Below, piece by piece: positions 1-64,000 of a DNA stretch of 64,000 bases. Each line of letters opens with the position of its first letter. Position 1 is the stretch's first letter. Position numbers and translations under genes: made by a program. Source of the stretch: Microtetraspora sp. NBRC 16547 (lineage in GTDB: Bacteria > Actinomycetota > Actinomycetes > Streptosporangiales > Streptosporangiaceae); NCBI RefSeq assembly GCF_030268965.1, contig NZ_BSSE01000002.1:496001-560000 (forward strand), read 5' to 3'. Below the pieces are notes generated by a model that saw only the letters and a program-made list of their open reading frames with translations, did not search any database and had not been told where the DNA came from.

Positions 1-115
1 ACCCGGCCACGCGGCGCCGTACGAGCGTGGCGACGACCTCGCCCTCGGCGTCGCGGCCCATCGGCAGGACGACGGCCTCGTAGCCGGCTCCGAGGATGTC
101 GGGGACGGCGATCAC
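1..115 (-). CDS. Alpha/beta hydrolase, N-terminal fragment cut by the window edge
   Basis: Reading the minus strand from a GTG at 115 gives 38 codons that run off the window. The peptide opens with PDILGAGYEAVVLPMG and continues with EGEVVATLVRRR. I recognise this as the N-terminus of a common actinobacterial alpha/beta hydrolase (serine aminopeptidase-like) family. The catalytic part lies outside the window, so no residues can be checked. A GGAG sits five bases before the GTG. It is divergent from the LCP gene. The family call rests only on the N-terminal motif. Confidence 0.55.
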   Translation of the reverse strand, partial: MIAVPDILGAGYEAVVLPMGRDAEGEVVATLVRRRVAG

Positions 116-404
116 GGCAGCTCCAGAGGGTGAACCGGCCGGGATGGGACGCCGACCCTCTCGGGTCGCAAACCCACCTGCCCCGACCGGTAAGGGGCCT
201 GGTCTGGACAGGCGCGATGGGCATTGACCAGGTCAAATACCAGTATCAACTCGCCACGGCTCGCGGGGGCACCGGTGCGGTACGGGCCTCTCCGGGCCAG
301 TGTGATCACGGCCACATTCCTGACCGCGCGGTTCTCGATCTCGTCGAAAGCCATGAGCCGAACTCTATTCAGTTCTGTGCGGATACGTTCCTTGGGGTGA
401 GTAC
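116..404. other. Divergent intergenic region
   Basis: This spacer separates the minus-strand hydrolase from the plus-strand LCP gene. It should hold both promoters. Short open frames exist on both strands, but they have no recognisable product and no ribosome site, so I treat them as noncoding. No strong hairpin was seen. Confidence 0.5.
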
Positions 405-1835
405 GTGCCCTTCGCTCGTCCGATATCTGACTGCGAGCCGGTACACGCGCGAAAGCCCGTCGGCGCGGCGGCGCTGATCGGCTGGACGGCGCTGTCCGTC
501 GTGCTGCCGGGCGCCGCGCATCTCCGCGCCGGATGGCGGCGCACCGGATTTGCGCTGCTCGGCGCGTACGGGGTGATCTTGGTCGCCCTGGGTCTGGTCG
601 CGCTGAACGCGGACGCCCACCTGGCCGGCCGGGCGCTCAACTGGCTCGGCCTGATCATGACGGCCACCGCGCTCGCGGGCGTCCTCTGGTTCGCGCTGGT
701 GATCCACTCGTTCGTGGTGCTGCGACCGCAGGGCCTCCCGAGGGCCGCGCAGGTGGTCACCGGGCTGATCGCCGGTGGGCTGTCGGTCGCCGTCGCGCTC
801 CCCTTCGCGGTCGCCGCGCAGTACGTGGCGGAGTCCGAGCGGACCATCGACAAGGTGTTCGCCGCGTCGGCCGGCCCCCTGGCCCCCGTGGTCCCGGGCG
901 GGCGGCTCGCCGCCAGCGATCCGTGGGGCGGCCGGGACCGGATCAACGTGCTGCTGCTGGGAGGCGACTGGGGCAACGACAGGACCGGGATGCGGACCGA
1001 CAGCCTGAACGTCGCCAGCGTGGACGTCCACACCGGCAACACGGTGCTGCTCGGCCTGCCGAGGAACCTGGAGCACGTCCCGTTCCCGCCGGGCAGTCCC
1101 ATGGCGCGCCGCTTTCCCACCGGGTTCACGCTCCCGGAGTACCGCCCCGGCTGGCGGGACGACCTCCTGTTCGGCGTCTGGCAGTACGCCGAGGACCACC
1201 CCGAGCTCTTCGGCGGGCGCCGGCACATGGGGGCCGAGACGCTGAAGGAGACGGTCGGCTACATCCTCGGCATCCGGATCGACTGGTACACGCTGGTCAA
1301 CATCTGGGGCTTCGCCAAGATCGTCGACGCTCTGGGCGGCCTCGTCCTCACGGTGGACAGCGACATCGTGTACGGAAAGTACGACGAGGGCCTGATCAAG
1401 GCGGGCACCCGCAAGCTGAACGGAGCCGACGCGCTGTGGTTCGCGCGGTCCCGCACCAACAGCGACGACTTCACCCGGATGCGCCGCCAGCGGTGCGTGT
1501 TCAGCGCGCTGCTCAATCAGATGGATCCCGCGACCGTGCTCGCCCGGTTCACCAAGATCGCCGCGGCCACCCGCAAGATCCTCCGCACCGACATCCCGCG
1601 GTCGATGCTGGAGGAGATCGTGCCACTGGCCGTGGAGGCCAAGAACGCCCGCGTCACCAGCGTGCAGTTCATGCCGCCGCTGATCAGCACGAGCGTCCCC
1701 GACTGGGCGCAGATCCGGCTCCTCACCGCGAACGCGATCGCGAAGTCCTCCGCTCCCAAGCGGCGGGGTGCCAGGCACGCGCTGGCCACTCCGGGCGCGC
1801 CGAGCCCGATCGGCCAAGGATGCACCGCCGTCTGA
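405..1835 (+). CDS. LytR-CpsA-Psr (LCP) family protein with four N-terminal membrane helices
   Basis: LCP enzymes move undecaprenyl-linked wall polymers onto peptidoglycan on the outer face of the membrane. Four hydrophobic segments lie at about residues 21-40, 46-66, 77-102 and 113-138. The LCP domain starts near residue 180 (INVLLLGGD). Family signatures follow: an Arg and Asp in GMRTDSL, the Arg of LGLPRNL, and the late block LNGADALWFARSRT followed by RMRRQR. The usual LCP protein has one membrane helix, so the four-helix front is a variant architecture. The start is a GTG preceded by GGGGTGAG. The 476-aa length is normal for this subtype. It stands alone and converges on the next gene. 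A polymer substrate from the polysaccharide locus is possible but unproven. Confidence 0.9.
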   Translation: MPFARPISDCEPVHARKPVGAAALIGWTALSVVLPGAAHLRAGWRRTGFALLGAYGVILVALGLVALNADAHLAGRALNWLGLIMTATALAGVLWFALVIHSFVVLRPQGLPRAAQVVTGLIAGGLSVAVALPFAVAAQYVAESERTIDKVFAASAGPLAPVVPGGRLAASDPWGGRDRINVLLLGGDWGNDRTGMRTDSLNVASVDVHTGNTVLLGLPRNLEHVPFPPGSPMARRFPTGFTLPEYRPGWRDDLLFGVWQYAEDHPELFGGRRHMGAETLKETVGYILGIRIDWYTLVNIWGFAKIVDALGGLVLTVDSDIVYGKYDEGLIKAGTRKLNGADALWFARSRTNSDDFTRMRRQRCVFSALLNQMDPATVLARFTKIAAATRKILRTDIPRSMLEEIVPLAVEAKNARVTSVQFMPPLISTSVPDWAQIRLLTANAIAKSSAPKRRGARHALATPGAPSPIGQGCTAV

Positions 1836-1959
1836 CCGCCCTGCTTCAGGCCCGTCTCGGGCTCGGTCTCAGGGGCCGGTCTCTCGGCCAGATCGCGCGC
1901 GGCCGCGTCGTCGCGGTCCGCAAACCCGCTATCACGATCTTGAGGGGCCCCACCGGTTC

Positions 1960-3375
1960 TCAGGGAAGGAGCACGCCCCAGTAGGCCGCCCACGGCACGA
2001 ACACCGCGGCCGCGGCCAGGACCATGCCCAGCCGTATCCGGTTTCCGGGGGACAGCTCGCGGCGGTGGCGCCAGGTGGCGACGACCGTGGCGGCCGCTGC
2101 GGCGACCACGGCCACGGCGAGAAGCTGAAGCACCAGCCAGGGCAGAGAGCGGCCGAGGACCACGGGCCCGATCAGATAGGCGCCGGTGAGCACCAGGACG
2201 CAGAAGTAGCCGAGGAAGCCGAGCGTGGAGGCCGTGATGGCGATGACGAGCCAGCGAGCCGGTCGTGAGGCTGGAGGCGCGCCGCGGCGTCGCCGCAGCC
2301 GCCTGATGATCGCCGCCAGCGCGTAGCCGAGGGAGGCGCCCAGCAAGATCGTGAAGGCCGCGAGCTGCAGCCAGGGCGACTCGTACCAGGCGAACGGTCC
2401 GTCCACGGGACGGCTCAGCTGATCCTGGGACGGCGGCTGATCCGCGACGGCCTCCGGTGGACCGTCGCTCAGGCTCGTGATCCAGGCGGCCTCGAATTTG
2501 GCATAGTCGGCCGCGAGGCTGTCGGGACGGTCGAAGCCGTCGTCGAACGTGCGGTTGAGGTTGTGGCGGGCTCCGGCGACGAAGTGGATGGTGTAGTGGG
2601 TGTTGCCGCCGCGTTCCAGGCCCTGCCGGATGATCTGGGAGCTCTCAGCCGGCATCGCTTCCCGGTCGAAAGTTCCCCACAGCGCAAGAACCGGCTGGTG
2701 GACGTTTTCCCAGCTCCGCATGGGGTCGCGGTCCTCTTCGCCGAACAGGCCGCTCCCGATCCCGAACCTGATGGCGCGCTCCTGCAGCATGAGCGTCAGC
2801 GACCCGTGCACGCCCGCGTGCCGGAGCCGCTCGCCGTACGCCCATGCCTGCTGCCTGGCGGGCGTCGTTCCGACCGCTCCGGCGACGATGAGGAAGGTCA
2901 CGTCCGACGATCGGGCGGCCGCGATCGGCGCCACCCACGCCCCCTCGGACAGTCCCCAGATGCCGACCATCGCCGGGTTCACGTCGGCGCGGGCCCGCAG
3001 TGTGCGCACCGCCGCGAGCGCGTCACCTGCGAGCGTCTCGTAGTTCCGCCGCAGCGTGGAGTAGCCGACGGTGCGCTTGTCGTATATCAGGGTCACAATG
3101 CCCCGCTTGGCGTAGGCCTCGGCCTCGTCCCGGTATTCCTCCCGGGTGACCGGCCCGGCGCCGTGCACCATGACGATGCCGGGCCTGCGGCCTCTCGCCG
3201 TCTTCGGCGCCACGACCGTCCCGTGCAAGGTCACGCCGCCGTCCCCGGTGAAGGTGACATCGCTGGTGACCAGCGCGTCGGCGTGTGCGTGTGCGGGCAC
3301 GGGTACGGCGCACAAGGCGATCGCGAGCAGGACGGGCAACAGCGACCACGTCCAGCGTTTGCGTGAGAGCAGCAC
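1960..3375 (-). CDS. Secreted alpha/beta hydrolase with a C-terminal membrane domain
   Basis: The 471-aa product begins with a signal peptide ending near AHAHA (residues 28-32). A dienelactone-hydrolase/acyl-peptidase-like alpha/beta hydrolase domain follows, with the oxyanion region MVHGAGP (about 69-75) and the nucleophile elbow GLSEG (Ser143). A likely acid is in LWGTFDRE and the His in GARHNLN. The last 150 residues form about four hydrophobic segments, so the catalytic domain is probably tethered outside the cell. The start is a GTG with GGAG eight bases upstream. The substrate is unknown. Serine hydrolases of this type are esterases or peptidases, and I cannot choose between them. Confidence 0.85.
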   Translation of the reverse strand: MLLSRKRWTWSLLPVLLAIALCAVPVPAHAHADALVTSDVTFTGDGGVTLHGTVVAPKTARGRRPGIVMVHGAGPVTREEYRDEAEAYAKRGIVTLIYDKRTVGYSTLRRNYETLAGDALAAVRTLRARADVNPAMVGIWGLSEGAWVAPIAAARSSDVTFLIVAGAVGTTPARQQAWAYGERLRHAGVHGSLTLMLQERAIRFGIGSGLFGEEDRDPMRSWENVHQPVLALWGTFDREAMPAESSQIIRQGLERGGNTHYTIHFVAGARHNLNRTFDDGFDRPDSLAADYAKFEAAWITSLSDGPPEAVADQPPSQDQLSRPVDGPFAWYESPWLQLAAFTILLGASLGYALAAIIRRLRRRRGAPPASRPARWLVIAITASTLGFLGYFCVLVLTGAYLIGPVVLGRSLPWLVLQLLAVAVVAAAAATVVATWRHRRELSPGNRIRLGMVLAAAAVFVPWAAYWGVLLP

Positions 3376-3487
3376 GAGGTGCTCTCCTTTCTATGGGAAA
3401 TCTGTGCACGTGAAGACACGCCCTTCGCGGGGCGTGGTGATGCGGATTTCGTCTCTGGGCCGTCGGGCTGCCACCCGGCGGCCCAGA

Positions 3488-4063
3488 TCATTCGCCGTCG
3501 TCGGCGGATGTGGGGGCGGGGAACGCGAGCATCCGGGCGAGCACGACGCGCGCTCCGGGCGGCGTCGCCTCGTCCGGCCTTTTGTAGCGGTAGAGCAGTT
3601 TCACGTACTCCTCGAGGAACTCTTTGAGTTCGTCGACGGTGAGGCGCATCGCCGAGCGCGACCATGCCAGGGCGTCCGCCCATTCCCCGAGGTCGTCGCG
3701 TTCGAGCTGGAAGCGGCTGAACTGTTCGAGTTCCTCGGCGAAGTCGAGCCGGTTCATCTCCTCGACCGCCACCCGCATCTCCGGCGTCTGCCGGCTGTAG
3801 GGCGGGATCCTGCGATCAGCGGGCACCTGGCGCCACCAGCGTTCCCGTCCCCTCGACAGCTCGGGCACCTCTTCGATGAAGCCGTGCTTCGCCATCTGGC
3901 GCAGGTGATAACTGGTCAGGCCGGTGCTCTCGCCCAGTGCTCGGGCGAGAGTCGCGGAATTGGCCGGACCGTTGCGCAACTGCCGCTCGATCCGCTGTCG
4001 CATGGGATGCGCCAGGAGCTTCAGCGCTTCGACATCGGTTATCTCCTCTGGGACGAGATCCAC
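3488..4063 (-). CDS. ArsR-type winged-helix transcriptional regulator
   Basis: The protein carries a helix-turn-helix near its N-terminus (ALKLLAHPMRQRIER, then SATLARALGEST and LTSYHLRQM). This is the ArsR/helix-turn-helix-20 pattern common in actinobacteria. A helical, acidic C-terminal part follows (about residues 90-190) and may form the dimer or ligand region. I start it at the GTG at 4063 (VDLVPEEITDVEALK) rather than the longer open frame. The 65 codons upstream look unlike protein and contain a 13-bp iteron array that reads better as an operator. The ribosome site is weak. Autoregulation through the iterons is my inference. It may also control the adjacent secreted hydrolase downstream. 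Confidence 0.85.
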   Translation of the reverse strand: MDLVPEEITDVEALKLLAHPMRQRIERQLRNGPANSATLARALGESTGLTSYHLRQMAKHGFIEEVPELSRGRERWWRQVPADRRIPPYSRQTPEMRVAVEEMNRLDFAEELEQFSRFQLERDDLGEWADALAWSRSAMRLTVDELKEFLEEYVKLLYRYKRPDEATPPGARVVLARMLAFPAPTSADDGE

Positions 4064-4078
4064 AAGAGCACCGTATCG

Positions 4079-4113
4079 CTCGCAAACGCTCTTTGCAAAG
4101 CCTCTTTGCAACT
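4079..4113. promoter_or_regulatory. 13-bp iteron array, probable operator of the ArsR-type regulator
   Basis: The core GCAAA/GCAA recurs at 4082, 4095 and 4108, an exact 13-bp period. The middle copy is the perfect 10-bp palindrome ctttgcaaag (4091-4100), and the right copy is ctttgcaact. The array ends 16 bases before the proposed GTG of the regulator. This position suits self-repression. The regular repeats are seen directly; binding is inferred. Confidence 0.5.
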
Positions 4114-4267
4114 TGGCCGGAACTTCCCCGGGCACTACCTGCGGCACGCCTACGACGCGTCTGCCCGCTACGGCGGGCACACGACCTGGGCGTTTCCCTT
4201 CCCTGGGCTTCGTGACGGCGGCCTGCCCCTCCCGCACCACACTGTGCGGGCGAAACAAGCGAACCCC

Positions 4268-5317
4268 TCAGACGCGGAAGGTGTCCTTGGCCATGCGGCG
4301 GACCTTCTCCTCGTCGATCGTGTGCCCGAGCCCCGGCTGGGTGAGCGGCACCGCGACGACCCCCCCGGACGCGCCGACCGGCGGCGTGACGATCTGGGCG
4401 CTGCGCGGCGGCTCCGCGACGTCGCTCGGCAGGGTGCACCCGGGCAGGCTCGCCACCGCCACCGTGGCCGCCCGCGCCAGGCCGACCCCGAGCCCGCCCG
4501 CGCAGGTGACGTCCCATCCGGCGGCCACGGCCGTGTCGTGCGCGAGCCGTACGGCGGACAGCGAGCCGAACCGCGCGGGACGCAGCAGCAGCGCCCGGCC
4601 CGCGCGCGCGGCGACGGCTTCGTCCAGCGCCTCGATCGAGCGCGCCTCGACCACGACGGCCGCCGAGATCCGATCCTGGAGCTCGGCGCTCACCACCAGG
4701 TCGGTGAGCGGCCGCTCGATCGCCACGAGGCCGTAGGCGTCAAGGGCTTCGAGTTGGGAGATCTCCGTGTACGCGCCGTGCCCGTCCACGGCGATCGCCA
4801 GGCCGGGGTACGCGGCGCGGACCGCGCGCAGCGGCTCGACATCCCATCCGGGGTGGACGTCCATCGTCACGTGCGCGTATCCGGCGCAGACATGCCGGTT
4901 CACCCGGGCCACCATGCTCTCGAGCGAGCGCTCCGCGCCCAGCCGAACGGTCGCCATGAGGGAGGTGCGGTTGCCGCCGAGGGCGTGGGACAGCGGGACG
5001 CCCTTCATCCGGGCCCACAGGTCCCAGCACGCCATGTCGGCGGCCGAGCCTCCGGGAATCCGCCCCAGCTCGGAGGGGTGCTCCCAGTCCACCCCGAGCA
5101 ACGCGGCGGGGAGGGACTCCTCAAGGGAGGCCCACAGCTTCTCGTGCCCGTGCTCCTGCTCGTCGCGCCGCTCGCCGGGCCGCCCCGCCGGTGGCAGGAC
5201 GGCCTCGCCCCAGCCGACCATCCCGCCGTAGTCGGTGATCCTCACCAGGACGCTCTCTGGCCGCCTGCCGTAGGGCAGGGTCAGCCTGAAGAGTTCGAGC
5301 TCCCGGACACGCGGCAA
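4268..5317 (-). CDS. Enolase-superfamily protein related to MenC/N-acylamino acid racemase, catalytic lysines missing
   Basis: The whole 349-aa sequence lines up by eye with actinobacterial o-succinylbenzoate synthase/NAAAR: PGWDVEPLRAVR, DGHGAYT, AIERPL, and GLGRAATVAVASLPG-like C-terminal blocks. The family's KxK acid/base motif (normally IKLKI before PGWD) reads VTMDV here. The opposite lysine (normally NIKPGR) reads LLRPAR. Two metal-ligand positions look kept (D of DGHG, E of IERP), and the third (normally LDES) reads VVEA. The enzyme is therefore probably inactive as a racemase/OSBS or does something else. The start is a TTG at 5317 with GGAGG about seven bases upstream. The longer frame lacks a ribosome site. 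It lies directly downstream of the MFS gene, likely in one transcript. Confidence 0.8.
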   Translation of the reverse strand: MPRVRELELFRLTLPYGRRPESVLVRITDYGGMVGWGEAVLPPAGRPGERRDEQEHGHEKLWASLEESLPAALLGVDWEHPSELGRIPGGSAADMACWDLWARMKGVPLSHALGGNRTSLMATVRLGAERSLESMVARVNRHVCAGYAHVTMDVHPGWDVEPLRAVRAAYPGLAIAVDGHGAYTEISQLEALDAYGLVAIERPLTDLVVSAELQDRISAAVVVEARSIEALDEAVAARAGRALLLRPARFGSLSAVRLAHDTAVAAGWDVTCAGGLGVGLARAATVAVASLPGCTLPSDVAEPPRSAQIVTPPVGASGGVVAVPLTQPGLGHTIDEEKVRRMAKDTFRV

Positions 5318-5333
5318 GTGACACCCTCCTCCG

Positions 5334-6722
5334 TTAGACCTCCATGGTGCCCGCTGCGCGGCGGTGCTCAAAACGTCCGGAGACGAGGGCCGCGGTGCCG
5401 GCCATAAGGGCGAGCAGGCCGAAGCACAGCAGATAGCTGGCCGCCGACCGCGCCAGGGCGGCGGAGATCGCCCCGGTGACCGCGACGGCGACGACGGAGT
5501 AGATCGACTCGCCGATGGCGAGCGAGGCGCTGTTGGCGCCCTTCTCGGCGGGAGCCGACAACTCCAGGATCAGAACGGAGAGCGTCGGGTAGGTCAGGCC
5601 CATGCCCAGCCCGCCCACGCACCACCCGAAGAACCCGACGAGCACCGGAACGGACGGGAACACCGTCAGCGCGGTCAGCAGGATCGCCGTCGCGATCAGG
5701 GAGGTGCCCGTCCGCAGGATCAGCGCGCGGTTGTGCGGCCTGCGCCCCTGGATCCACGATCCGGTCGACCAGAAGAGCGCGCCGCCGGTGAGGGCGAGAC
5801 CGGCCTGCGAGGGGCTCAGGCCGCGCTCGCTGTGCAGCAGGAGCGGCACGAAAACCTCGGCCGCGAAGAACGCGCCCGCGGCCAGGCCGCGGAGGGCGAC
5901 GACGGCCGGGACGCCGCGGGCGGCCCGCAGCGTCCCCTTGGGCAGCAGCCGGGGCAGCGCGATCGCGAGCACGATCAGCCCGGCGACCAGCAGCGGGACG
6001 ACCCCGGCCCCGCTGCCGTACTGCATGAGCGCCGCTCCGGTGGCCACCACGACACCCCACGCCAGCTTCGTCGCGAACCCGCGGGAAGCGGCCGGGGGCG
6101 TGGGCAGGCTCTCGGACGCGGACTCGGAGGCCTCGGGCCGCGCCGACCGGCGATGATCCGCGAGCCCGCGCCACAGGAAGGCGGCGGCGGGGGTGGCGAG
6201 CAGCGGAACACCGAGGAACACCCAACGCCAGCCGGCGTGCTCCACCACCAGGCCGGTGATCGCCGGTCCGACCAGCGAGGGGACCACCCACGCCGCCGAG
6301 AGCAGCGAGAACACCTTCGGATGCAGCTCGGGGGGATACACCTTGTCGATCAGCACGTACATCGCGACCGAGAAAAGGCCGCCACCGAGCCCCTGGAGGA
6401 ACCGCCCCGCGACGAAGACGTCCATGGTGTGCGCGGTGCCGGCAAGGAGCAGGCCGCCGATGAAGCCGGCGAGGCCGGTCCACAGCGGCGCCACCGGGCC
6501 GCGCGTGTCGCTCCACCTCCCGCCCACCAGGGTCGCGATCACGCTCGCGACCAGGCTCGCGTTGAAGGCGAGGCCGTACAGGGACATCCCGTGGAGCCGT
6601 TCGGCGACGACGGGCATCGCCGTGGCGACCGCGAGGTACTCGAACGCGATCAGCACCATGATGGCGACCATGCCGACGCCCAAGGCCCGATAACGCTGCG
6701 AGAAAACCGGCGGTGCCGTCAT
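5334..6722 (-). CDS. MFS transporter
   Basis: This 462-aa protein has twelve or more hydrophobic segments and the major-facilitator loop motif GGRWSDTRGPVAPL after helix 2. ALIDK and GRFLQGLGGG segments are typical of drug:proton antiporters. The first helix starts within residues 10-30 (ALGVGMVAIMVLIAF). I use the ATG at 6722. A GTG four codons upstream is an equal candidate, and neither has a clear ribosome site, so the message may be leaderless. It is followed after 16 bases by the enolase-superfamily gene, suggesting joint handling of a small metabolite. The substrate cannot be read from sequence. Confidence 0.88.
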   Translation of the reverse strand: MTAPPVFSQRYRALGVGMVAIMVLIAFEYLAVATAMPVVAERLHGMSLYGLAFNASLVASVIATLVGGRWSDTRGPVAPLWTGLAGFIGGLLLAGTAHTMDVFVAGRFLQGLGGGLFSVAMYVLIDKVYPPELHPKVFSLLSAAWVVPSLVGPAITGLVVEHAGWRWVFLGVPLLATPAAAFLWRGLADHRRSARPEASESASESLPTPPAASRGFATKLAWGVVVATGAALMQYGSGAGVVPLLVAGLIVLAIALPRLLPKGTLRAARGVPAVVALRGLAAGAFFAAEVFVPLLLHSERGLSPSQAGLALTGGALFWSTGSWIQGRRPHNRALILRTGTSLIATAILLTALTVFPSVPVLVGFFGWCVGGLGMGLTYPTLSVLILELSAPAEKGANSASLAIGESIYSVVAVAVTGAISAALARSAASYLLCFGLLALMAGTAALVSGRFEHRRAAGTMEV

Positions 6723-6784
6723 TACCGAATTCACGCTACGGACGTTACAGATCACCACATCGTGTCCGTAATCGGCCATTGGAC

Positions 6785-7957
6785 CTAGGTCGTATTGCGT
6801 TCGACGGAGATGTTGCGCTCGACCCACTGCGTGATGTCCCGGCGCTCGATCGCGGCCGCCATCAAGCCGGGGAACGCGTCCGGCGTGCAGGCGAACGCTG
6901 GAACCCCGAGCGCCGCGAGCGCCGCCGCGTTGTCGTGGTCGTAGGACGGGGCACCCTCGTCCGAGAGGGCCAGCAGCACGATCACCTGCACCCCGGCGGC
7001 CGTCATCGCGGCCACCCGGCGGAGCATCTCCTCGCGGACGCCGCCCTCGTAGAGGTCACTGATCAGGATGAAGATCGAATCCGTCGGCCGGGTGATCAGC
7101 CCCTGGCCGTAGGCGATCGCCCGGTTGATGTCCGTGCCGCCGCCGAGCTGGGTGCCGAACAGCAGTTCCACCGGGTCGTGGAGCTGGTCGGTGAGATCGA
7201 CGACCGCGGTGTCGAACACCACGAGGCTGGTCCGCAGCGACCGCATCGACGCCAGGACCGCGCCGAAGACGCTGGAGTAGACGACCGACGCCGCCATCGA
7301 CCCGCTCTGGTCGATGCACAGCACGACCTCCCGCTGGACGGCCTGCTGCCTACGGGCGTAGCCCACCAGACGGGACGGCACGACCGTGTTCCGCTCGGGC
7401 AGGTAGTTCTTCAGGTTCGCCCGGATGGTGCGGTCCCAGTCGATGTCGGCGACCCGCCGCGGCCGGTGCGTCCTGGCCGAGCGGTCGAGCGCCCCGGTGA
7501 CGGCCGCCCTGGTCCGCTGCGCGAGCTTGGCCTCCAGCTCGGCGACGACCTTGCGGACCACGGCGCGGGCCGACTCGCGCGCCCTCTCCGGCATGACCCG
7601 GTTCAGCGAGAGCAGCGTTCCGACCAGGTGGACGTCGGGCTCGATCGCCTCCAGCATCTCGGGCTCCAGCAGGAGCCGGCTCAGGTTGAGCCGCTCGATC
7701 GCGTCCTTCTGCATCACCTGGACGACCGTCGAGGGGAAGTAGGCGCGGATATCTCCCAGCCAGCGGGCCACCTTGGGCGCGGACGCGCCGAGGCCCGCGC
7801 CGCGCTGCCCGCCGTCACCGCGTCCGGTGCCAGGACCCGCGTCGTAGAGCGCGCCCAGCGCCGCGTCCATGCCGGCGTCCGCGCCGCCGAGCGCACAACC
7901 GGTGCCGTCGGCGCCACCGCCGAGAACCAGCCGCCAGCGGCGCAACCGCTCCTCCAT
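6785..7957 (-). CDS. VWA domain protein of a MoxR/DUF5682 system (YehP-like)
   Basis: The 390-aa protein has a helical N-terminal half and a von Willebrand A domain from about residue 208. The metal-ion-dependent adhesion site DQSGS is at residues 216-220. A threonine motif (GGGTDINRAI) and an Asp in ILISDLYEGG complete the MIDAS, so it should bind Mg2+ and a partner. MoxR AAA+ ATPases typically act with such VWA proteins, remodelling or loading metal in a client. The start at ATG 7957 follows GGGGAGG by five bases and overlaps the stop of the DUF5682 gene (TGATG), so the two are translationally coupled. It is the last gene of the operon. The client is unknown. Confidence 0.9.
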   Translation of the reverse strand: MEERLRRWRLVLGGGADGTGCALGGADAGMDAALGALYDAGPGTGRGDGGQRGAGLGASAPKVARWLGDIRAYFPSTVVQVMQKDAIERLNLSRLLLEPEMLEAIEPDVHLVGTLLSLNRVMPERARESARAVVRKVVAELEAKLAQRTRAAVTGALDRSARTHRPRRVADIDWDRTIRANLKNYLPERNTVVPSRLVGYARRQQAVQREVVLCIDQSGSMAASVVYSSVFGAVLASMRSLRTSLVVFDTAVVDLTDQLHDPVELLFGTQLGGGTDINRAIAYGQGLITRPTDSIFILISDLYEGGVREEMLRRVAAMTAAGVQVIVLLALSDEGAPSYDHDNAAALAALGVPAFACTPDAFPGLMAAAIERRDITQWVERNISVERNTT

Positions 7958-10500
7958 CACAGCCTCCCCAGGATTTCCAGCACGGTCCGGACGGCCGGCG
8001 CCGCCCGCTCGTCGTCGAGATCCGCCCCGTCGCCGGTTCCGTCGCCGGTTCGGCCGCCGGAGCCGCGGACGTCGGACGCACCGGCTCTCACCCGCTCGCC
8101 GATCGAGCGGCGTTCCGGCGCGGCGAAGGCGCCGAACGTGCGTCGCAGCAGCGGGAGCACGTCCACGAACGCCTCCGGGGACAGGCCGGTCAGCCAGCCG
8201 TCCACGGCCGCGAGGAGCCGCGAGTCGTGGACCAGCAGCAGCCCTCCCCCAGACAGGAAGCCCTCGATCCACGCGGCGGCCCGGGCGGGCGGATGGCCGA
8301 GCGACATCGCCCGTGACATGCGGATCTGGACATCGTCCGCCAACTGCGCGTCGAACAGGATGCGCACGAGGCGGCCCTCGATCACCCCGGGCAGGTCGCT
8401 CCTGTTCGCGAGGCTTCGCAATGTCGCGAGCCAGCGGTCGCGCGGCGAATCCCGCCCGGTCTCGTATCCGGCCTCACGCGCGGCGTCGTGCCCCGCCTCG
8501 TGTCCAGCACCCTGCCCCGCCTCGTGTCCAGCACCCTGCCCCGCCTCGTGTCCAGCACCCTGCCTCGCCTCGTGTCCAGCACCATGCCTCGCCTCGTGCC
8601 CGTCGTGACGGTGCCCGTCTCCTCTCGGCACGTCATGCAGCAGGGCCACCGCGGAATGGACCGCGTCGATCTGAGCCACCAGCTGCCGGGCCGGATCCTC
8701 GTCCAGGCCGGTCACCGCGATCGGGAGGCCGGCGCAGACACGGGTCAGCAGCGAGTCCACGATCGCGGCCAGCCCGGCCGAGGGCGTGCCCCGGACATCG
8801 CCGTACCGCTGGGCCCGTACCAGCGCGGGAAGCGCCGCCATCAGGTGCCCGACGTCGCTGTCCAGCGCCGCCCGGTCCCCGATCGCCCGCAGCACGTACG
8901 GCAGGGCGTCCGGCAGGTCGGCGAGAAGACACTTCTCGACCAGGGTGGTCAGCTCCGCGAGCGACACCTCCGGGGCGCCGTCCGCCTGATCCACCACCTG
9001 ATCGAGCGTGTGGTCCGCGGTCCGATCGCCGGCCGTCCCATCTCCGGCCGTCCCGTCACCGGCCGCTCGGTCCGGCGCGCCGTGAACCCCGAAGGCGTTA
9101 ACCAGGGCGCTCTTCCCGGCCAGCTCGCACACCCGGGCGGTGGCCGCCGCCTCGACGGTGATCCCCCAGACCGCGGCCTCGATCAGGCTCACGTCGAACT
9201 CGGGGCGCCACTCCAGCGTCCAGGACTCCTTGAACGTGCCCTTGCCCCTGGTCTCGCGCGGCGTGCCCCACGGGACCCCGATGAGCCGGAGCCGGTGCAG
9301 CAACCTGCTGCGGTCGAGGTCGAGCGTCCTGCGCAGGTCGAGGTCGTGGTCCCGCTCGAGCGCCTCGGGCTTGAGCTTCACGCGCCGCTGCTCCTCCCGC
9401 AGGTGCCGCTGCAACGGCACCATCGGGGTCGAATCGGGCACATGACCGAGCCGCTCCCCCACCACCATGCGGCGGTGGACCAGGTCTGCGGGCAGTTCGT
9501 CTCCCTCGCAGAGGACCGCGCGGACCGCCTCGCCGACCTCGCTCAGACCGGCCAGCGGCCGGTCCCGCAGCGTGGCGAGGCCGTGCGCGAGCCGTACGGC
9601 CTCGATGACGTGGGCGGAGGAGACGGGCAGGTCCTCCTGGCGGAGCACCGCCGCGGCCCGCGCCAGCCATCGCTCGATCGGCCGGTCCGGCGCGGTGAAG
9701 AGATGGTGGTACCACCCCGGAGAGGTGACGCCCGCGCCGTATCCGCTCCACGCGGCGAGCCGCCCGTGCGTCCACGGCACCCAGGTCATCTCGACCTTGA
9801 CCTTGGGCATTCCCTTGAGCAGCCGGTTGTCGTCGGCGGCCTTGGGAAGCGTCGCGAGCGCGGGAACGTGCCAGGCGCCGCACACGACGGCGATGTTCCC
9901 GAAGCCGTCCTTGACCGCCTGCCGGAGCGTCCTGCGCATGTACGCCTCGCGGCGTGCCTCGTGCGGGTCCGGCGTGTGCCCCTCGCGGACGGCGGCCATC
10001 GCCTCGGCGATGGCCTCGAACACCGAGCCGTGCCCGGCCTCGCCGTCCGTCCCGTGCTCGATCCGGTGCTCGACCGCGTCCTCCCACCACCGCTCCGGGT
10101 CGTCGTAACCCGCCGCCTCCGCCAGCGCGCCGATCGGATCGACGTGGACGGTCGGCTCCGCTTCGCGGCTCCGGCCTCCGCCGAGCGCGAGGGCGTGCGC
10201 CGCCGGCAGGTCGCAGAACCGCACCTCGACGCCGGCATCGGCCGCGTAGCGGATCGCCTGCCACTCGGGCGAGAACACGGCGAACGGCCAGAACGCGGCC
10301 TTGGACGGATCACCCGGCACGTGGGCGAGCAGTGCGACGGGCGGCTCCATGTCCGGTTCCGCGGCGAGCGGCACCAGCGCGTCCGCCTCCGGCGGCCCCT
10401 CGATGAGCACGATGTCCGGCTTCAACCGCTCCAGAGTGGAACGCACCGCCCGGGCGGACCCCGGACCGTGGTGCCGGACGCCCAGGATCGTGGTCGTCAC
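7957..10500 (-). CDS. DUF5682 family protein (YehM-like)
   Basis: The 847-aa product begins MTTTILGVRHHGPGSARAV and continues DIVLIEGPPEADALVPL, which I recognise as the N-terminus of the DUF5682 family. The fold at the N-terminus recalls TraB/erythromycin-esterase-like domains, with His-His and a Glu in EGPPE, but no activity is known to me. In the C-terminal third two low-complexity stretches interrupt the fold: a GDGTA-type run (9010-9060) and four to five copies of GHEAGQGA-like octapeptides (8491-8600). No signal peptide or membrane helix is visible. It lies between the MoxR ATPase and the VWA gene in the operon. E. coli yehM sits in the same context, from memory. It is probably a scaffold or effector of the AAA/VWA pair. 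Confidence 0.85.
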   Translation of the reverse strand: MTTTILGVRHHGPGSARAVRSTLERLKPDIVLIEGPPEADALVPLAAEPDMEPPVALLAHVPGDPSKAAFWPFAVFSPEWQAIRYAADAGVEVRFCDLPAAHALALGGGRSREAEPTVHVDPIGALAEAAGYDDPERWWEDAVEHRIEHGTDGEAGHGSVFEAIAEAMAAVREGHTPDPHEARREAYMRRTLRQAVKDGFGNIAVVCGAWHVPALATLPKAADDNRLLKGMPKVKVEMTWVPWTHGRLAAWSGYGAGVTSPGWYHHLFTAPDRPIERWLARAAAVLRQEDLPVSSAHVIEAVRLAHGLATLRDRPLAGLSEVGEAVRAVLCEGDELPADLVHRRMVVGERLGHVPDSTPMVPLQRHLREEQRRVKLKPEALERDHDLDLRRTLDLDRSRLLHRLRLIGVPWGTPRETRGKGTFKESWTLEWRPEFDVSLIEAAVWGITVEAAATARVCELAGKSALVNAFGVHGAPDRAAGDGTAGDGTAGDRTADHTLDQVVDQADGAPEVSLAELTTLVEKCLLADLPDALPYVLRAIGDRAALDSDVGHLMAALPALVRAQRYGDVRGTPSAGLAAIVDSLLTRVCAGLPIAVTGLDEDPARQLVAQIDAVHSAVALLHDVPRGDGHRHDGHEARHGAGHEARQGAGHEAGQGAGHEAGQGAGHEAGHDAAREAGYETGRDSPRDRWLATLRSLANRSDLPGVIEGRLVRILFDAQLADDVQIRMSRAMSLGHPPARAAAWIEGFLSGGGLLLVHDSRLLAAVDGWLTGLSPEAFVDVLPLLRRTFGAFAAPERRSIGERVRAGASDVRGSGGRTGDGTGDGADLDDERAAPAVRTVLEILGRL
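8491..8600. repeat. 24-bp in-frame tandem repeat inside the DUF5682 gene
   Basis: Three identical 24-bp units start at 8491, 8515 and 8539. A near copy follows at 8563 and a decayed copy at 8587. Each unit adds eight residues (GHEAGQGA type) to the protein without breaking the frame. Copy number could vary between strains by slippage. The units are seen directly. Confidence 0.9.
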
Positions 10501-10602
10501 CCGATCACCCGCCGTCCCGACTGCCCGGCCCTCCGCCCGGCCCTCTCCCCGGCCCGCTGTCCGGTCACGTCACCGGCTGCCCCACCCACCGCGGGGATGA
10601 GA

Positions 10603-11679
10603 TCAGCTCGCATCGCGGCAGGCCCGGTAGAAGTCGCGCCAGTCCTCGCGCTCGCGCACGACGGCCTCCAAGTATTCCTGCCAGACCACCCGGTCCGACA
10701 CGGGGTCCTGGACGACCGCGCCGACGATCCCCGCCGCCACGTCGGAGGGGCGCAGCACTCCGTCTCCGAAGTGCGCGGCGAGTGCGATGCCGCTGGTCAC
10801 CACCGAGATCGCCTCGGCCGTGCTGAGGGTGCCGCTCGGCGACTTGACCTTGGTCCGGCCGTCGGAGGTCACTCCGGAGCGCAGCTCGCGGAACACCGTG
10901 ACGACCCGGCGGATCTCCTCCAGACCGGCCGGCGTCTCGGGCAGTTCCAGCGAGCGGCCCAGTTGGGCGACCCGGCGGGAGACGATGTCGACCTCCTCCT
11001 CCGCGCTCGCGGGCACGGGCAGCACGACCGTGTTGAAGCGCCTGCGCAGGGCGCTGGACAGCTCGTTGACCCCGCGGTCCCGGTCGTTGGCGGTCGCGAT
11101 GACGTTGAAGCCCTTGGCCGCCTGGACCTCCTCGTTCAACTCCGGGATCGGGAGCGTCTTCTCCGAGAGAACGGTGATCAGCGCGTCCTGGACGTCGGAC
11201 GGCATGCGGGTGAGCTCCTCGACGCGGGCCAGCCGCCCCTCGGCCATCGCCCGCATGACGGGGCTCGGGGTCAGCGCCTGCCGGGACGGCCCCTCCGACA
11301 GCAGCCGGGCGTAGTTCCAGCCGTAACGGACGGCCTCCTCCGCGGTGCCGGCCGTGCCCTGCACCAGGAGGGTCGAGTCACCGCTGATCGCGGCGGCGAG
11401 GTGCTCCGACAGCCACGTCTTCGCCGTGCCGGGGACCCCGAGCAGCAGCAGCGCCCTGTCGGTGGCCAAAGTGGCGACCGCGACCTCGACGATCCTTCTC
11501 GGGCCGATGTACTTCGGCGTGATGACGCCCCCGGGATGGTGGGGGTCGCCCAGCAGGTACGTGGTGACCGCCCACGGTGAGAGCCGCCAGCCGGGCGGCC
11601 GCGGCCGGTCGTCGTCCTTGGCCAGGACCGCCAGCTCGTCCGCGTACTGATCTTCCGCGTGCGGACGCAGAACCGTCAC
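10603..11679 (-). CDS. MoxR-family AAA+ ATPase (YehL-like)
   Basis: This 358-aa ATPase has Walker A GVPGTAKT at residues 81-88, a Walker B-like VEEL in RLARVEELTRMP, sensor 1 in IATANDRDRG, and an arginine-finger region in ALRRRFNTV. MoxR ATPases form hexamers and remodel partner proteins, usually with a VWA cofactor, which here is two genes downstream. The GTG start at 11679 has GGAGG six bases upstream and overlaps the DUF5691 stop as GTGA. The longer open frame starts inside DUF5691 and is not real. A 102-bp gap separates it from DUF5682. Together with its neighbours it makes up the conserved SWIM-DUF5691-MoxR-DUF5682-VWA set. Confidence 0.93.
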   Translation of the reverse strand: MTVLRPHAEDQYADELAVLAKDDDRPRPPGWRLSPWAVTTYLLGDPHHPGGVITPKYIGPRRIVEVAVATLATDRALLLLGVPGTAKTWLSEHLAAAISGDSTLLVQGTAGTAEEAVRYGWNYARLLSEGPSRQALTPSPVMRAMAEGRLARVEELTRMPSDVQDALITVLSEKTLPIPELNEEVQAAKGFNVIATANDRDRGVNELSSALRRRFNTVVLPVPASAEEEVDIVSRRVAQLGRSLELPETPAGLEEIRRVVTVFRELRSGVTSDGRTKVKSPSGTLSTAEAISVVTSGIALAAHFGDGVLRPSDVAAGIVGAVVQDPVSDRVVWQEYLEAVVREREDWRDFYRACRDAS

Positions 11680-13256
11680 TTGTCCTCCTCGTCTAGCGGC
11701 CCGCCGGTCTCCGTGGCGGCGGTGCCATGTCCGTCGTCTGTCCGTCTCTCCGCGAGCCCGGCCGCGGATCCACCCGCGAGCCCGCCCGCGCGTGTGTCCG
11801 CGCGTGTTTCTGTGGTCCCGTCCGCGGCCAGCTCTCTGGCCATGTCGTAGCGGAACCGGAGCGTGGCGGACACCTCGTGAACCTCGGGAAGGTCCCGCAG
11901 CCGCGCCACCTGCTCGTACGCCGAGGGATCGAACCGCTCCCCGGCGAGCCGCGCCAGCTCGCTCGCGTTCCACGGCTGGGCCGTCGAGGTGGCGGCGATC
12001 TTCTCCAGTACGGCCTTGGCCAGCGGCACGCCCCACGGCCGGGGAATGCCGCCGAGCATCATGATCATCTGCCCGTCGACGGGGTGGCGGCGGACGAACT
12101 CCGCCGCCATGCGGGACTGCTCGGCCGGGGGAAGGATCGCGAGCAGGTCGGTCAGCGGCTCGACCTCGATCAGCGCCCGCGCCCAGAGGACGTCACGCTG
12201 GAGGATCGCCGCGCGGGTCCAGCCCATGCGGACCTCCCTGGCCCAGTCGCCGACCTCCATGGCGGTGATCTCCGCCGGAGAGCGGCCGAGATGCCCGGTC
12301 CAGAACGAGAGCGGCGTGTGGGCGATGACCTGCTGCAGCCACCAGCCTCGGTTCCCGGTCCCGCTGGGCGGCCTGGCCCGGACCCCGTCGCGCTCCATCG
12401 TGCTGTCGCACGCCTGCGGCGCCGTGGCGCGGAGCCGGTCGCCGTCCCGTGTGAGCAGCCGTGCCGCGCGCCCGGCCATCCGCGTCCCGAGCCGCGACTC
12501 CGGCAGCCGGGTGAGGAGGTCGGCGGCGGCCTGCCGCACCTCGCGGCGACGGTCGTCGAGCGCGTCCTCAAGGAACGGCTCGTCGGCCATCGTCAGCCCC
12601 TCGGCGAGGATCTGCGTGAACGCCGCGCGGTCCTCCGGCGTCTCCTTGCCCCATCCCGCGACGAGCAGTTCCCTGGCCGCCGCCGGATCGGTCGCGCGCA
12701 GCGCGGCCAGGAACGCCCGGCGGTCCCCGCTCGTGCCGAACTCCCACACGTCCGCGGACCCCGCGTGCCCGTCGGTCGGCTCCTCCTGGAGGTAGGACCA
12801 GGCGGGGTTGAGCCCGGCGAGCCACCGGCCGCGCGTCCCGGCCAGCACGCCCAGGTGCGCCCGGATCGACTGGTCCCGCGCCCCCAGGTCGAGGAGCCTC
12901 GGGACGAGCCGCGCCGGAACCCGCACGCCGCTCCCCGCCGCGATCTCCAGCCACTCCGCCAGCAGGCGTCCCTGCTCCCCGGCGAGGATCCGGGCCAGCC
13001 GGTCGCCCGCACCGCGGCCCACGAGAGGCCTGGTCTCGGGCGGGGCGGGTGGCAGCGGCCGGCCCCTATGCGGCCGCTGTCCCGCCCGCGCGCGTATCAC
13101 CCGCACGGCCGCCTGCTCCAGAAGATCGACCGGAGGCGCGACGGACGGGCCGCCGGGCAACGGCCTCCGGTCGGTGCCGACCAGCGCGGCGGACACCAGG
13201 TCCTCCCACTCCGCGGTCCCCGTCGCGGAGTCGCGGTCATGACGGGTCGTGGTCAC
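11676..13256 (-). CDS. DUF5691 family protein
   Basis: The 526-aa protein starts MTTTRHDRD and has the block WEDLVSAALVGTDRRPLP that I associate with DUF5691, a family found beside SWIM and MoxR genes in actinobacteria. The middle is rich in Leu/Ala helices with Arg spacing (DDRRREVRQAAADLLTRLPE), resembling HEAT-like repeats, so it may be a scaffold. The tail has a low-complexity Gly/Ala/Arg stretch. No catalytic motif, signal or membrane segment is seen. The GTG start overlaps the SWIM stop by GTGA, and its own stop overlaps the MoxR start, so the three are coupled. Function is not known. Confidence 0.82.
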   Translation of the reverse strand: MTTTRHDRDSATGTAEWEDLVSAALVGTDRRPLPGGPSVAPPVDLLEQAAVRVIRARAGQRPHRGRPLPPAPPETRPLVGRGAGDRLARILAGEQGRLLAEWLEIAAGSGVRVPARLVPRLLDLGARDQSIRAHLGVLAGTRGRWLAGLNPAWSYLQEEPTDGHAGSADVWEFGTSGDRRAFLAALRATDPAAARELLVAGWGKETPEDRAAFTQILAEGLTMADEPFLEDALDDRRREVRQAAADLLTRLPESRLGTRMAGRAARLLTRDGDRLRATAPQACDSTMERDGVRARPPSGTGNRGWWLQQVIAHTPLSFWTGHLGRSPAEITAMEVGDWAREVRMGWTRAAILQRDVLWARALIEVEPLTDLLAILPPAEQSRMAAEFVRRHPVDGQMIMMLGGIPRPWGVPLAKAVLEKIAATSTAQPWNASELARLAGERFDPSAYEQVARLRDLPEVHEVSATLRFRYDMARELAADGTTETRADTRAGGLAGGSAAGLAERRTDDGHGTAATETGGPLDEEDK

Positions 13257-14731
13257 AGCACCACCACCTTGCCTTCCTCATCCCATGTCGTCAGCGGCCG
13301 CAATCCGCGTGGCGTCCACTCGCAGGCGACGGTGACCGGGTGGCCGCCCGACACCGCGAGCAGCCGCCACGGCGTGCCGATCGACGAATCGAGCCGCAGC
13401 CCGCTCACCTCGGGGACGAGGTCGGGCCCGGAGTCCAGGGGCCCGGAGTCCAGGGGCCCGGAGTCCAGGGGGCCGGGATCCGCGAGGAGCCAGCCGCCGT
13501 CGTTCGCCGGGACGACCCCGGACAGCACCACGGGCCATGACTCGGTCCATGGATCACCGGCCAGCACGCCCGCCAGCAGGCCGGGTATCCGGGCGGCGCT
13601 CAGGCCGGGCGGCGGTCCCGCCTGGACGGCACCGTGCCGCCGGGCTACCAGCGCCCGGAGCGGGGCGGACCCCGGATAGAACGCCAGATCGGCGTCCACC
13701 GTGGTTCCGCTGACCAGGGACGCGTCCAGGGCCTGTCCCACGGGGGCGAACGACAGCACGAGCGCGGCCCGGCCGGTCTCCCTGCCGCGCAGCCAGACCC
13801 GGCGGGCGATCAGCCGGTCCTGCTCCTCGTCCCGGCTGCCGATCACGTCCCACCGGTCCCGGACCGCGGGCGACGCGAGAACCGTCTCCCTCGCCAGAGG
13901 GAACCCGATCCGGGATCGGACCACGTCGCCGAGAGCGGAAGGCAGCTCGGCCGTACGGCGGTGCGCGACGGCGAGCAGGTGAACCAGCGCGTACTCCCCG
14001 AGAAGGCGGCCCGGCCACTCCTCCTCGCGCAGCACGCCGGACAGCCGGGTGAACATCCCCGCGACTCCGGGCGCCTGCGCGTCGACCATGCGCTTGGCGA
14101 TCGCGTCCCAGTCGGCCGGGCCGGTCTGCCGGGCACCGGCGACGCCCTGCGCGATCTGGTCGGCCAGCCACCTCTCCAACTCGGACAACCCCGCGGTGAC
14201 CCGCTGCTCCCGTTGCTGGGCGCGCCGATCCGGCCGGCCCGATCCCCCCGGTCCGCCGGATCCGGCCGCGCCGTCCCCGTCATCGCCGTGCGCCCGGCCG
14301 TCCGGACCCGCAGTCCCGGCAGGCGCCCCCCGCTGGGCCGCGGTCTCCCGAACCGCCGCCTCCTGGGCCGCGGTCAGCCGGGACGCCTGCTTCAGCGCGC
14401 GGTCCCTGCGCTGGTCCAGCCACTCGGCGACCCAGTCCGCGGGCTCCTCCGCGGCGGGCACCCCGTCGGCCGACCAGAGCAGCAGCAGGCCGAGCGAGTG
14501 CTTGCAGGGAAACTTCCTGCTCGGGCAACTGCACCGGTACGCCGGCTCCGACAGGTCGACGCAGGCGCGGTACGGCTTCGACCCGCTTCCCTTGCACTCG
14601 CCCCAGAGCACCTCAGGGGTCACCCCGAGGGCGGACCACTTCCCGGGCGAGCTCACGCCCGTGGCGGCCTTCTGCGACGCCGCGTCGGGTGCCAGTGCCA
14701 GCACCTGATCGCGGCTCCACCTTTCGATCAC
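13253..14731 (-). CDS. SWIM zinc finger protein (YehQ-like), first gene of the MoxR operon
   Basis: The 492-aa protein carries a SWIM zinc-binding motif CxCx6CxH at residues 67-78 (Cys67, Cys69, Cys76, His78). SWIM domains bind DNA or proteins. The N-terminus IERWSRDQVLALAPDAAS is typical of the family. A low-complexity Gly/Asp/Arg linker lies near residues 150-175, and a GPLDS x3 repeat sits near the C-terminus (13430-13472). The start could be GTG 14731 or GTG 14740; neither has a good ribosome site. The real start cannot lie much further upstream because the extended frame loses coherence. It overlaps DUF5691 by four bases. It is divergent from the LAL regulator, with 235 bases between them. 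Confidence 0.87.
   Translation of the reverse strand: MIERWSRDQVLALAPDAASQKAATGVSSPGKWSALGVTPEVLWGECKGSGSKPYRACVDLSEPAYRCSCPSRKFPCKHSLGLLLLWSADGVPAAEEPADWVAEWLDQRRDRALKQASRLTAAQEAAVRETAAQRGAPAGTAGPDGRAHGDDGDGAAGSGGPGGSGRPDRRAQQREQRVTAGLSELERWLADQIAQGVAGARQTGPADWDAIAKRMVDAQAPGVAGMFTRLSGVLREEEWPGRLLGEYALVHLLAVAHRRTAELPSALGDVVRSRIGFPLARETVLASPAVRDRWDVIGSRDEEQDRLIARRVWLRGRETGRAALVLSFAPVGQALDASLVSGTTVDADLAFYPGSAPLRALVARRHGAVQAGPPPGLSAARIPGLLAGVLAGDPWTESWPVVLSGVVPANDGGWLLADPGPLDSGPLDSGPLDSGPDLVPEVSGLRLDSSIGTPWRLLAVSGGHPVTVACEWTPRGLRPLTTWDEEGKVVVL
13430..13472. repeat. 15-bp tandem repeat in the SWIM protein gene
   Basis: Three copies of a 15-bp unit (core cccggagtccagggg) run in frame and encode GPLDS three times near the C-terminus of the SWIM protein. 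This is the second gene of this operon to carry an in-frame repeat. Confidence 0.85.
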
Positions 14732-14966
14732 GCGCCGCACAGTAGCCAGCCCCGCCGACAAAACCGCGTCCTCGCGTCCCGTCCACCCGTAACCGCAGGT
14801 CAGCCTGTGTTCCACACGTACGCGCCGATCGGGGCCGAGGGTCCGGGATACGAGGGACGACCCTGGACGGACGACGCCCTCGCCCGCCCGACGCATGGGA
14901 TACCCGGCCTGTGTGGAAGATCCCGAGTACAGCGGCTATGTCCGAGCCGCGTGGCATACTCACGGC

Positions 14967-17888
14967 GTGCGTCCGAAAACCGCGCGAACCGCGCTGATCG
15001 GCCGGTCGGGTGAGCTCGATCTTCTGCTGCGCGTGCTTGACGCGGCCGAGGGCGGCCTGGCCGGGGTCGCGCTCGTGGGCGGCGACGCGGGGATCGGCAA
15101 GACGCGCCTGGTCAACGAGGTCCGGGACCTGGCCGAGGAGCGCGGGTTCACCGTCCTCGTCGGACAGTGCGCCGAGCTCGGCGACGCCCTGCCGTACCTC
15201 CCGCTCGTGGACGCGCTGCGCGGGGCAGCGGAGGGCGGCACACCGGCCGGCGACGCGCTGACCGCCTGGCCGGCACTGCGGCGGCTGCTGCCCGGCGCGG
15301 ATCCGGGTACGGCCGGCGCGGCGACGGGGGCGCTCGCCCAGCAGCAGCTGTTCGGCTCGGTGCTGGGCCTCCTGGCGGAGCTGGCGGAGAGCCGCCCGGT
15401 GCTGTTCGTGTTCGAGGACCTGCACTGGGCCGACCGCTCGACCCGTGACCTGCTGGTCTTCCTCACCCGGATGCTGCAGCGGGAGCGGGTCACCCTCGTC
15501 GGCACCTACCGCACCGACGACCTGCATCGGAGGCATCCGCTGCGTCCGGTCCTCGCCGAGCTGCAGCGGCTGCCGCTGGTGAACGCGATCGAGCTGCCTC
15601 CGCTCGGGAACGACGATCTGGCCCACTACCTCGCGACCATCGACACAAGCCACCGTGCGATCGGCGGCGGGGTCGATCTGATCGGCGGGGTGGTCGAGCG
15701 GGCCGGCGGCAACCCCTTCTTCGCCGAGGAGCTGCTCGCCGCGGCCGCGATGTGCGACGGGGTGCCGGGCACGCTGTCTGACCTCCTACTCTCCCGGGTG
15801 GAGGCGCTGCCCGACCAGGCGCGCCACGTCATGCGGGTGGCCGCGGTGGCGGGGCACAGCGTCGATCACGACATTCTCGGGGACGCCACCGATCTCGGGG
15901 AGATCCCCCTCGAGGACGCGCTGCGCGAGATCGTCTCGCGCGGTCTGCTGACCACGAGCAGGGACGGGTACGCGTTCCGGCACGCGCTGCTCCAGGAGGC
16001 CGTCTACGACGACCTGCTTCCCGGCGAGCGGACCCGGCTGCACGGGACCTTCGCCCGGCTGCTCGCCGCGCGCGGCGCCTCCGCGGCCGAACTGGCCCAC
16101 CACTACCACGCCGGCCACGACCTGCCGGGAGCGCTGAGGGCCTCGGTCGAGGCGGGCCGGATCGCGACGGATGTGGGCGCGCCCGCCGAGGCGCACCGCC
16201 ACTTCGACCGGGCGCTCGAGATCTGGGAGCACGTGACCGACGCGGAGCGGCTCACCGGCACGACCGCCGTCCGCATCGCCCTGTCCAGCGCGGCGGCGGC
16301 CGCGGACTCCGGGGACTACCGCCGCGCGGTGGCCCAGCTGCGGCGGTTGTCTCCGGTGCTCGACGATCCGCTCCTGATCTCCGAGCTCAACGAGCGGATC
16401 GCCTACCACCTCACCGACTCGGACCTCGGCGTCGGCATGGTGGAAGCGGCGCGCACCGCCGTCGACGTGCTGCCGCCCGGCGAGCCGACCCCGTTGCTCG
16501 CCCGCGCGCTCGCCACGTACGCCCGGGCCATGTTCACCACGTCGGGCGCCGCCGTGACGGATCTGGCGAACCGGGCGCTCGACGCCGCCCGGACGGTCGG
16601 GGCGCGGGACGCCGAGGTGAGCGCCCTGATCACGCTGGCCATCATGGAGGAGGCGACGGGCACGGTCGAACGCGTGGAGGAGCTGCTCGACCTCGCCACC
16701 GCGACGCGGTCGGGCGACCTCAGCATCGACCTGCGCGCCACCTTCCACCAGGCCCGCGTGCGGTACGAGCACGGAGAGCTGGACACCGCCGCACGTACGG
16801 CGGGCGCGGGCATCGAGCTGGCCGCGCGCACCGGCCTCACCTGGAGCGCTTACGGCACGGACCTGCGGTTCCTCCAGTTCCTCATCCACTACGCGTCCGG
16901 CGACTGGGACACGGCCGAGCTGATCGCGTCCGGGTTCGGCGTGCGCGTCGGCATGCCCACCGAGGCGCACCTGTCGTCGTTCGCGCTCTTCATCGAGGTC
17001 GGGCGGGGCAGCGACGCGGCCGACGAGCGGCTCGCGTGGCTCCGGCCGTTCTGGAAGGCGGACGAGCGCGACGGCCAGGCCGACAGCCTGGTGATCTACA
17101 TGGCGCGCGGGCTGGCCGCCGAACAGGCCCTCTGGCGCGGCGACCCGAAGACCGCCCTCTGCCACGTGTCAGCGGCGGTGGACACGTGCGACCCCTTCGA
17201 TCCGGGACTCATCCGGATCTGCGCGACAGGGCTGTGGGCGCTGGCGGAGGGCGCGTCGCCGCACGACGCCCGGGAGCGCGCCGACGACCTGATCGAACGG
17301 GCGCGCTGGGCCGCCGCGAACGGCCCATACGGGCCCCGCCTGGAGCTGGGCCCCGAGGGCGCCGCCTGGCTGCTGCGGGCCGAGGCCGAATGGCACCGCA
17401 CCCGGGGCACGGCGGAGCCGGAGTTGTGGCGGCGGGCCGCGGACGCCTTCGGGTTCGGGTTCGTCTACGAGGATGCGCGGTCCCGCTGGAGGCTCGCCGA
17501 GTCGCTGCTCGACGCGGGCGACCGCGAGGCGGCCCGGACCGAGTGGTCCCGGGCGCTGGAGACGGCCGACCGGCTCGGGGCCGCTCCCCTGCGCCGGGCG
17601 CTGGAGACGCTGGGCCTGCGGGCCCGGTTCAGCGAGCCGCCGCAGCCCGTCCCCGCCGCGGGTGGCGGGGGGCTCGACACGCTGACGGCCCGCGAGCGCG
17701 AGGTGCTCGAACACGTGGCGGCAGGCCTGCCCAATCGGGAGATCGGCAAGCTGCTGTACATCTCACAGAAGACCGTCAGCGTGCACGTCTCCAACATCCT
17801 GGCCAAGCTCGGCGTGGCCAGCCGTACCCAGGCCGCGGCGATCGCGCACCGGCGGAAGGCGGCCGCCGGCGAACGACCCGCCGGGTGA
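14967..17888 (+). CDS. LAL-type LuxR family regulator with an N-terminal AAA ATPase
   Basis: This large regulator (973 aa) matches the MalT/LAL plan. It has an ATPase with Walker A GGDAGIGKT (about 37-45) and a Walker B-like LFVFEDLHWAD, a long TPR-like helical middle, and a C-terminal LuxR helix-turn-helix from LTAREREVLEHVAAGL through YISQKTVSVHVSNILAKL. The GTG at 14967 is the likely start, since RTALIGRSGELDLL is the usual N-terminus. A hexamer catact lies about ten bases upstream, so the message may be leaderless. It is divergent from the MoxR operon and points toward the aldehyde dehydrogenase, either of which could be a target. The inducer is unknown. Confidence 0.92.
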   Translation: MRPKTARTALIGRSGELDLLLRVLDAAEGGLAGVALVGGDAGIGKTRLVNEVRDLAEERGFTVLVGQCAELGDALPYLPLVDALRGAAEGGTPAGDALTAWPALRRLLPGADPGTAGAATGALAQQQLFGSVLGLLAELAESRPVLFVFEDLHWADRSTRDLLVFLTRMLQRERVTLVGTYRTDDLHRRHPLRPVLAELQRLPLVNAIELPPLGNDDLAHYLATIDTSHRAIGGGVDLIGGVVERAGGNPFFAEELLAAAAMCDGVPGTLSDLLLSRVEALPDQARHVMRVAAVAGHSVDHDILGDATDLGEIPLEDALREIVSRGLLTTSRDGYAFRHALLQEAVYDDLLPGERTRLHGTFARLLAARGASAAELAHHYHAGHDLPGALRASVEAGRIATDVGAPAEAHRHFDRALEIWEHVTDAERLTGTTAVRIALSSAAAAADSGDYRRAVAQLRRLSPVLDDPLLISELNERIAYHLTDSDLGVGMVEAARTAVDVLPPGEPTPLLARALATYARAMFTTSGAAVTDLANRALDAARTVGARDAEVSALITLAIMEEATGTVERVEELLDLATATRSGDLSIDLRATFHQARVRYEHGELDTAARTAGAGIELAARTGLTWSAYGTDLRFLQFLIHYASGDWDTAELIASGFGVRVGMPTEAHLSSFALFIEVGRGSDAADERLAWLRPFWKADERDGQADSLVIYMARGLAAEQALWRGDPKTALCHVSAAVDTCDPFDPGLIRICATGLWALAEGASPHDARERADDLIERARWAAANGPYGPRLELGPEGAAWLLRAEAEWHRTRGTAEPELWRRAADAFGFGFVYEDARSRWRLAESLLDAGDREAARTEWSRALETADRLGAAPLRRALETLGLRARFSEPPQPVPAAGGGGLDTLTAREREVLEHVAAGLPNREIGKLLYISQKTVSVHVSNILAKLGVASRTQAAAIAHRRKAAAGERPAG

Positions 17889-17982
17889 CACGCGAATGAT
17901 CCGGCGCGCGACCCGCGAGCGACGAGCGATCCGCGAGAGATCCGCGAGCGATCTGTCATCCGTACACATTGGCGCTTCACCC

Positions 17983-18010
17983 TGTCGCACCCGCTTGTAA
18001 GAATGCGACA
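17983..18010. promoter_or_regulatory. Inverted repeat before the aldehyde dehydrogenase gene
   Basis: tgtcgca (17983-17989) and tgcgaca (18004-18010) form perfect 7-bp arms with a 14-bp spacer. The arm centres are 21 bp apart, two helical turns. This fits a dimeric regulator 25 bp ahead of the start codon. Just upstream (17899-17950) lie short repeats of gcgagcga/gatccgcgag. The binder is unknown; the LAL regulator is one candidate. Confidence 0.45.
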
Positions 18011-18034
18011 GTAACCCGAACGAGGAGGTCAACG

Positions 18035-19540
18035 GTGACCCGTCAGATCACTTCCGTCATCGGTGGAGAGAACGACCACACAGGCTCTCCCTACACGTCG
18101 ACGAACCCGGCGCGGCCCTCGGAGGTCGTCGCCACGGTCCCGCTCGCGGACGCGGCGACGTTCGCCCGGGCATGCCGTACGGCTGCCGCCGCGCAGAAGG
18201 AATGGGCCCGAGTGCCCGCGCCGGTGCGCGGCCGGGTGATCGCGTCCATCGGCCGGCTGGTCGAGGCGAACACCGAGGCCCTGGCCCGGCTGGTCACCGA
18301 GGAGATCGGCAAGCCGTACGCCGAGGCGCTGGGCGAGGTCCGCGAGATCGTGGACACCTGCGATTTCTTCCTGGGCGAGGGGCGCCGCCTCTACGGCCAG
18401 ACCGTGCCGTCGGAGATGCCGGACAAGAACCTGTTCACCTTCCGGGTACCGGTGGGCGTCGCGGCCGTGATCACGGCGGGCAACTTCCCGGTGGCCGTCC
18501 CCTCGTGGTACCTCGTCCCCGCGCTGCTGTGCGGCAACGCCGTGGTGTGGAAGCCGGCCGAGTACGCCGCCGCGTCCGCGCACGCGCTGTACCGCCTGTT
18601 CGCCGCCGCCGGGCTGCCCGACGGCGTGCTCAACGTCGTGTTCGCGGACGGCGCGCAAACATACGAGGGGCTGGACCTGGCGCTGTCCGAGAGCACCGTG
18701 CACAAGGTCGGCTTCACCGGTTCGAGCGCGGTCGGGCGCAGCGTCGGCGAGCTGTGCGGGCGGCACCTGCAGTCGCCCTGCCTGGAGCTCGGCGGCAAGA
18801 ACCCGATGGTCGTCATGCCCGACGCCGAACTGGACCTCGCGGTCGAGGGCGCGCTGTTCTCCGGGTTCGGGACGGCGGGCCAGCGCTGCACGTCCCTCGG
18901 CACGGTCATCGTCCACCGGGACGTCCACGACGCGTTCGTGCGCGGGTTCGTCCAGGCCGTACAGGCGGCGAAGATCGGCGACCCGAACGGCGACGTGCTC
19001 TACGGACCGCTGCTCGACCACAAGTTCGCCGAGCGGTACGAGGAGTACCTCACCTGGATCCGGCCGCACCACACCGTGCTGCCCGGGCCGACCGGTCCCA
19101 TGGACGGCGAGGGCCTCTACTACCACCCGGTGATCGTCGACGGCGTGCGGCCGGACGACCGGCTCTTCCTCGAGGAGACCTTCGGCCCGATCGTCGGCGT
19201 GACCACGTTCGACACGCTCGACGAGGCGATCGAGCTGGCGAACCGGCCGGGCTACGGGCTGTCGTCGTCGATCTACACCACCGATCCGCAGGCGGCGTTC
19301 CGGTTCCGCGCGGGCGTCTCGGCCGGCATGGTCAGCGTCAACAACTCGACGTCGGGGGCCGAGGCACACCTGCCGTTCGGCGGGAACGGCAAGTCGGGCA
19401 ACGGCAGCCGGCAGAGCGGCGTCTGGGTGCTCGACCAGTTCACCCGGTGGCAGGCGATGAACTGGGACTACTCCGGCCGGCTGCAGAAGGCCCAGATGGA
19501 CGTCGCCGACATCACACCCGATCTGGCCTTCCGCCTCTGA
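18035..19540 (+). CDS. NAD(P)+-dependent aldehyde dehydrogenase
   Basis: The 501-aa protein has the full ALDH pattern: coenzyme-binding FTGSSAVGR, the general-base Glu in LELGGKNP, the catalytic Cys in GTAGQRCTSLGT, and EETFGPIVGV near the C-terminus. It oxidises an aldehyde to the acid in the cytosol. By overall look it belongs with the semialdehyde or piperideine-6-carboxylate dehydrogenase-like group, but the substrate is not certain. The GTG at 18035 has GAGGAGG upstream, which sets the start. An inverted repeat precedes it, and it follows the LAL regulator on the same strand. It ends convergent with the FtsH-like gene. Confidence 0.92.
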   Translation: MTRQITSVIGGENDHTGSPYTSTNPARPSEVVATVPLADAATFARACRTAAAAQKEWARVPAPVRGRVIASIGRLVEANTEALARLVTEEIGKPYAEALGEVREIVDTCDFFLGEGRRLYGQTVPSEMPDKNLFTFRVPVGVAAVITAGNFPVAVPSWYLVPALLCGNAVVWKPAEYAAASAHALYRLFAAAGLPDGVLNVVFADGAQTYEGLDLALSESTVHKVGFTGSSAVGRSVGELCGRHLQSPCLELGGKNPMVVMPDAELDLAVEGALFSGFGTAGQRCTSLGTVIVHRDVHDAFVRGFVQAVQAAKIGDPNGDVLYGPLLDHKFAERYEEYLTWIRPHHTVLPGPTGPMDGEGLYYHPVIVDGVRPDDRLFLEETFGPIVGVTTFDTLDEAIELANRPGYGLSSSIYTTDPQAAFRFRAGVSAGMVSVNNSTSGAEAHLPFGGNGKSGNGSRQSGVWVLDQFTRWQAMNWDYSGRLQKAQMDVADITPDLAFRL

Positions 19541-19571
19541 CCTTCTTCAGCAGTCCGGCGGCGCCACCGCG

Positions 19572-22523
19572 TCACACGGTGCCGTCGGGGCCGCGGCGGC
19601 CGTCGTAGCCGAGCAGCCGCATGGCGACCTCGGGATCCATGGCCGCCGCGAGCAGCTGGGCCCGTTCGGCCGCCCGGTCCCTGGCCTCCTCCGCCTGCCT
19701 GCGGCCCGCCTGCTGGGCGCGCACCACCGCGACGGCGGCCACGATCAGGCCGATCACGCCGAGAAGCACGAGGAACAGGATCAGCGCGGTTCCCGGCGCG
19801 ACGTTCGTGGATCCCTCCTCCATCGCCCCGGACGCGTCGCCCTGCAGGAAGGCCATCCCGAGCAGGGCGATGACGACGAGCGCGATGATCCCGCCGATGA
19901 GCGCCCACAGCATCCCGTGCGACCGGCCGCGCGGGACGCTCGCCGGCGGAGCGGCCTGGTCCGGGTGGACGGCGGGCCCGGAACCGTTCCACGGCACAAC
20001 GTCCGGCCGGATGACGCCGATGTCGTGCCCGCCGGACGTCCCGTACGACGTGGGCGGCGCCTGCTCCGGAGAACCCGGTCGCGCGGCGGCGACGACGGCC
20101 GACGGTTGAAGCTCCAGCACCCGCGCGGGCACCGGCAGGTCGACGGGGACGGCGCTGTGGCCGCGGTGGGCGTCCGCCGCGGCCGCGTGGTAGGCCTCGA
20201 TCTCCTCGAAGAACTCGTCGGAGCCGTAGATGGTGCCGCCGACGAGCGGCCCGCGGGTCCGCTCGATGACCGCGACGACGTCGTCGCCGTTCAGCGTCTT
20301 GTGGTGCTCCAGAGCGTGCGCGACGCTCAACACCTCCCGCCGGTTGTTCCTGAGCAGCTCGGCGGTCTTCTCCAGCAGCTGGTTCAGGTTGAACTCGATC
20401 CGCTCCGGGAGCATGTCGGGCGCCAGATCGTCACCCGCCGGCCGGGGGGTGCCGGTGAATCCGATGCCGCCGCCCTGGCCCGGCGGTTTCTGGGCCCGTC
20501 CCTCGCGGACGCCGAGGTCCTGCAGGGCGGCTAGCGACGCGACGCCGATGCCCATGCCCCAGTGCGCCTCCATCAGCCCGGTCAGCAGCGTGGCCGACTG
20601 GAGGTCGCCGGAGACGCCCGAGGAGTTGTCCTCGCCGAAGAACATCCGCTCACCCGCCAGCGAGGCGAGGGAGACCATGATGTCCGCCTCGTACTCCGAC
20701 TTCCACCGGGTGAACTGGTCCTCCGGCTTGATGCTGGAGACCATGCCGAGGTAGTCGGCGCCCTTCTCGATGGTCGCGAGGTCGATCTCGAGGTGGTGCC
20801 GGGTGCGGTAGGCGACGACGGCGTGGCACGCCTCGTGCACGGCCACCGCGTGCCGCTCCCGTTCGATGTACTCGACGTCCTCCGGAGGGCCGAGCTGCTT
20901 CAGCCGCTTGGCCCGCATCACGTCGGACCAGGTGATCACGTCCCGGCCGTCCCTGATCGCGGTGATCAGCGACTCGTTGACGAGGTCCTTGATGGTCGCG
21001 CCGGTGGCGTACGGAGTGATCGTGGCCAGCTTGTCGACCTGCTCGTCGGTCAGCTCGTGCCGCACCTTGCCGAAATATCCCTGGTAGGTGCGGATCCGGC
21101 CGTCCTTGGACGGGTAGCCGACCTTGTAGATGCGGTCGATCCGCCCTGGACGCAGCAGCGCCTCGTCCAGCGCCTCCGGCAGGTTGGTCGCCATCATGAT
21201 CAGGATGCGGTACTTCGGCGGCGGCTTGGGCCGCATACCGAGCAGCCGCCGCACATAGCGGTTGACGAATCCACGCGGCTTCTTCAGCCCGGACATCTCG
21301 GTGAGCAGCGCCTGCAGGGTCCCCATGCCGCCCCCGCCGCCCATGCCCGCGCCGTAGACCAGGCGGTTGACGAACGCGGCGGTCCTGGAGACGGGCGCGG
21401 CCGCGGGCTCGGCCCGCCCGTGCCCGAGCGCGCTCCGGCCGAGCAGCCACCGGGTCTCCTGGTCGAGGTAGGAGAAGCCGTTACAACCGGCGTGCTGGAA
21501 GGGCGCGGGCGACCGGTGCGGGGCGGCCCGGCCCAATCCGCCCGGCCCGCCCGAGGCCAGCGCGCCGCGGTTGCCGAGGGAGTCGGCCTCGTCGAAGAAG
21601 ACGATGACCCCGCCGTAGCGGAGCGCCAGCTTGCGGAGCTTCCGGAACAGCGACTTGACCTTCAGCACGCCGACGCCGAAGAACATGTTGATGAACGCGC
21701 CGGGATCCACGAACACGTACGGCTTGCCGGTCGAGCCGGCGACCGCCTCGGCCATGAGGGTCTTGCCGGTGCCGGGAGGGCCCCACAGCAGGATGCCGCT
21801 CGGCACGTAGCCGCCCTTGGCCTCGATCTCGTCCGGCCGTTCGAGGAAGACGATGTTCTCCTTGACCCGCTCGACCACGTGGTCCTGGCCCCACACGTCG
21901 GAGAACCGCGTCTTGATGTCGTCGGGGAAGTAGACGTCCACGCCGCCGCGCGAGAGGAACCAGAAGATCGCGGCGAACTGGCCGACGGCCAGCAGCATGT
22001 AGAGGAGGACTTGCAGGACCGTCGGGAGGTATCCGATCGCCTGGGCCGGGGCCTGGATCAGCGCCTCGATCGGCGAGGTGTTCCCCAGCTTGCCCAGCAC
22101 GACGGCGACGACGGCGATCCAGACCGCCCATTTCAGCGCCCGGGCCAGCCGGTAGCGGCTCCAGTCGCTGAACCGGCGGCGGGTCCAGCGGTTCCACCCG
22201 CCGAAGATCCTCTTGGTCCAGAACCGGTGGTACGCCGCGGACCGCTCGCTGACCAGGAAGTGGAGCTGCCTGACCAGTTCGAGGCCGGCCAGCCAAAGGA
22301 TCCAGGTCGAGTCACGGGCGGTGACGGCGATCGCGTCCGGGACCGTGATGATCCCACGGAAGGCCCCGAAGGTGTTCAGGACGAGGACGCCGAACAGGAT
22401 CGCCAGCAACAGCAGGAACTTCACCCGGTCCCAGAAAGGGAGCCGTTTCCTGGTCAGCCGGTCGCGGTCCACGGGTCCCGAGCCGGGTTCGCGCAGCCCC
22501 TCGGGCTGATGTGCCGGGTTCAT
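19572..22523 (-). CDS. FtsH-like membrane AAA+ zinc metalloprotease with a large insertion
   Basis: The 983-aa protein has N-terminal hydrophobic segments (about 36-53, 131-143, 166-190). An AAA domain follows with Walker A GPPGTGKT (248-255), Walker B FFDEA (309-313), sensor ATN (445-447) and the arginine region RPGRIDR. The M41-type peptidase has HEACH (563-567), and its third ligand is likely Asp640 in GVSGDL. Between Walker B and sensor 1 there are about 120 residues, including a Gly-rich run, where FtsH has about 50. Two further hydrophobic segments lie near the C-terminus, unlike standard FtsH. It probably degrades or extracts membrane proteins. The lipoprotein gene just upstream (13-base gap) is likely its partner. 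This is probably a second, specialised FtsH rather than the housekeeping one. Confidence 0.88.
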   Translation of the reverse strand: MNPAHQPEGLREPGSGPVDRDRLTRKRLPFWDRVKFLLLLAILFGVLVLNTFGAFRGIITVPDAIAVTARDSTWILWLAGLELVRQLHFLVSERSAAYHRFWTKRIFGGWNRWTRRRFSDWSRYRLARALKWAVWIAVVAVVLGKLGNTSPIEALIQAPAQAIGYLPTVLQVLLYMLLAVGQFAAIFWFLSRGGVDVYFPDDIKTRFSDVWGQDHVVERVKENIVFLERPDEIEAKGGYVPSGILLWGPPGTGKTLMAEAVAGSTGKPYVFVDPGAFINMFFGVGVLKVKSLFRKLRKLALRYGGVIVFFDEADSLGNRGALASGGPGGLGRAAPHRSPAPFQHAGCNGFSYLDQETRWLLGRSALGHGRAEPAAAPVSRTAAFVNRLVYGAGMGGGGGMGTLQALLTEMSGLKKPRGFVNRYVRRLLGMRPKPPPKYRILIMMATNLPEALDEALLRPGRIDRIYKVGYPSKDGRIRTYQGYFGKVRHELTDEQVDKLATITPYATGATIKDLVNESLITAIRDGRDVITWSDVMRAKRLKQLGPPEDVEYIERERHAVAVHEACHAVVAYRTRHHLEIDLATIEKGADYLGMVSSIKPEDQFTRWKSEYEADIMVSLASLAGERMFFGEDNSSGVSGDLQSATLLTGLMEAHWGMGIGVASLAALQDLGVREGRAQKPPGQGGGIGFTGTPRPAGDDLAPDMLPERIEFNLNQLLEKTAELLRNNRREVLSVAHALEHHKTLNGDDVVAVIERTRGPLVGGTIYGSDEFFEEIEAYHAAAADAHRGHSAVPVDLPVPARVLELQPSAVVAAARPGSPEQAPPTSYGTSGGHDIGVIRPDVVPWNGSGPAVHPDQAAPPASVPRGRSHGMLWALIGGIIALVVIALLGMAFLQGDASGAMEEGSTNVAPGTALILFLVLLGVIGLIVAAVAVVRAQQAGRRQAEEARDRAAERAQLLAAAMDPEVAMRLLGYDGRRGPDGTV

Positions 22524-22536
22524 CTGAGGGGCTCCT

Positions 22537-23253
22537 TCACGAGGTGATGCGCTTGACCTTGAAGGACTGCGCGACCAGGTCGATCTCCTTGGCCTGCTTC
22601 TGGTAGCAGGCGGCCGTACAGCGGATCAGCAGCGTGGACACGTGCGTGCCGTCGGCGGACAGGTAGGCCGTCTCGTCGAACGTCTGGACCGGCCCGCCGA
22701 GCAGGCGGTAGTTGAAGATCGTCCGTATCCCGCGCACGCCGTCGCGCACCGGCAACACCTGGTCGGCCACCAGCTCGAAGCCCCTGAACGGCCACGCGGC
22801 CGACGACTCGAGCTGTTGCCGCACCTCGCCGCTGATCGCGACCGGGAGCCCGGAGGAGTTGCGCAGGGTGTTGAGCGACGTCTCGTTCTGCTGTGACGGG
22901 GTGAGGGTCTGGACCTTCGCCATGACGAACGGCTGGTCCTCGACCAGGGAGCCGGGGGCCAGGAGGTGGTCGGCGGACGGCTTGGCGTGGGCGTCGAACC
23001 CGACCGTCCAGGTGAGCCGTTTCTGCAGCCGCGCCGCCTCCGACCCCAGGTCGCCGAAGACCTTGGTGTCGAGCGCGCCCTGATCGACCTTGCGCCAGGC
23101 CGAGGGCACCTTGAAGTAGGTCCCTCCGTCGTCGTCGCGCACATAGGTGTACTGGGAGTCCGCGCATCCGGACAGCCCGGCGAGTAATACGGCGAGCGAC
23201 ACGGCGGCCGCCGCGACCGCCCGCGTGCCGGATTTTCCCCGCAATCTGTCCAC
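22537..23253 (-). CDS. Putative lipoprotein, partner of the FtsH-like protease
   Basis: The 238-aa product has a type II signal peptide with lipobox LSGC (Cys30), so it should be lipidated and held on the outer face of the membrane. The mature part (KVPSAWRKVD, then alternating strands) looks like a soluble beta-rich domain, with no motif I recognise. It ends with two Cys in RCTAACYQKQ. It lies 13 bases upstream of the FtsH-like gene and is surely co-transcribed with it. A role as substrate adaptor or sensor is a guess. Confidence 0.8.
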   Translation of the reverse strand: MDRLRGKSGTRAVAAAAVSLAVLLAGLSGCADSQYTYVRDDDGGTYFKVPSAWRKVDQGALDTKVFGDLGSEAARLQKRLTWTVGFDAHAKPSADHLLAPGSLVEDQPFVMAKVQTLTPSQQNETSLNTLRNSSGLPVAISGEVRQQLESSAAWPFRGFELVADQVLPVRDGVRGIRTIFNYRLLGGPVQTFDETAYLSADGTHVSTLLIRCTAACYQKQAKEIDLVAQSFKVKRITS

Positions 23254-23582
23254 CTGGGCCCAACCTCCGCTTTACGGCTGTACGAGGTGGTAGTGCCCGT
23301 TTTCCGAAATATCCATCTCGTGATCGACGGCGCCCATCCGGGTAATCCTGCCCAAATATTGGCTGTATCTAGGCTTCGCCTGTTATCGACCCCGACCCTC
23401 GAATCTCATCAACTGAATCAAGTAACGACTGATGACTGATCGCGTGAGATAGTGCTACACGTCGGGAGCACGGTGAAAAATGACCTATCGCGAGCGCGCG
23501 AAGTGGCCAAGGATAGAGGGGGCGGGGGTGCCGCCCGCCGGGCTCGCCGCAGACGCACAGCCGACGCACTTGGAGCACTTCG
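23254..23582. other. AT-richer divergent intergenic region
   Basis: The region lies between the minus-strand lipoprotein gene and the plus-strand CMD-like gene and should carry both promoters. It is clearly less GC-rich than its surroundings, especially 23290-23480. I see no tRNA, riboswitch or convincing small gene in it. Confidence 0.5.
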
Positions 23583-23960
23583 ATGAGCGACAACGTGGAC
23601 GACCTTGACCGTTGGGCTCGCGGACTGGAGATCATGAAGCGCGTGAACGGATGGGACGACCCCGACGACGCGCCCGGTGAGTTCTTCGGCATGACGGTGG
23701 AGCATCTGTTCGCCGAGATCTGGGCGCGTGACGTGCTCTCGGTCAGGGAGCGGCGCCTGCTGCTGCTCGGCCTGCTCGTCGGCGACGGCCTCGACGACGC
23801 GCTGCGCGTCCAGCTCGACACCGCGCTGCGCACCGGGGAGCTGACTCCGGCGGAGCTGCGCGAGGTCGTCGTCTTCCTGACGCACTACGCCGGCTGGCCG
23901 CGCGGCGCCCGGCTCAACACCCAGGTCGAGGAGCTGATCGCGCGGCTGCTGGGGGATTAG
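23583..23960 (+). CDS. Carboxymuconolactone decarboxylase (CMD) family protein
   Basis: At 125 aa it has the size and all-helical pattern of CMD-family proteins: FAEIWARDVLSVRERRLL, then LRTGELTPAELREVVVFLTHYAGWPRG. True gamma-carboxymuconolactone decarboxylase uses a His in this last block (normally VxxHxAxYAG), and His is present in LTHYAGWP. AhpD-type CxxC cysteines are absent, so a peroxidase role is unlikely. The ATG start is at 23583. It is followed by a short-chain dehydrogenase on the same strand, and both may serve a small oxidative pathway. The substrate is unknown. Confidence 0.85.
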   Translation: MSDNVDDLDRWARGLEIMKRVNGWDDPDDAPGEFFGMTVEHLFAEIWARDVLSVRERRLLLLGLLVGDGLDDALRVQLDTALRTGELTPAELREVVVFLTHYAGWPRGARLNTQVEELIARLLGD

Positions 23961-24029
23961 CGGAGCCGGATGCTCTGGTCGGCCGGGCCGCCGCCAAGTG
24001 GCGGTCCGAAGTGAGGCTAGTCTGCCGTC

Positions 24030-24782
24030 ATGCCCACCGCTCTCATCACCGGCGCGACCGCCGGAATCGGCGCGGCCTTCGCCCGCCGCCTCGCCGCAGA
24101 CGGCTTCTCCCTCGTGCTGGTCGCCCGTGACGACGCCCGGCTGTCCGCGTCGGCGGCAGAGCTGCGCAAGCGGTACGGCGTGGCGGTCGAGGTGCTGCCG
24201 GCCGACCTCTCCCTCGACGAGGGCGTGGGCAAGGTCGAGGACCGCCTCAGGCGGGGCGTCGACCTGCTGGTCAACAACGCGGGGTTCGGGCATCCCGGAG
24301 CCTTCCTCGAAGTCCCGGTGGACGACGAGGTGACCATGCTCCGGGTCCACTGCGAGGCGGTGCTGCGGCTCACGCTGGCCGCGCTGCCCGGGATGCGGGC
24401 ACGTGGCCGCGGTGCCGTGATCAACGTGGCGTCGGTGGCGGCGTTCTTCACCCGGGGCACCTACAGCGCGTCCAAGGCGTGGGTGGTCAACTTCAGCGAG
24501 TCCGTCGCCGCGGAGATCGGCGACCGCGGCGTGCGCGTCATGGCCCTCTGCCCCGGTTTCGTCCGTACGGAGTTCCACCGGCGGGCCTCGATGGATGTCT
24601 CCGGCATCCCGGGCTTCCTGTGGCTGTCGGCCGACCGGGTGGTGGCCGAGGCCATGCGTGACCTCGCCCGGGGCCGGCGGGTCAGCGTTCCCTCGGCGCG
24701 CTACAAGGCGATCGTCTCGATAGGCAAGCTCGTCCCCCGGAACCTGGTGGGGCAGGTGTCCGCCCGCATCGGACGGCGCTGA
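24030..24782 (+). CDS. Short-chain dehydrogenase/reductase
   Basis: This is a classical SDR of 250 aa: cofactor loop TGATAGIG (7-14), NNAG (82-85), and catalytic Ser135, Tyr145 and Lys149 in the YSASK motif. VARDD after strand 2 suggests NADP(H) preference. The class resembles DltE/YqjQ-like oxidoreductases. It sits 69 bases after the CMD-like gene, probably in one transcript, and converges on the large membrane protein gene. The substrate is not evident. Confidence 0.9.
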   Translation: MPTALITGATAGIGAAFARRLAADGFSLVLVARDDARLSASAAELRKRYGVAVEVLPADLSLDEGVGKVEDRLRRGVDLLVNNAGFGHPGAFLEVPVDDEVTMLRVHCEAVLRLTLAALPGMRARGRGAVINVASVAAFFTRGTYSASKAWVVNFSESVAAEIGDRGVRVMALCPGFVRTEFHRRASMDVSGIPGFLWLSADRVVAEAMRDLARGRRVSVPSARYKAIVSIGKLVPRNLVGQVSARIGRR

Positions 24783-24858
24783 CCCCGGACCGCGCCCATC
24801 AGCCGCCGGGTGATCACGCCGCCCGGTGTCAACGCGTCGGGGTCACATGCGTGCGGTA

Positions 24859-27171
24859 TCAGCCGCGCAGCCGCGCCGGTATCCGGTAGACGGCATAGTC
24901 GCCGGAGCGGAACCGCAGGTTCGCGGCGTCCCCGATCGGCGGCGACCGGCGCTCCTCGACGACGAGCCAGCGCACCCCGAAGCGGTCGCGCAGGTACTGG
25001 AAGGCCGCCGCCGACGGCCGGCGGAAGGCCGCGTCGTTCAGCCGGATCCGCTCGGGGTCCCAGAACGGAAGGCGCAGCACCGACTCTCCCGGGCGCCAGC
25101 GGTCCATGTTCGTCGGCGTGTACGCCCATCCCTCGACGAGGGCGCGGCGCTCGGACAGCGCGGTCACCCAGAAGTGGCGGCTGTCGCAGGGGTCCTCGCG
25201 GCCCCAGACGCAGTGCGCGTTGGTGGCGACGAGGTCGTCCGGCCGCGAGTGGGCGCGCAGCCACCGCCCGGCGGCGAGCGCGCCGCGCGGCACCTTCTCC
25301 AGGTCGGGGTGGACGACGCGGCTCGCGGCCGGGTCGGCCCGCCCGGTGTCCCCCAGCGCGAGAGCGCGCGCCTGCCACGACGCCGGAGCGCCCATGGCCA
25401 CGACCATGGACAGCGCGAGGGACCAGGCGCGCACCTTGCGCCGCCTCAGCGCGATCGCGGCCACGGCCGCGAGGACGGCGACGGCGAGCAGGACGGCGAA
25501 CGGCAGGTAGAGCGCGGCCTGATCCCGGTCCGGACCCAGCGGGACGACGACACCGCACAGCACGCGGATCAGGTGCGCGGCCGCCAGCCCGAGGGCGACG
25601 GCGCCCACGAGCGCCCGGCGTGACGGCCGCTCCCCCTTCGTCACGACCACGAACCCGTACGCCGAGAGGATCGCCAGGTACGGATAGACCGACTGGAGGA
25701 AGTACCCCTCGTCCACGGAGGTGTTACCCAGCATGAGGACGGCGCCGACACCCGCCGCGGACATGCCGAGCAGGAGGACGACGGGTTGCCGGGCGAGCAG
25801 CCGGGGCCGGCTCAGCAGCCCGGCGGTCCCGCACCACGTGACGGCCCAGCACACCAGGTAGACGGCGGTCATCCCGGCGAGCGAGGCCGGTGACGGCTTC
25901 GCGGCGTCGCCCAGCCCGGCCAGCAGCACCCACGTCGTGCGGACGAAGGACTGAGGAGACACGATCAACCCCTGCCGGGTGCCGCCGTACAGGACGAACT
26001 GGGCGAAGGCCAGGCACACGGCGGTCATGCCGAGCGCGGCCAGCACGGCCCAGGGCGGGCGGCGGTCCCGGATCGCCCGTACCGCTCCGGCCGCGACCAG
26101 CCCGGCCATGAGCAGCGGCAGGTGGGGGGCCTCAGCCCCCATGACGGCGACCAGCAGGACGGCCAGCAGCACCCACGCGCCGCGGCCGGAGCGCCCCTCC
26201 AGAAGGTCGGCGAGCACGAGGACGACGGCGGCGACCAGCAGAGCCCCGAACATCTGCGACGGGCTGCCCCATCCGTTCGGCTGGAGGCCGCTCCACTGGA
26301 GCAGTCCGTCGGTGTTGGCGTACAGGCTCGGCATGGACACGAGGAGCGTCCCGGCGACGGCCAGCGCCGCCGCGACCCGCGATCCGGTGACGCGGTGCCC
26401 GATCATCCCGGTGAGCACGGCGAACCCGGCCAGCATCGGCAGGACCGCGAGGCGGTAGAGCAGCACCATCGGCTCGACGCCCGTGACCCAGCTCGCCGAC
26501 GCGAGGTGGGCGTAGACGAACCAGTGGTAGAGCAGGGGCTCGCCGGCGACCATGGGCACCTCCGGCGGCATGTGGTGCCTCAGCTCGCCGATGAGGGCCA
26601 GGTGGTACGGCATGTCGAAGAGGGAGGCCCCGGCCTGGGGCCAGGTCAGCGCGTTGGCGTCGAAGAAGCTCGTGGCGCTCCAGGCGGTCAGGTACACGAC
26701 GACCAGCGCGAGGAACCAGGACCACCAGCGTGGCGCGGCGGCCCCCCGCGGCACGCGCGTCCAGTGCCGGCGCAGCCGGGGCACGGCCAGGAAGGCGAGG
26801 TAGACGGCGGCCGGCCACGCGAGGACGAGCAGCGGGGCGCCGGCCGCGCGGGCGGCGATGTAGGCGGGCACCTCGATCGCGTATCCGAGCGTCACGCCGA
26901 GGGCGAGCTCCTCCCCCGGCGTGCGCCCCGCACCCTGCACCGCCCCGTACAGGACCCGGATCAACAGGACGCCGGGGAGCGCGAGGCCGAGCGCGAGATA
27001 GAGCCCGAAGGCGGCCAGATCGCGGACGGACACGCCATGGAGCCGTAGCACGACGGCCGCGAACAGGAGGGCGAGCGCCCCGGGCGCCCACCGGGCAAGG
27101 CGGGATCTCCGATGCCGTCCGGCGTGCCTTCCCCCGCCGATGAACACGCCCGCCGCCATGGTCCTGACCAT
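24859..27171 (-). CDS. Large polytopic membrane protein, GT-C-like, paralogue 1 of 3
   Basis: This 770-aa protein has about 13 hydrophobic segments, then a soluble C-terminal domain of about 150 residues. A loop with FDMPYHLALIGEL and AGEPLLYHWFVYAHL resembles the acidic/His loop of GT-C lipid-linked-sugar transferases. The C-terminal domain has the block ATNAHCVWG, a second Cys in DPCDSRHFW, and GVRWLVVEERR. Two further paralogues (36586-38934 and 38995-41337) share all these blocks. The two Cys could form an external disulfide. A polyprenol-sugar transferase or polymerase in surface polysaccharide synthesis is my inference; I know no characterised homologue. The start is unsure (27171 or a Met nearby). 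Confidence 0.75.
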   Translation of the reverse strand: MVRTMAAGVFIGGGRHAGRHRRSRLARWAPGALALLFAAVVLRLHGVSVRDLAAFGLYLALGLALPGVLLIRVLYGAVQGAGRTPGEELALGVTLGYAIEVPAYIAARAAGAPLLVLAWPAAVYLAFLAVPRLRRHWTRVPRGAAAPRWWSWFLALVVVYLTAWSATSFFDANALTWPQAGASLFDMPYHLALIGELRHHMPPEVPMVAGEPLLYHWFVYAHLASASWVTGVEPMVLLYRLAVLPMLAGFAVLTGMIGHRVTGSRVAAALAVAGTLLVSMPSLYANTDGLLQWSGLQPNGWGSPSQMFGALLVAAVVLVLADLLEGRSGRGAWVLLAVLLVAVMGAEAPHLPLLMAGLVAAGAVRAIRDRRPPWAVLAALGMTAVCLAFAQFVLYGGTRQGLIVSPQSFVRTTWVLLAGLGDAAKPSPASLAGMTAVYLVCWAVTWCGTAGLLSRPRLLARQPVVLLLGMSAAGVGAVLMLGNTSVDEGYFLQSVYPYLAILSAYGFVVVTKGERPSRRALVGAVALGLAAAHLIRVLCGVVVPLGPDRDQAALYLPFAVLLAVAVLAAVAAIALRRRKVRAWSLALSMVVAMGAPASWQARALALGDTGRADPAASRVVHPDLEKVPRGALAAGRWLRAHSRPDDLVATNAHCVWGREDPCDSRHFWVTALSERRALVEGWAYTPTNMDRWRPGESVLRLPFWDPERIRLNDAAFRRPSAAAFQYLRDRFGVRWLVVEERRSPPIGDAANLRFRSGDYAVYRIPARLRG

Positions 27172-27292
27172 GCGGAGAGTTTGGTGGCGGGCGCGTCCTC
27201 GTACTGCCGTCTTTGCCAGTACTTCACCCGGAGCCCGGAGCCCGGGGCGCGGTGTCCGGGGCGCGGTGTCCGGGCGGCGGGCGTGGGTCGGG

Positions 27293-28552
27293 TCAGAGGC
27301 GCTCGACGTTGCAGCCCCGGCAGCGGTCGCGGGTGTCGAAGACGAACGCGCTGGCGCGCTGGACGAGGTCGTAGTCGAAGCAATCGTGGTCGGTCAGGAG
27401 CACGACCGCGTCCGCCCGGGCCAGCTCGTGGTAGGACACGTCGGCGATCTCGATCCCGGCCGGGAACTGGACGAGATCGACGTGCGGGTCGGCGGCCCGC
27501 ACCTCCGCGCCCAGCTTGATCAGAGCCCGGGCCACCTCGATCGCGGGAGACTCCCTGCAGTCGCCCGCGTTCTTCTTGTACGCGAGGCCGAGCAGCAGCA
27601 CACGGCTTCCCTTGACCGACTTGAACCGCTGGTTCAGCGCGAGGGTCAGCCGGTGGACCACGTGCTCCGGCATGTGGTCGTTGATGTCGTTGGCCAGTTC
27701 GACGAACCGGAAGTTGCGCCCGAGGCTGCGCTTGACCTTCCAGGACAGGTACGAGGGGTCGATCGGCAGGCAGTGCCCGCCGACACCCGGCCCCGGTGTG
27801 AAGCGCATGTAGCCGAAGGGCTTGGTCGAGGCGGCGTCGACCGCCTCCCAGACGTCGATCCCGAGCTGCTGCGCGAAGATCGACAACTCGTTCACCAGAG
27901 CGATGTTGACGTGCCGGAACGTGTTCTCCAGAAGCTTGCACAGCTCGGCCACCTGGAGCGACGACACCGGGACGACCTGCTCCACGATGGCTCCGTAGAA
28001 GGCCCGGATCCGGGCGAGGGACGCGTCGTCGAGGCCGGACACGACCTTCGGGGTGTTCTCCAGGCGCCACCGCGCGTTGCCCGGGTCGATCCGCTCCGGG
28101 CTGTAACCGAGGAAGAAATCCTCCGGTGCCCGCAGCCCCGACCCCTCCTCCAGGATCGGACGCAGGTACTCCTCCGTGGTCCCCGGGTAGGTGGTCGACT
28201 CCAGGACCACCGTGGCGCCGTGCCGTACGAACGGGGCGATGGAACGGCCGGCCGAGGCGATGTGGCTGAGGTCGGGCGCGCCCTCACGCAAGGGTGTCGG
28301 CACCGTGATCACGCAGACGTCGAACCCCTCGGCTCCCGCGTAGTCCGTGGCCGCGCGGTACCGGCCGGACCGCAGCGCCGTGGCCAGCGCGTCGTCGGGG
28401 ATGTCCTCGACATAACTCTCGGCGGCGTTGAGGCGCTTCACCCGCCATTCGTCCACGTCGATCCCCACCACGTCGAACCCGGCCTCGACCGCCCGCATCG
28501 CGAGCGGCAGGCCGACGTATCCCTGGCCGATCACGACCAGCTTCTCTCCCAT
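27293..28552 (-). CDS. Nucleotide-sugar dehydrogenase (UDP-ManNAc/UDP-GlcNAc/UDP-Glc 6-dehydrogenase family)
   Basis: At 419 aa it has the NAD-binding start VVIGQGYVGLPLA, the substrate/catalytic block VPTPLREG, TTYPGTT and YSPERIDPGN, and the catalytic Cys in GPGVGGHCLPIDP. The C-terminal domain has LLGLAYKKNAGDCRESP. These enzymes oxidise the C6 hydroxyl of a UDP-sugar to a uronic acid with two NAD+. The PERIDPGN and NFRFVELANDIND blocks lean toward the UDP-HexNAc (WbpA/WecC) branch rather than UDP-glucose. It probably supplies a uronic acid for the polysaccharide locus; the AsnB-like gene could amidate that carboxylate. It is divergent from the Rieske/MBL gene. Confidence 0.9.
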   Translation of the reverse strand: MGEKLVVIGQGYVGLPLAMRAVEAGFDVVGIDVDEWRVKRLNAAESYVEDIPDDALATALRSGRYRAATDYAGAEGFDVCVITVPTPLREGAPDLSHIASAGRSIAPFVRHGATVVLESTTYPGTTEEYLRPILEEGSGLRAPEDFFLGYSPERIDPGNARWRLENTPKVVSGLDDASLARIRAFYGAIVEQVVPVSSLQVAELCKLLENTFRHVNIALVNELSIFAQQLGIDVWEAVDAASTKPFGYMRFTPGPGVGGHCLPIDPSYLSWKVKRSLGRNFRFVELANDINDHMPEHVVHRLTLALNQRFKSVKGSRVLLLGLAYKKNAGDCRESPAIEVARALIKLGAEVRAADPHVDLVQFPAGIEIADVSYHELARADAVVLLTDHDCFDYDLVQRASAFVFDTRDRCRGCNVERL

Positions 28553-29008
28553 TTCTTGACCTCCATCATTTCCAGATGAGATGTCCCGACTCTAGAAGTC
28601 ACGAGATCCCGAACCCCCGATTCGAAGGAGGATTCGGCGTGTCGCCTTCCAGCTCCGGCAACGGTACGGCCAATCGACGTAATATCTCCCCGCTGACACA
28701 TTGGATCGACTTCGCATTCGGGCAAAAGGACCGATCCGCAAAAGCGGAAAATATCCTTCTCGCGCACCGTCTCGGCCCTGTTCGTCGAAGCACTGGTCAA
28801 CCCCGCGCTCCGGTCCACGCCGGGGCGACTTTCGTCGACATCAAGCCCGCCGGCCGCCACCAAGGAAAACAGATTCCATAATCGCCAAAAAATCTTGATC
28901 TACGAGTACCGACGCTTTCTGTTTTCAACAGATGTCGGCGGCAAACTGCAATTCTGCAGCACGACGGGCCGCCGACTCGGACAAATCTCTGTCACGAGAG
29001 GACTCTTC
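28553..29008. other. AT-rich divergent intergenic region, 456 bp
   Basis: It separates the nucleotide-sugar dehydrogenase (minus) from the MBL/Rieske gene (plus). The GC content is visibly low for this genome (runs such as cgccaaaaaatcttg near 28883). Short open frames on both strands lack coding character. The long frame extending the Rieske gene upstream to 28895 belongs here and I do not accept it. Confidence 0.5.
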
Positions 29009-30502
29009 TTGAACCTGCACCGCGACGGACGTCAGACCGCTTTGCGCTATCTCGGGCACGCGGGTTTCATCGCCGAACATCAGGGTGTACGGCTGCTCAT
29101 CGACCCCTGGTTCTATCCGGCATTCCTGCACTCATGGTTCCCTCATCCCGACAATCGGGATCTGCTGGACACCGTGCGCGGCCAGGATTTCGACTTCCTC
29201 TACATCTCGCACGCCCATGAGGACCATTACGACGAGCGTGTCCTCCGCACACTGGACAGAGCGATCACCGTGATCGTCCCCAAGTACCGCTCGAAGGTCA
29301 TGGTGAAGCGCTTCTCCGCGCTGGGGTACGAGAACATCGTGGCGCTCGACCACAAGGAAACGTTCGAGGTCGCCCCGGGCTTCGCCGTGACGATGTACCT
29401 GGACACGAGCCACAAGGAGGACAGCGGGCTGCTGCTCGACCTCGACGGCTTCCGATTCCTCGACCTCAACGACTGCAACACTCCGATGTCGGAGCTGCCC
29501 GGCGACGTGGACCTGCTTTCCGCGCAGTACTCAGGGGCCATGTGGTACCCCAACTGCTATGACTTTCCGCCTGACGTGATGAGCAAGAAGGTCGACATCG
29601 TACGCGGAGACCACCTCGACACGCTTTACCGCAAACTGCGGATCACCGGAGCCGCGGCCTACCTGCCTTCCGCAGGCCCTGCTTGCTTCCTGGACCCCGT
29701 GCTGGAGCCGTACAACGACCGCGACGCGACGATCTTCCCGCACTGGGAGGACGTCGCCGAGGAGTTCGCCGAGGCCTGCCCCGACGTCGAGGTGCTGCGG
29801 CTCTTCCCCGGCGACACCGTACGGCTCGGGGACACCCGGGTCGTGGAGCGTCATCCCGGCGCACGGACCTCCGAGGACCTCGCCGCCTACCGGGAGCGGC
29901 GCCGCGACGAGTGGAGCGCGTTCTACGACGAGCCCGCCGATCCGGTGACCGCCGAGGAGATCGAGGCGTACTTCGCCAAGCTGCAGAGCTGGAACAAGCG
30001 CTTCCTCGGCGACTTTTCCAAGGACATCCGTCTCATCGCCGACGGCCGCATGTGGGACGTACGGCTGGGCCGCCTGGCCGAGCGGTTCGTCATCGAGGGC
30101 GAGGAGCCCTATGACCCCGAGTACACCCTGCTGCTCTGCCCCAGGACCATGAGGGCGATCATCGAGGAACGAGTCGGCTGGGAAGAGGCTCTGCTGTCGA
30201 TGCGCGTGGGGCTGCACCGGGAGCCGGACGTCTTCGACCTCACTTTCATGAGCCTGTTGCGGTACGGCAACCAGCCGGCGCAGACCATGCAGATGCTCAG
30301 GGAACGGCAGAACACCGAGACCATCGAGCGGGACGGCCTGCGAATGCAGCGGTTCTGCCCGCATGCCGGCGAGGACCTCGCGTACGCCACCATCTGCGAG
30401 GGCGTCATCGAATGCCCACGGCACCACTGGAAGTGGGAGGCCGCGACCGGCAAATGCGTCGCCGGTGGCACCCTGCCACTACGGGTGCAGCCGCTCGACT
30501 GA
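29009..30502 (+). CDS. CMP-sialate-hydroxylase-like protein: metallo-beta-lactamase fold plus C-terminal Rieske domain
   Basis: The N-terminal two thirds is a UlaG-like metallo-beta-lactamase fold: LGHAGF, IDPWFYP, the metal motif HAHEDH (68-73), and LDLNDCNTP. The last 50 residues form a Rieske [2Fe-2S] site, CPH at 450-452 and CPRH at 469-472. This pairing, and blocks such as YISHAHEDH and the LNDCNTP region, resemble CMP-Neu5Ac hydroxylase (CMAH). Vertebrate CMAH has the Rieske domain first, so the order here is reversed. No sialic-acid genes are visible in the window. I infer a monooxygenase acting on a nucleotide-activated or lipid-linked sugar (for example an N-acyl group) of the locus. 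The start is a TTG with GAGAGGA seven bases upstream; 497 aa. Confidence 0.8.
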   Translation: MNLHRDGRQTALRYLGHAGFIAEHQGVRLLIDPWFYPAFLHSWFPHPDNRDLLDTVRGQDFDFLYISHAHEDHYDERVLRTLDRAITVIVPKYRSKVMVKRFSALGYENIVALDHKETFEVAPGFAVTMYLDTSHKEDSGLLLDLDGFRFLDLNDCNTPMSELPGDVDLLSAQYSGAMWYPNCYDFPPDVMSKKVDIVRGDHLDTLYRKLRITGAAAYLPSAGPACFLDPVLEPYNDRDATIFPHWEDVAEEFAEACPDVEVLRLFPGDTVRLGDTRVVERHPGARTSEDLAAYRERRRDEWSAFYDEPADPVTAEEIEAYFAKLQSWNKRFLGDFSKDIRLIADGRMWDVRLGRLAERFVIEGEEPYDPEYTLLLCPRTMRAIIEERVGWEEALLSMRVGLHREPDVFDLTFMSLLRYGNQPAQTMQMLRERQNTETIERDGLRMQRFCPHAGEDLAYATICEGVIECPRHHWKWEAATGKCVAGGTLPLRVQPLD

Positions 30503-30517
30503 ATCGCCGGGGACGCC

Positions 30518-30548
30518 GCCGCGTAAGCCCTCCACGGGTTTACGCGGC
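30518..30548 (+). terminator. Hairpin after the Rieske/MBL gene
   Basis: Arms gccgcgtaa-gccc and gggt-ttacgcggc pair around a 5-base loop. The hairpin sits 16 bases after the stop codon. It has no long T run, as is usual in actinomycetes. Confidence 0.7.
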
Positions 30549-30671
30549 TTCCTGCTTCACCGACCTCGTGCCACCGAAGTGGTCTTACCAGGTCTCCACA
30601 AGCTTTTGAGCCTCTCGACTCCGTTGTCGCCCGTCCGGCGGGTGCCTGACGCGGTTGCCTTACCTGCAGAC

Positions 30672-30720
30672 GCCGATCCGCCTTGGCGGCGAATTTCGCC
30701 ACCAAGGCGGATCGGCTTTT
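30672..30720. terminator. Strong bidirectional intrinsic terminator
   Basis: A perfect 15-bp outer stem (gccgatccgccttgg pairing with its complement) encloses a second 5-bp stem, and tttt follows at 30717. It lies between two convergent genes and can serve both. A further perfect 6-bp hairpin with a TGAA loop is at 30763-30778, and a 12-bp direct repeat (tatgcgggagag) is at 30727-30750. The rest of 30503-30856 holds no gene. Confidence 0.85.
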
Positions 30721-30856
30721 CCTCACTATGCGGGAGAGTATGCGGGAGAGTCCGCTTCACCCCCGGCGTGAACGCCGGAGCACCGCGGACCATCTCGGTG
30801 GCGAAACCCAGCGGCACGTGTCCACTCGGGGTCGCCGGCCGTGGCCGCTCTCATGA

Positions 30857-31834
30857 TCAGGAAGATGTGGCTCTGAGCCCGCGCCACCAGTCCTGGTTGT
30901 CGCGATACCACCGAACAACGTCGGCGAGTCCCTCATCGAAGTCGACCATGGGCTCGTAACCGATCGAGCGGATCTTGGTGGAGTCGACCGAGTAGCGCAG
31001 ATCGTGCCCGAGCCGGTCCGGCACGTGCGCGACCATCTCCCACCCGACGCCGAAGGCCGCGAGCAGCCGCTCGGTGAGTTCGAGGTTGGTCAGCTCGACC
31101 CCGCCCCCGATGTTGTAGACCTCACCGGCCGAGCCCTTGTCCACAACGAGCTGGATGCCCCGGCAGTGGTCGTCCACGTGCAGCCACTCCCGCACGTTGC
31201 GGCCGTCGCCGTACAGCGGGACGGGCATCCCATCGATCAGGTTGGTGACGAACAGCGGGATGACCTTTTCCGGGTACTGGTAGGGGCCGTAGTTGTTGGA
31301 GCACCGGGTCACCCGCACGTCCAGCCCGTACGTCCGGTGGTAGGCACGGCAGAGCAGGTCGGCGCCGGCCTTGGCGGCCGAGTAGGGCGAGTTGGGCAGC
31401 AGCGGCTCCGCCTCGGTCCACGATCCCGCCTCGATCGACCCGTAGACCTCGTCGGTGGAGACCTGGACGAACGCGCGGACGCCGGCCTCCAGTGCGGCCT
31501 GCAGGAGCCGCTGGGTGCCCTGGACGTTGGTCGACACGAAGTCGCCGGCACCCGTGATCGAACGGTCGACATGCGTCTCCGCCGCGAAGTTCACGATCAG
31601 GTCGTGCCCGGGGACCAGCTCGCGAAGCAGCGCCATGTCGGTGATGTCGCCGCGTACGAAGCTGAACCCGCGTGTCGCCGCGACCGGGGCCAGGTTGGCG
31701 GAGTTCCCCGCGTATGTGAGCTTGTCCAGCACGGTCACGCGGGCGTTCTCATAGCCGGGGTACGCCCCGGACAGCAGCGACCGGACGTAGTGGGAGCCGA
31801 TGAACCCGGCGCCACCGGGAACCAGAATCTTCAT
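30857..31834 (-). CDS. rfbB: dTDP-glucose 4,6-dehydratase
   Basis: The 325-aa protein has the full RmlB pattern: PGGAGFIGSHYVR, LDKLTYAGN, NFAAETHVDRSI, the catalytic TDEVYG (Thr-Asp-Glu), the YSAAKAGAD Tyr/Lys pair, and NNYGPYQYPEK. It converts dTDP-glucose to dTDP-4-keto-6-deoxyglucose, the branch intermediate for many deoxy sugars. Its ATG overlaps the stop of rfbA (ATGA), so the two steps are coupled. The next enzyme here is the ketoisomerase part of the 33369-34307 fusion, not a rhamnose epimerase. No rmlC or rmlD is visible in the window, arguing for an amino sugar rather than rhamnose. Confidence 0.96.
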   Translation of the reverse strand: MKILVPGGAGFIGSHYVRSLLSGAYPGYENARVTVLDKLTYAGNSANLAPVAATRGFSFVRGDITDMALLRELVPGHDLIVNFAAETHVDRSITGAGDFVSTNVQGTQRLLQAALEAGVRAFVQVSTDEVYGSIEAGSWTEAEPLLPNSPYSAAKAGADLLCRAYHRTYGLDVRVTRCSNNYGPYQYPEKVIPLFVTNLIDGMPVPLYGDGRNVREWLHVDDHCRGIQLVVDKGSAGEVYNIGGGVELTNLELTERLLAAFGVGWEMVAHVPDRLGHDLRYSVDSTKIRSIGYEPMVDFDEGLADVVRWYRDNQDWWRGLRATSS

Positions 31835-32898
31835 GCGCGCACCTGAACCCTGCTGTGGTCTCCGACCATGAGCTGATAAGTGTTGGGCACCCCGGTCGCC
31901 CGGGTGACCTCGGCGTTGCGCCCGATCAGGGAGTGCGTGAGACCGGAGACGCCCCTGATGGCCGAATCACCGAGCACGATGCTGTAGTCCACCTCGGCGT
32001 CCTCGAGCACGCAGCCCTCTCCGATCGAGGTGTACGGTCCGATGTACGAGCGACTGATCTTGGCATCGGCGCCGATCACGGCCGGTCCCCGGATGACCGA
32101 GCCCTCCACGACGGCACCGGGGGCGATGACGACGCGCCCGGTTATCTCCGAGAAGCCGTCCACGGTCCCCCCGACGTCGGGCTCGATCGCCTCCAGCACG
32201 ATGCGGTTGCACTCCAACATGTCCTGCAGCCGTCCGGTGTCCTTCCAGTAGCCCGTGACGAAGTGAGACTGGACGCGGTGGCCGGTGTCGATGAGCCACT
32301 CGATCGCATCGGTGATCTCCAGCTCGCCCCGGGCGGACGGCCTGATCGCGCGCACGGCCTCATGGATCGCGGGCGAGAACGTATAGACCCCGACGATCGC
32401 CATATCGCTGCGCGGGTGCTCCGGCTTCTCCTCCAGCGCGACGATCTCGCCGTCCGGACCGAGCTCGGCGACGCCGTAGAACTGGGGCTCGGCCACGCGG
32501 GTGAGCAGGATGCGCGCGTCGCAGTCGGCCGCGCGGAAGGCGTCGACCATGCCGGCGATGCCGTCGACGAGGAAGTTGTCGCCCAGGTACATCACGAACG
32601 GATCGTCGGCCAGAAACTCCTTGGCGATGAGGACGCAGTGTGCCAGCCCGAGCGGCGCCTCCTGCTCGATGTAGGTGACGTCGAGCCCGAACGCGGAGCC
32701 GTCCCCGACGGCCTCCCGGACCTCCCGTCCGGTTTCGCCGAGGATGATCCCCACGCTGGTGATGCCGGCGTCCCTGATGGCCTCGAGCCCGTAAAAGAGC
32801 ACCGGCTTGTTCGCGACGGGGACCAGTTGTTTCGCCGACGTGTGGGTCAGCGGGCGCAGCCTCGTCCCCTTGCCGCCCGCCAGAACGAGTGCCTTCAC
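31831..32898 (-). CDS. rfbA: Glucose-1-phosphate thymidylyltransferase, long (StrD-like) type
   Basis: At 355 aa it begins MKALVLAGGKGTRLRPLT, the sugar-nucleotidyltransferase signature, followed by KQLVPVANKPVLFYGLE, GETGREV and LGDNFL. A C-terminal part with hexapeptide-like repeats marks the long RmlA/StrD subfamily. It makes dTDP-glucose from glucose-1-phosphate and dTTP. The GTG at 32898, with GGAAGGA about 11 bases upstream, is the likely start. The ATG ten codons further up has no proper spacing. It is coupled to rfbB by ATGA and lies downstream of the GtrA gene. Confidence 0.94.
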   Translation of the reverse strand: MKALVLAGGKGTRLRPLTHTSAKQLVPVANKPVLFYGLEAIRDAGITSVGIILGETGREVREAVGDGSAFGLDVTYIEQEAPLGLAHCVLIAKEFLADDPFVMYLGDNFLVDGIAGMVDAFRAADCDARILLTRVAEPQFYGVAELGPDGEIVALEEKPEHPRSDMAIVGVYTFSPAIHEAVRAIRPSARGELEITDAIEWLIDTGHRVQSHFVTGYWKDTGRLQDMLECNRIVLEAIEPDVGGTVDGFSEITGRVVIAPGAVVEGSVIRGPAVIGADAKISRSYIGPYTSIGEGCVLEDAEVDYSIVLGDSAIRGVSGLTHSLIGRNAEVTRATGVPNTYQLMVGDHSRVQVRA

Positions 32899-32946
32899 CG
32901 CTTGTCGAATCCTTCCATGCTTGTGCATCCTTCTTCGGAAAAGGGA

Positions 32947-33372
32947 TTATCCGACCTTGGACATCGCTCGCCCGCTTGAACGTGCGGCTTCGCGACCTCC
33001 GCGGCTTCTGCCGGATGAGGCCAGGACGTACCGGCTCATCACGAACGTGAGCGGGACGGTCACGCACATCGTCATCGGCATCGCCACCCAACTGGCGACT
33101 CCCAGCCGGACCAGCAGCGTCAGAAGAGCCAGACCTACGAAGTACTGGACCAGATAGACACCGGGGAACCGCACAGCGGAACCGATCGACGCCCTGGTAC
33201 GGAACACGAAGGCCGTGTTGATGACGTATGAGAGGGCGATGCCGGAAAGGAAGACCAATGTATAGGCCACCGACACCGGCAGCCACAACGCGACGACCAC
33301 GAAGAGCCCGTACGTGACCCCGGTGTTGACGGCGCCGCCTATGAGAAAGCGGGCGAACGGCGAACCCCTCAC
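32947..33372 (-). CDS. GtrA family membrane protein
   Basis: At 141 aa it has four hydrophobic segments and the GtrA signature: [16 protein letters not shown] at the N-terminus, [11 protein letters not shown] in the middle loop, and FVMSRYVL at the end. GtrA-type proteins are thought to flip polyprenyl-phosphate sugars or to work with DPM-like GT2 enzymes. A DPM-like GT2 lies two genes upstream, so the two probably form a sugar side-group module. The GTG start overlaps the stop of the fused acetyltransferase gene (GTGA). The basic C-terminal tail is cytosolic. Confidence 0.9.
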
Positions 33373-34307
33373 GTGCGCACCACCTCGGAGACGATTTTCT
33401 GGAACTCGTCATATGTGCGGATGTAGTCGTCCGGGTCGTAATAGTGGGAGGCGAACACGAGGAGCACCGCGTCGGGCGAGTACCGGTACTGCGTGCCCCA
33501 GATCATGGCCGGCATGTGGACGCCTTGGCTGGAACGGTCCAAGGTGATCTCACGTCGGTTGCGGCCGTCGTCCAGGAGGACGCCGCAGGAGCCGCGCACG
33601 CAGATCAGAAACTGCTCGCAGTGCCGATGGGCGTGCTCTCCCCGGACTTCCCCGCCGGGCACGTTGGAGACGAGGAAATAGCGCTTGGGCACGAACGGGA
33701 GCTCACGCTCGAACTCTCCGACGGAGAGCTCGCCGCGCGGGTCCTTCATGACGCGCAACTCGTGCAGACTCGCGCCACCGACTCCAAGTCCCACCTTTCC
33801 CGGCGCGATGGAGTCGCCGCTCTGGAGGAGATGGTCCCTGTCGGCGACGTAGCCCTTGACTCGTGCGGGATTGCCCACCACGACCGCGTTCGGGGGAACC
33901 GAACGCGTCACGACCGCGCCCGCCCCCACCATCGCACCGCTGCCGATCTCCACGCCCGGCAGAATCGTGCTGTTCGCACCGATGGAGGCGCCGGAGCGGA
34001 CCACCGTGCGGACGAACCTTTCCGGATTGACCTTGCTGCGCGGGAATGGGTCGTTCGTGAACGTCGCGTTGGGGCCGATGAAAACGTCATCCTCGATCGT
34101 GATCCCGTCCCAGATCTGGACGCCGCACTTGACGGTCACGCGATCGCCCAGCACCACATCGTTCTCGACGAAGACGCCGTCGCAGATGTTGCACTCGGCC
34201 CCGATCCGCGCGCCTGGGAGCACGTGCGCGAAGGCCCAGACGCGGGTGCCCGCTCCGATGTCCGTGCTCTCACAGAGGGCCTGTGGGTGGACGAAGGTCT
34301 GTTTCAT
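33369..34307 (-). CDS. Fused sugar N-acetyltransferase and dTDP-6-deoxyhexose 3,4-ketoisomerase (FdtD/WxcM-like)
   Basis: Two enzymes are joined in one 312-aa chain. Residues 1-170 are a left-handed beta-helix acetyltransferase of hexapeptide repeats ([47 protein letters not shown]). Residues 180-312 are a cupin ketoisomerase of the FdtA/QdtA/WxcM family with the His cluster [10 protein letters not shown] (223-232) and the [13 protein letters not shown] tail. The isomerase acts on dTDP-4-keto-6-deoxyglucose. The acetyltransferase acts on the 3-amino sugar made by the neighbouring aminotransferase. The product is dTDP-Fuc3NAc or dTDP-Qui3NAc; I cannot separate the two by eye. The ATG at 34307 follows AGGAG. 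It overlaps both neighbours (ATGA and GTGA). Confidence 0.92.
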
Positions 34308-35290
34308 GCACTCCTGCCGGTATAGAGAAGTTCGGAGACGGCTTCCGGAGCTCCGTCGAAGGAGCGGACGGTACGCACCAGGGCCAGGGGCCGCTTCTTC
34401 GTGTTCTCGTAGCTCCGCCACGCGTACGACCCGATGAAACCGAGCCCCAGGGTGTTCAGCGCCCCGAAGAAGGTGATGACCACGATCGTGGTCGTGTAGC
34501 CCGCCGCCGCGATCTGGCCGGTAAGTCTCATGACGACGACGAAGACGGCCAGAAGTGCGGCGACGACGCATCCGAGTGCTCCCAGGATCGTGAGGACGCG
34601 GATCGGCAGGTCCGTGAACGCGAATACGCTGTCCAGCAGATAGTTGATCTTCTTGCCGACCGTCCAGGCGCTCCTGCCGTGCGCTCGCGCGCGCCGCTGG
34701 TACGGCACCTCGCTCCGCCGGAAACCGAGCCAGTAGACGAGGCCGACGAGGGAGGTGTTCGCCTCCTCCATCCGCAGGAGCTCGTCCCTGATCCGCCGGT
34801 TGCACCCGAAGACGTCGACCCCGCCGGCCGGGATCTCGCGCACGATGAAACGCCGGTAGAAGCCCCAGAAGAGGTTCGCCGCCAGCCGCGACATCCCTGG
34901 ATCGTCACGCCCCTCCCGCACTCCGACCGCGATGTCGGCATCGCCGTACACGAGCTGGTCGAGAAATCTGAGCAGCAGGTCAGGCGGCTCCTGGAGGTCT
35001 GCGGCGATCGTGGCGAAGTAGTCGCCCTGGGCCGCGCGAAGACCGGTGCGGACGGCCGCGAACGCGCCGAAGTTGCGCGCGTGCAGGAGCAGTTGCGACC
35101 GGAACGGCGCCTGCGGCAGGGCCGTCTTGAGCAACTCGAAGCTGTCGTCCGGACTCCCGTCGACCACGAAGACGAACTCCATCGGCATGCCGTAGCGTTC
35201 AGCGACGATCGCGTTGATGGCGCTGAACTCCGCGATCAGCTGTGGCACGAACTCCGCGTTCCGATAGACGGGCACGATCACAGAGAACAC
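34304..35290 (-). CDS. DPM-like family 2 glycosyltransferase with two C-terminal helices
   Basis: The 328-aa protein has a GT-A domain: [38 protein letters not shown], and the DxD-type AADLQEPP. Two hydrophobic segments follow (about 240-265 and 275-300), as in GtrB/ArnC and bacterial DPM synthases. It probably moves a sugar from a nucleotide donor to undecaprenyl phosphate on the inner face, for the GtrA protein to flip. It overlaps the acetyltransferase/isomerase gene by ATGA. The donor could be the dTDP amino sugar made by this operon; that is inference. Confidence 0.92.
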
Positions 35291-35294
35291 GGCG

Positions 35295-36419
35295 TCACCA
35301 GGTGTTGACGCGGGAGATCACTCGCGTGACCTCCTCGTCGGAGAGCTCGGAATGACACGGCAAGGTCACGATCGAGACCGACAGGTCATCGGTCACCGGG
35401 AGCGCGGCGGCCGGACCGCTGGGATCGGTCAGCGCGGGCTGGCGGTGGTCCGGGACCGGATAGTGCACATCCGTCTGAATCGCCGCCTCGGTGAGATGAG
35501 CGCGGAGCGCCTCCCTCTCAGCACTCACGACGACGTACAGATGAGCGACGTACTCCTCCTCGTGGACCGGAGGGCACTCCACCCGCGGGTTGCGGATCTC
35601 CTGCGAGTACCGCGTGGCGATGTCGCGGCGACGCCGGTTCCAGGCGTCGAGGAAGGGCAGCTTGGCCCGCAGAACCGCGGCCTGCATCTCGTCGAGGCGG
35701 CTGTTCCGCCCTCCTCTGACGCCGGCGTGATACCTCGACTCCCACCCGTACTGCCGCAGGCGTCTGACCTGCTGGGCGACGTCCGCACTGCCGGTCACCA
35801 CGGCGCCGCCGTCACCGAGCGCACCCAGGTTCTTCGTCGGATAGAAACTGAAACTCGCCGCGGCTCCGAAGGAGCCGGCACGCCGGCCGCCCCGGCGAGC
35901 GCCGTGGGCCTGCGCGCAGTCCTCGAACACGGGAACGCCGGCCGGGGCCGTGAGATCCAGGACCCCCTCCATGTCGTGCAGGAGCCCGAAGAGATGAGTG
36001 ACCACGACCGCGTCGAGTGTGCTCTCCGCGAGGATCTGCTTGAGGTGGGCGAGGTTCATCAGCTTCGTGTCACGGTCCACGTCGACGAAGACCGGTTCCG
36101 CGCCGAGCGCCATCAGGGCCGTCGTCGTGTAGAAGCCCGCGTTCGCGACCGTGGCCACGCGGCTTCCCCGGCCCACGCCGAGGGCGCGGAGCCCGAGCTC
36201 GATGGCCTCCGTTCCGTTGGCGACGCCGACGCAGTGGCCGACGCCGCAGTACTCGGCGAACTCCTGCTCGAAGGCTTCGACCTCCGCGCCCAGGACGTAC
36301 CAGCCGCTGCTCAGGACGCGCTCGACAGAAGTGCGCACGACCGTCTCCGTCGTGACCGCATGCCGGCGGAGGTCGTTCACCAGAATCGGGTCAGCCACAT
36401 CTGCCCTCGTGTTCTGCAT
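35295..36419 (-). CDS. DegT/DnrJ/EryC1 sugar aminotransferase (FdtB/QdtB-like)
   Basis: The 374-aa PLP enzyme has ANGTEAIELGLRALG, the cofactor Asp in VFEDCAQAHGA, the Schiff-base Lys196 in FYPTKNLGALGD, and YGWESRYH. With RfbA, RfbB and the fused isomerase/acetyltransferase beside it, it most likely places the 3-amino group on a dTDP-3-keto-6-deoxyhexose, giving Fuc3N or Qui3N. Only four bases separate it from the GT2 gene, so it heads the rfb-type operon. A 17-bp AGCAC-N7-GTGCT palindrome lies upstream at 36538-36554. Confidence 0.93.
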   Translation of the reverse strand: MQNTRADVADPILVNDLRRHAVTTETVVRTSVERVLSSGWYVLGAEVEAFEQEFAEYCGVGHCVGVANGTEAIELGLRALGVGRGSRVATVANAGFYTTTALMALGAEPVFVDVDRDTKLMNLAHLKQILAESTLDAVVVTHLFGLLHDMEGVLDLTAPAGVPVFEDCAQAHGARRGGRRAGSFGAAASFSFYPTKNLGALGDGGAVVTGSADVAQQVRRLRQYGWESRYHAGVRGGRNSRLDEMQAAVLRAKLPFLDAWNRRRRDIATRYSQEIRNPRVECPPVHEEEYVAHLYVVVSAEREALRAHLTEAAIQTDVHYPVPDHRQPALTDPSGPAAALPVTDDLSVSIVTLPCHSELSDEEVTRVISRVNTW

Positions 36420-36537
36420 ATGGAAAACTCCACGCGATCGCCTGCCCTGAAATGCTCAACGCGCCCCAGCCTATTGACCGCCACGCGAACGAGCATTCCG
36501 ACGCGACCTGCTGATGATTATTTTGCCGATGTTGTGG

Positions 36538-36554
36538 AGCACGATTAATGTGCT
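36538..36554. promoter_or_regulatory. Small palindrome ahead of the sugar aminotransferase gene
   Basis: agcac and gtgct arms flank gattaat in an AT-rich 166-bp spacer between the aminotransferase and the upstream membrane protein gene. It could be an operator or part of a promoter. No binder is known. Confidence 0.3.
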
Positions 36555-36585
36555 GATCGATGTCTCCATTTAGACCAGGAGGCGA

Positions 36586-38934
36586 TCAATGATCCGACCG
36601 AGAACTCGCACCGTCCCGCACCCGATAAACGACATAATCGCCGGTACGGAATCGAAGATCCGCGAATTTTCCGATTCCCGGTTCCGCCCCGGTGAGCCGT
36701 TCGTCGACGAAAAGCCAGCGCACTCCGTAGCGTTCACGCAAGGCCCCGATCGACGTCGCGGAAGGGGCCGAGAAGGCCGCCTCGTTCGCCGCGAATCTCC
36801 GCTCATCCCAGAACGGGAGATGGGTTACCGACTCCCCCGGCCGCCAGCGGTCCTGGCTCGTCGACGAGAAGGCCCACCCCTCGACCAGCACCCGCCGTTC
36901 GGACAATGCGGCCACCCAGAAGTGGCGGCTGTCGCAGGGAACCTCCCGCCCCCAGAGGCAATGCGCGTTCGTGGCGACGAGTTCGTCGGGATCCGAGTGT
37001 GCGCGCAACCACCGTCCGGCCGTCATGGCACCGGGCGGGACCACCTGAGCCTGCTCCGCCGCACCCGGTCCGCGCCCAGGCAGGTGGCTGAGGACGAACG
37101 CGTGCGCGTCGGCGAGCAGACCGATGCTCGCGGACATGACGATGAGGACGGCCGCCGCGCGAAGACGTCCCAAAGCCGCGATCGCAACGACCGCCACCAC
37201 GACGGCGATGACCAGCAGCACGACGTAGGGCCGGATCAGGGCGGCATCCGATTGGCCCGGGCGGAGCGGAACCCGGACTCCGCACAGGAGGGGGATCAGG
37301 TAGGCGGCGACCAGGCCTGCGCAGACGGCGGCGATCGTCGCCCGGCGGGAGAGGCCCGCACGCCGTACGACGGCGAAGATTCCGCAGACCGCCACGATCA
37401 CCAGATAGGGGTAGGCCCCCCAGAGGAAGAAGAGCTGGCTACGGGCGGGATGCCCCAGCAGCAGCGCCGTACCGAAACCCACCGCGCCGATGCCCAGCAT
37501 GAGGACCAGCGGGGGCCTGAGGAGCGATCGGGGGCGGCTCAGCAGCCCCAATATCCCCGACCAAGTGATCAGCAAGCCCAGCAGGCACACCATGGTCAGG
37601 GCGAGCAGCGAACCCGGCGGCGGCACCGCCAGTTCTCCCAGTCCGGTGAGTTCCCCCCAGGATGTCTGTACGAAGTACAAGGGCGCGACGATCACAGCCT
37701 CCCGAACACCGCCGAAGAGGACGAGTTGGGCATACAGGAAGCACCCCGTGGTGATCGCCAGCGCCGTGACGGTGGGCCTGGACGGCCGGCGCCGCCTGAC
37801 GATCTCCACCGCGGCCACCGCCAGCAGGCCCACCGCGAGCATCGGCACAAAGATCGCCTTGGCGCCCATGACCGCGAGGAGGAGGACACCCGTCAGAAGC
37901 GACTGGCGAAGGGCGTGCGCACGATGACGATAGGTGTCGATCAGCAGAAGCACGACCCCGGCGAACAGGAGGGCACCGAAGGTCTGGGTGGGGCTCGTCC
38001 ACGCGAGGTCGGGGATGCCTCCCCAGGTGAACGACCCGTTACTGCCGAGGTACAGGCTCGGTATCGCGACGAAGATCGAACCCACGACGGCGAGCGATGC
38101 CCCTCCCCACAAGCCGATGACGCGTCTCGCGGTCATCCCGATCAGGACGACGAGGGCCGCGAGCATGGGCAGCATGGCCAGACGGATCAGCAGCACCAAC
38201 GGCTCCAGGCCGGTGATCCAGCTCGCCGCGGCGAGGTGCGCGTAGACGAACCAGTGATAGAGCAGCGGCTCGCCGGCGACCATCGGAAGGGTGGGCGGCA
38301 TGTGGTGCTTCAGCTCGCCGATCAGGGCGAGATGGAAGGGGACGTCGTTCACGAACGTCCCCAGCCCCGGCCAGGTCAACGCATTCGGCCTGAAGTAGGT
38401 GGCCGCGCCCCAGGCCACCAGATAGCCGAAGGCGAGGGCGAGCGACCAGGAGTACCAGACAGGGGGCGTGCTGCGGCGGCACCCACCCCTCCAATGTCCG
38501 CGCAGCTTGGGGATGCCCAGGAAGAGGACATAGGTGGTGATCGGCCAGATCACTACGAGCAGCGGCATCCCGACAGCACGCGCACCGATGTAGCAGAACA
38601 CCTCCACCGCGTAACCGCACGTCAGGCCGAGGGCGATCTCCTCCGCCGCCGTACGGTCGCCGGCGTGCAGCGCCCGGACCCACAGCACCCCCGGCAAGGC
38701 GATCCCGAAGCCGACATAGGCGGCGAAGATGGCGACATCTCCGACGGAAACCCCGAAGAAGAGCACGGTTGCCACCGCGAAAGCCACCGCGAACGCCGCC
38801 GGCAGCAATCTCGCCGACTTCCCTGCCGTCGCGAGTCGCCGCCGATCAGTCTGGGCATTTTCCAGCGTCGCCTCGGCGACCCGCGAATGGGGCGGAGATT
38901 CGACCATGTGGCAAAGCCTGACGTCGGAAGACAC
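36586..38934 (-). CDS. Large polytopic membrane protein, GT-C-like, paralogue 2 of 3
   Basis: The 782-aa protein has the same plan as the genes at 24859 and 38995: about 13 hydrophobic segments, the loop PFHLALIGELKHHMPP then AGEPLLYHWFVYAHL, and a soluble C-terminal domain with ATNAHCLWG, PCDSRHFWV and GVRWLFVDERL. Two Cys in the C-terminal domain are shared by all three. A start further in (MVESPPHSRVA) is possible. It lies next to paralogue 3 in tandem, so gene duplication is likely. A lipid-linked sugar transfer or polymerisation role is inferred from the GT-C-like plan and the locus. Confidence 0.75.
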   Translation of the reverse strand: MSSDVRLCHMVESPPHSRVAEATLENAQTDRRRLATAGKSARLLPAAFAVAFAVATVLFFGVSVGDVAIFAAYVGFGIALPGVLWVRALHAGDRTAAEEIALGLTCGYAVEVFCYIGARAVGMPLLVVIWPITTYVLFLGIPKLRGHWRGGCRRSTPPVWYSWSLALAFGYLVAWGAATYFRPNALTWPGLGTFVNDVPFHLALIGELKHHMPPTLPMVAGEPLLYHWFVYAHLAAASWITGLEPLVLLIRLAMLPMLAALVVLIGMTARRVIGLWGGASLAVVGSIFVAIPSLYLGSNGSFTWGGIPDLAWTSPTQTFGALLFAGVVLLLIDTYRHRAHALRQSLLTGVLLLAVMGAKAIFVPMLAVGLLAVAAVEIVRRRRPSRPTVTALAITTGCFLYAQLVLFGGVREAVIVAPLYFVQTSWGELTGLGELAVPPPGSLLALTMVCLLGLLITWSGILGLLSRPRSLLRPPLVLMLGIGAVGFGTALLLGHPARSQLFFLWGAYPYLVIVAVCGIFAVVRRAGLSRRATIAAVCAGLVAAYLIPLLCGVRVPLRPGQSDAALIRPYVVLLVIAVVVAVVAIAALGRLRAAAVLIVMSASIGLLADAHAFVLSHLPGRGPGAAEQAQVVPPGAMTAGRWLRAHSDPDELVATNAHCLWGREVPCDSRHFWVAALSERRVLVEGWAFSSTSQDRWRPGESVTHLPFWDERRFAANEAAFSAPSATSIGALRERYGVRWLFVDERLTGAEPGIGKFADLRFRTGDYVVYRVRDGASSRSDH

Positions 38935-38994
38935 CGGAAGAGTTCGGGAACTCGCCGCCGGACATGTTCTTGCCGGGTTCTTTATGCATCCGCG

Positions 38995-41292
38995 TCACGC
39001 GAGGTGGTAGAGGGCGTAATCGCCGGAGCGGAACCGCAGTTCGGCGAAGTGGCCGAGCACGCCGGCCCGGGTCGCGTACCGCTCGTCGGCGAACAGCCAG
39101 CGCACCCCGTACCGGTCACGCAGTCGCCGGATCCCCTCACGCGACGGCGCGGTGAACGCCAGATCGTTCACCCGCAACCGCTCCCCGTCCCAGAACGGGA
39201 GATACTCAGTCGACTCCCCCGGCCGCCAGCGGCTCTGGCTCATGTCCGAGTACGCCCACCCCTCGGCCAGCACCCGCCGCTCCGTCAGCGCGGATACCCA
39301 GAACTGCCGAGTGTCGCAGGGACTCTCGTAGCCCCAGCGGCAGTGCACGTTCGTCGCCACCACCTCGTCGGGTGCGCTGTGCGCGCGCAACCACAGCGCC
39401 GCCTCCGTCAGGCCATGCGGGATGGCTTCCGGCGCTACCGGCGGTACCCCTTGGGGAATGCCCGGCGGGACTTCGCCCACAGTCGGTACGACCCGGGCCG
39501 ACCACGCCGCGGGCCAGCCCACAGCGGTGAACATGACGAGCGCGAAGGCCCAGGCACGCACGCCGGCCCTGGTGAGGAGCAAAACCACGATCAGCACCGC
39601 CGCGATGACGGTCAGGAGCAGGTAAGGCCGGTAGAGGATGCTCTCCGGCTGCCCGGGAGACAGCGGCGCCCTGACATCGCAGAGCATCCGCACCAGGTTC
39701 GCGCCGAACACCCCGGCGCTCACCGCGTACGCGATCGTGCGCGGAGAGACCGCCGCCCGGCGTACCACGGTCACGAGCCCGTAGGCCGCGACGATCATCA
39801 TGTACGGGTAGCCGGCGCCGAAGAAGTAGAGCTGGCCCGCGGCCGGGTGGCCGAGGAGCAGCACCGCGCCGACGCACGCGGCGCCCATGCCGAGCAGGAG
39901 CGTCACGGCAGGCCGCAGGAAGAGCCGCGGCCTGCGGAGCAGCCCGAGGACACCGCACCAGGTGACCGCGAGGCACAGCAGGTAGAGCGTGGTGATCCCG
40001 AGGACGGACGCGAAAGGCGCGACCGTGCCGGGATGGCCGGTCAGCTGCCCCCAGGTGTGTCGAAGCAGTGACAGGGGGTCGATCACCATCGCCTGCCGCG
40101 CACCGCCGAACAGCACGAACTGCGCGTAACCGGAACACGCGACGGTCACGCCGAGCATGGCGAGCACCGCCCACGGCGGACGGCGGTGCCTGATCGCCTG
40201 GACTCCCGCGACCACCGCGAGGCCCGCGGCGAGGGGAGGAAGATGGGTCGCCTTGGCCCCCATCACCGCAAGGGAGAACACGCCGAACAGGAGCCAGGCG
40301 CGCACGTCGCGCCGCCGGCCCTCGAACATGTCGACCAGCAGCAGCACGACAGGAGCGAAGAGGAGAGCCCCGAAGGTCTGGCTCGGGCTGGTCCAGGACT
40401 GGAAACCCCGCCAGGTGAAGACGCCGATGTTCATACCCAGGTAGAGGTTGGGAGCCGTCATGAACATGGTGCCGGCCAGCGCCACCAGAGCGCCCGCGAG
40501 CGAGCCGGTGACCCGCCTTCCGATCATGCCGAGCAGGATGACGATGGCCGCCATCATGGGGGCCATGCCGAGGCGGAACAGCAGGATCAGTGGGTCGATG
40601 CCGGTGATCCAGCTGGCGGCGGCGAAGTGGGCGTAGACGAACCAGTGGTAGAAGAGGGGCTCCCCGGCGACCACGGGCACCGTCGGCGGCAGATGATATT
40701 TCAGCTCACCGATCAGGGCCAGGTGGTAGGGCATGTCGATGTTCGAGGTGGCGAGCCCGGGCCAGGTCAGGGCGTTCTTGCTGAGAAAGGTCACCACGGC
40801 CAGCGCCAGCAGGTAGGTCATGGTCAGGGCGAGCGCCCATGACCACCACAGAGGGGCGGGCTGGTGGCGTGGGCGTCTCCAGTGCCTGCGCAGGCGCGGC
40901 AGCAGCAGGAACAGGGCATAGGTGGTGGCGGGCCAGGCCAGCGTCAGCAGGGGAAAGCCGATCGCGCGAGCGGCGAGGTAGGCGAAGACCTCCATGGCGT
41001 AGCCCAGGGCGAGCCCGAGGGCGATCTCCTCTGCCAGCGTACGGCGCCCGCTGTACAGGGCCCGGATCAGCAGCACGCCGGGAACGGTCAGGCACAGGAG
41101 GACGTAGGCGGTGAAGACGAGCAGGTCGCGCAGGGAGACGCCGTAGTAGAGCAGCACCGCGGCGGTGAGCGCCGTCACCGTGATGGCGGGGAGCCACCGC
41201 GACTTCAGAGGGTTCCTTATCGCCGGTCGGCGCACCCGCCCGAGCAGGCGCGGGTTCGACGCGGGACTCCGGACGGGCGAGCTCGTGTCCAT
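38995..41292 (-). CDS. Large polytopic membrane protein, GT-C-like, paralogue 3 of 3
   Basis: The product (765 aa from the ATG at 41292) has the same segment order as its two paralogues: DMPYHLALIGELKYHLPP, AGEPLFYHWFVYAHF, about 13 hydrophobic segments, then ATNVHCRWG, PCDTRQFWV and GVRWLFADERY at the C-terminus. AGGA lies eight bases before the ATG, so I prefer it to the longer frame. It sits 60 bases upstream of paralogue 2 and downstream of the flippase gene on the same strand. The function is unproven. The three proteins may handle different sugars or acceptors. Confidence 0.75.
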   Translation of the reverse strand: MDTSSPVRSPASNPRLLGRVRRPAIRNPLKSRWLPAITVTALTAAVLLYYGVSLRDLLVFTAYVLLCLTVPGVLLIRALYSGRRTLAEEIALGLALGYAMEVFAYLAARAIGFPLLTLAWPATTYALFLLLPRLRRHWRRPRHQPAPLWWSWALALTMTYLLALAVVTFLSKNALTWPGLATSNIDMPYHLALIGELKYHLPPTVPVVAGEPLFYHWFVYAHFAAASWITGIDPLILLFRLGMAPMMAAIVILLGMIGRRVTGSLAGALVALAGTMFMTAPNLYLGMNIGVFTWRGFQSWTSPSQTFGALLFAPVVLLLVDMFEGRRRDVRAWLLFGVFSLAVMGAKATHLPPLAAGLAVVAGVQAIRHRRPPWAVLAMLGVTVACSGYAQFVLFGGARQAMVIDPLSLLRHTWGQLTGHPGTVAPFASVLGITTLYLLCLAVTWCGVLGLLRRPRLFLRPAVTLLLGMGAACVGAVLLLGHPAAGQLYFFGAGYPYMMIVAAYGLVTVVRRAAVSPRTIAYAVSAGVFGANLVRMLCDVRAPLSPGQPESILYRPYLLLTVIAAVLIVVLLLTRAGVRAWAFALVMFTAVGWPAAWSARVVPTVGEVPPGIPQGVPPVAPEAIPHGLTEAALWLRAHSAPDEVVATNVHCRWGYESPCDTRQFWVSALTERRVLAEGWAYSDMSQSRWRPGESTEYLPFWDGERLRVNDLAFTAPSREGIRRLRDRYGVRWLFADERYATRAGVLGHFAELRFRSGDYALYHLA

Positions 41293-41374
41293 GAGGGCGA
41301 TCCTGACGAAGCGAAGGCCGGCCACCGGCCCCAACACACCCCGCCCGTGGTTTCCTTGCCGGCCTTTGTGATTG

Positions 41375-42739
41375 TCAAGGCCGTTGTGCGGGGACGCGCG
41401 TGGTCACCGTGGTCACCGTGGTCACGGAGGTCACACGGTCGGGGCGACGCGTGATGAGGCGTCCCATCGACATGATCCAGAAGCCGGTGCCGAGGACGGC
41501 GAGGGCCAGCGTCCCCCACGCGAAGGGAAGTGCCGTCGCCAAGGCTCCGGACGTCGTCCAGCCGGCGGCGAGCAGCGTTCCGACGAGCAGGGCCGCCTCG
41601 GTGCTGAGGTAGGCGAGCCGCCAGCCCGGCCTTCCCATTGCGAGGGGAAGGACATTGGACCAGCAGGCCACGCCCTTCACGCAGGCGGCGCCGAGCAGCA
41701 ACATCGCCACCGCGCCAGTGGCCGCGTATTCCGGTCCATAGGCCATGGCGATGATGGTGCCGATCACCGGAAGCGCGGCGGCGGCCGTCACCGCCCCGCC
41801 CGCCGCGAGCAGCAGCGTGGCGCGCTTGATGTCACGTTTGATGAGAGTCTCCCCGGCTCCCTGCGCGGCGGCCTGCGCGAGCCGTGGGTACAGCATCGCC
41901 GCGACCGGGACGGCCAGGTTGGCGTAGAAGCGCCCGGGAGCCATCGCGATCTTGAGGATGGTGACGAGGGGCGGGCCGCCGACAAGGCCCGCGACGGCGA
42001 GGATGCCGAAGTCGGAGATGCTCGCCACGCTCGTGCCGATCGAGGTCGACAGGGTGAACCGAAGAATCCCTGCGGGCAGCGGTGGGCTGCTGCCACCGCG
42101 CGCGCCCAGAGTCCGGGTCACCGCGCGCGACGCGAGCAGACAGAAGCCCGCCGCCATCAGCAGGGCGGCCGCCGCCTGACCGGCCAGATAGAGCAGCGGG
42201 CCGCCGACGAAGAGCCCGGCAAGGGACAATCCGAACGTAAGGAGCGCACCCTGCACACGCAGGAGTCCTGACGCGTTCAACCGGTCCGCCAGCGCGAACC
42301 CCGCGAACGCCGTGCCGTTCGGTGCCGTGGCGCCTCGCCAGACCACCGAGAGGGCGATCATGAGTGCCAGGCCGTCCGAGACGACGCCGAGGAACCATGC
42401 GCCCAGAACCGCTGCCAGGGCGGCCGTGGTCGCCGCCAGGCCGATCCCCGCGTCCAGGCGCAGGAGACGGAGGAACAGCGCGCTGCCACGGCCGCTGCGC
42501 CGCTGCTCCAGGGGGACGAACCGCTGCGCGGCGTTCTCCAGGCAGGGATCGCACAGGAGGAACCAGATGTTCGCGACGGACTGGGCGAAGATGACCTGCC
42601 CGGAGGTCTCGGTTCCGGTCACCCGGACGAGCGCGATCAGGCTGAGCGTGGGCAGCATGGCCTCGCCGATCCCGGCCGAGCTCAGCGATGTGAAGGTCCG
42701 CAGGTGTCGCCCACCCGGCAGCCGCTCCCTGAGATTCAC
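41375..42739 (-). CDS. Wzx-like polysaccharide flippase (MATE/MOP superfamily)
   Basis: The 454-aa protein has 12-14 hydrophobic segments and no large soluble domain, with the spacing of polysaccharide transporters (SSAGIGEAMLPTLSLIALVRV at the first helix). It would carry undecaprenyl-linked repeat units across the membrane. The GTG start at 42739 overlaps the stop of the upstream GT4 gene (GTGA). The C-terminal tail repeats VTTVTT, encoded by 9-bp units near 41399-41432. It is the only flippase-like gene seen in the locus apart from GtrA. Confidence 0.82.
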   Translation of the reverse strand: MNLRERLPGGRHLRTFTSLSSAGIGEAMLPTLSLIALVRVTGTETSGQVIFAQSVANIWFLLCDPCLENAAQRFVPLEQRRSGRGSALFLRLLRLDAGIGLAATTAALAAVLGAWFLGVVSDGLALMIALSVVWRGATAPNGTAFAGFALADRLNASGLLRVQGALLTFGLSLAGLFVGGPLLYLAGQAAAALLMAAGFCLLASRAVTRTLGARGGSSPPLPAGILRFTLSTSIGTSVASISDFGILAVAGLVGGPPLVTILKIAMAPGRFYANLAVPVAAMLYPRLAQAAAQGAGETLIKRDIKRATLLLAAGGAVTAAAALPVIGTIIAMAYGPEYAATGAVAMLLLGAACVKGVACWSNVLPLAMGRPGWRLAYLSTEAALLVGTLLAAGWTTSGALATALPFAWGTLALAVLGTGFWIMSMGRLITRRPDRVTSVTTVTTVTTRVPAQRP

Positions 42740-43842
42740 ACTGCCGCCAGGGCAGGAACCCCGTGGATGACTTTCTCGTACCAATCCTCGATGCGCGCGG
42801 CCACCACCGGCCAGTCGGCATCCTCGGCGGCGCGGACCCCCTTTTCGATCATCCGCCGGCGCCCTTCGTCGTCATCGAGGAGAGCGCCGAGCTGGGCGAC
42901 CAGGTCGGTCGCCGACTCCGAACGGAAGATCCGATAGCAGTCCCGTGGGACCACCGGGTCGAGTGAGGCGTCCGACGAGACGAGGACGGCGGCGCCGAGC
43001 GCCATGGCTTCCAGTGCCGCGGTCGGTATCCCCTCACCGATGGCGCGCAGCCTCCGGGACGACTGCACGAAGACCTCCGCCCGGCTCACCAGTGAATAGA
43101 CCCGATCGGGGGAGAGATGTCCGGCCAGCTCGACCCCAGGACCCATGGCCGCGAGCCGCCGCAGCCGGTCTCGTTCCGGCCCGTCTCCGGCGATGACGAG
43201 GCGGACATCCGGCCGGGCCGCCCGCACCCGGTGGAAAGCCTCGATGGTCAGCTCGTGGTTCTTCACCTGCACCAGCGAGCCCACGCTGACGATCAGTCCG
43301 CGCTGGAGTCGCCCACGGTCACGGAACCCGGCGAGATGGCCGAAGTTCACCCCGCTCGGCACCACGCGGATGAGCCGATCGGGAATGCCGACGGAGAGCA
43401 GCTCCCCCTCCGGCCGCCCACCCACCACGATGAATCCGTCGACGTGGCGGAACGCCCAGGGCATGATCCAGCGCTGGTGCATCGCGAGGGCGCCATGAAC
43501 GTGAAGGACGAGTGGCATGCCGAGGCGCCGCGCGGCGGGGCCGAGCGCGAGCGCCTCCCGATGATCACCGTGCAGGTGGATGACATCGAGCCCGCGTACG
43601 CGGGGCAGGGCCGTGGCGCAGTCCATCGCGAAGGCGATCTCATCGGACTTCAGGGCGGCCGCCCGGCCAGGCCAGGTGCGGGCCAGGGGCAACGGCTCTG
43701 TGCCGGGAAGGATCTCGCCTCGCCGGTGCGCGACGACCACCTCGTGTCCGCGACGCAACTGCTCGCGGACGAGCCGTTCGATATAAAGTTCCTTGCCTCC
43801 GGGCTCCGGCGGCAGTCGATATCCGATGTGCAGAATCCTCAC
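42736..43842 (-). CDS. Family 4 glycosyltransferase
   Basis: At 368 aa this is a GT-B enzyme: HIGYRLPPEPGGKELYIERL at the N-terminal nucleotide-binding face, VSVGSLVQVKNHEL at the linker, and the C-terminal donor motif EGIPTAALEAMALGAAVLVS, an EX7E variant. It transfers a sugar from a nucleotide donor to a growing lipid-linked unit in the cytosol. It is coupled to the flippase gene by GTGA. Donor and acceptor are unknown. Confidence 0.9.
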   Translation of the reverse strand: MRILHIGYRLPPEPGGKELYIERLVREQLRRGHEVVVAHRRGEILPGTEPLPLARTWPGRAAALKSDEIAFAMDCATALPRVRGLDVIHLHGDHREALALGPAARRLGMPLVLHVHGALAMHQRWIMPWAFRHVDGFIVVGGRPEGELLSVGIPDRLIRVVPSGVNFGHLAGFRDRGRLQRGLIVSVGSLVQVKNHELTIEAFHRVRAARPDVRLVIAGDGPERDRLRRLAAMGPGVELAGHLSPDRVYSLVSRAEVFVQSSRRLRAIGEGIPTAALEAMALGAAVLVSSDASLDPVVPRDCYRIFRSESATDLVAQLGALLDDDEGRRRMIEKGVRAAEDADWPVVAARIEDWYEKVIHGVPALAAV

Positions 43843-43863
43843 GTCGGGCTCCTGGCTGGTGTT

Positions 43864-45093
43864 TCAGAGAATTGAGTGTTCAGGCGTCTGGGAAGGCTCC
43901 GGGGCGGGGCGCTGCCTGGCCCGCGTCCAGGCGAACGCGGACAGCAGGCTCACGACCATGACGATCGGCATCCGTTGCCGGAAGATGAGACCGATGTTGG
44001 ACATGCTCGTCGCGTACGCGATCGTGCAGGGCACGACGAAGAGCAGGATGATCATGAGCAAGCGGCGGTCATGACGCCACAGGTCGCGTACTCCTCTCAG
44101 CGCCCAGAAGAGGAGGTAGTACCACACCAGCGTTTCGATTTTTCCGAGCTGCAGCACCATGCTTCCGCCCGTCCAGGGGAACGGTGACAGCAGCGTGTAG
44201 AAGAGCTTCGGCAGGATCGCGCTCCACGGATTTCCGCCGTCATCGAAGACGACACCGGAACCTCCCTCCGCGTTCTCGCTGCGCACCACTTCCGACTGGC
44301 CCTGATCCAGTTGTCCCTGGATTGTCTCTATTGCCACATTCTGCGTCGCGTCGGGGAAGAGTATGAAGAGCGAAAGAAATCCGGTAAAGAGGGCGAGCGT
44401 GCACATGGGGAGAGCGCGCTTGGAGCCGACGAAGCCGAGGAGAAGCGGCAGCCCGCACATGAAAACCATGTAGGGGCGTACGTTCCACAGCGCCCACAGC
44501 AGCGGCGCGAGCAGCAGCAGCTTCCGGATATCGAATTTCTGCACGTTCGAAGCGGCCAGACCGAGGCACGCCACGACGAGGAACGCGTTGAAACCGTCCT
44601 TGAACGTGCTCGACGTGTGCAGCAGAAGCGCGGGCATGAACGCCGTGAGGACGAGGAGCCGGTAGGCGGCCCGCTCGTCGGCCCCGATCAACCTGGCGAA
44701 TCGGTACATGACGATGCACAGCGCGCAGGCGATCAATGCCACCACGGATGTGCACGCCAAGGTGGCCGGACCGCCGCACAGGTAGAAGACCAACGCGAAG
44801 ATGTTGCAGGGCACCGCGACGGAATAGAGGCCGCTGATCTGGTCCGAGGTGACGAACTGGACGCCCTCACGTTTCCAGTACGCGACGATCTCCAGCGCCC
44901 TTTTCTCGTAGGCGTAATTGTCGCCGCCGTACGGCAGCAGGCCAGTGCGTATGACCAGGGCGTGAATGAGCAATCGTGCGGCGAAGGCCAGGAGCAGCAC
45001 CCACAGGGCGCGCCGCACCACCTGCCCGTCCAAGCAGGATTGAACGAGGAAGACGAGTATTGCCGCGGTCACTGCGACGACTATGTATTCCAC
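43864..45093 (-). CDS. Polytopic membrane protein, possible polymerase or GT-C-like transferase
   Basis: The protein (409 aa) has about 10-11 hydrophobic segments and a large external loop with AIETIQGQLDQGQSEVVRSE and GGNPW. The overall plan (many helices, one big loop, a late WYYLLFWALRGV segment) resembles Wzy-type polymerases or PMT-like proteins. No diagnostic motif is present. The likely start is GTG 45093, with AGGTGA seven bases upstream; a TTG one codon earlier is possible. It heads a minus-strand run with the GT4 and flippase genes, consistent with the Wzx/Wzy pathway. Confidence 0.72.
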   Translation of the reverse strand: MEYIVVAVTAAILVFLVQSCLDGQVVRRALWVLLLAFAARLLIHALVIRTGLLPYGGDNYAYEKRALEIVAYWKREGVQFVTSDQISGLYSVAVPCNIFALVFYLCGGPATLACTSVVALIACALCIVMYRFARLIGADERAAYRLLVLTAFMPALLLHTSSTFKDGFNAFLVVACLGLAASNVQKFDIRKLLLLAPLLWALWNVRPYMVFMCGLPLLLGFVGSKRALPMCTLALFTGFLSLFILFPDATQNVAIETIQGQLDQGQSEVVRSENAEGGSGVVFDDGGNPWSAILPKLFYTLLSPFPWTGGSMVLQLGKIETLVWYYLLFWALRGVRDLWRHDRRLLMIILLFVVPCTIAYATSMSNIGLIFRQRMPIVMVVSLLSAFAWTRARQRPAPEPSQTPEHSIL

Positions 45094-45096
45094 CAA

Positions 45097-45338
45097 GAAT
45101 CACCTGAATGCCGGGGTAGCCGGGAGGTCGAGTCAATGTAACCGGGAGAAGCCCGCAGGATGTCGGATGCGTGGCCGCCCGATATGTCAAGTCCCCGTAA
45201 ACAATCGATCCGGCAACGCCGTCGCATTGAGTATCGTCGGGCAACATCTCTTGACTGCACCATTGCGAATCATTACGGAAGACGGCTCGATGGCGTGGCT
45301 CTCCGGCGCGGCTTTCGCCTGCTGGTACAACCGTCGTC
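45097..45338. promoter_or_regulatory. Divergent promoter region
   Basis: This 242-bp spacer serves the polymerase-like gene (minus) and the membrane transferase-like gene (plus). A ttgact at 45251-45256 is a plausible -35 element reading rightward, though the -10 partner is poor. The region is AT-richer than the genes. Confidence 0.35.
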
Positions 45339-46778
45339 ATGACAATCCACACGAGCGCCGTGACGGATACTCCGCAGGGCTTCGGCCAGGCTGCTTCGAC
45401 AGAATCTACGGCCGGGACGCGCCGCGCCACCACACTCGTTGTGGCGGGGATTCTTTTCGTTTTCACGGTCGTCCAGCGGCCCGCACGTAACTTCCATTTC
45501 GACGCCCAGGCGTACTGGTCGGGGGCCAAGGCCGCGTGGGCGAATCTTTTCAGCGGTTTGAGATCCCATGCCGGTTTAGGGCAATTTACTGGTGGCAGCT
45601 CGGCCGTCAACCCCGAATCGGCGACAGGGCTTGACTCGCTCCTCGAGGTGCCCCTACGCCTGCGCGGAATACTGTCGTACCTCGCCTATTCGCCGGCGGC
45701 GCTGGTGGATCGTTTCTTCCCCGGCGTGGGCCAGTCCGCGGTCCTCATCGAGAACTCGCTCATCATCGCGGTGGTCGGAGCCATGGTGCTCCCGGCCATG
45801 GCGAGGGCGCTGGGAACGCGAAGCCCCGTCGTCGTATACGGATGCGCGGCCCTGGTCTGGCTCGTGGCCGCGCGATTCGCACCGTATCCGCTGACGGACC
45901 TGCCCGCGGCCGCCGCATTCCTCTGCGCCGTCCTCTTCGCGTCGAGGCGATCGCGCTGGGGAATCGCGCTGACGGGCCTGTGCGCGGCGATCGCCTTCAA
46001 TATCCGGCCGGCCTACCTCCTCCCGGTGGCGGCGGTCACGGCGGCGGTGGTGGTCGTCCACCGGTTCCGCGCCCTCTGGCTGCTTCCCGGTGCGGCCGTT
46101 GCCCTTCTTCCACAGTTCCTTCTGAATCTCATGTGGGGGTTCTGGTGGGTTCCGATGCCGCCCGCGACATGGGCCCTGGCGCGTTTCCAGGCCGAATTCG
46201 GCTCCTACGTGGTCAGATATGACACTGTCCTGTCCGATTTGCCGCGGCAGTACTACTGCGACCCCCACATGGCGGCCGCCGCCCAGGGCGGATTCATCCG
46301 GACCTTGCTGACCAATCTTCCCTGGTCGGCCGGATTCCTCGCCGAGAAGTTCTCGGCGGCATTGGCATGGTCGCCGGCCACGCCGTACAGTGACCCGGCT
46401 GCCACGGAGAACTACAGCTCACTCCTGCCGCTTTCGGTGATAACCGTGTGCGGAGCCCTGGCCCTGATCGCCTTGGCGGTGCGCAGCCGTCGCGGGCCGC
46501 TCCGCGGCTATTCCGTGACCGTGGTCGCGGCGCTGCTGGGGGCATGCGCCACGCTCGTCACGTCGACGACCGAGACGCGGTTCGCGCTTCCCGTCATCCT
46601 GCTCGGCATCCTGGGCTGCGCTCTGCTCCTGTCGCGAGGAGGGCGGGCGATGGGCCGCGGCTGGTGGCTCGCGGCAGGGGTCGGCACCGTGCTGGTGGTG
46701 ACCTTCGCCGTGGTGGGGCTCGGACACCCGCTGCAGACCGGATCGGAAAACCCGCAAGCCTGCGCGGCCCTGCACTGA
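45339..46778 (+). CDS. Polytopic membrane protein, GT-C/GT39-like
   Basis: This 479-aa protein has about 10-11 hydrophobic segments. After the first helix comes FHFDAQAYWSGAKAAW, with an Asp in the first external loop as in GT-C mannosyl/arabinosyl transferases. LPRQYYCDPHMAAA lies in a later loop. It is likely to transfer a sugar from a polyprenyl carrier outside the membrane; the donor is unknown. It is alone on the plus strand between two minus-strand groups and ends 11 bases from the AsnB-like gene, which is convergent. No ribosome site is evident at the ATG. Confidence 0.75.
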   Translation: MTIHTSAVTDTPQGFGQAASTESTAGTRRATTLVVAGILFVFTVVQRPARNFHFDAQAYWSGAKAAWANLFSGLRSHAGLGQFTGGSSAVNPESATGLDSLLEVPLRLRGILSYLAYSPAALVDRFFPGVGQSAVLIENSLIIAVVGAMVLPAMARALGTRSPVVVYGCAALVWLVAARFAPYPLTDLPAAAAFLCAVLFASRRSRWGIALTGLCAAIAFNIRPAYLLPVAAVTAAVVVVHRFRALWLLPGAAVALLPQFLLNLMWGFWWVPMPPATWALARFQAEFGSYVVRYDTVLSDLPRQYYCDPHMAAAAQGGFIRTLLTNLPWSAGFLAEKFSAALAWSPATPYSDPAATENYSSLLPLSVITVCGALALIALAVRSRRGPLRGYSVTVVAALLGACATLVTSTTETRFALPVILLGILGCALLLSRGGRAMGRGWWLAAGVGTVLVVTFAVVGLGHPLQTGSENPQACAALH

Positions 46779-46789
46779 ACGTTTTCCGC

Positions 46790-48679
46790 TCAGCATGCGC
46801 TGCCGGCCAGGTGACCTGCCTGTGCCCGCTGCCAGAGCTCGAACTGCAGCAACGACCAGAGAATGTCACTGTGGTCCGCGCCCCCCATGTGCCGCAGCAG
46901 CAGATCGCGTACGGCCGCCGGCCTGAACAGCCCGCGGCCGCGCGCCGTTTCGTCAGTCAGGACCTGCCAGGCCAGGTCACGCAGTTCGCCGCGGAGCCAG
47001 GCGGCGAGCGGCACGCCGAATCCCTTCTTGGGACAGCGCAGCAGCTCCTCCGGCAGCCAGTCGGCGACGGCTCGCTTCAGCAGCAGCTTGGTCTGGCCGC
47101 GGTGGACCTTCAGCGCGCCGGGGAGTCCGGCGGCCCACTCCATCAGGTGGTGGTCCAGGAACGGTGACCTGCCCTCCAGCGAGTGCGCCATCGTGGTGGT
47201 GTCGACCTTCACCAGAAGGTCGCCGGGAAGGTACGACATGATGTCGGCGTCCTGAGCGCGGGCAAGATCTGTCCCGGCGCGCGAACCCAGAAAGAGATCC
47301 TCGACCAGACTGCCGCTGTCCACCCCACCCAGCAGGTCGCACAGCTCGTCGCTGTAGATCCTCGTCTTCTGCTCCTCGGTACAGCGGCGCATCAACCCCG
47401 CGTAGCGGCGTGAGGGAGGATCGGCGGCAAACCGGATGAGACGACCGAGCCGCCGGCGCAGGGTCCCGTAGTCGCTCCGCTCGACCATCGCGGCACCGAG
47501 GCGCCCGCACGCCTCCGCCAGCGGGCGCGGTAGGCGAGGCATCCCGCGAGCCATGTTCATGAGGGCGTAGCGCTGGTAACCGCCGAAGGACTCGTCGCCG
47601 CCGTCGCCGTTGAGCGCGACCGTGACATGCCGTCGGCTCAGCTCCGCGACGTAGAAGCTCGGGATCGCCGAGGAGTCGGCGAACGGTTCGTCGAACTGCC
47701 AGGCGAGACGCGGCAGCACGTCGAGCATGTCCGGTGTGACGACCAGCTCGTGGTGATCGGTGCCGTACCGCTCCGCCACCATCCGCGCCTTGTGGCGCTC
47801 GTCGTACCGGCTGTCCTCGAAACCGATGCAGAAGGTCTTGACCGGCTCGCGGCTGTGCCGCGCCATGGCGGCGACGACCACCGACGAGTCGATCCCCCCG
47901 GAGAGGAACGCTCCGACAGGGCGCTCACTTACCATGCGGATCCTCGTGGCCTCCAGGATCAGCTCGCGCAGCCGCTCCTCCTCCTCGCGCACGTCGGACA
48001 CCCGGCGCGTGGTCCAGTCCGGCGACCAGTAACGGTGCACCGTGCTCCGGCCCCGCTCCCAGATCAGCACATGCCCGGGCGGGAGCTTGTGCACTCCCCG
48101 ATAAATCGACCACGGCGCCGGAACGTACTGATAGGTGAGGTAGTGATGGAGCGCGACCGGATCTACCTCCCTGCGCATGCCGGGGTCCTGGGCGAGCGAC
48201 TTCAGCTCCGACCCGAAGCAGATCTCGTCGCCGTCAGACCGCCAGTACAGCGGTTTCTTGCCGACGCGGTCGCGCGCGAGGACGAGCCGCCGCCGGGCGC
48301 GATCCCAGATGGCGAAGGCGAACATCCCTCGCAGCCGGTGGACCATGTCGGCGCCGTACTCCTCGTAGAGGTGCACGAGACATTCGGAATCACCTGTGGA
48401 GGACAGCCGGTGCCCGCGCCGTTCCAGGTCCCGCCGCAACTCGGCGAAGTTGTAGATCTCGCCGTTGAAGACCGCGACGACCATGCCGTCCTCGCTGCGG
48501 ACCGGCTGGTCGCCGGTGGCCACATCGATGATCGCGAGCCGCCGCATACCCAGCGCCGCGTTCTCGTCGCTGTAGAAGCCCTCGCCGTCAGGTCCCCGGT
48601 GCACGATCGCATCGCACATCCGCCGCACGATCTCGGGGTCCGGTGCCGCCGTCGATGCGATCCCCGCTATCCCGCACAT
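46790..48679 (-). CDS. asnB: Asparagine synthetase B-like glutamine amidotransferase
   Basis: The 629-aa protein starts MCGIAGI, so Cys2 is the glutaminase nucleophile after Met removal. The class II amidotransferase domain has RLAIIDVATGDQP and FNGEIYNF. The synthetase domain has the pyrophosphate loop SGGIDSS and NGDGGDESFGGY. Housekeeping AsnB makes asparagine. Copies inside polysaccharide loci often amidate a sugar carboxylate or another acid instead. With a nucleotide-sugar dehydrogenase in the same locus, a uronamide is a fair guess. The ATG overlaps the stop of the GT4 gene upstream (TGATG), so they are translated together. Confidence 0.92.
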   Translation of the reverse strand: MCGIAGIASTAAPDPEIVRRMCDAIVHRGPDGEGFYSDENAALGMRRLAIIDVATGDQPVRSEDGMVVAVFNGEIYNFAELRRDLERRGHRLSSTGDSECLVHLYEEYGADMVHRLRGMFAFAIWDRARRRLVLARDRVGKKPLYWRSDGDEICFGSELKSLAQDPGMRREVDPVALHHYLTYQYVPAPWSIYRGVHKLPPGHVLIWERGRSTVHRYWSPDWTTRRVSDVREEEERLRELILEATRIRMVSERPVGAFLSGGIDSSVVVAAMARHSREPVKTFCIGFEDSRYDERHKARMVAERYGTDHHELVVTPDMLDVLPRLAWQFDEPFADSSAIPSFYVAELSRRHVTVALNGDGGDESFGGYQRYALMNMARGMPRLPRPLAEACGRLGAAMVERSDYGTLRRRLGRLIRFAADPPSRRYAGLMRRCTEEQKTRIYSDELCDLLGGVDSGSLVEDLFLGSRAGTDLARAQDADIMSYLPGDLLVKVDTTTMAHSLEGRSPFLDHHLMEWAAGLPGALKVHRGQTKLLLKRAVADWLPEELLRCPKKGFGVPLAAWLRGELRDLAWQVLTDETARGRGLFRPAAVRDLLLRHMGGADHSDILWSLLQFELWQRAQAGHLAGSAC

Positions 48680-49791
48680 CAGGCCCCCACTCCCCTGGCC
48701 AGCTCCTCGTAGAGCTCTTCGAACCATTCGGCCGTGTCGGCCATGTCCACGCTCTCCGTGCCGGACAGGGCGCCGGCCCGCAGCTCGCGATGCGTTCGCG
48801 GATCCATCGCCCGGATGATCGCCTCGGCGAGGGCGCCGGCCGAGCCCGGCTCGCTCAAGATCCCGTTCCGGCCGGAGGTGACCAGATCGGGCAGTCCCCC
48901 GACCCGGGTGGAGACGACGGGCACCCCCGCCGCGAGCGCCTCCATGACCACGACGGGCAGCCCCTCGTGGTCGGAGCTGAGAACCAGCAGGTCGGCCGCC
49001 GCGACAAGCCTTCTGGCCTCGGGAACCGACCCGAGGACGCGCACGTGCCCGTCGAGGCGCCGCTCCTTGACTTCGCGAACGGTGTCGTCCCGCAACGGTC
49101 CGTCACCCGCGAGTATGAAGACGGCGTCCGGGCGGGTCCGCACCACCTCGGAGGCGGCCCGGACGAGCATGCGGTGATTCTTCTCGGGCCGGAAGTTGGC
49201 GACGAGGGTGCACAGGAAGGCGTTCTCAGGCACGTCGAACTCGCGCCGCACGTCGGTCGCCCGTGCGGCCCACCGCCGCTGCTCCCGCACGTCGACACCG
49301 TGCACTCGGGTCAGGACATGACGGGAACCGATGACGGCGCGAGACCGCGCCACAGCCGGTGACACGGCTACGGTGCGGTCGTCCAGCCCCCGGGTGAGGC
49401 GGTCGAGATACATCGTTTTCGGCCATTGCACGCAATGAACCGTCGAAACGAGGGCGGGCCGACGCCTGGTGAGCCGGACGAACGGGCGGAGCGCGATGGC
49501 GGGGGCCGGGGAATGCACATTCAAGACGTCGGGCGCTATCCGGCGGACCGTGGCGACAAGCCTGGCGTAGGCCAGCGGCCGCGGGCACGAACTGAGATCG
49601 ATGACTGTCACTCCGGCTGAGCGCAACCGCTCGATGAGCTCTCCGGTCGATGCCCGCAGGCAGATCACCGTGTAGTCCACGGCGCGGTTCACCGTACGCC
49701 TCCGGGCCACCACAAGTCGCTCGACGAGCAGCACCTCCGCGCCTCCGATGTCGAGGGTCTTCACGACCTCGCATACCCGGAGATCGTTCAA
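48679..49791 (-). CDS. Family 4 glycosyltransferase
   Basis: It is a GT-B glycosyltransferase: VCEVVKTLDIGGAEVLLVER at the N-terminus, NFRPEKNHRMLVRA, LAGDGPLRD, then EGLPVVVMEALAAGVPVVST at the donor site. The start is uncertain. TTG 49791 with GGGTGGG upstream puts the protein start right at the usual beta strand; longer frames reach 49863. It runs into the AsnB-like gene with an overlapping stop. The donor is unknown. Confidence 0.9.
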   Translation of the reverse strand: MNDLRVCEVVKTLDIGGAEVLLVERLVVARRRTVNRAVDYTVICLRASTGELIERLRSAGVTVIDLSSCPRPLAYARLVATVRRIAPDVLNVHSPAPAIALRPFVRLTRRRPALVSTVHCVQWPKTMYLDRLTRGLDDRTVAVSPAVARSRAVIGSRHVLTRVHGVDVREQRRWAARATDVRREFDVPENAFLCTLVANFRPEKNHRMLVRAASEVVRTRPDAVFILAGDGPLRDDTVREVKERRLDGHVRVLGSVPEARRLVAAADLLVLSSDHEGLPVVVMEALAAGVPVVSTRVGGLPDLVTSGRNGILSEPGSAGALAEAIIRAMDPRTHRELRAGALSGTESVDMADTAEWFEELYEELARGVGA

Positions 49792-50231
49792 GGCGCGCCC
49801 ACCCGGTGCCACCACATCATCTTGATCACAGCCGGAACTGGACCGACAGTCCATGTAATCCACCTACCGATTCTTTGTCTGCGCCATCCGGAATCGCGGG
49901 TTCGGAGAGCCCTGGGATCACATCGCGTCGACTCGACGAGTGCGCCGGATATGTAAAGGAAAGACATCGCGACGGGCGGGCGACAAGTGAAACACGGCCC
50001 CCTTGACCGCTCCTTTTCATCGAACTCGGGCCACCCATCCACACGCAGGGCATGGCCGTTCACACCGCTGTGAGCTGCAGCTCAGTTCGATCCGCACGGA
50101 CCGCGGACGCTCGATCATGTTCGGGTACCGAATTCGGAAACTCTTCGCCGTCACGGTGAGCGCACCGTTGCGGAGATCCGCGTGCGAGTTAGCTTCTCCG
50201 GCGTGAGGCAGGCCTGTCAGCGAGGAGCACT
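49792..50231. other. Divergent intergenic region with a 14-bp palindrome
   Basis: This 440-bp spacer between two divergent GT4 genes is AT-richer than its surroundings. It contains the perfect palindrome tgagctgcagctca at 50071-50084, a candidate operator. Short frames in it show no coding character. The two polysaccharide operons (leftward to the AsnB-like gene and rightward to the kinase) probably both start here. Confidence 0.5.
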
Positions 50232-51413
50232 ATGAAGCCGGACAGCCGGATTCGTGTCATGGAAATCATTGCCCGGATGAACGTCGGCGGCCCGGCCACG
50301 CAGGTTTTGGGACTGTCGGAGGGACTGAACTCCGAGGAGTTCGACCACCGGCTCTACACCGGCTACGTCGACGACGATGAAGGCGACCATCTGCGCCTGC
50401 GCGACGCGTCCGTACGGGTACATCGGGTGCGCGGCCTCGGCAGGTCGATCAGCCCGGCGAACGACTTCCGCGCCCTCTTCCAACTGGTCAGCGCCATGCG
50501 AAGATTCCGGCCGCACATCGTGCACACCCGTACGGCCAAGGCGGGAGCGCTCGGCCGGACGGCGGCCCGCCTGTCGGGGGTCGGGGCGGCGCGGATCCAC
50601 GTGTTCCACGGCCACCTGCTGACCGGATACTTCTCCCCCGCCCGACTGCAGATCTACATAAGGACGGAGCGGGCGCTCGCCTCGATGTCGGACCGGCTGG
50701 TGACCGTCGGCGCCCAGGTCCGCGACGAACTGCTCGCCGCAGGTATCGGGCGGCCGGAGCAGTACGTCGTCATCCCGCCCGGCGTGCGGCTGGGTACGGT
50801 GCCCGGCCGGGAGGCGGCCCGCGCCGAGCTGGGACTCCCCAGCGACGCGCCGGTCGTCGCCTACGTGGGACGGCTCACCCAGATCAAGCGGCCCGACCGC
50901 TTCCTCGACGTGGCGCACGCGGTGCTCCGCCACATACCCACCTGCCGGTTCGTCGTCTGCGGTGACGGCGAGCTACGAGAGGAGCTGGAGCGCGGCATCG
51001 AGCCCGCCCGGGGCTCCTTCCACCTGCTCGGGTGGAGAAGGGACGTAGAAGCGGTCTACGCCGCCGCCGACGTGGTGCTGATGACCGCGGACAACGAGGG
51101 CACACCGCTGACGCTCGTGGAGGCGGGCATGGCCGGAACCCCCGTCGTCTCCACCCGCGTCGGCAGCATCGCCGAGATCGTGCGCGACGGCCACACAGGC
51201 CTCCTCGCCGCTCCCGACGCCGCCGAGCTCGCGCAGCACGTCGTGCGGCTGCTCTCGGACACCGACCTGTCCCGCCGGATGGGCGAGGCGGCACGGGACT
51301 GGACGACGGGCGCGTTCGGCGTCGAGCGCCTCGTCTCGGACACCGAAGCCCTGTACCGATCACTTCGCGACGTCTCCCGGCACCGTCTTACTCCTGAGAG
51401 AAGCAACACGTGA
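50232..51413 (+). CDS. Family 4 glycosyltransferase, first gene of the wecA/kinase operon
   Basis: The 393-aa GT-B enzyme has RVMEIIARMNVGGPATQVL at the N-terminus, VHTRTAKAGALGR and HVFHGHLLTGYF in the acceptor domain, AYVGRLTQIKRPDRFL at the hinge, and EGTPLTLVEAGMAGTPVVST at the donor site. The pattern resembles EpsF/WcaL-type capsule transferases. The ATG has GAGGAG seven bases upstream. The stop overlaps the next start (GTGA). Being first in the operon that carries the initiator transferase suggests it adds the second sugar. Confidence 0.92.
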   Translation: MKPDSRIRVMEIIARMNVGGPATQVLGLSEGLNSEEFDHRLYTGYVDDDEGDHLRLRDASVRVHRVRGLGRSISPANDFRALFQLVSAMRRFRPHIVHTRTAKAGALGRTAARLSGVGAARIHVFHGHLLTGYFSPARLQIYIRTERALASMSDRLVTVGAQVRDELLAAGIGRPEQYVVIPPGVRLGTVPGREAARAELGLPSDAPVVAYVGRLTQIKRPDRFLDVAHAVLRHIPTCRFVVCGDGELREELERGIEPARGSFHLLGWRRDVEAVYAAADVVLMTADNEGTPLTLVEAGMAGTPVVSTRVGSIAEIVRDGHTGLLAAPDAAELAQHVVRLLSDTDLSRRMGEAARDWTTGAFGVERLVSDTEALYRSLRDVSRHRLTPERSNT

Positions 51414-52351
51414 GGATTCTTGTGACCGGCGGCGCCGGTTTCATCGGCGCGAACCTCTGCCGCGCGCTCATCACCCGGCCCGAGATCGAGAGCGTCACAG
51501 TGCTCGACGACCTCAGCACCGGAGATAGGCGCAACATCGAGGACGTCGGCGTGGAACTGGTGACCGGGAGCATCCTCGACCGGGAGCTGCTCGCGGACCT
51601 CGTTCCTCGGGCGACCACGGTCGTGCACCTCGCCGCGCGGCCCTCGGTGCCGAGGTCGCTGACGGACCCGCTCGCGTCGCACACGGTCAACGCCACAGGC
51701 ACACTCCACGTCCTGGAGGCGTGCCGGGCGACCCGGCCGCACGTGGTCCTGGCGTCCTCGTCCTCCGTCTACGGCAACTGTGCCGAGCCGTACAAGCATG
51801 AGGACCTGCCCACGCGCCCGCTCAGCCCGTACGCCGCGAGCAAGCTCGCCGCCGAGGCGTACGCCCTGGCGTTCGCGGAGAGCTTCGGCCTGCGGGTGCT
51901 GCCCTTCCGCTTCTTCAACGTGTACGGCCCCATGCAGCCGGCCGGCCACGCGTACGCGGCGGTCATCCCGGCGTTCGTGTCCGCCGCGCTCGCCGGCGAG
52001 CCCGTGCCGATCCACGGCGACGGCACCCAGGCGCGTGACTTCACCTACGTCGGATCGGTGGCGGAGGTGCTCACTGACGCGGTGGTGCGCCGGGTGGGGA
52101 GCAGCACCCCGGTCAACCTCGCGTACGGGACGCGGGTCTCGCTGCTGTCCCTGAAGGACACGCTCTCCGCGGTGCTCGGTCGCCCGGTCGAGGCGACGTT
52201 CCTGCCCGCGCGTGCGAGCGACATCCGGGCGTCACAGGCGTCTCCCCGGCTGCTTCTCGACCTGTTCCCGGGCGTCCGGCCCATGCCGCTGGACGAGGGG
52301 CTCCGCCTGACCGTGGAGTGGTTCGAGAAGACGTCCGGCGGACCCGCCTGA
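51410..52351 (+). CDS. NAD-dependent sugar epimerase/dehydratase (GalE-like)
   Basis: The 313-aa extended SDR has VTGGAGFIGANLCRAL, LDDLSTGDRRNI, the catalytic Ser-Ser in LASSSSVYG, the YAASK Tyr/Lys, and RFFNVYGP. These are marks of UDP-glucose 4-epimerase-type enzymes (GalE, WbpP, Gne). It may supply UDP-Gal, UDP-GalNAc or the 4-epimer of a uronic acid. It is translationally coupled to the GT4 gene before it and followed by another epimerase. Confidence 0.88.
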   Translation: MRILVTGGAGFIGANLCRALITRPEIESVTVLDDLSTGDRRNIEDVGVELVTGSILDRELLADLVPRATTVVHLAARPSVPRSLTDPLASHTVNATGTLHVLEACRATRPHVVLASSSSVYGNCAEPYKHEDLPTRPLSPYAASKLAAEAYALAFAESFGLRVLPFRFFNVYGPMQPAGHAYAAVIPAFVSAALAGEPVPIHGDGTQARDFTYVGSVAEVLTDAVVRRVGSSTPVNLAYGTRVSLLSLKDTLSAVLGRPVEATFLPARASDIRASQASPRLLLDLFPGVRPMPLDEGLRLTVEWFEKTSGGPA

Positions 52352-52417
52352 TCCCCGCGTGCTCCCGATCCCCCCGTTCTCAATCGCCCTCTCAACACAT
52401 ATGTCCAGGAGAATTCG

Positions 52418-53407
52418 GTGACCAAATCACCACATAGCACGTACTTGATAACTGGGGGTAGCGGTTTCGTCGGCTCTCATCTGACCGACGCGCTGCTCGC
52501 TCGCGGTGACGCGGTCGTGGTTCTCGACAACCTGTCGACGGGCCGGCTCGCCAACCTCACCCCGCACCCGAACCTGCGTTTCGTCCAGGGGTCCGTGCTG
52601 GACGAGCTGGTGGTCGACGAGCTCGTCCACCAGTGCGACGTGGTCGTCCACCTCGCGGCGGCCGTCGGAGTCAAGCTGATCGTCGAGCAGCCGCTGCGCT
52701 CCCTCACCACGAACATCCGCGGCTCGGAGATCGTCATCGAGGCGGCCCACCGCTACCGGCGCAAGATCCTCGTGACCAGTTCGAGCGAGATCTACGGCAA
52801 GAACTCCAGCGGGGCGCTCCGCGAGTCCTCCGATCGCATCCTCGGCAGCCCGGCGGTCGTCCGCTGGGCCTACAGCACGGCCAAGGCCGTCGACGAGATC
52901 CTGGCCAACGCCTACCACAAGGAACGCGGCCTGCCGACGATCGTCGTCCGGCTGTTCAACACGGTCGGCCCCCGGCAGAGCCCCGCGTACGGCATGGTCA
53001 TCCCCCGCCTGGTCCGCCAAGCGGTCGCCGGCCAGCCGCTCACGGTATACGGCGACGGCACGCAGACCAGGTGCTTCGCGCACGTGAAGGACGTGGTCGA
53101 CGCGCTCCTGCTCCTGCTGGACCACGGAGGCGCCGTGGGGCAGACGTTCAATGTCGGCGCGAGCCGCGAGGTGAGCATGCTGGAACTGGCCAAGCTCATC
53201 GTCGAGACGGCCGGGAGCGTGTCGGGCGTCGACCTCATCCCGTACGCCGAGGCGTATGAGCAGGGCTTCGAGGACATGACGCGCCGCGTGCCCGACACGA
53301 CCAAGCTGCGCGAGCTGACCGGGTGGAAGCCCAGCAGGTCGCTCGACGACATCCTCGCGGAGACCATCGCCGAGGCCCGCGCCGATCTGGCGACCACCCA
53401 GCGGTGA
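52418..53407 (+). CDS. NAD-dependent epimerase/dehydratase (UXS/GMD-like)
   Basis: The 329-aa extended SDR has ITGGSGFVGSHLTDALL, LDNLSTGRLANL, LAAAVGVKLI, TSSSEIYGKN, YSTAKAVDE and RLFNTVGPRQ. The TSSSEIYG and WAYSTAK blocks resemble UDP-glucuronate decarboxylase and related dehydratases. If a decarboxylase, it could turn a UDP-uronic acid from the 27293 dehydrogenase into a pentose. It could also be a 4-epimerase. It lies 66 bases after the first epimerase, and its stop overlaps the wecA-like gene (GTGA). Confidence 0.86.
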   Translation: MTKSPHSTYLITGGSGFVGSHLTDALLARGDAVVVLDNLSTGRLANLTPHPNLRFVQGSVLDELVVDELVHQCDVVVHLAAAVGVKLIVEQPLRSLTTNIRGSEIVIEAAHRYRRKILVTSSSEIYGKNSSGALRESSDRILGSPAVVRWAYSTAKAVDEILANAYHKERGLPTIVVRLFNTVGPRQSPAYGMVIPRLVRQAVAGQPLTVYGDGTQTRCFAHVKDVVDALLLLLDHGGAVGQTFNVGASREVSMLELAKLIVETAGSVSGVDLIPYAEAYEQGFEDMTRRVPDTTKLRELTGWKPSRSLDDILAETIAEARADLATTQR

Positions 53408-54441
53408 ACGGCGCCACCATCGCGGCCGCCGGGATCATGGCCTTCCTGCTCGCGGCCGGGGGCACCTACACCCTGGGACGCCTCGCACTGCGGTGGGGGA
53501 TCACCGACCGGCCGAGCGGCTACAAGACCCACGCCCGGCCCGTCCCATACCTGGGCGGCATCGCGATCATGTTGGGCACCATCGTGCCCGCGCTCGGGCT
53601 GATCGGCGGCCTCGCCGATCAGCGAACGACCGCCATCATGATCGGCGCGACCGCTATCGCCCTGCTCGGCCTCATCGACGACATCTCGCCACTGCCCAAG
53701 GCGACGCGGCTGGTGGTCGAGGCCGTGACGGCGACAGGAGTCGTGCTCAGCGGGGTCGAGGCGTCGGTCACCAACACCTGGCTGGACGGCCCGATCACCA
53801 TCATCTGGATCGTCGTCATCACCAACTCCTTCAATCTGCTCGACAACATGGACGGCGCCCTGGGCGCCGTCACGCTGGTGGGCGCCACACCGCTCGCCGG
53901 GGCGGCATTCGCCCGCGGCGAGTACGGGACCGGGCTGCTCCTGGTGACCCTGGCGGCCTCCGGCTGTGGCTTCCTGCCGCACAACTGGGCGCCGGCGAAG
54001 GTGTTCATGGGAGACGCGGGATCGCTGTTCATCGGATTCACGACCGCGTGCTGCGCCGCCCTGTTGATCACCGGCGAGGGCACGGGAACGGTGATCGCCG
54101 GGCTGCTGCTGCCGACCTTCGTCGCCACCGTCGACACCGGAGTGGTGATGCTTTCCCGCAACAGGGCAGGCCGTTCGATGTTCCAGGGCGGGACGGACCA
54201 CGTGTCCCACCGGCTACGCCGGCTCGGGTTCGGCGCCAGGCTGACGGCGCTGCTGCTCGCCGCCGTCGCGGCCGCGAGCGGGACGCTGGGCCTGGCCATG
54301 GCGCTGCACTGGATCTCGCCGATCATCGCGTTGGTGTCCGCTGTCGGCTCGGCCCTCGTGCTCATCACCTTGCCGCAAAGGGTGTCCGTCTACTCCCAGC
54401 CCCAGAAGCCCCTCGAAGTCACGTATGAAAGGCGACCTTAG
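53404..54441 (+). CDS. WecA/TagO-like undecaprenyl-phosphate sugar-1-phosphate transferase
   Basis: The polytopic protein (345 aa, about 10 helices) has MraY/WecA motifs in order: DRPSGYKTHARPVPYLGG, LIDDISPLPK (Asp-Asp), NSFNLLDNMDG, FMGDAGSLFIGF, and the His loop GTDHVSHRL. It starts polymer synthesis by moving GlcNAc-1-P (or a related HexNAc-1-P) to undecaprenyl phosphate. The GTG at 53404 overlaps the epimerase stop, which decides the start. Its 3' end overlaps the kinase gene by 17 bases. This fixes the pathway as the GlcNAc-initiated type. Confidence 0.93.
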   Translation: MNGATIAAAGIMAFLLAAGGTYTLGRLALRWGITDRPSGYKTHARPVPYLGGIAIMLGTIVPALGLIGGLADQRTTAIMIGATAIALLGLIDDISPLPKATRLVVEAVTATGVVLSGVEASVTNTWLDGPITIIWIVVITNSFNLLDNMDGALGAVTLVGATPLAGAAFARGEYGTGLLLVTLAASGCGFLPHNWAPAKVFMGDAGSLFIGFTTACCAALLITGEGTGTVIAGLLLPTFVATVDTGVVMLSRNRAGRSMFQGGTDHVSHRLRRLGFGARLTALLLAAVAAASGTLGLAMALHWISPIIALVSAVGSALVLITLPQRVSVYSQPQKPLEVTYERRP

Positions 54442-55813
54442 ACCGGTGGAACTGCTCCATTACGTACGGCTCGCACGCAGAGGCTGGCCGTTCATCGTGC
54501 TGTCCGTGATCATCGCGATGTCCTCGGCGGCGGTATTGACCGCGAGAACGCCACCCACGTACTCGGCGTCGATCTCGATGATCGTGTCTGGCACGGACAA
54601 GGAATCCGGCATGTCCACGGCGTACCAGTCGGGCATGCTGTCGGCTCAGCGTGTCACGTCCTACGCGAGCCTTCTGACGAGCCGCCGGGTGCTCAGCAGG
54701 GTCGTCGCGCCGGCCGACGCCGACCAGCTTCAGTCGGCTGTCACGGCGGAGGTCATCCCCGGAACCGTGCTCCTGCGTGCCACCGTGAAGAACTCCGACC
54801 CGGTGCGCGCCGCCCGGCTCGCCAACACCCTCGGCGACACGTTCACGCAGGTGATCGACCAGATCGAACGACCGACGCCCCGAAGCCGGCCCGCCGTCAA
54901 GGTGACGGTCGTCGACAGGGCAACGGTCCCCGGGGCTCCGGACAGCCCCAAGCCGCTGGTCAACCAGGCGGTCGCCATTCTGCTCGCGCTGCTCCTCGCG
55001 TTCGGCCTGCTCTTCCTGCGCGACCGTCTGGACACCACGGTCAAGACGATCGAAGTGTTGCAGGACGTGTCGCGCAACTCGGTGCTCGGCATCATCAGCT
55101 TCGAGAAGGACGCCCCCCGGTATCCCCTTATCGTCCGCGAGAGTGGCCAGTCCTCCAGAGCGGAGGCGTTCCGCTCGCTGCGGACGAACCTGCAGTTCAT
55201 CGGTGTCGACCGGCGGCCGCAGTCTCTCGTCATCACCAGTTCCCTGCCGAACGAGGGTAAGTCGTCGACGTCCGCCAACCTCGCGATCACTCTGGCGCAG
55301 GCGGGGTGGCGGGTCGTCCTGGTGGACGGCGACCTCCGCCGGCCGCGGATTCCGAGCTACTTCGGGATCGAGGGCGCCGCGGGGCTCACCGACGTGCTGA
55401 TCGACAAGGCGGAGCTGCAGGACGTCATCCAGACCTGGGGCAGCCCGGGCCTGTCCATCCTTCCGTGCGGCAAAATCCCGCCGAACCCCAGCGAGTTGCT
55501 CGGCTCACAGGGCATGCGCTCGGTGCTCGCCCAGCTCTCGCAGAGCTACGACATGGTCATCATCGACGCGCCACCCCTGCTGCCGGTCACCGACGCCGCG
55601 ACGCTCGCCGCGGTCTGCGACGCGACGCTCCTGGTCGTGCGGCACGGCAAGACGAGGCGCGAGCACGTGACCCGCGCCCAGGAGCTGCTCGCGTCGGTCA
55701 ACGCCCGGCTGGTGGGCACCGTGCTGAACTTCGTCCCGGAGAAGAAGGGGAAGTACGGCTACGGCTACAGCTACGGCTACGCCGCGGACGTCAAGACGCC
55801 GGTGAACGTGTGA
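54425..55813 (+). CDS. Wzz/BY-type tyrosine kinase for polysaccharide chain control
   Basis: The 462-aa protein joins a Wzz-type membrane module to a BY-kinase. The Wzz part has helices near 20-40 and about 180-198, with an external coil between them. The kinase has Walker A in LPNEGKSSTS, Walker A' LVDGDLRRPR and Walker B MVIIDAPP. The tail ends with a tyrosine cluster YGYGYSYGY that can be autophosphorylated. It regulates chain length and polymer export. A GTG at 54446 is a possible later start. The 3' end overlaps the convergent phosphatase gene by 23 bases, so kinase and phosphatase transcripts are mutually antisense there. Confidence 0.93.
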   Translation: MKGDLRPVELLHYVRLARRGWPFIVLSVIIAMSSAAVLTARTPPTYSASISMIVSGTDKESGMSTAYQSGMLSAQRVTSYASLLTSRRVLSRVVAPADADQLQSAVTAEVIPGTVLLRATVKNSDPVRAARLANTLGDTFTQVIDQIERPTPRSRPAVKVTVVDRATVPGAPDSPKPLVNQAVAILLALLLAFGLLFLRDRLDTTVKTIEVLQDVSRNSVLGIISFEKDAPRYPLIVRESGQSSRAEAFRSLRTNLQFIGVDRRPQSLVITSSLPNEGKSSTSANLAITLAQAGWRVVLVDGDLRRPRIPSYFGIEGAAGLTDVLIDKAELQDVIQTWGSPGLSILPCGKIPPNPSELLGSQGMRSVLAQLSQSYDMVIIDAPPLLPVTDAATLAAVCDATLLVVRHGKTRREHVTRAQELLASVNARLVGTVLNFVPEKKGKYGYGYSYGYAADVKTPVNV

Positions 55814-56387
55814 GGAGCGTGAGCGAGACGGAGAGAGCGTCGGCGATCGTCCGTCCCGCCACGCGATAGGCGCGCCGGGAACGACCGTAGGGGTCGGGGA
55901 TATCAGGCTGGTCCACGCGGACCAGCCCGCGGCGCGCTCCGGCCTCGGCCACGAGCGCGCGGGCCCGCCGTACGGGATCCCGATGGCAGATGATCGCGTC
56001 GACCGGCACTCCCCTGGTCAGCGCGGCGAACTCGGTGATGGTGAAGACCCGTGTCACGGCGGAAGGGCACAGGGCCGCCGCCTCGGCCCGGTGCTCGGCG
56101 GTCGCCCCGAGCACGAGGTCCGCCCCGACGACCAGTTCCGCGGTGAGCGGGCGGGACGCGAACCCGCCGGGATCTCCGCCGAGCCGGACCAGCACCTCCC
56201 GCGCGCGGTCCGACATCCGCAGTCCCGGCGCGGCGCGGGTGCCCGCGCTGGTCACCCGGATCGGGGAGCCCGCTCCGAGAGCGGCTCGGGCCAGCCGCTC
56301 CGCCATCGGCGAGCGGCAGATGTTGCCCGTACACACGAAGAGGACGTGGAACCCCCTGTCGGCTTCCACGTCAGCCTGAGACGACAT
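55791..56387 (-). CDS. Low-molecular-weight protein tyrosine phosphatase
   Basis: The 198-aa enzyme has the signature loop VCTGNICRSPMAERL (Cys-x5-Arg) near its N-terminus and the general-acid Asp in DIPDPYG near its C-terminus. It probably dephosphorylates the BY-kinase tail. It is convergent with that kinase and overlaps it. Its 5' end overlaps the small LCP-remnant gene by 17 bases. Confidence 0.93.
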   Translation of the reverse strand: MSSQADVEADRGFHVLFVCTGNICRSPMAERLARAALGAGSPIRVTSAGTRAAPGLRMSDRAREVLVRLGGDPGGFASRPLTAELVVGADLVLGATAEHRAEAAALCPSAVTRVFTITEFAALTRGVPVDAIICHRDPVRRARALVAEAGARRGLVRVDQPDIPDPYGRSRRAYRVAGRTIADALSVSLTLLTRSPAS

Positions 56388-56529
56388 CGGCGGTACTGCC
56401 TCCCTCCATCTGGAACCACAGCGCCCGGACGCGCGGGACGTCGAGCAGGAGGACCGGCCGCGGTCCGCGCCGGGCGGCGCGCGCGAACGCCGTACGCGCC
56501 GGGATGCTCCGCGGCTCGACGATCTTCAT
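56371..56529 (-). pseudogene. 52-aa ORF resembling the C-terminal end of an LCP protein
   Basis: The frame from ATG 56529 gives MKIVEPRSIPARTAF and later VLLLDVPRVRALWFQMEG. That second block resembles the LCP C-terminus, where a strand and helix (VVLD..K..ALW) close the domain. No catalytic core is present. The ATG overlaps the stop of the 56526-56819 frame as ATGA. I read both as remains of one LCP gene with its middle deleted. A small coupled gene pair is the alternative. The 52 codons overlap the phosphatase gene. Confidence 0.45.
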
Positions 56530-56819
56530 CTCGACCTGTCTTGGCATGGGAACCCGGGAGTCCCATTCTTCGCGGCCGTGTCCCTCTCTGTGGCCGTGTC
56601 CCTCTCCGCCTCGTCGGCGGCCTTCGCGGCCTTCTCACCGCGGGCCTCCCCCACCTGCCAGGCGGCAGGTGGATCATCGCGCTGGCGTTCCACGGGGAAG
56701 GCCCCGGGGACGCGCTCGGCGCTCCGCTCGTACGAGTTGATCAGCGCGTTGCCGCCCAGGAGCGTGCCTGCGGAGAGGACCAGGCCGGTGACACCGCACC
56801 CGATGATCGCTCTGCGCAT
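56526..56819 (-). pseudogene. 97-aa ORF resembling the N-terminus of an LCP protein (catalytic domain lost)
   Basis: The ATG at 56819 has AGGAGG about seven bases upstream. The product starts MRRAIIGCGVTGLVLSAGTL, one membrane helix, followed by SYERSAERVPGAFPVE, which matches the LCP juxtamembrane linker. After about residue 50 the expected RSDT block and catalytic core are missing. A charged stretch with a short repeat (ERDTAT/ERDTAA) follows instead. The strong ribosome site suggests it may still be translated. It forms part of the remnant with 56371-56529. Confidence 0.5.
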
Positions 56820-56966
56820 GCTGCGCCTCCTGAGCAGCGCACTCCCCGCGGGCTCAGTGCTTTCGCCGGTCTCGCGCGTACCCTCCATGAACGCGACGGT
56901 AGATCGTCGTCGCGGGGCCATCCTCCGTGGCACGCCGGGATTTACTCTTTCCGGCACTGTCTCCCG

Positions 56967-58727
56967 TCACGACGACGATGTCGGACAACCGCTGTGGTCT
57001 TCGGTGATCCGGGTGTGCTGGGGACGGACGAGCGGCTGGACCGGGGCCGCCGGCGGCTGGGCGGAGACGGGTTCCAGCAGCGTGAACTCCAGCGTTCTCG
57101 ACTGCCTGGGGGCGAACTCCAGCAACGTGGAGTAGACCGGATGGGATTGCTCCGCCTCGATGATGACGGCGGTCTTGTGACCGTCGAGGCGCACCCCGCT
57201 CAGCCTCGCACCCTGCGTGGCGTAGAGCGACACCCACAGCAGGTTGGAGCCGGGGGCGTGGTGGCGCCCCGGTGAGTCGAGCCGGGCGGTGACATAGTCG
57301 GGCAACGCCCCGCGCGGCACGTCGTTGCCGAGCCGGACGCGCACTGTCGTGGCGCGCAGCCCGTCGTCCCGGCACGCGTCCAGGCTGTAGGAGAGGGAGC
57401 GCCGGAGGTAGTAGTCGAGCTTGCCGCCCGCCGAATTGTTGACCACCAGCCCGGCGAAGGGGCCTGGCCGTCGCGGAAGCTCGCCACCGAGCGGAGTGGC
57501 CGCCAGCCGCTGCTCCTCGGCGAGGTGGCGGCTCCAGATCTGGATCCTCCGCTCGTCCACGAGCCGGGACAGGACCGGCAACAACCGCGCGGGCTCGGGA
57601 AGGGATCGGCTGACCGCGTCGCTGACGGCACCGGCGACCGTGATGAGGAACCTCTTGCGTTCCATTGGGTCCGGATATCGGGCGTAGGCCGCACGCTCGG
57701 TGAGATCGACGACGTTGTCCGCGGTGATTGTCTCCCCGTCGGGGAGGGTGACGGGACCGATCAGCCCCAGCAGATAGGAGAGACCGACGGGGTCGGTGGC
57801 GATGGCGCCGTCCAGCCGCCGGCCGTAGCGCCGTTCCCAGAGCCCGGCCCATGTGGCGGCCGCGTACGGGAAATGCGGGGAGAGGTTGGAAACGGAAAGC
57901 AGCGAGGTCGCGCTCGGCCCGTAACGAGCCTGGAACGCCGCCCCGTGATCGACGACGGGCCTGGGACTACCGAGACCGTTGTCCGCCGACAGCCGATCGA
58001 TCCCGAGCTTGCCGTGATCGGCTTTGAGGATGCCGAACGCTCCGACCAGGCCTCCCGTTCCGCGCGCCTCGGCGTTGGTCTGGAACGCGAGGAAATAGCG
58101 GCGGGGGCCGTCGTGCCCAAGCATCGGCGGCAGCAGCGCGGCGGCGTCGGCCGCTTGGCCGAGCCGGCCGTGTAGCCGGTCGATTTCGCGCAGCGCCGTG
58201 TCGCGTGCCTGGTCCAGCAGGTCCACGCCGGTGTCCGCGGGCGTGGCGGCGAGGAGGGACCGCACCGTGGCGAGGCGGGCGACACCGTCGTCCAGCACCG
58301 GGGCCGCGGCGCCGAGACCGTCGAGCAACTGTCGGATGTTGCTCATCGAGACCGCGTTCGCCGTCATGAACGGCGTGGCCGTACGGTAAACCCCGCCGAG
58401 CACATCGGTGAGTTCGTCGGCGGCCTCGGCCAGCCCGGCCGTGGTGGTCGCCGCGTCTCCCACGAAGGGGGCATGCGCGAGGAGCCACCAGTCGGGGCCG
58501 CTGGTGAGCCGCCGGGCCTCGGCCGCGTGCCGCCGCGCTTCCGCCAGCGGCCCCGCCAACTGCCGGGGATCGTCCGAGCTCAGCGGCAGCAACGCGTTCT
58601 TCGCGGCCTCGAGGTGGTCCCGCACGCTCAGGCCGAGATGTGCCGACCAGCCACCGGCCAGCACGAGGCCGGCGGCTGGAATCGACAGGCCGATGAGGGC
58701 CATCCTGCGACGGCTACCGCCCCACAT
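56967..58727 (-). CDS. DUF4012 domain protein
   Basis: At 586 aa it has an N-terminal membrane helix (about 9-30) and a long extracellular region. I recognise DUF4012 from FLAFQTNAEARGTGGLVGAFG and YAAATWAGLWERRYGRRLDGAIATDPV. DUF4012 proteins are common beside polysaccharide and wall-anchoring genes in actinobacteria, with unknown role. Glycan binding or transfer is often supposed because LCP genes co-occur. It begins 14 bases inside the end of the LPMTG protein gene, so those two are co-transcribed. No catalytic motif is identified by eye. Confidence 0.88.
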   Translation of the reverse strand: MWGGSRRRMALIGLSIPAAGLVLAGGWSAHLGLSVRDHLEAAKNALLPLSSDDPRQLAGPLAEARRHAAEARRLTSGPDWWLLAHAPFVGDAATTTAGLAEAADELTDVLGGVYRTATPFMTANAVSMSNIRQLLDGLGAAAPVLDDGVARLATVRSLLAATPADTGVDLLDQARDTALREIDRLHGRLGQAADAAALLPPMLGHDGPRRYFLAFQTNAEARGTGGLVGAFGILKADHGKLGIDRLSADNGLGSPRPVVDHGAAFQARYGPSATSLLSVSNLSPHFPYAAATWAGLWERRYGRRLDGAIATDPVGLSYLLGLIGPVTLPDGETITADNVVDLTERAAYARYPDPMERKRFLITVAGAVSDAVSRSLPEPARLLPVLSRLVDERRIQIWSRHLAEEQRLAATPLGGELPRRPGPFAGLVVNNSAGGKLDYYLRRSLSYSLDACRDDGLRATTVRVRLGNDVPRGALPDYVTARLDSPGRHHAPGSNLLWVSLYATQGARLSGVRLDGHKTAVIIEAEQSHPVYSTLLEFAPRQSRTLEFTLLEPVSAQPPAAPVQPLVRPQHTRITEDHSGCPTSSS

Positions 58728-59172
58728 GGGAGGATCGACGACGCCTTGCGGTGATGACGAGTCCGGCGGCGGCGACGGCGAGCAGTCCTCCGCCGGCGGT
58801 GGCCATCAACGCCACGGGAGCGCCCGTCATCGGCAGCTCGCCCTTGGCCTGGCAACCGCCGCTGCAGCCCCCGCAGCTGGGGCTGCAGTTGCCCCTGCCG
58901 CTGCTCGACCAGCTGTGTGATGTGTTGTTGTTGGTGTTGCGTTGCCTGCTGTGCTGTCGCTGCTGGTGCGACTGACGGTGACTCTGCGACTGGTGCTGGC
59001 GGATGATCTGCTGGACGTGCAGGTTAGGGAGCGGCGGATACGGCTGCCCGATCACGACGCCTTCCGGCACCGGCAGGGCGGCTTCGGCGGTCGCCGCTGC
59101 CACGGGCCCGAAAACCAGCCCTCCTGCCGCCATCATCGACAACAAAATAGGTATCGCTTTTCTTCGTACCAT
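58714..59172 (-). CDS. Small LPMTG wall-anchored protein with His/Gln-rich and Cys-rich regions
   Basis: The 152-aa product has a signal peptide (residues 1-31), then a His/Gln/Ser/Arg-rich stretch (about 52-90). A cysteine cluster C96-x3-C100-x2-C103-x3-C107 comes next, followed by the sorting motif LPMTG (113-117), a hydrophobic helix and RRRR. It should be cut by sortase and linked to the wall. The His and Cys pattern could bind metal or form disulfides; that is inference. The ATG has GGGGAG nine bases upstream. A rightward class E sortase gene starts 418 bases away, the obvious enzyme for it. Confidence 0.85.
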   Translation of the reverse strand: MVRRKAIPILLSMMAAGGLVFGPVAAATAEAALPVPEGVVIGQPYPPLPNLHVQQIIRQHQSQSHRQSHQQRQHSRQRNTNNNTSHSWSSSGRGNCSPSCGGCSGGCQAKGELPMTGAPVALMATAGGGLLAVAAAGLVITARRRRSSHVGR

Positions 59173-59590
59173 TTGGGACTCCCCGATGATGATAGGTCAC
59201 GCTATGGGCGATTTCGGCGGGAATGTCAGCGACATGTTCGCCTCGTAAGCTTTATATGCGCCCGGCCGAGAGGTACCCCATCGGGCGCGTGGTTCTTACG
59301 GACTGATCACTGACCGTTCTCCCGTTGTTGACGATCGCCCTCTTTCAGTGCCGCGGGTCCGATCGCCGCATGGAGACTGGCGGATCGTCTCGCCCGTCTT
59401 CGAGCGGGTTCACGTCGGTTGCCGCCTGCCGTTCCTCGCGCGTGAAGGAGTCTGCGCTGATATGCGCACCCGAATGTCCGCGCGGCGACGTGTCACTAAA
59501 GAATCGGCCAACGCCGTCACCGGGACCGCCTCCCCCGCATCGGTCCGGCGATACTCGAGGCGTGCATGACCAGCCGAAATCCACCGCGCC
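59173..59590. promoter_or_regulatory. Divergent region between the wall protein and the sortase
   Basis: On the minus strand TATAAA (complement of 59251-59256) is a good -10 element about 80 bases ahead of the LPMTG gene. The rest holds short frames with no coding character. Promoters for both the substrate and the sortase must lie here, which would let them be co-regulated. Confidence 0.5.
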
Positions 59591-60226
59591 GTGAGGGCCG
59601 CGCTCCGCGTCGTCTGCGAGCTCGGCGTCACCGCCGGGATCGTCTTGCTGATGCTCTGCGCGTATCTGCTCTGGGGCACCGGCTCCTACACCGAGCGACA
59701 CCAACGTGTCCTCCAGCAGCAGTTCGAGCAGGAGATTCAGGAGATTCACCAGAAGCAAGGGAAAAGGAGTCTCGGGGCGATCAAACTCGGCAGCGCCGTC
59801 GCGTTGCTGCGGATCCCCCGCCTGGGCGCCGACTACAAGTTCGCCGTAGTCGAGGGCGTGGACGCCGAGGCGTTGCGCGAGGGGCCCGGCCACTATCCCG
59901 GCACGGCAATGCCCGGCAAGATAGGAAATTTCGTCGTTTCTGGCCACCGCACAACGTATTTGGCGCCGTTCAACGGTATTGGCGAATTGCGCCGAGGTGA
60001 CGACATCGTGGTGGACACCCGAGAGGCGCGGTACACCTACCGGGTCACCCAGAAGGAGGTCGTCCTCCCCACCCGGCTGGACGTCATCGAACCGGTGCCG
60101 GGGCATCCGGGCGAGCGGCCGAAACAGGCTCTGATCACCATGACCACGTGCAATCCGAAGTATTCCGCCAGTGAGCGCCTGATCGTCCACGGCGTGCTCG
60201 CCGACCGTGAGAAGCGCCACACCTGA
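59591..60226 (+). CDS. Class E sortase
   Basis: The 211-aa enzyme has an N-terminal membrane anchor (residues 12-29) and a beta-barrel with the sortase triad: His119 in VSGHRTT, Cys187 in MTTCNPK, and Arg196 in SERLIVHG. The spacing and NPKYSASERLIV fit class E of actinobacteria. It should cleave a sorting signal such as LPMTG of the divergent small protein and link it to the wall on the outer face. The start is a GTG at 59591 without a strong ribosome site. A 49-aa membrane protein follows 17 bases later. Confidence 0.93.
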   Translation: MRAALRVVCELGVTAGIVLLMLCAYLLWGTGSYTERHQRVLQQQFEQEIQEIHQKQGKRSLGAIKLGSAVALLRIPRLGADYKFAVVEGVDAEALREGPGHYPGTAMPGKIGNFVVSGHRTTYLAPFNGIGELRRGDDIVVDTREARYTYRVTQKEVVLPTRLDVIEPVPGHPGERPKQALITMTTCNPKYSASERLIVHGVLADREKRHT

Positions 60227-60243
60227 ACGAGGAGAGGGCTGAC

Positions 60244-60393
60244 ATGTACGGATTCATCTGGCGACGGCTGCCCGGTGGCATCGTGGTCCGGCTGGCCGTC
60301 TCCCTGCTGCTGATCGGCGTCGTGGCGGGCCTGCTCTGGTACGTCGTGTTCCCCTGGCTGGCGACCCGGGTGCCGATCGACCAGCCCTGGTGA
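60244..60393 (+). CDS. 49-aa single-span membrane protein after the sortase
   Basis: The frame gives MYGFIWRRLPGG, a hydrophobic helix (about 14-37) and the end FPWLATRVPIDQPW. GGAGAGG precedes the ATG by seven bases. I recall similar short proteins (MYGWIWR...VFPW) directly after class E sortase genes in other actinomycetes, which supports a real gene. It might assist or restrain the sortase; that is a guess. Confidence 0.75.
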   Translation: MYGFIWRRLPGGIVVRLAVSLLLIGVVAGLLWYVVFPWLATRVPIDQPW

Positions 60394-60402
60394 GCCGAGG
60401 GA

Positions 60403-60554
60403 GTGTCTGACAAATGCTGCCCGTCGCGAGCGCGGATCCAGATGGATGCATCGCGAGGCGGAGGAGGAGGTCGGAGCGGAGCCTCCGGCCGACGTCGACA
60501 ACGAAGCGAGGCGCCATCTGGGCCGTGCGCAGCAGGGCTTGATTTGCCAGACAC
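60403..60554. mobile_element. 152-bp MITE-like element
   Basis: The ends gtgtctgacaaat and the complement gtgtctggcaaat form 13-bp inverted repeats with one mismatch. The interior is also roughly palindromic (ccagatgg pairs with ccatctgg), and there is no open frame for a transposase. Its size and structure fit a miniature inverted-repeat element. The only candidate target duplication is GA on both sides, which is weak. It lies between the sortase pair and the ABC ATPase, close after a stop codon. Confidence 0.7.
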
Positions 60555-60580
60555 GACCTAGGGCCACGCGGACGTCGAAG

Positions 60581-60614
60581 GGCCCTCGCCGCAGGGGGGA
60601 AGGCGGCGAGGGCC
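60581..60614 (-). terminator. Hairpin after the MsiK-like gene
   Basis: ggccctcgccgc and gcggcgagggcc form a perfect 12-bp stem with a 10-base loop, 23 bases beyond the stop of the minus-strand ATPase gene. There is no T run, as in many actinomycete terminators. Confidence 0.75.
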
Positions 60615-60636
60615 CCGGGAAGGCGAGCCGTACGGC

Positions 60637-61860
<1,224 letters not shown>

Positions 61861-61958
61861 CTCAGTCCTTCATCGCTTCCTGACGATTCCGCCCCGTCCT
61901 GCAGTCCGGGTGCCCCCGATGCGGGCTGGGCTTCCTCTCCCGGGGATGACCACGGAAG

Positions 61959-61972
61959 TGGATACGTTTTCA
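61959..61972. promoter_or_regulatory. LacI-type operator-like palindrome ahead of msiK
   Basis: tggatacgttttca is an imperfect palindrome around a central CG, the usual form of LacI/GalR-family operators. It lies about 100 bases before the msiK start and 111 before the lacI start. The divergent LacI protein is the likely binder. Confidence 0.45.
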
Positions 61973-62069
61973 AGAATCACAGCGGACAGATCAGGACCTG
62001 TCAACATTTTTCCCTTGTCGCACGGGGCTCGTTATCGTTCCGAGACTGGCGGCTACGGTGGAAAAATGC

Positions 62070-62083
62070 TGGAATCGTTTCCA
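62070..62083. promoter_or_regulatory. Palindrome overlapping the LacI regulator start, probable self-operator
   Basis: tggaatcgtttcca has perfect 5-bp arms (TGGAA/TTCCA) and a central CG. Its last base is the A of the proposed ATG. Binding there would block the regulator's own translation start and transcription. Confidence 0.5.
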
Positions 62084-63096
62084 TGCACGGTGCGGGGCAG
62101 CGTCGTACGACGATCAAGGATGTGGCGGAGGCGGCGGGTGTGGGTGTCGCAACCGTGTCCCGCGTGCTGTCAGGCGGCTCGGCAAGCGCCGAGACCAGGG
62201 AGAAGGTGCTCGCGGCGGCCGCGCGGCTCGACTACCACCCGAGTGCGCTCGGCCGGAACCTGCGCCGGCGGCGCAGCGGCGGCGTCGGCCTGCTCGTTCC
62301 CGACATCACCGACAGCTTCTACGCGCGGCTGGCCGACGGCGTGCTGTCCTGCGCCCGCTCGTACGGCGAACCGGTCACGATCGGCGTGACCGGCGACGAC
62401 CCCGAGCGGGAGAGCGAGCTGATCGGCATGCTCATCGAGCAGAGCATGGACCGGGTCATCGCGGTGCCGTCCGGCGACGGCGACGCGTGGGAGCCGGTGC
62501 TGCGCTCCGGGGTGAACGTCGTCTTCGCGAGCCGGCGGGCCGAGCCGGAGGTGGCGGACGTGGCGGACGTGCCCGTCGTGCTGGCCGACGACCGCGGCGG
62601 GGTGCGCACCGCGGTGGAGTACCTGACGGGCCTCGGTCACCGGAAGATCGCCTTCCTGGCCCGGCGCGGCCAGTCACAGCGCGTGGCGGCCTTCATCGAC
62701 GCGCTCGAGGCGCTCGGCGTGCCGGCGGACGACGAGCTCATCGCCCACGCGCGGGCGAGCCGGGACTCGGCCTACGCCGCCGCGGCGGGCCTGCTGCAGC
62801 GCCGACCGGACGTCACCGCCGTGCTCACCGGCGGCAACATCCTGGGCGAGGCGGCGGTACTGGCCGCCCGCGAGCTGGACGTACGGGTCCCCCGCGACGT
62901 CTCGCTGATCATGTTCGACGACGTGCCCTGGGCCGAGCTGTGCTCTCCCCCGCTCACGGTGATCGCACAGCCCGCGCAGGACATCGGGTACCGCGCCGCG
63001 GAACTGGTCCTGCGACAGGGGCGCAGGCCGCGCACGGTCACGCTGCCGTCCGAGCTCATCGTCCGGGCCAGCTGCGGGCCCAGGAGGCCCCGCTGA
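62083..63096 (+). CDS. LacI family transcriptional regulator
   Basis: The 337-aa protein has the LacI helix-turn-helix and hinge: TTIKDVAEAAGVGVATVSRVL, then YHPSALGRNLRRRRSGGVGLL. It is followed by a periplasmic-binding-protein-like sensor (VPDITDSFY, NVVFASRR, FDDVPWAELCSPPLTV). It probably senses a sugar and controls itself and the divergent MsiK-like ATPase. The ATG at 62083 overlaps an operator-like palindrome. The long frame upstream of it belongs to the antisense of msiK and is not coding. Confidence 0.92.
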   Translation: MHGAGQRRTTIKDVAEAAGVGVATVSRVLSGGSASAETREKVLAAAARLDYHPSALGRNLRRRRSGGVGLLVPDITDSFYARLADGVLSCARSYGEPVTIGVTGDDPERESELIGMLIEQSMDRVIAVPSGDGDAWEPVLRSGVNVVFASRRAEPEVADVADVPVVLADDRGGVRTAVEYLTGLGHRKIAFLARRGQSQRVAAFIDALEALGVPADDELIAHARASRDSAYAAAAGLLQRRPDVTAVLTGGNILGEAAVLAARELDVRVPRDVSLIMFDDVPWAELCSPPLTVIAQPAQDIGYRAAELVLRQGRRPRTVTLPSELIVRASCGPRRPR

Positions 63097-63149
63097 CAGG
63101 CCGCCCGGAGTCCTGAGAACCCCGGTGACGGCCCGGCGGGGGATCCCGC

Positions 63150-63641
63150 TCAGCCGGTGGCGACCTTCTCGATCGCCGCGACGACCTCGGGCGCCTCGGG
63201 CTCGGTGCGCGGGCGGAACCGCGCGACCACCTCGCCCGCGCCGTCCACCAGGAACTTCTCGAAGTTCCACTGGATGTCGCCCGCGGCTCCCTCCGCGTCG
63301 GGGGCCTCGGTCAGCGACGCATAGAGCGGGTGCCTGCCGTCGCCGTTGACCTCGGTCTTCCCCAGGAGGGGGAAGTCCACGCCGTACGTCGTGGAGCAGA
63401 ACTCCTGGATCTCCTCCGCGGAGCCGGGCTCCTGGCCCATGAACTGGTTGCACGGCACGCCGACGACCGTGAAGCCGCGCTCGCCGTAGGTGTCCTGCAG
63501 GCGGACGAGGCCGCCGTACTGCGGGGTGAGCCCGCACTTCGACGCCACGTTGACCACCAGCGCCGCCCGGCCGCCGAGGAGGTCTCCGAGGGTAGTCGCC
63601 GTCCCGTCCAGGGTCCGCACCGGAATCTCGAGAATGCTCAT
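63150..63641 (-). CDS. Glutathione peroxidase family thiol peroxidase
   Basis: At 163 aa it has the GPx pattern: active Cys36 in ASKCGLTPQY, the GVPCNQFMGQEPG block with Gln70, and Trp125 in IQWNFEKFLV. With Cys rather than selenocysteine it is likely thioredoxin- or mycoredoxin-linked and reduces hydroperoxides in the cytosol. It converges with the LacI gene and is otherwise isolated. Confidence 0.94.
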   Translation of the reverse strand: MSILEIPVRTLDGTATTLGDLLGGRAALVVNVASKCGLTPQYGGLVRLQDTYGERGFTVVGVPCNQFMGQEPGSAEEIQEFCSTTYGVDFPLLGKTEVNGDGRHPLYASLTEAPDAEGAAGDIQWNFEKFLVDGAGEVVARFRPRTEPEAPEVVAAIEKVATG

Positions 63642-64000
63642 GGCGCCGACTTTACCCAGAACACCATTCGGCGAGACGCGGCGGATGCCGGTAATGATTC
63701 CGTCCGCAACACGTCACGCCGAGGTCGAACGGGTGGCGGACGCGCTGGTCAGAGGGGGTACGGGCGGCAAACCCCAAGCCACGTCCAACTCTTCGGAACC
63801 GGCGTCCCCGCCCGCGACGGCGCCGGGCCAGCGGGTCCTCTCGGGAGCTCCAGAAGTCGTCGGGCGAGCGGCAAACAACTCCCTTCAGCGTGTCGCAGTT
63901 CACCGGGTCGGACGGGTGCGGCGTACTTCAATCCGGCTGAAGGACCCGTCGCGGCGCCTGCCCGGGAGTGCACGTTGAATCCGGTGAGGCCGAGCGGACG
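63642..64000. other. No gene recognised at the right edge
   Basis: Short open frames cover this stretch on both strands, but none has a ribosome site, a recognisable domain or a clear codon bias. A gene entering from beyond the edge cannot be excluded. Confidence 0.4.

Follow-up and report, generated by a model that had tools for sequence, protein, structure and literature searches.

A predicted MBL–Rieske hydroxylase beside dTDP-sugar genes in Microtetraspora belongs to a clade separate from NamH

The gene at 29009–30502 of the window, by which we mean the whole 64,000-nucleotide stretch of Microtetraspora sp. NBRC 16547 DNA that was analysed, encodes a homolog of NamH with an N-terminal MBL fold and a C-terminal Rieske domain. 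It falls in a clade of its own, and it lies beside genes for an activated amino sugar. On balance we lean towards a NamH-type iron monooxygenase, which would act as an optional hydroxylase and supply a surface polysaccharide with the N-glycolyl form of an acetamido nucleotide sugar (probably a 3-acetamido sugar).

The gene and its two domains

The open frame is intact, begins with TTG and encodes 497 amino acids. Pfam identified Lactamase_B_3 at residues 12–128 (E 6.5e-9), Lactamase_B_2 at residues 28–157 (E 2.6e-6) and a Rieske domain at residues 446–485 (E 3e-6). NCBIfam gave no useful name. An earlier note on this DNA had read from the letters a HAHEDH motif and a Rieske center of C450, H452, C469 and H472, with the Rieske domain last in the chain, and all of this is exact. 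The motif occupies residues 68–73. The four Rieske residues are invariant in all 14 sequences of an alignment of the window protein with 13 relatives (A1, from which the incomplete match at locus L061 was excluded) and in all 56 rows of the wider family. H68, H70, D72 and H73 of the HxHxDH motif, together with D138 and D155, are also invariant in the 56 rows, where 33 residues in total do not vary. The 13 relatives are 59–87% identical to the window protein and come from four phyla (Actinomycetota, Pseudomonadota, Myxococcota and Planctomycetota). Comparison of the gene with its counterpart in Planotetraspora (L048) gave a dN of 0.073 and a dS of 0.62. The gene is thus real and conserved, and it is under purifying selection.

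Table 1. Features in and around the MBL–Rieske gene, in window coordinates
Feature	Coordinates	Strand	Basis or detail
Nucleotide-sugar 6-dehydrogenase, divergent upstream neighbor	27293..28552	-	TIGR03026 E 2.5e-122
Shine-Dalgarno-like GAGAGGA	28996..29002	+	6 nt before the TTG start of 29009-30502
MBL-Rieske hydroxylase (predicted; clade A of the NamH-like family)	29009..30502	+	497 aa
MBL (UlaG/CmlA-type) domain, residues 12-157	29042..29479	+	Pfam; HxHxDH at residues 68-73
Rieske [2Fe-2S] domain, residues 446-485	30344..30463	+	Pfam; expected ligands C450, H452, C469, H472
RmlB, dTDP-glucose 4,6-dehydratase	30857..31834	-	TIGR01181 417 bits, cut-off 365
RmlA, glucose-1-phosphate thymidylyltransferase (long form)	31831..32898	-	TIGR01208 447 bits, cut-off 320
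GtrA-family membrane protein	32947..33372	-	PF04138
Hexapeptide acetyltransferase + FdtA ketoisomerase fusion (FdtD-like)	33369..34307	-	Pfam Hexapep; FdtA 2.6e-52
Family 2 glycosyltransferase	34304..35281	-	PF00535
DegT aminotransferase, QdtB-like (C3 amination inferred)	35295..36398	-	PF01041

The earlier note had considered that the MBL part might align better with a UlaG-like lactonase. By sequence it does not. The best PDB match of the MBL part is FrsH (E 1.8e-11), followed by CmlA (2.5e-8). Both are diiron monooxygenases with the MBL fold, and they are the closest solved structures to this part of the protein by sequence. Rieske oxygenases rank after them, and the first MBL hydrolase appears only at 0.003. 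The fold comparison is more equivocal. The AlphaFold2 model, built from the 14 sequences, has a mean pLDDT of 77 and a pTM of 0.79. Ranked by E-value, the best 50 of 576 Foldseek matches to it are headed by FrsH (1.2e-10), with RNase J, NAPE-PLD and 2wym, which we take to be E. coli UlaG, behind it. By query-normalised TM-score, which is low throughout these 50 matches, the hydrolase NAPE-PLD (0.40) stands slightly above FrsH (0.35). The fold scores obtained with this model do not by themselves separate an oxygenase from a hydrolase. The PDB and Foldseek matches listed include no solved MBL–Rieske protein.

Hydrolases of the UlaG type share Lactamase_B_3 and the HxHxDH motif with the window protein, but they match it more weakly than the diiron oxygenases do, and presumably they carry no fused Rieske domain. 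On this sequence match, a UlaG-type lactonase is not favored. CmlA and FrsH also differ from the window protein. They are, we assume, without a Rieske domain, and their MBL fold falls in the C-terminal half of the protein, a layout that the window protein does not have: the matched part of FrsH covers residues 254–405 of 531, whereas the query covers positions 3–149.

Relation to NamH, CMAH and the wider family

The earlier note had taken the domain order to be reversed relative to CMAH and had proposed a new use of the fold. PMC8227644 does place the Rieske domain of CMAH first, where the window protein has it last. The claim of novelty is not supported. NamH (Rv3818, MSMEG_6410), as described in PMC10050696, carries a UlaG domain at its N terminus and a Rieske domain at its C terminus, and it makes N-glycolyl muramic acid through hydroxylation of the N-acetyl group in muramic acid. 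The order that looks reversed against CMAH is the order of NamH and hence not new. NamH is the closest characterized relative that we found, CMAH having been compared through the description of its domain order only. A profile of A1 aligned end to end with an eight-protein profile of the NamH set (hhalign probability 100, E 3e-65, columns 14–498), and A1 against six proteins of a second clade (clade B) gave an E-value of 6.1e-71. The HxHxDH motif and the Rieske residues are common to the window protein and the NamH set.

A family tree of 56 rows (midpoint root; duplicate loci and L061 left out) resolved the window protein and its 13 relatives as clade A with support of 100/100. Clade B, with the same support, has eight rows, all from the family to which the window genome belongs, and includes a second copy from that genome (L002). 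The other 34 rows include four (L019, L020, L024 and L028) that we infer, together with L081 and L082 of the NamH set, to be mycobacterial-type. Identity to the window protein is 29–33% in clade B and 24–28% in the 34-row set (25–26% for the mycobacterial-type rows). Six residues (D132, H135, K136, E137, N157 and H473), located near the ligand motifs, are conserved without exception in clade A and lacking in the other clades. The MBL–Rieske proteins L081 and L082 match the Pfam family SCP2_Rv3818 (PF25451), which in NamH lies between the MBL and Rieske parts, with E-values of 7e-47 and 8.7e-48, whereas the window protein has no Pfam match to this family at E≤1. The genes for L081 and L082 lie near serS, with a prephenate dehydratase gene also close to L081. 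We take this neighborhood to be that of Rv3818. Clade A genes, in contrast, are mostly found near polysaccharide sugar genes.

Gordonia rhizosphera provides the best evidence for setting clade A apart from NamH, as it has a clade A copy beside a NamH-type one (74% identity to L081, E 7e-260). Taken with the separate position of clade A in the midpoint-rooted tree, this led us to reject NamH orthology. We also weighed whether the window gene could encode a second muramic acid hydroxylase, with the function of NamH and no relation to the sugar locus. It has the NamH architecture and is homologous to NamH over its full length, and its genome has no close NamH, the other copy there being 31% identical to L081. 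We consider this very improbable, as clade A is a separate clade, is linked to polysaccharide genes and is present in Gram-negatives, and Gordonia keeps its NamH-type copy alongside the clade A one.

The clade B copy in the window genome (L002/L080, G000:C12:76477-78021) is 4–5 kb from genes that, judged by their first residues, look like rmlA and rmlB. The copy at L085 (G400) sits among genes whose first residues resemble those of the left flank of the window (4268–22523), at a point approximately 14 kb away from the place of the clade A gene in the window. In G332, the copy (L086) is 26 bp from a nucleotide-sugar dehydrogenase gene that NCBIfam assigns to one subfamily with that at 27293–28552.

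CMAH shares with the window protein a Rieske and a beta-lactamase-like domain and would share the N-acetyl to N-glycolyl chemistry proposed here. The earlier note had described the sugar locus as free of neuA and neuB. This holds for the window, as whole-genome searches found no NeuB (PF03102) or cytidylyltransferase (PF02348) match in this stretch of contig C2. It does not extend to the genome, which has one fused cytidylyltransferase–phosphatase–NeuB gene on contig C22 (L113, 8391–10421, 676 aa), along with weak matches to NeuB on C3 (1.9e-6) and to PF02348 on C4 (5e-5). Among the 15 carrier genomes, nine have a NeuB-family match and six have none. Strong matches occur in eight of the nine actinomycete carriers, and Gordonia is not among these eight. 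A CMAH-like hydroxylase acting on a CMP-nonulosonate made through the fused gene is thus possible in the window genome, but it cannot hold for all carriers, because six of them are without a NeuB match. The fused gene is also on a different contig from the hydroxylase. Its product scores 267 of the 400 bits required for N-acetylneuraminate synthase, and its middle part is KDN-phosphatase-like, so that the compound made may be one without an N-acetyl group. We regard this explanation as highly unlikely. Judged by the description of CMAH, we reject membership of the window protein in that group on domain order and context.

Sugar genes around the carriers

The genes to the right of the window gene are on the opposite strand and begin with rmlB and rmlA (Table 1). 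The FdtD-like protein matches 4mzu, which we take to be Shewanella FdtD, with an E-value of 1.5e-121 over residues 6–305. The best PDB matches of the DegT aminotransferase are 7b0d (2.4e-88), QdtB (1.4e-79) and WbpE (1.6e-61). By these similarities, RmlA, RmlB and the FdtD-like and QdtB-like proteins seem to form a full pathway for making a dTDP-3-acetamido-3,6-dideoxyhexose. The product would be Fuc3NAc or Qui3NAc, between which these genes do not distinguish. Three large genes on the minus strand (24859–27171, 36586–38808 and 38995–41337; 740–780 aa) belong to one family, for which neither Pfam nor NCBIfam gave a match at E≤0.001. Locus L112 of Sphaerisporangium has two further relatives, at roughly 50% identity.

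Clade A is sparsely distributed. At E≤1e-20 it was found in three of 198 relatives of the window genome (the genome itself, G357 and G374) and in none of three congeners. In a survey of the phylum, 25 of 296 genomes had a match; outside the window genome, the remaining 24 are at 28–38% identity.

The 14 other carriers (L048–L061; the genome of L061 was counted although its copy is incomplete) were searched for partner genes with thresholds of E≤1e-60 for a GalE-like SDR, 1e-40 for a Gfo/Idh oxidoreductase and 1e-15 for relatives of the hexapeptide acetyltransferase of the window. The SDR is present in all 14, and the oxidoreductase and the acetyltransferase are each present in 13; since the carriers fall into groups of relatives, the counts are not independent of one another. 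Ten of the 14 have all three genes on the contig of the hydroxylase gene and within 25 kb of it. In G488, G493 and G494 they are on contigs other than that of the hydroxylase. Rhizobium subbaraonis (G490) has only the SDR, with no acetyltransferase or Gfo/Idh match at the thresholds used. At E≤1e-60 and 1e-40, respectively, the SDR and the Gfo/Idh oxidoreductase of the other carriers are both missing from the window genome.

Some loci depart from this arrangement. In G493 and G488, a cluster of acetyltransferase, Gfo/Idh, DegT and SDR genes (L107 and L106, respectively) is off the hydroxylase contig, and the contigs of G488 are short. Such a cluster and the hydroxylase may work in trans. None of the sugar-gene clusters recognised by locus clustering stands beside the clade A gene at L057 or L061, and in L061 (Rhizobium rhizolycopersici) only residues 237–489 of the clade A match align.

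The window and most of the other loci share two genes, one for a QdtB/WbpE-type aminotransferase and one for a hexapeptide acetyltransferase, and this shared pair points to a 3-acetamido group as the target. The best PDB matches of the aminotransferase at L052 are 7b0d, 2oga, QdtB and WbpE, the last three of which we take to be C3 aminotransferases. A second DegT protein of the other loci matches, at looser thresholds, TlmJ, ArnB and perosamine synthase, presumably C4 aminotransferases; at strict thresholds, neither the second aminotransferase of L052 nor its Gfo/Idh protein has a PDB match. The Gfo/Idh copy at L054 has general family matches only. For the acetyltransferases of the carriers, the best scores are to NeuD, PglB and VioB, all below the cut-off. 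The Gfo/Idh proteins reach 155 of the 450 bits set for UDP-GlcNAc 3-dehydrogenase, and they and the SDR fall below every equivalog cut-off. Because of these scores, the C3 specificity suggested by the aminotransferases is not firm.

A first alternative concerns the position that would be oxidized. A nucleotide-sugar oxygenase could instead hydroxylate a ring or C6 C–H bond, or oxidize a free amine at nitrogen. As set out in PMC7794379, CmlA and FrsH hydroxylate the β-carbon of an amino acid bound to a carrier, and the six clade-specific residues near the ligand motifs would allow a different reaction. However, NamH, the nearest characterized full-length relative, acts on an N-acetyl group according to PMC10050696. 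An acetyltransferase also accompanies the gene in 10 of the 14 other carriers. We therefore rate oxidation at another site as improbable.

A second alternative concerns the sugar. The dehydrogenase at 27293–28552 directly adjoins the window gene, and the dehydrogenase next to the clade B copy in G332 is of its subfamily. The substrate could thus be a UDP-HexNAc or an uronic acid derived from it (UDP-GlcNAc or UDP-ManNAc-A), with the divergent dehydrogenase as the partner. UDP-HexNAc is available in all bacteria, which would account for partners that vary from locus to locus. However, in the locus clustering the window and L054 are the only loci that have this dehydrogenase, whereas the set of SDR, Gfo/Idh and acetyltransferase recurs in more carriers. 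We consider a UDP-HexNAc substrate unlikely, if somewhat less so than oxidation at another site.

The SDR is not a specific marker of the hydroxylase. It is found in 20 of the 198 relatives, two of them carriers; the other 18 are among the 195 relatives that have no clade A gene. In the family of G490, 21 of 151 genomes have it, two of which are known carriers (hydroxylase status covers these two). The sugar genes are near-constant among carriers, and most relatives with the SDR are without the hydroxylase. Such a distribution fits a tailoring enzyme that is optional to a fairly common sugar locus. In Sphaerisporangium, the same FdtD locus (L112) has no hydroxylase in the 19.9 kb covered, and the hydroxylase is kept in another locus. 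The link to dTDP-Fuc3NAc is therefore not fixed, and the idea of a tight link to the FdtD locus is weakened. A 2-oxoacid oxidoreductase is encoded beside the gene in four Streptosporangiaceae loci; we set it aside as the electron source, as it does not recur in the other clustered loci.

Proposed reaction and significance

Of the readings considered, we prefer hydroxylation of an acetamido nucleotide sugar by a NamH-type enzyme. In the proposed reaction, the C-terminal Rieske [2Fe-2S] cluster would take up electrons from a ferredoxin or reductase of the host and relay them to a diiron site of the N-terminal MBL fold, where, with activation of O2, the methyl carbon of the N-acetyl group on a nucleotide-activated amino sugar would be hydroxylated. 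The N-glycolyl sugar would then be incorporated into a surface polysaccharide. In the host of the window, the substrate is likely to be a 3-acetamido-3-deoxy nucleotide sugar, dTDP-Fuc3NAc or dTDP-Qui3NAc. In other carriers, it would be the product of the Gfo/Idh, DegT and acetyltransferase route. We hold this explanation less firmly on account of the cytidylyltransferase part of the fused gene on C22 and the Foldseek TM-scores. The suggestion of the earlier note that an N-acetyl group of a non-sialic nucleotide sugar is hydroxylated thus survives as the best reading; in view of NamH, the novelty of such a use is not supported.

The domain order and the chemistry are known in kind from NamH; the clade A branch and its probable substrate look new. 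Since clade A stands apart from NamH, and in Gordonia occurs alongside a NamH-type copy, a new substrate is possible. Neu5Gc of animals and MurNGlyc of mycobacteria are the main N-glycolyl sugars known. In the literature searched, mostly open-access, no listed paper described such an enzyme or N-glycolyl sugars of polysaccharides. A further-reaching but less probable reading is that clade A is an undescribed family of NamH-like oxygenases acting on polysaccharide nucleotide sugars (here dTDP-Fuc3NAc or dTDP-Qui3NAc), whose 3-acetamido group they would N-glycolylate. It would have a patchy and probably horizontal spread, and it would place N-glycolyl amino sugars other than the muramic and sialic acids in the surface glycans of at least four bacterial phyla. 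If this is correct, clade A would yield a tool enzyme for the synthesis of N-glycolyl amino sugars and a model of how Rieske and MBL domains cooperate. It would also be a third separate branch of N-acetyl hydroxylases, located near polysaccharide genes, and would thereby predict where more of them might be sought.
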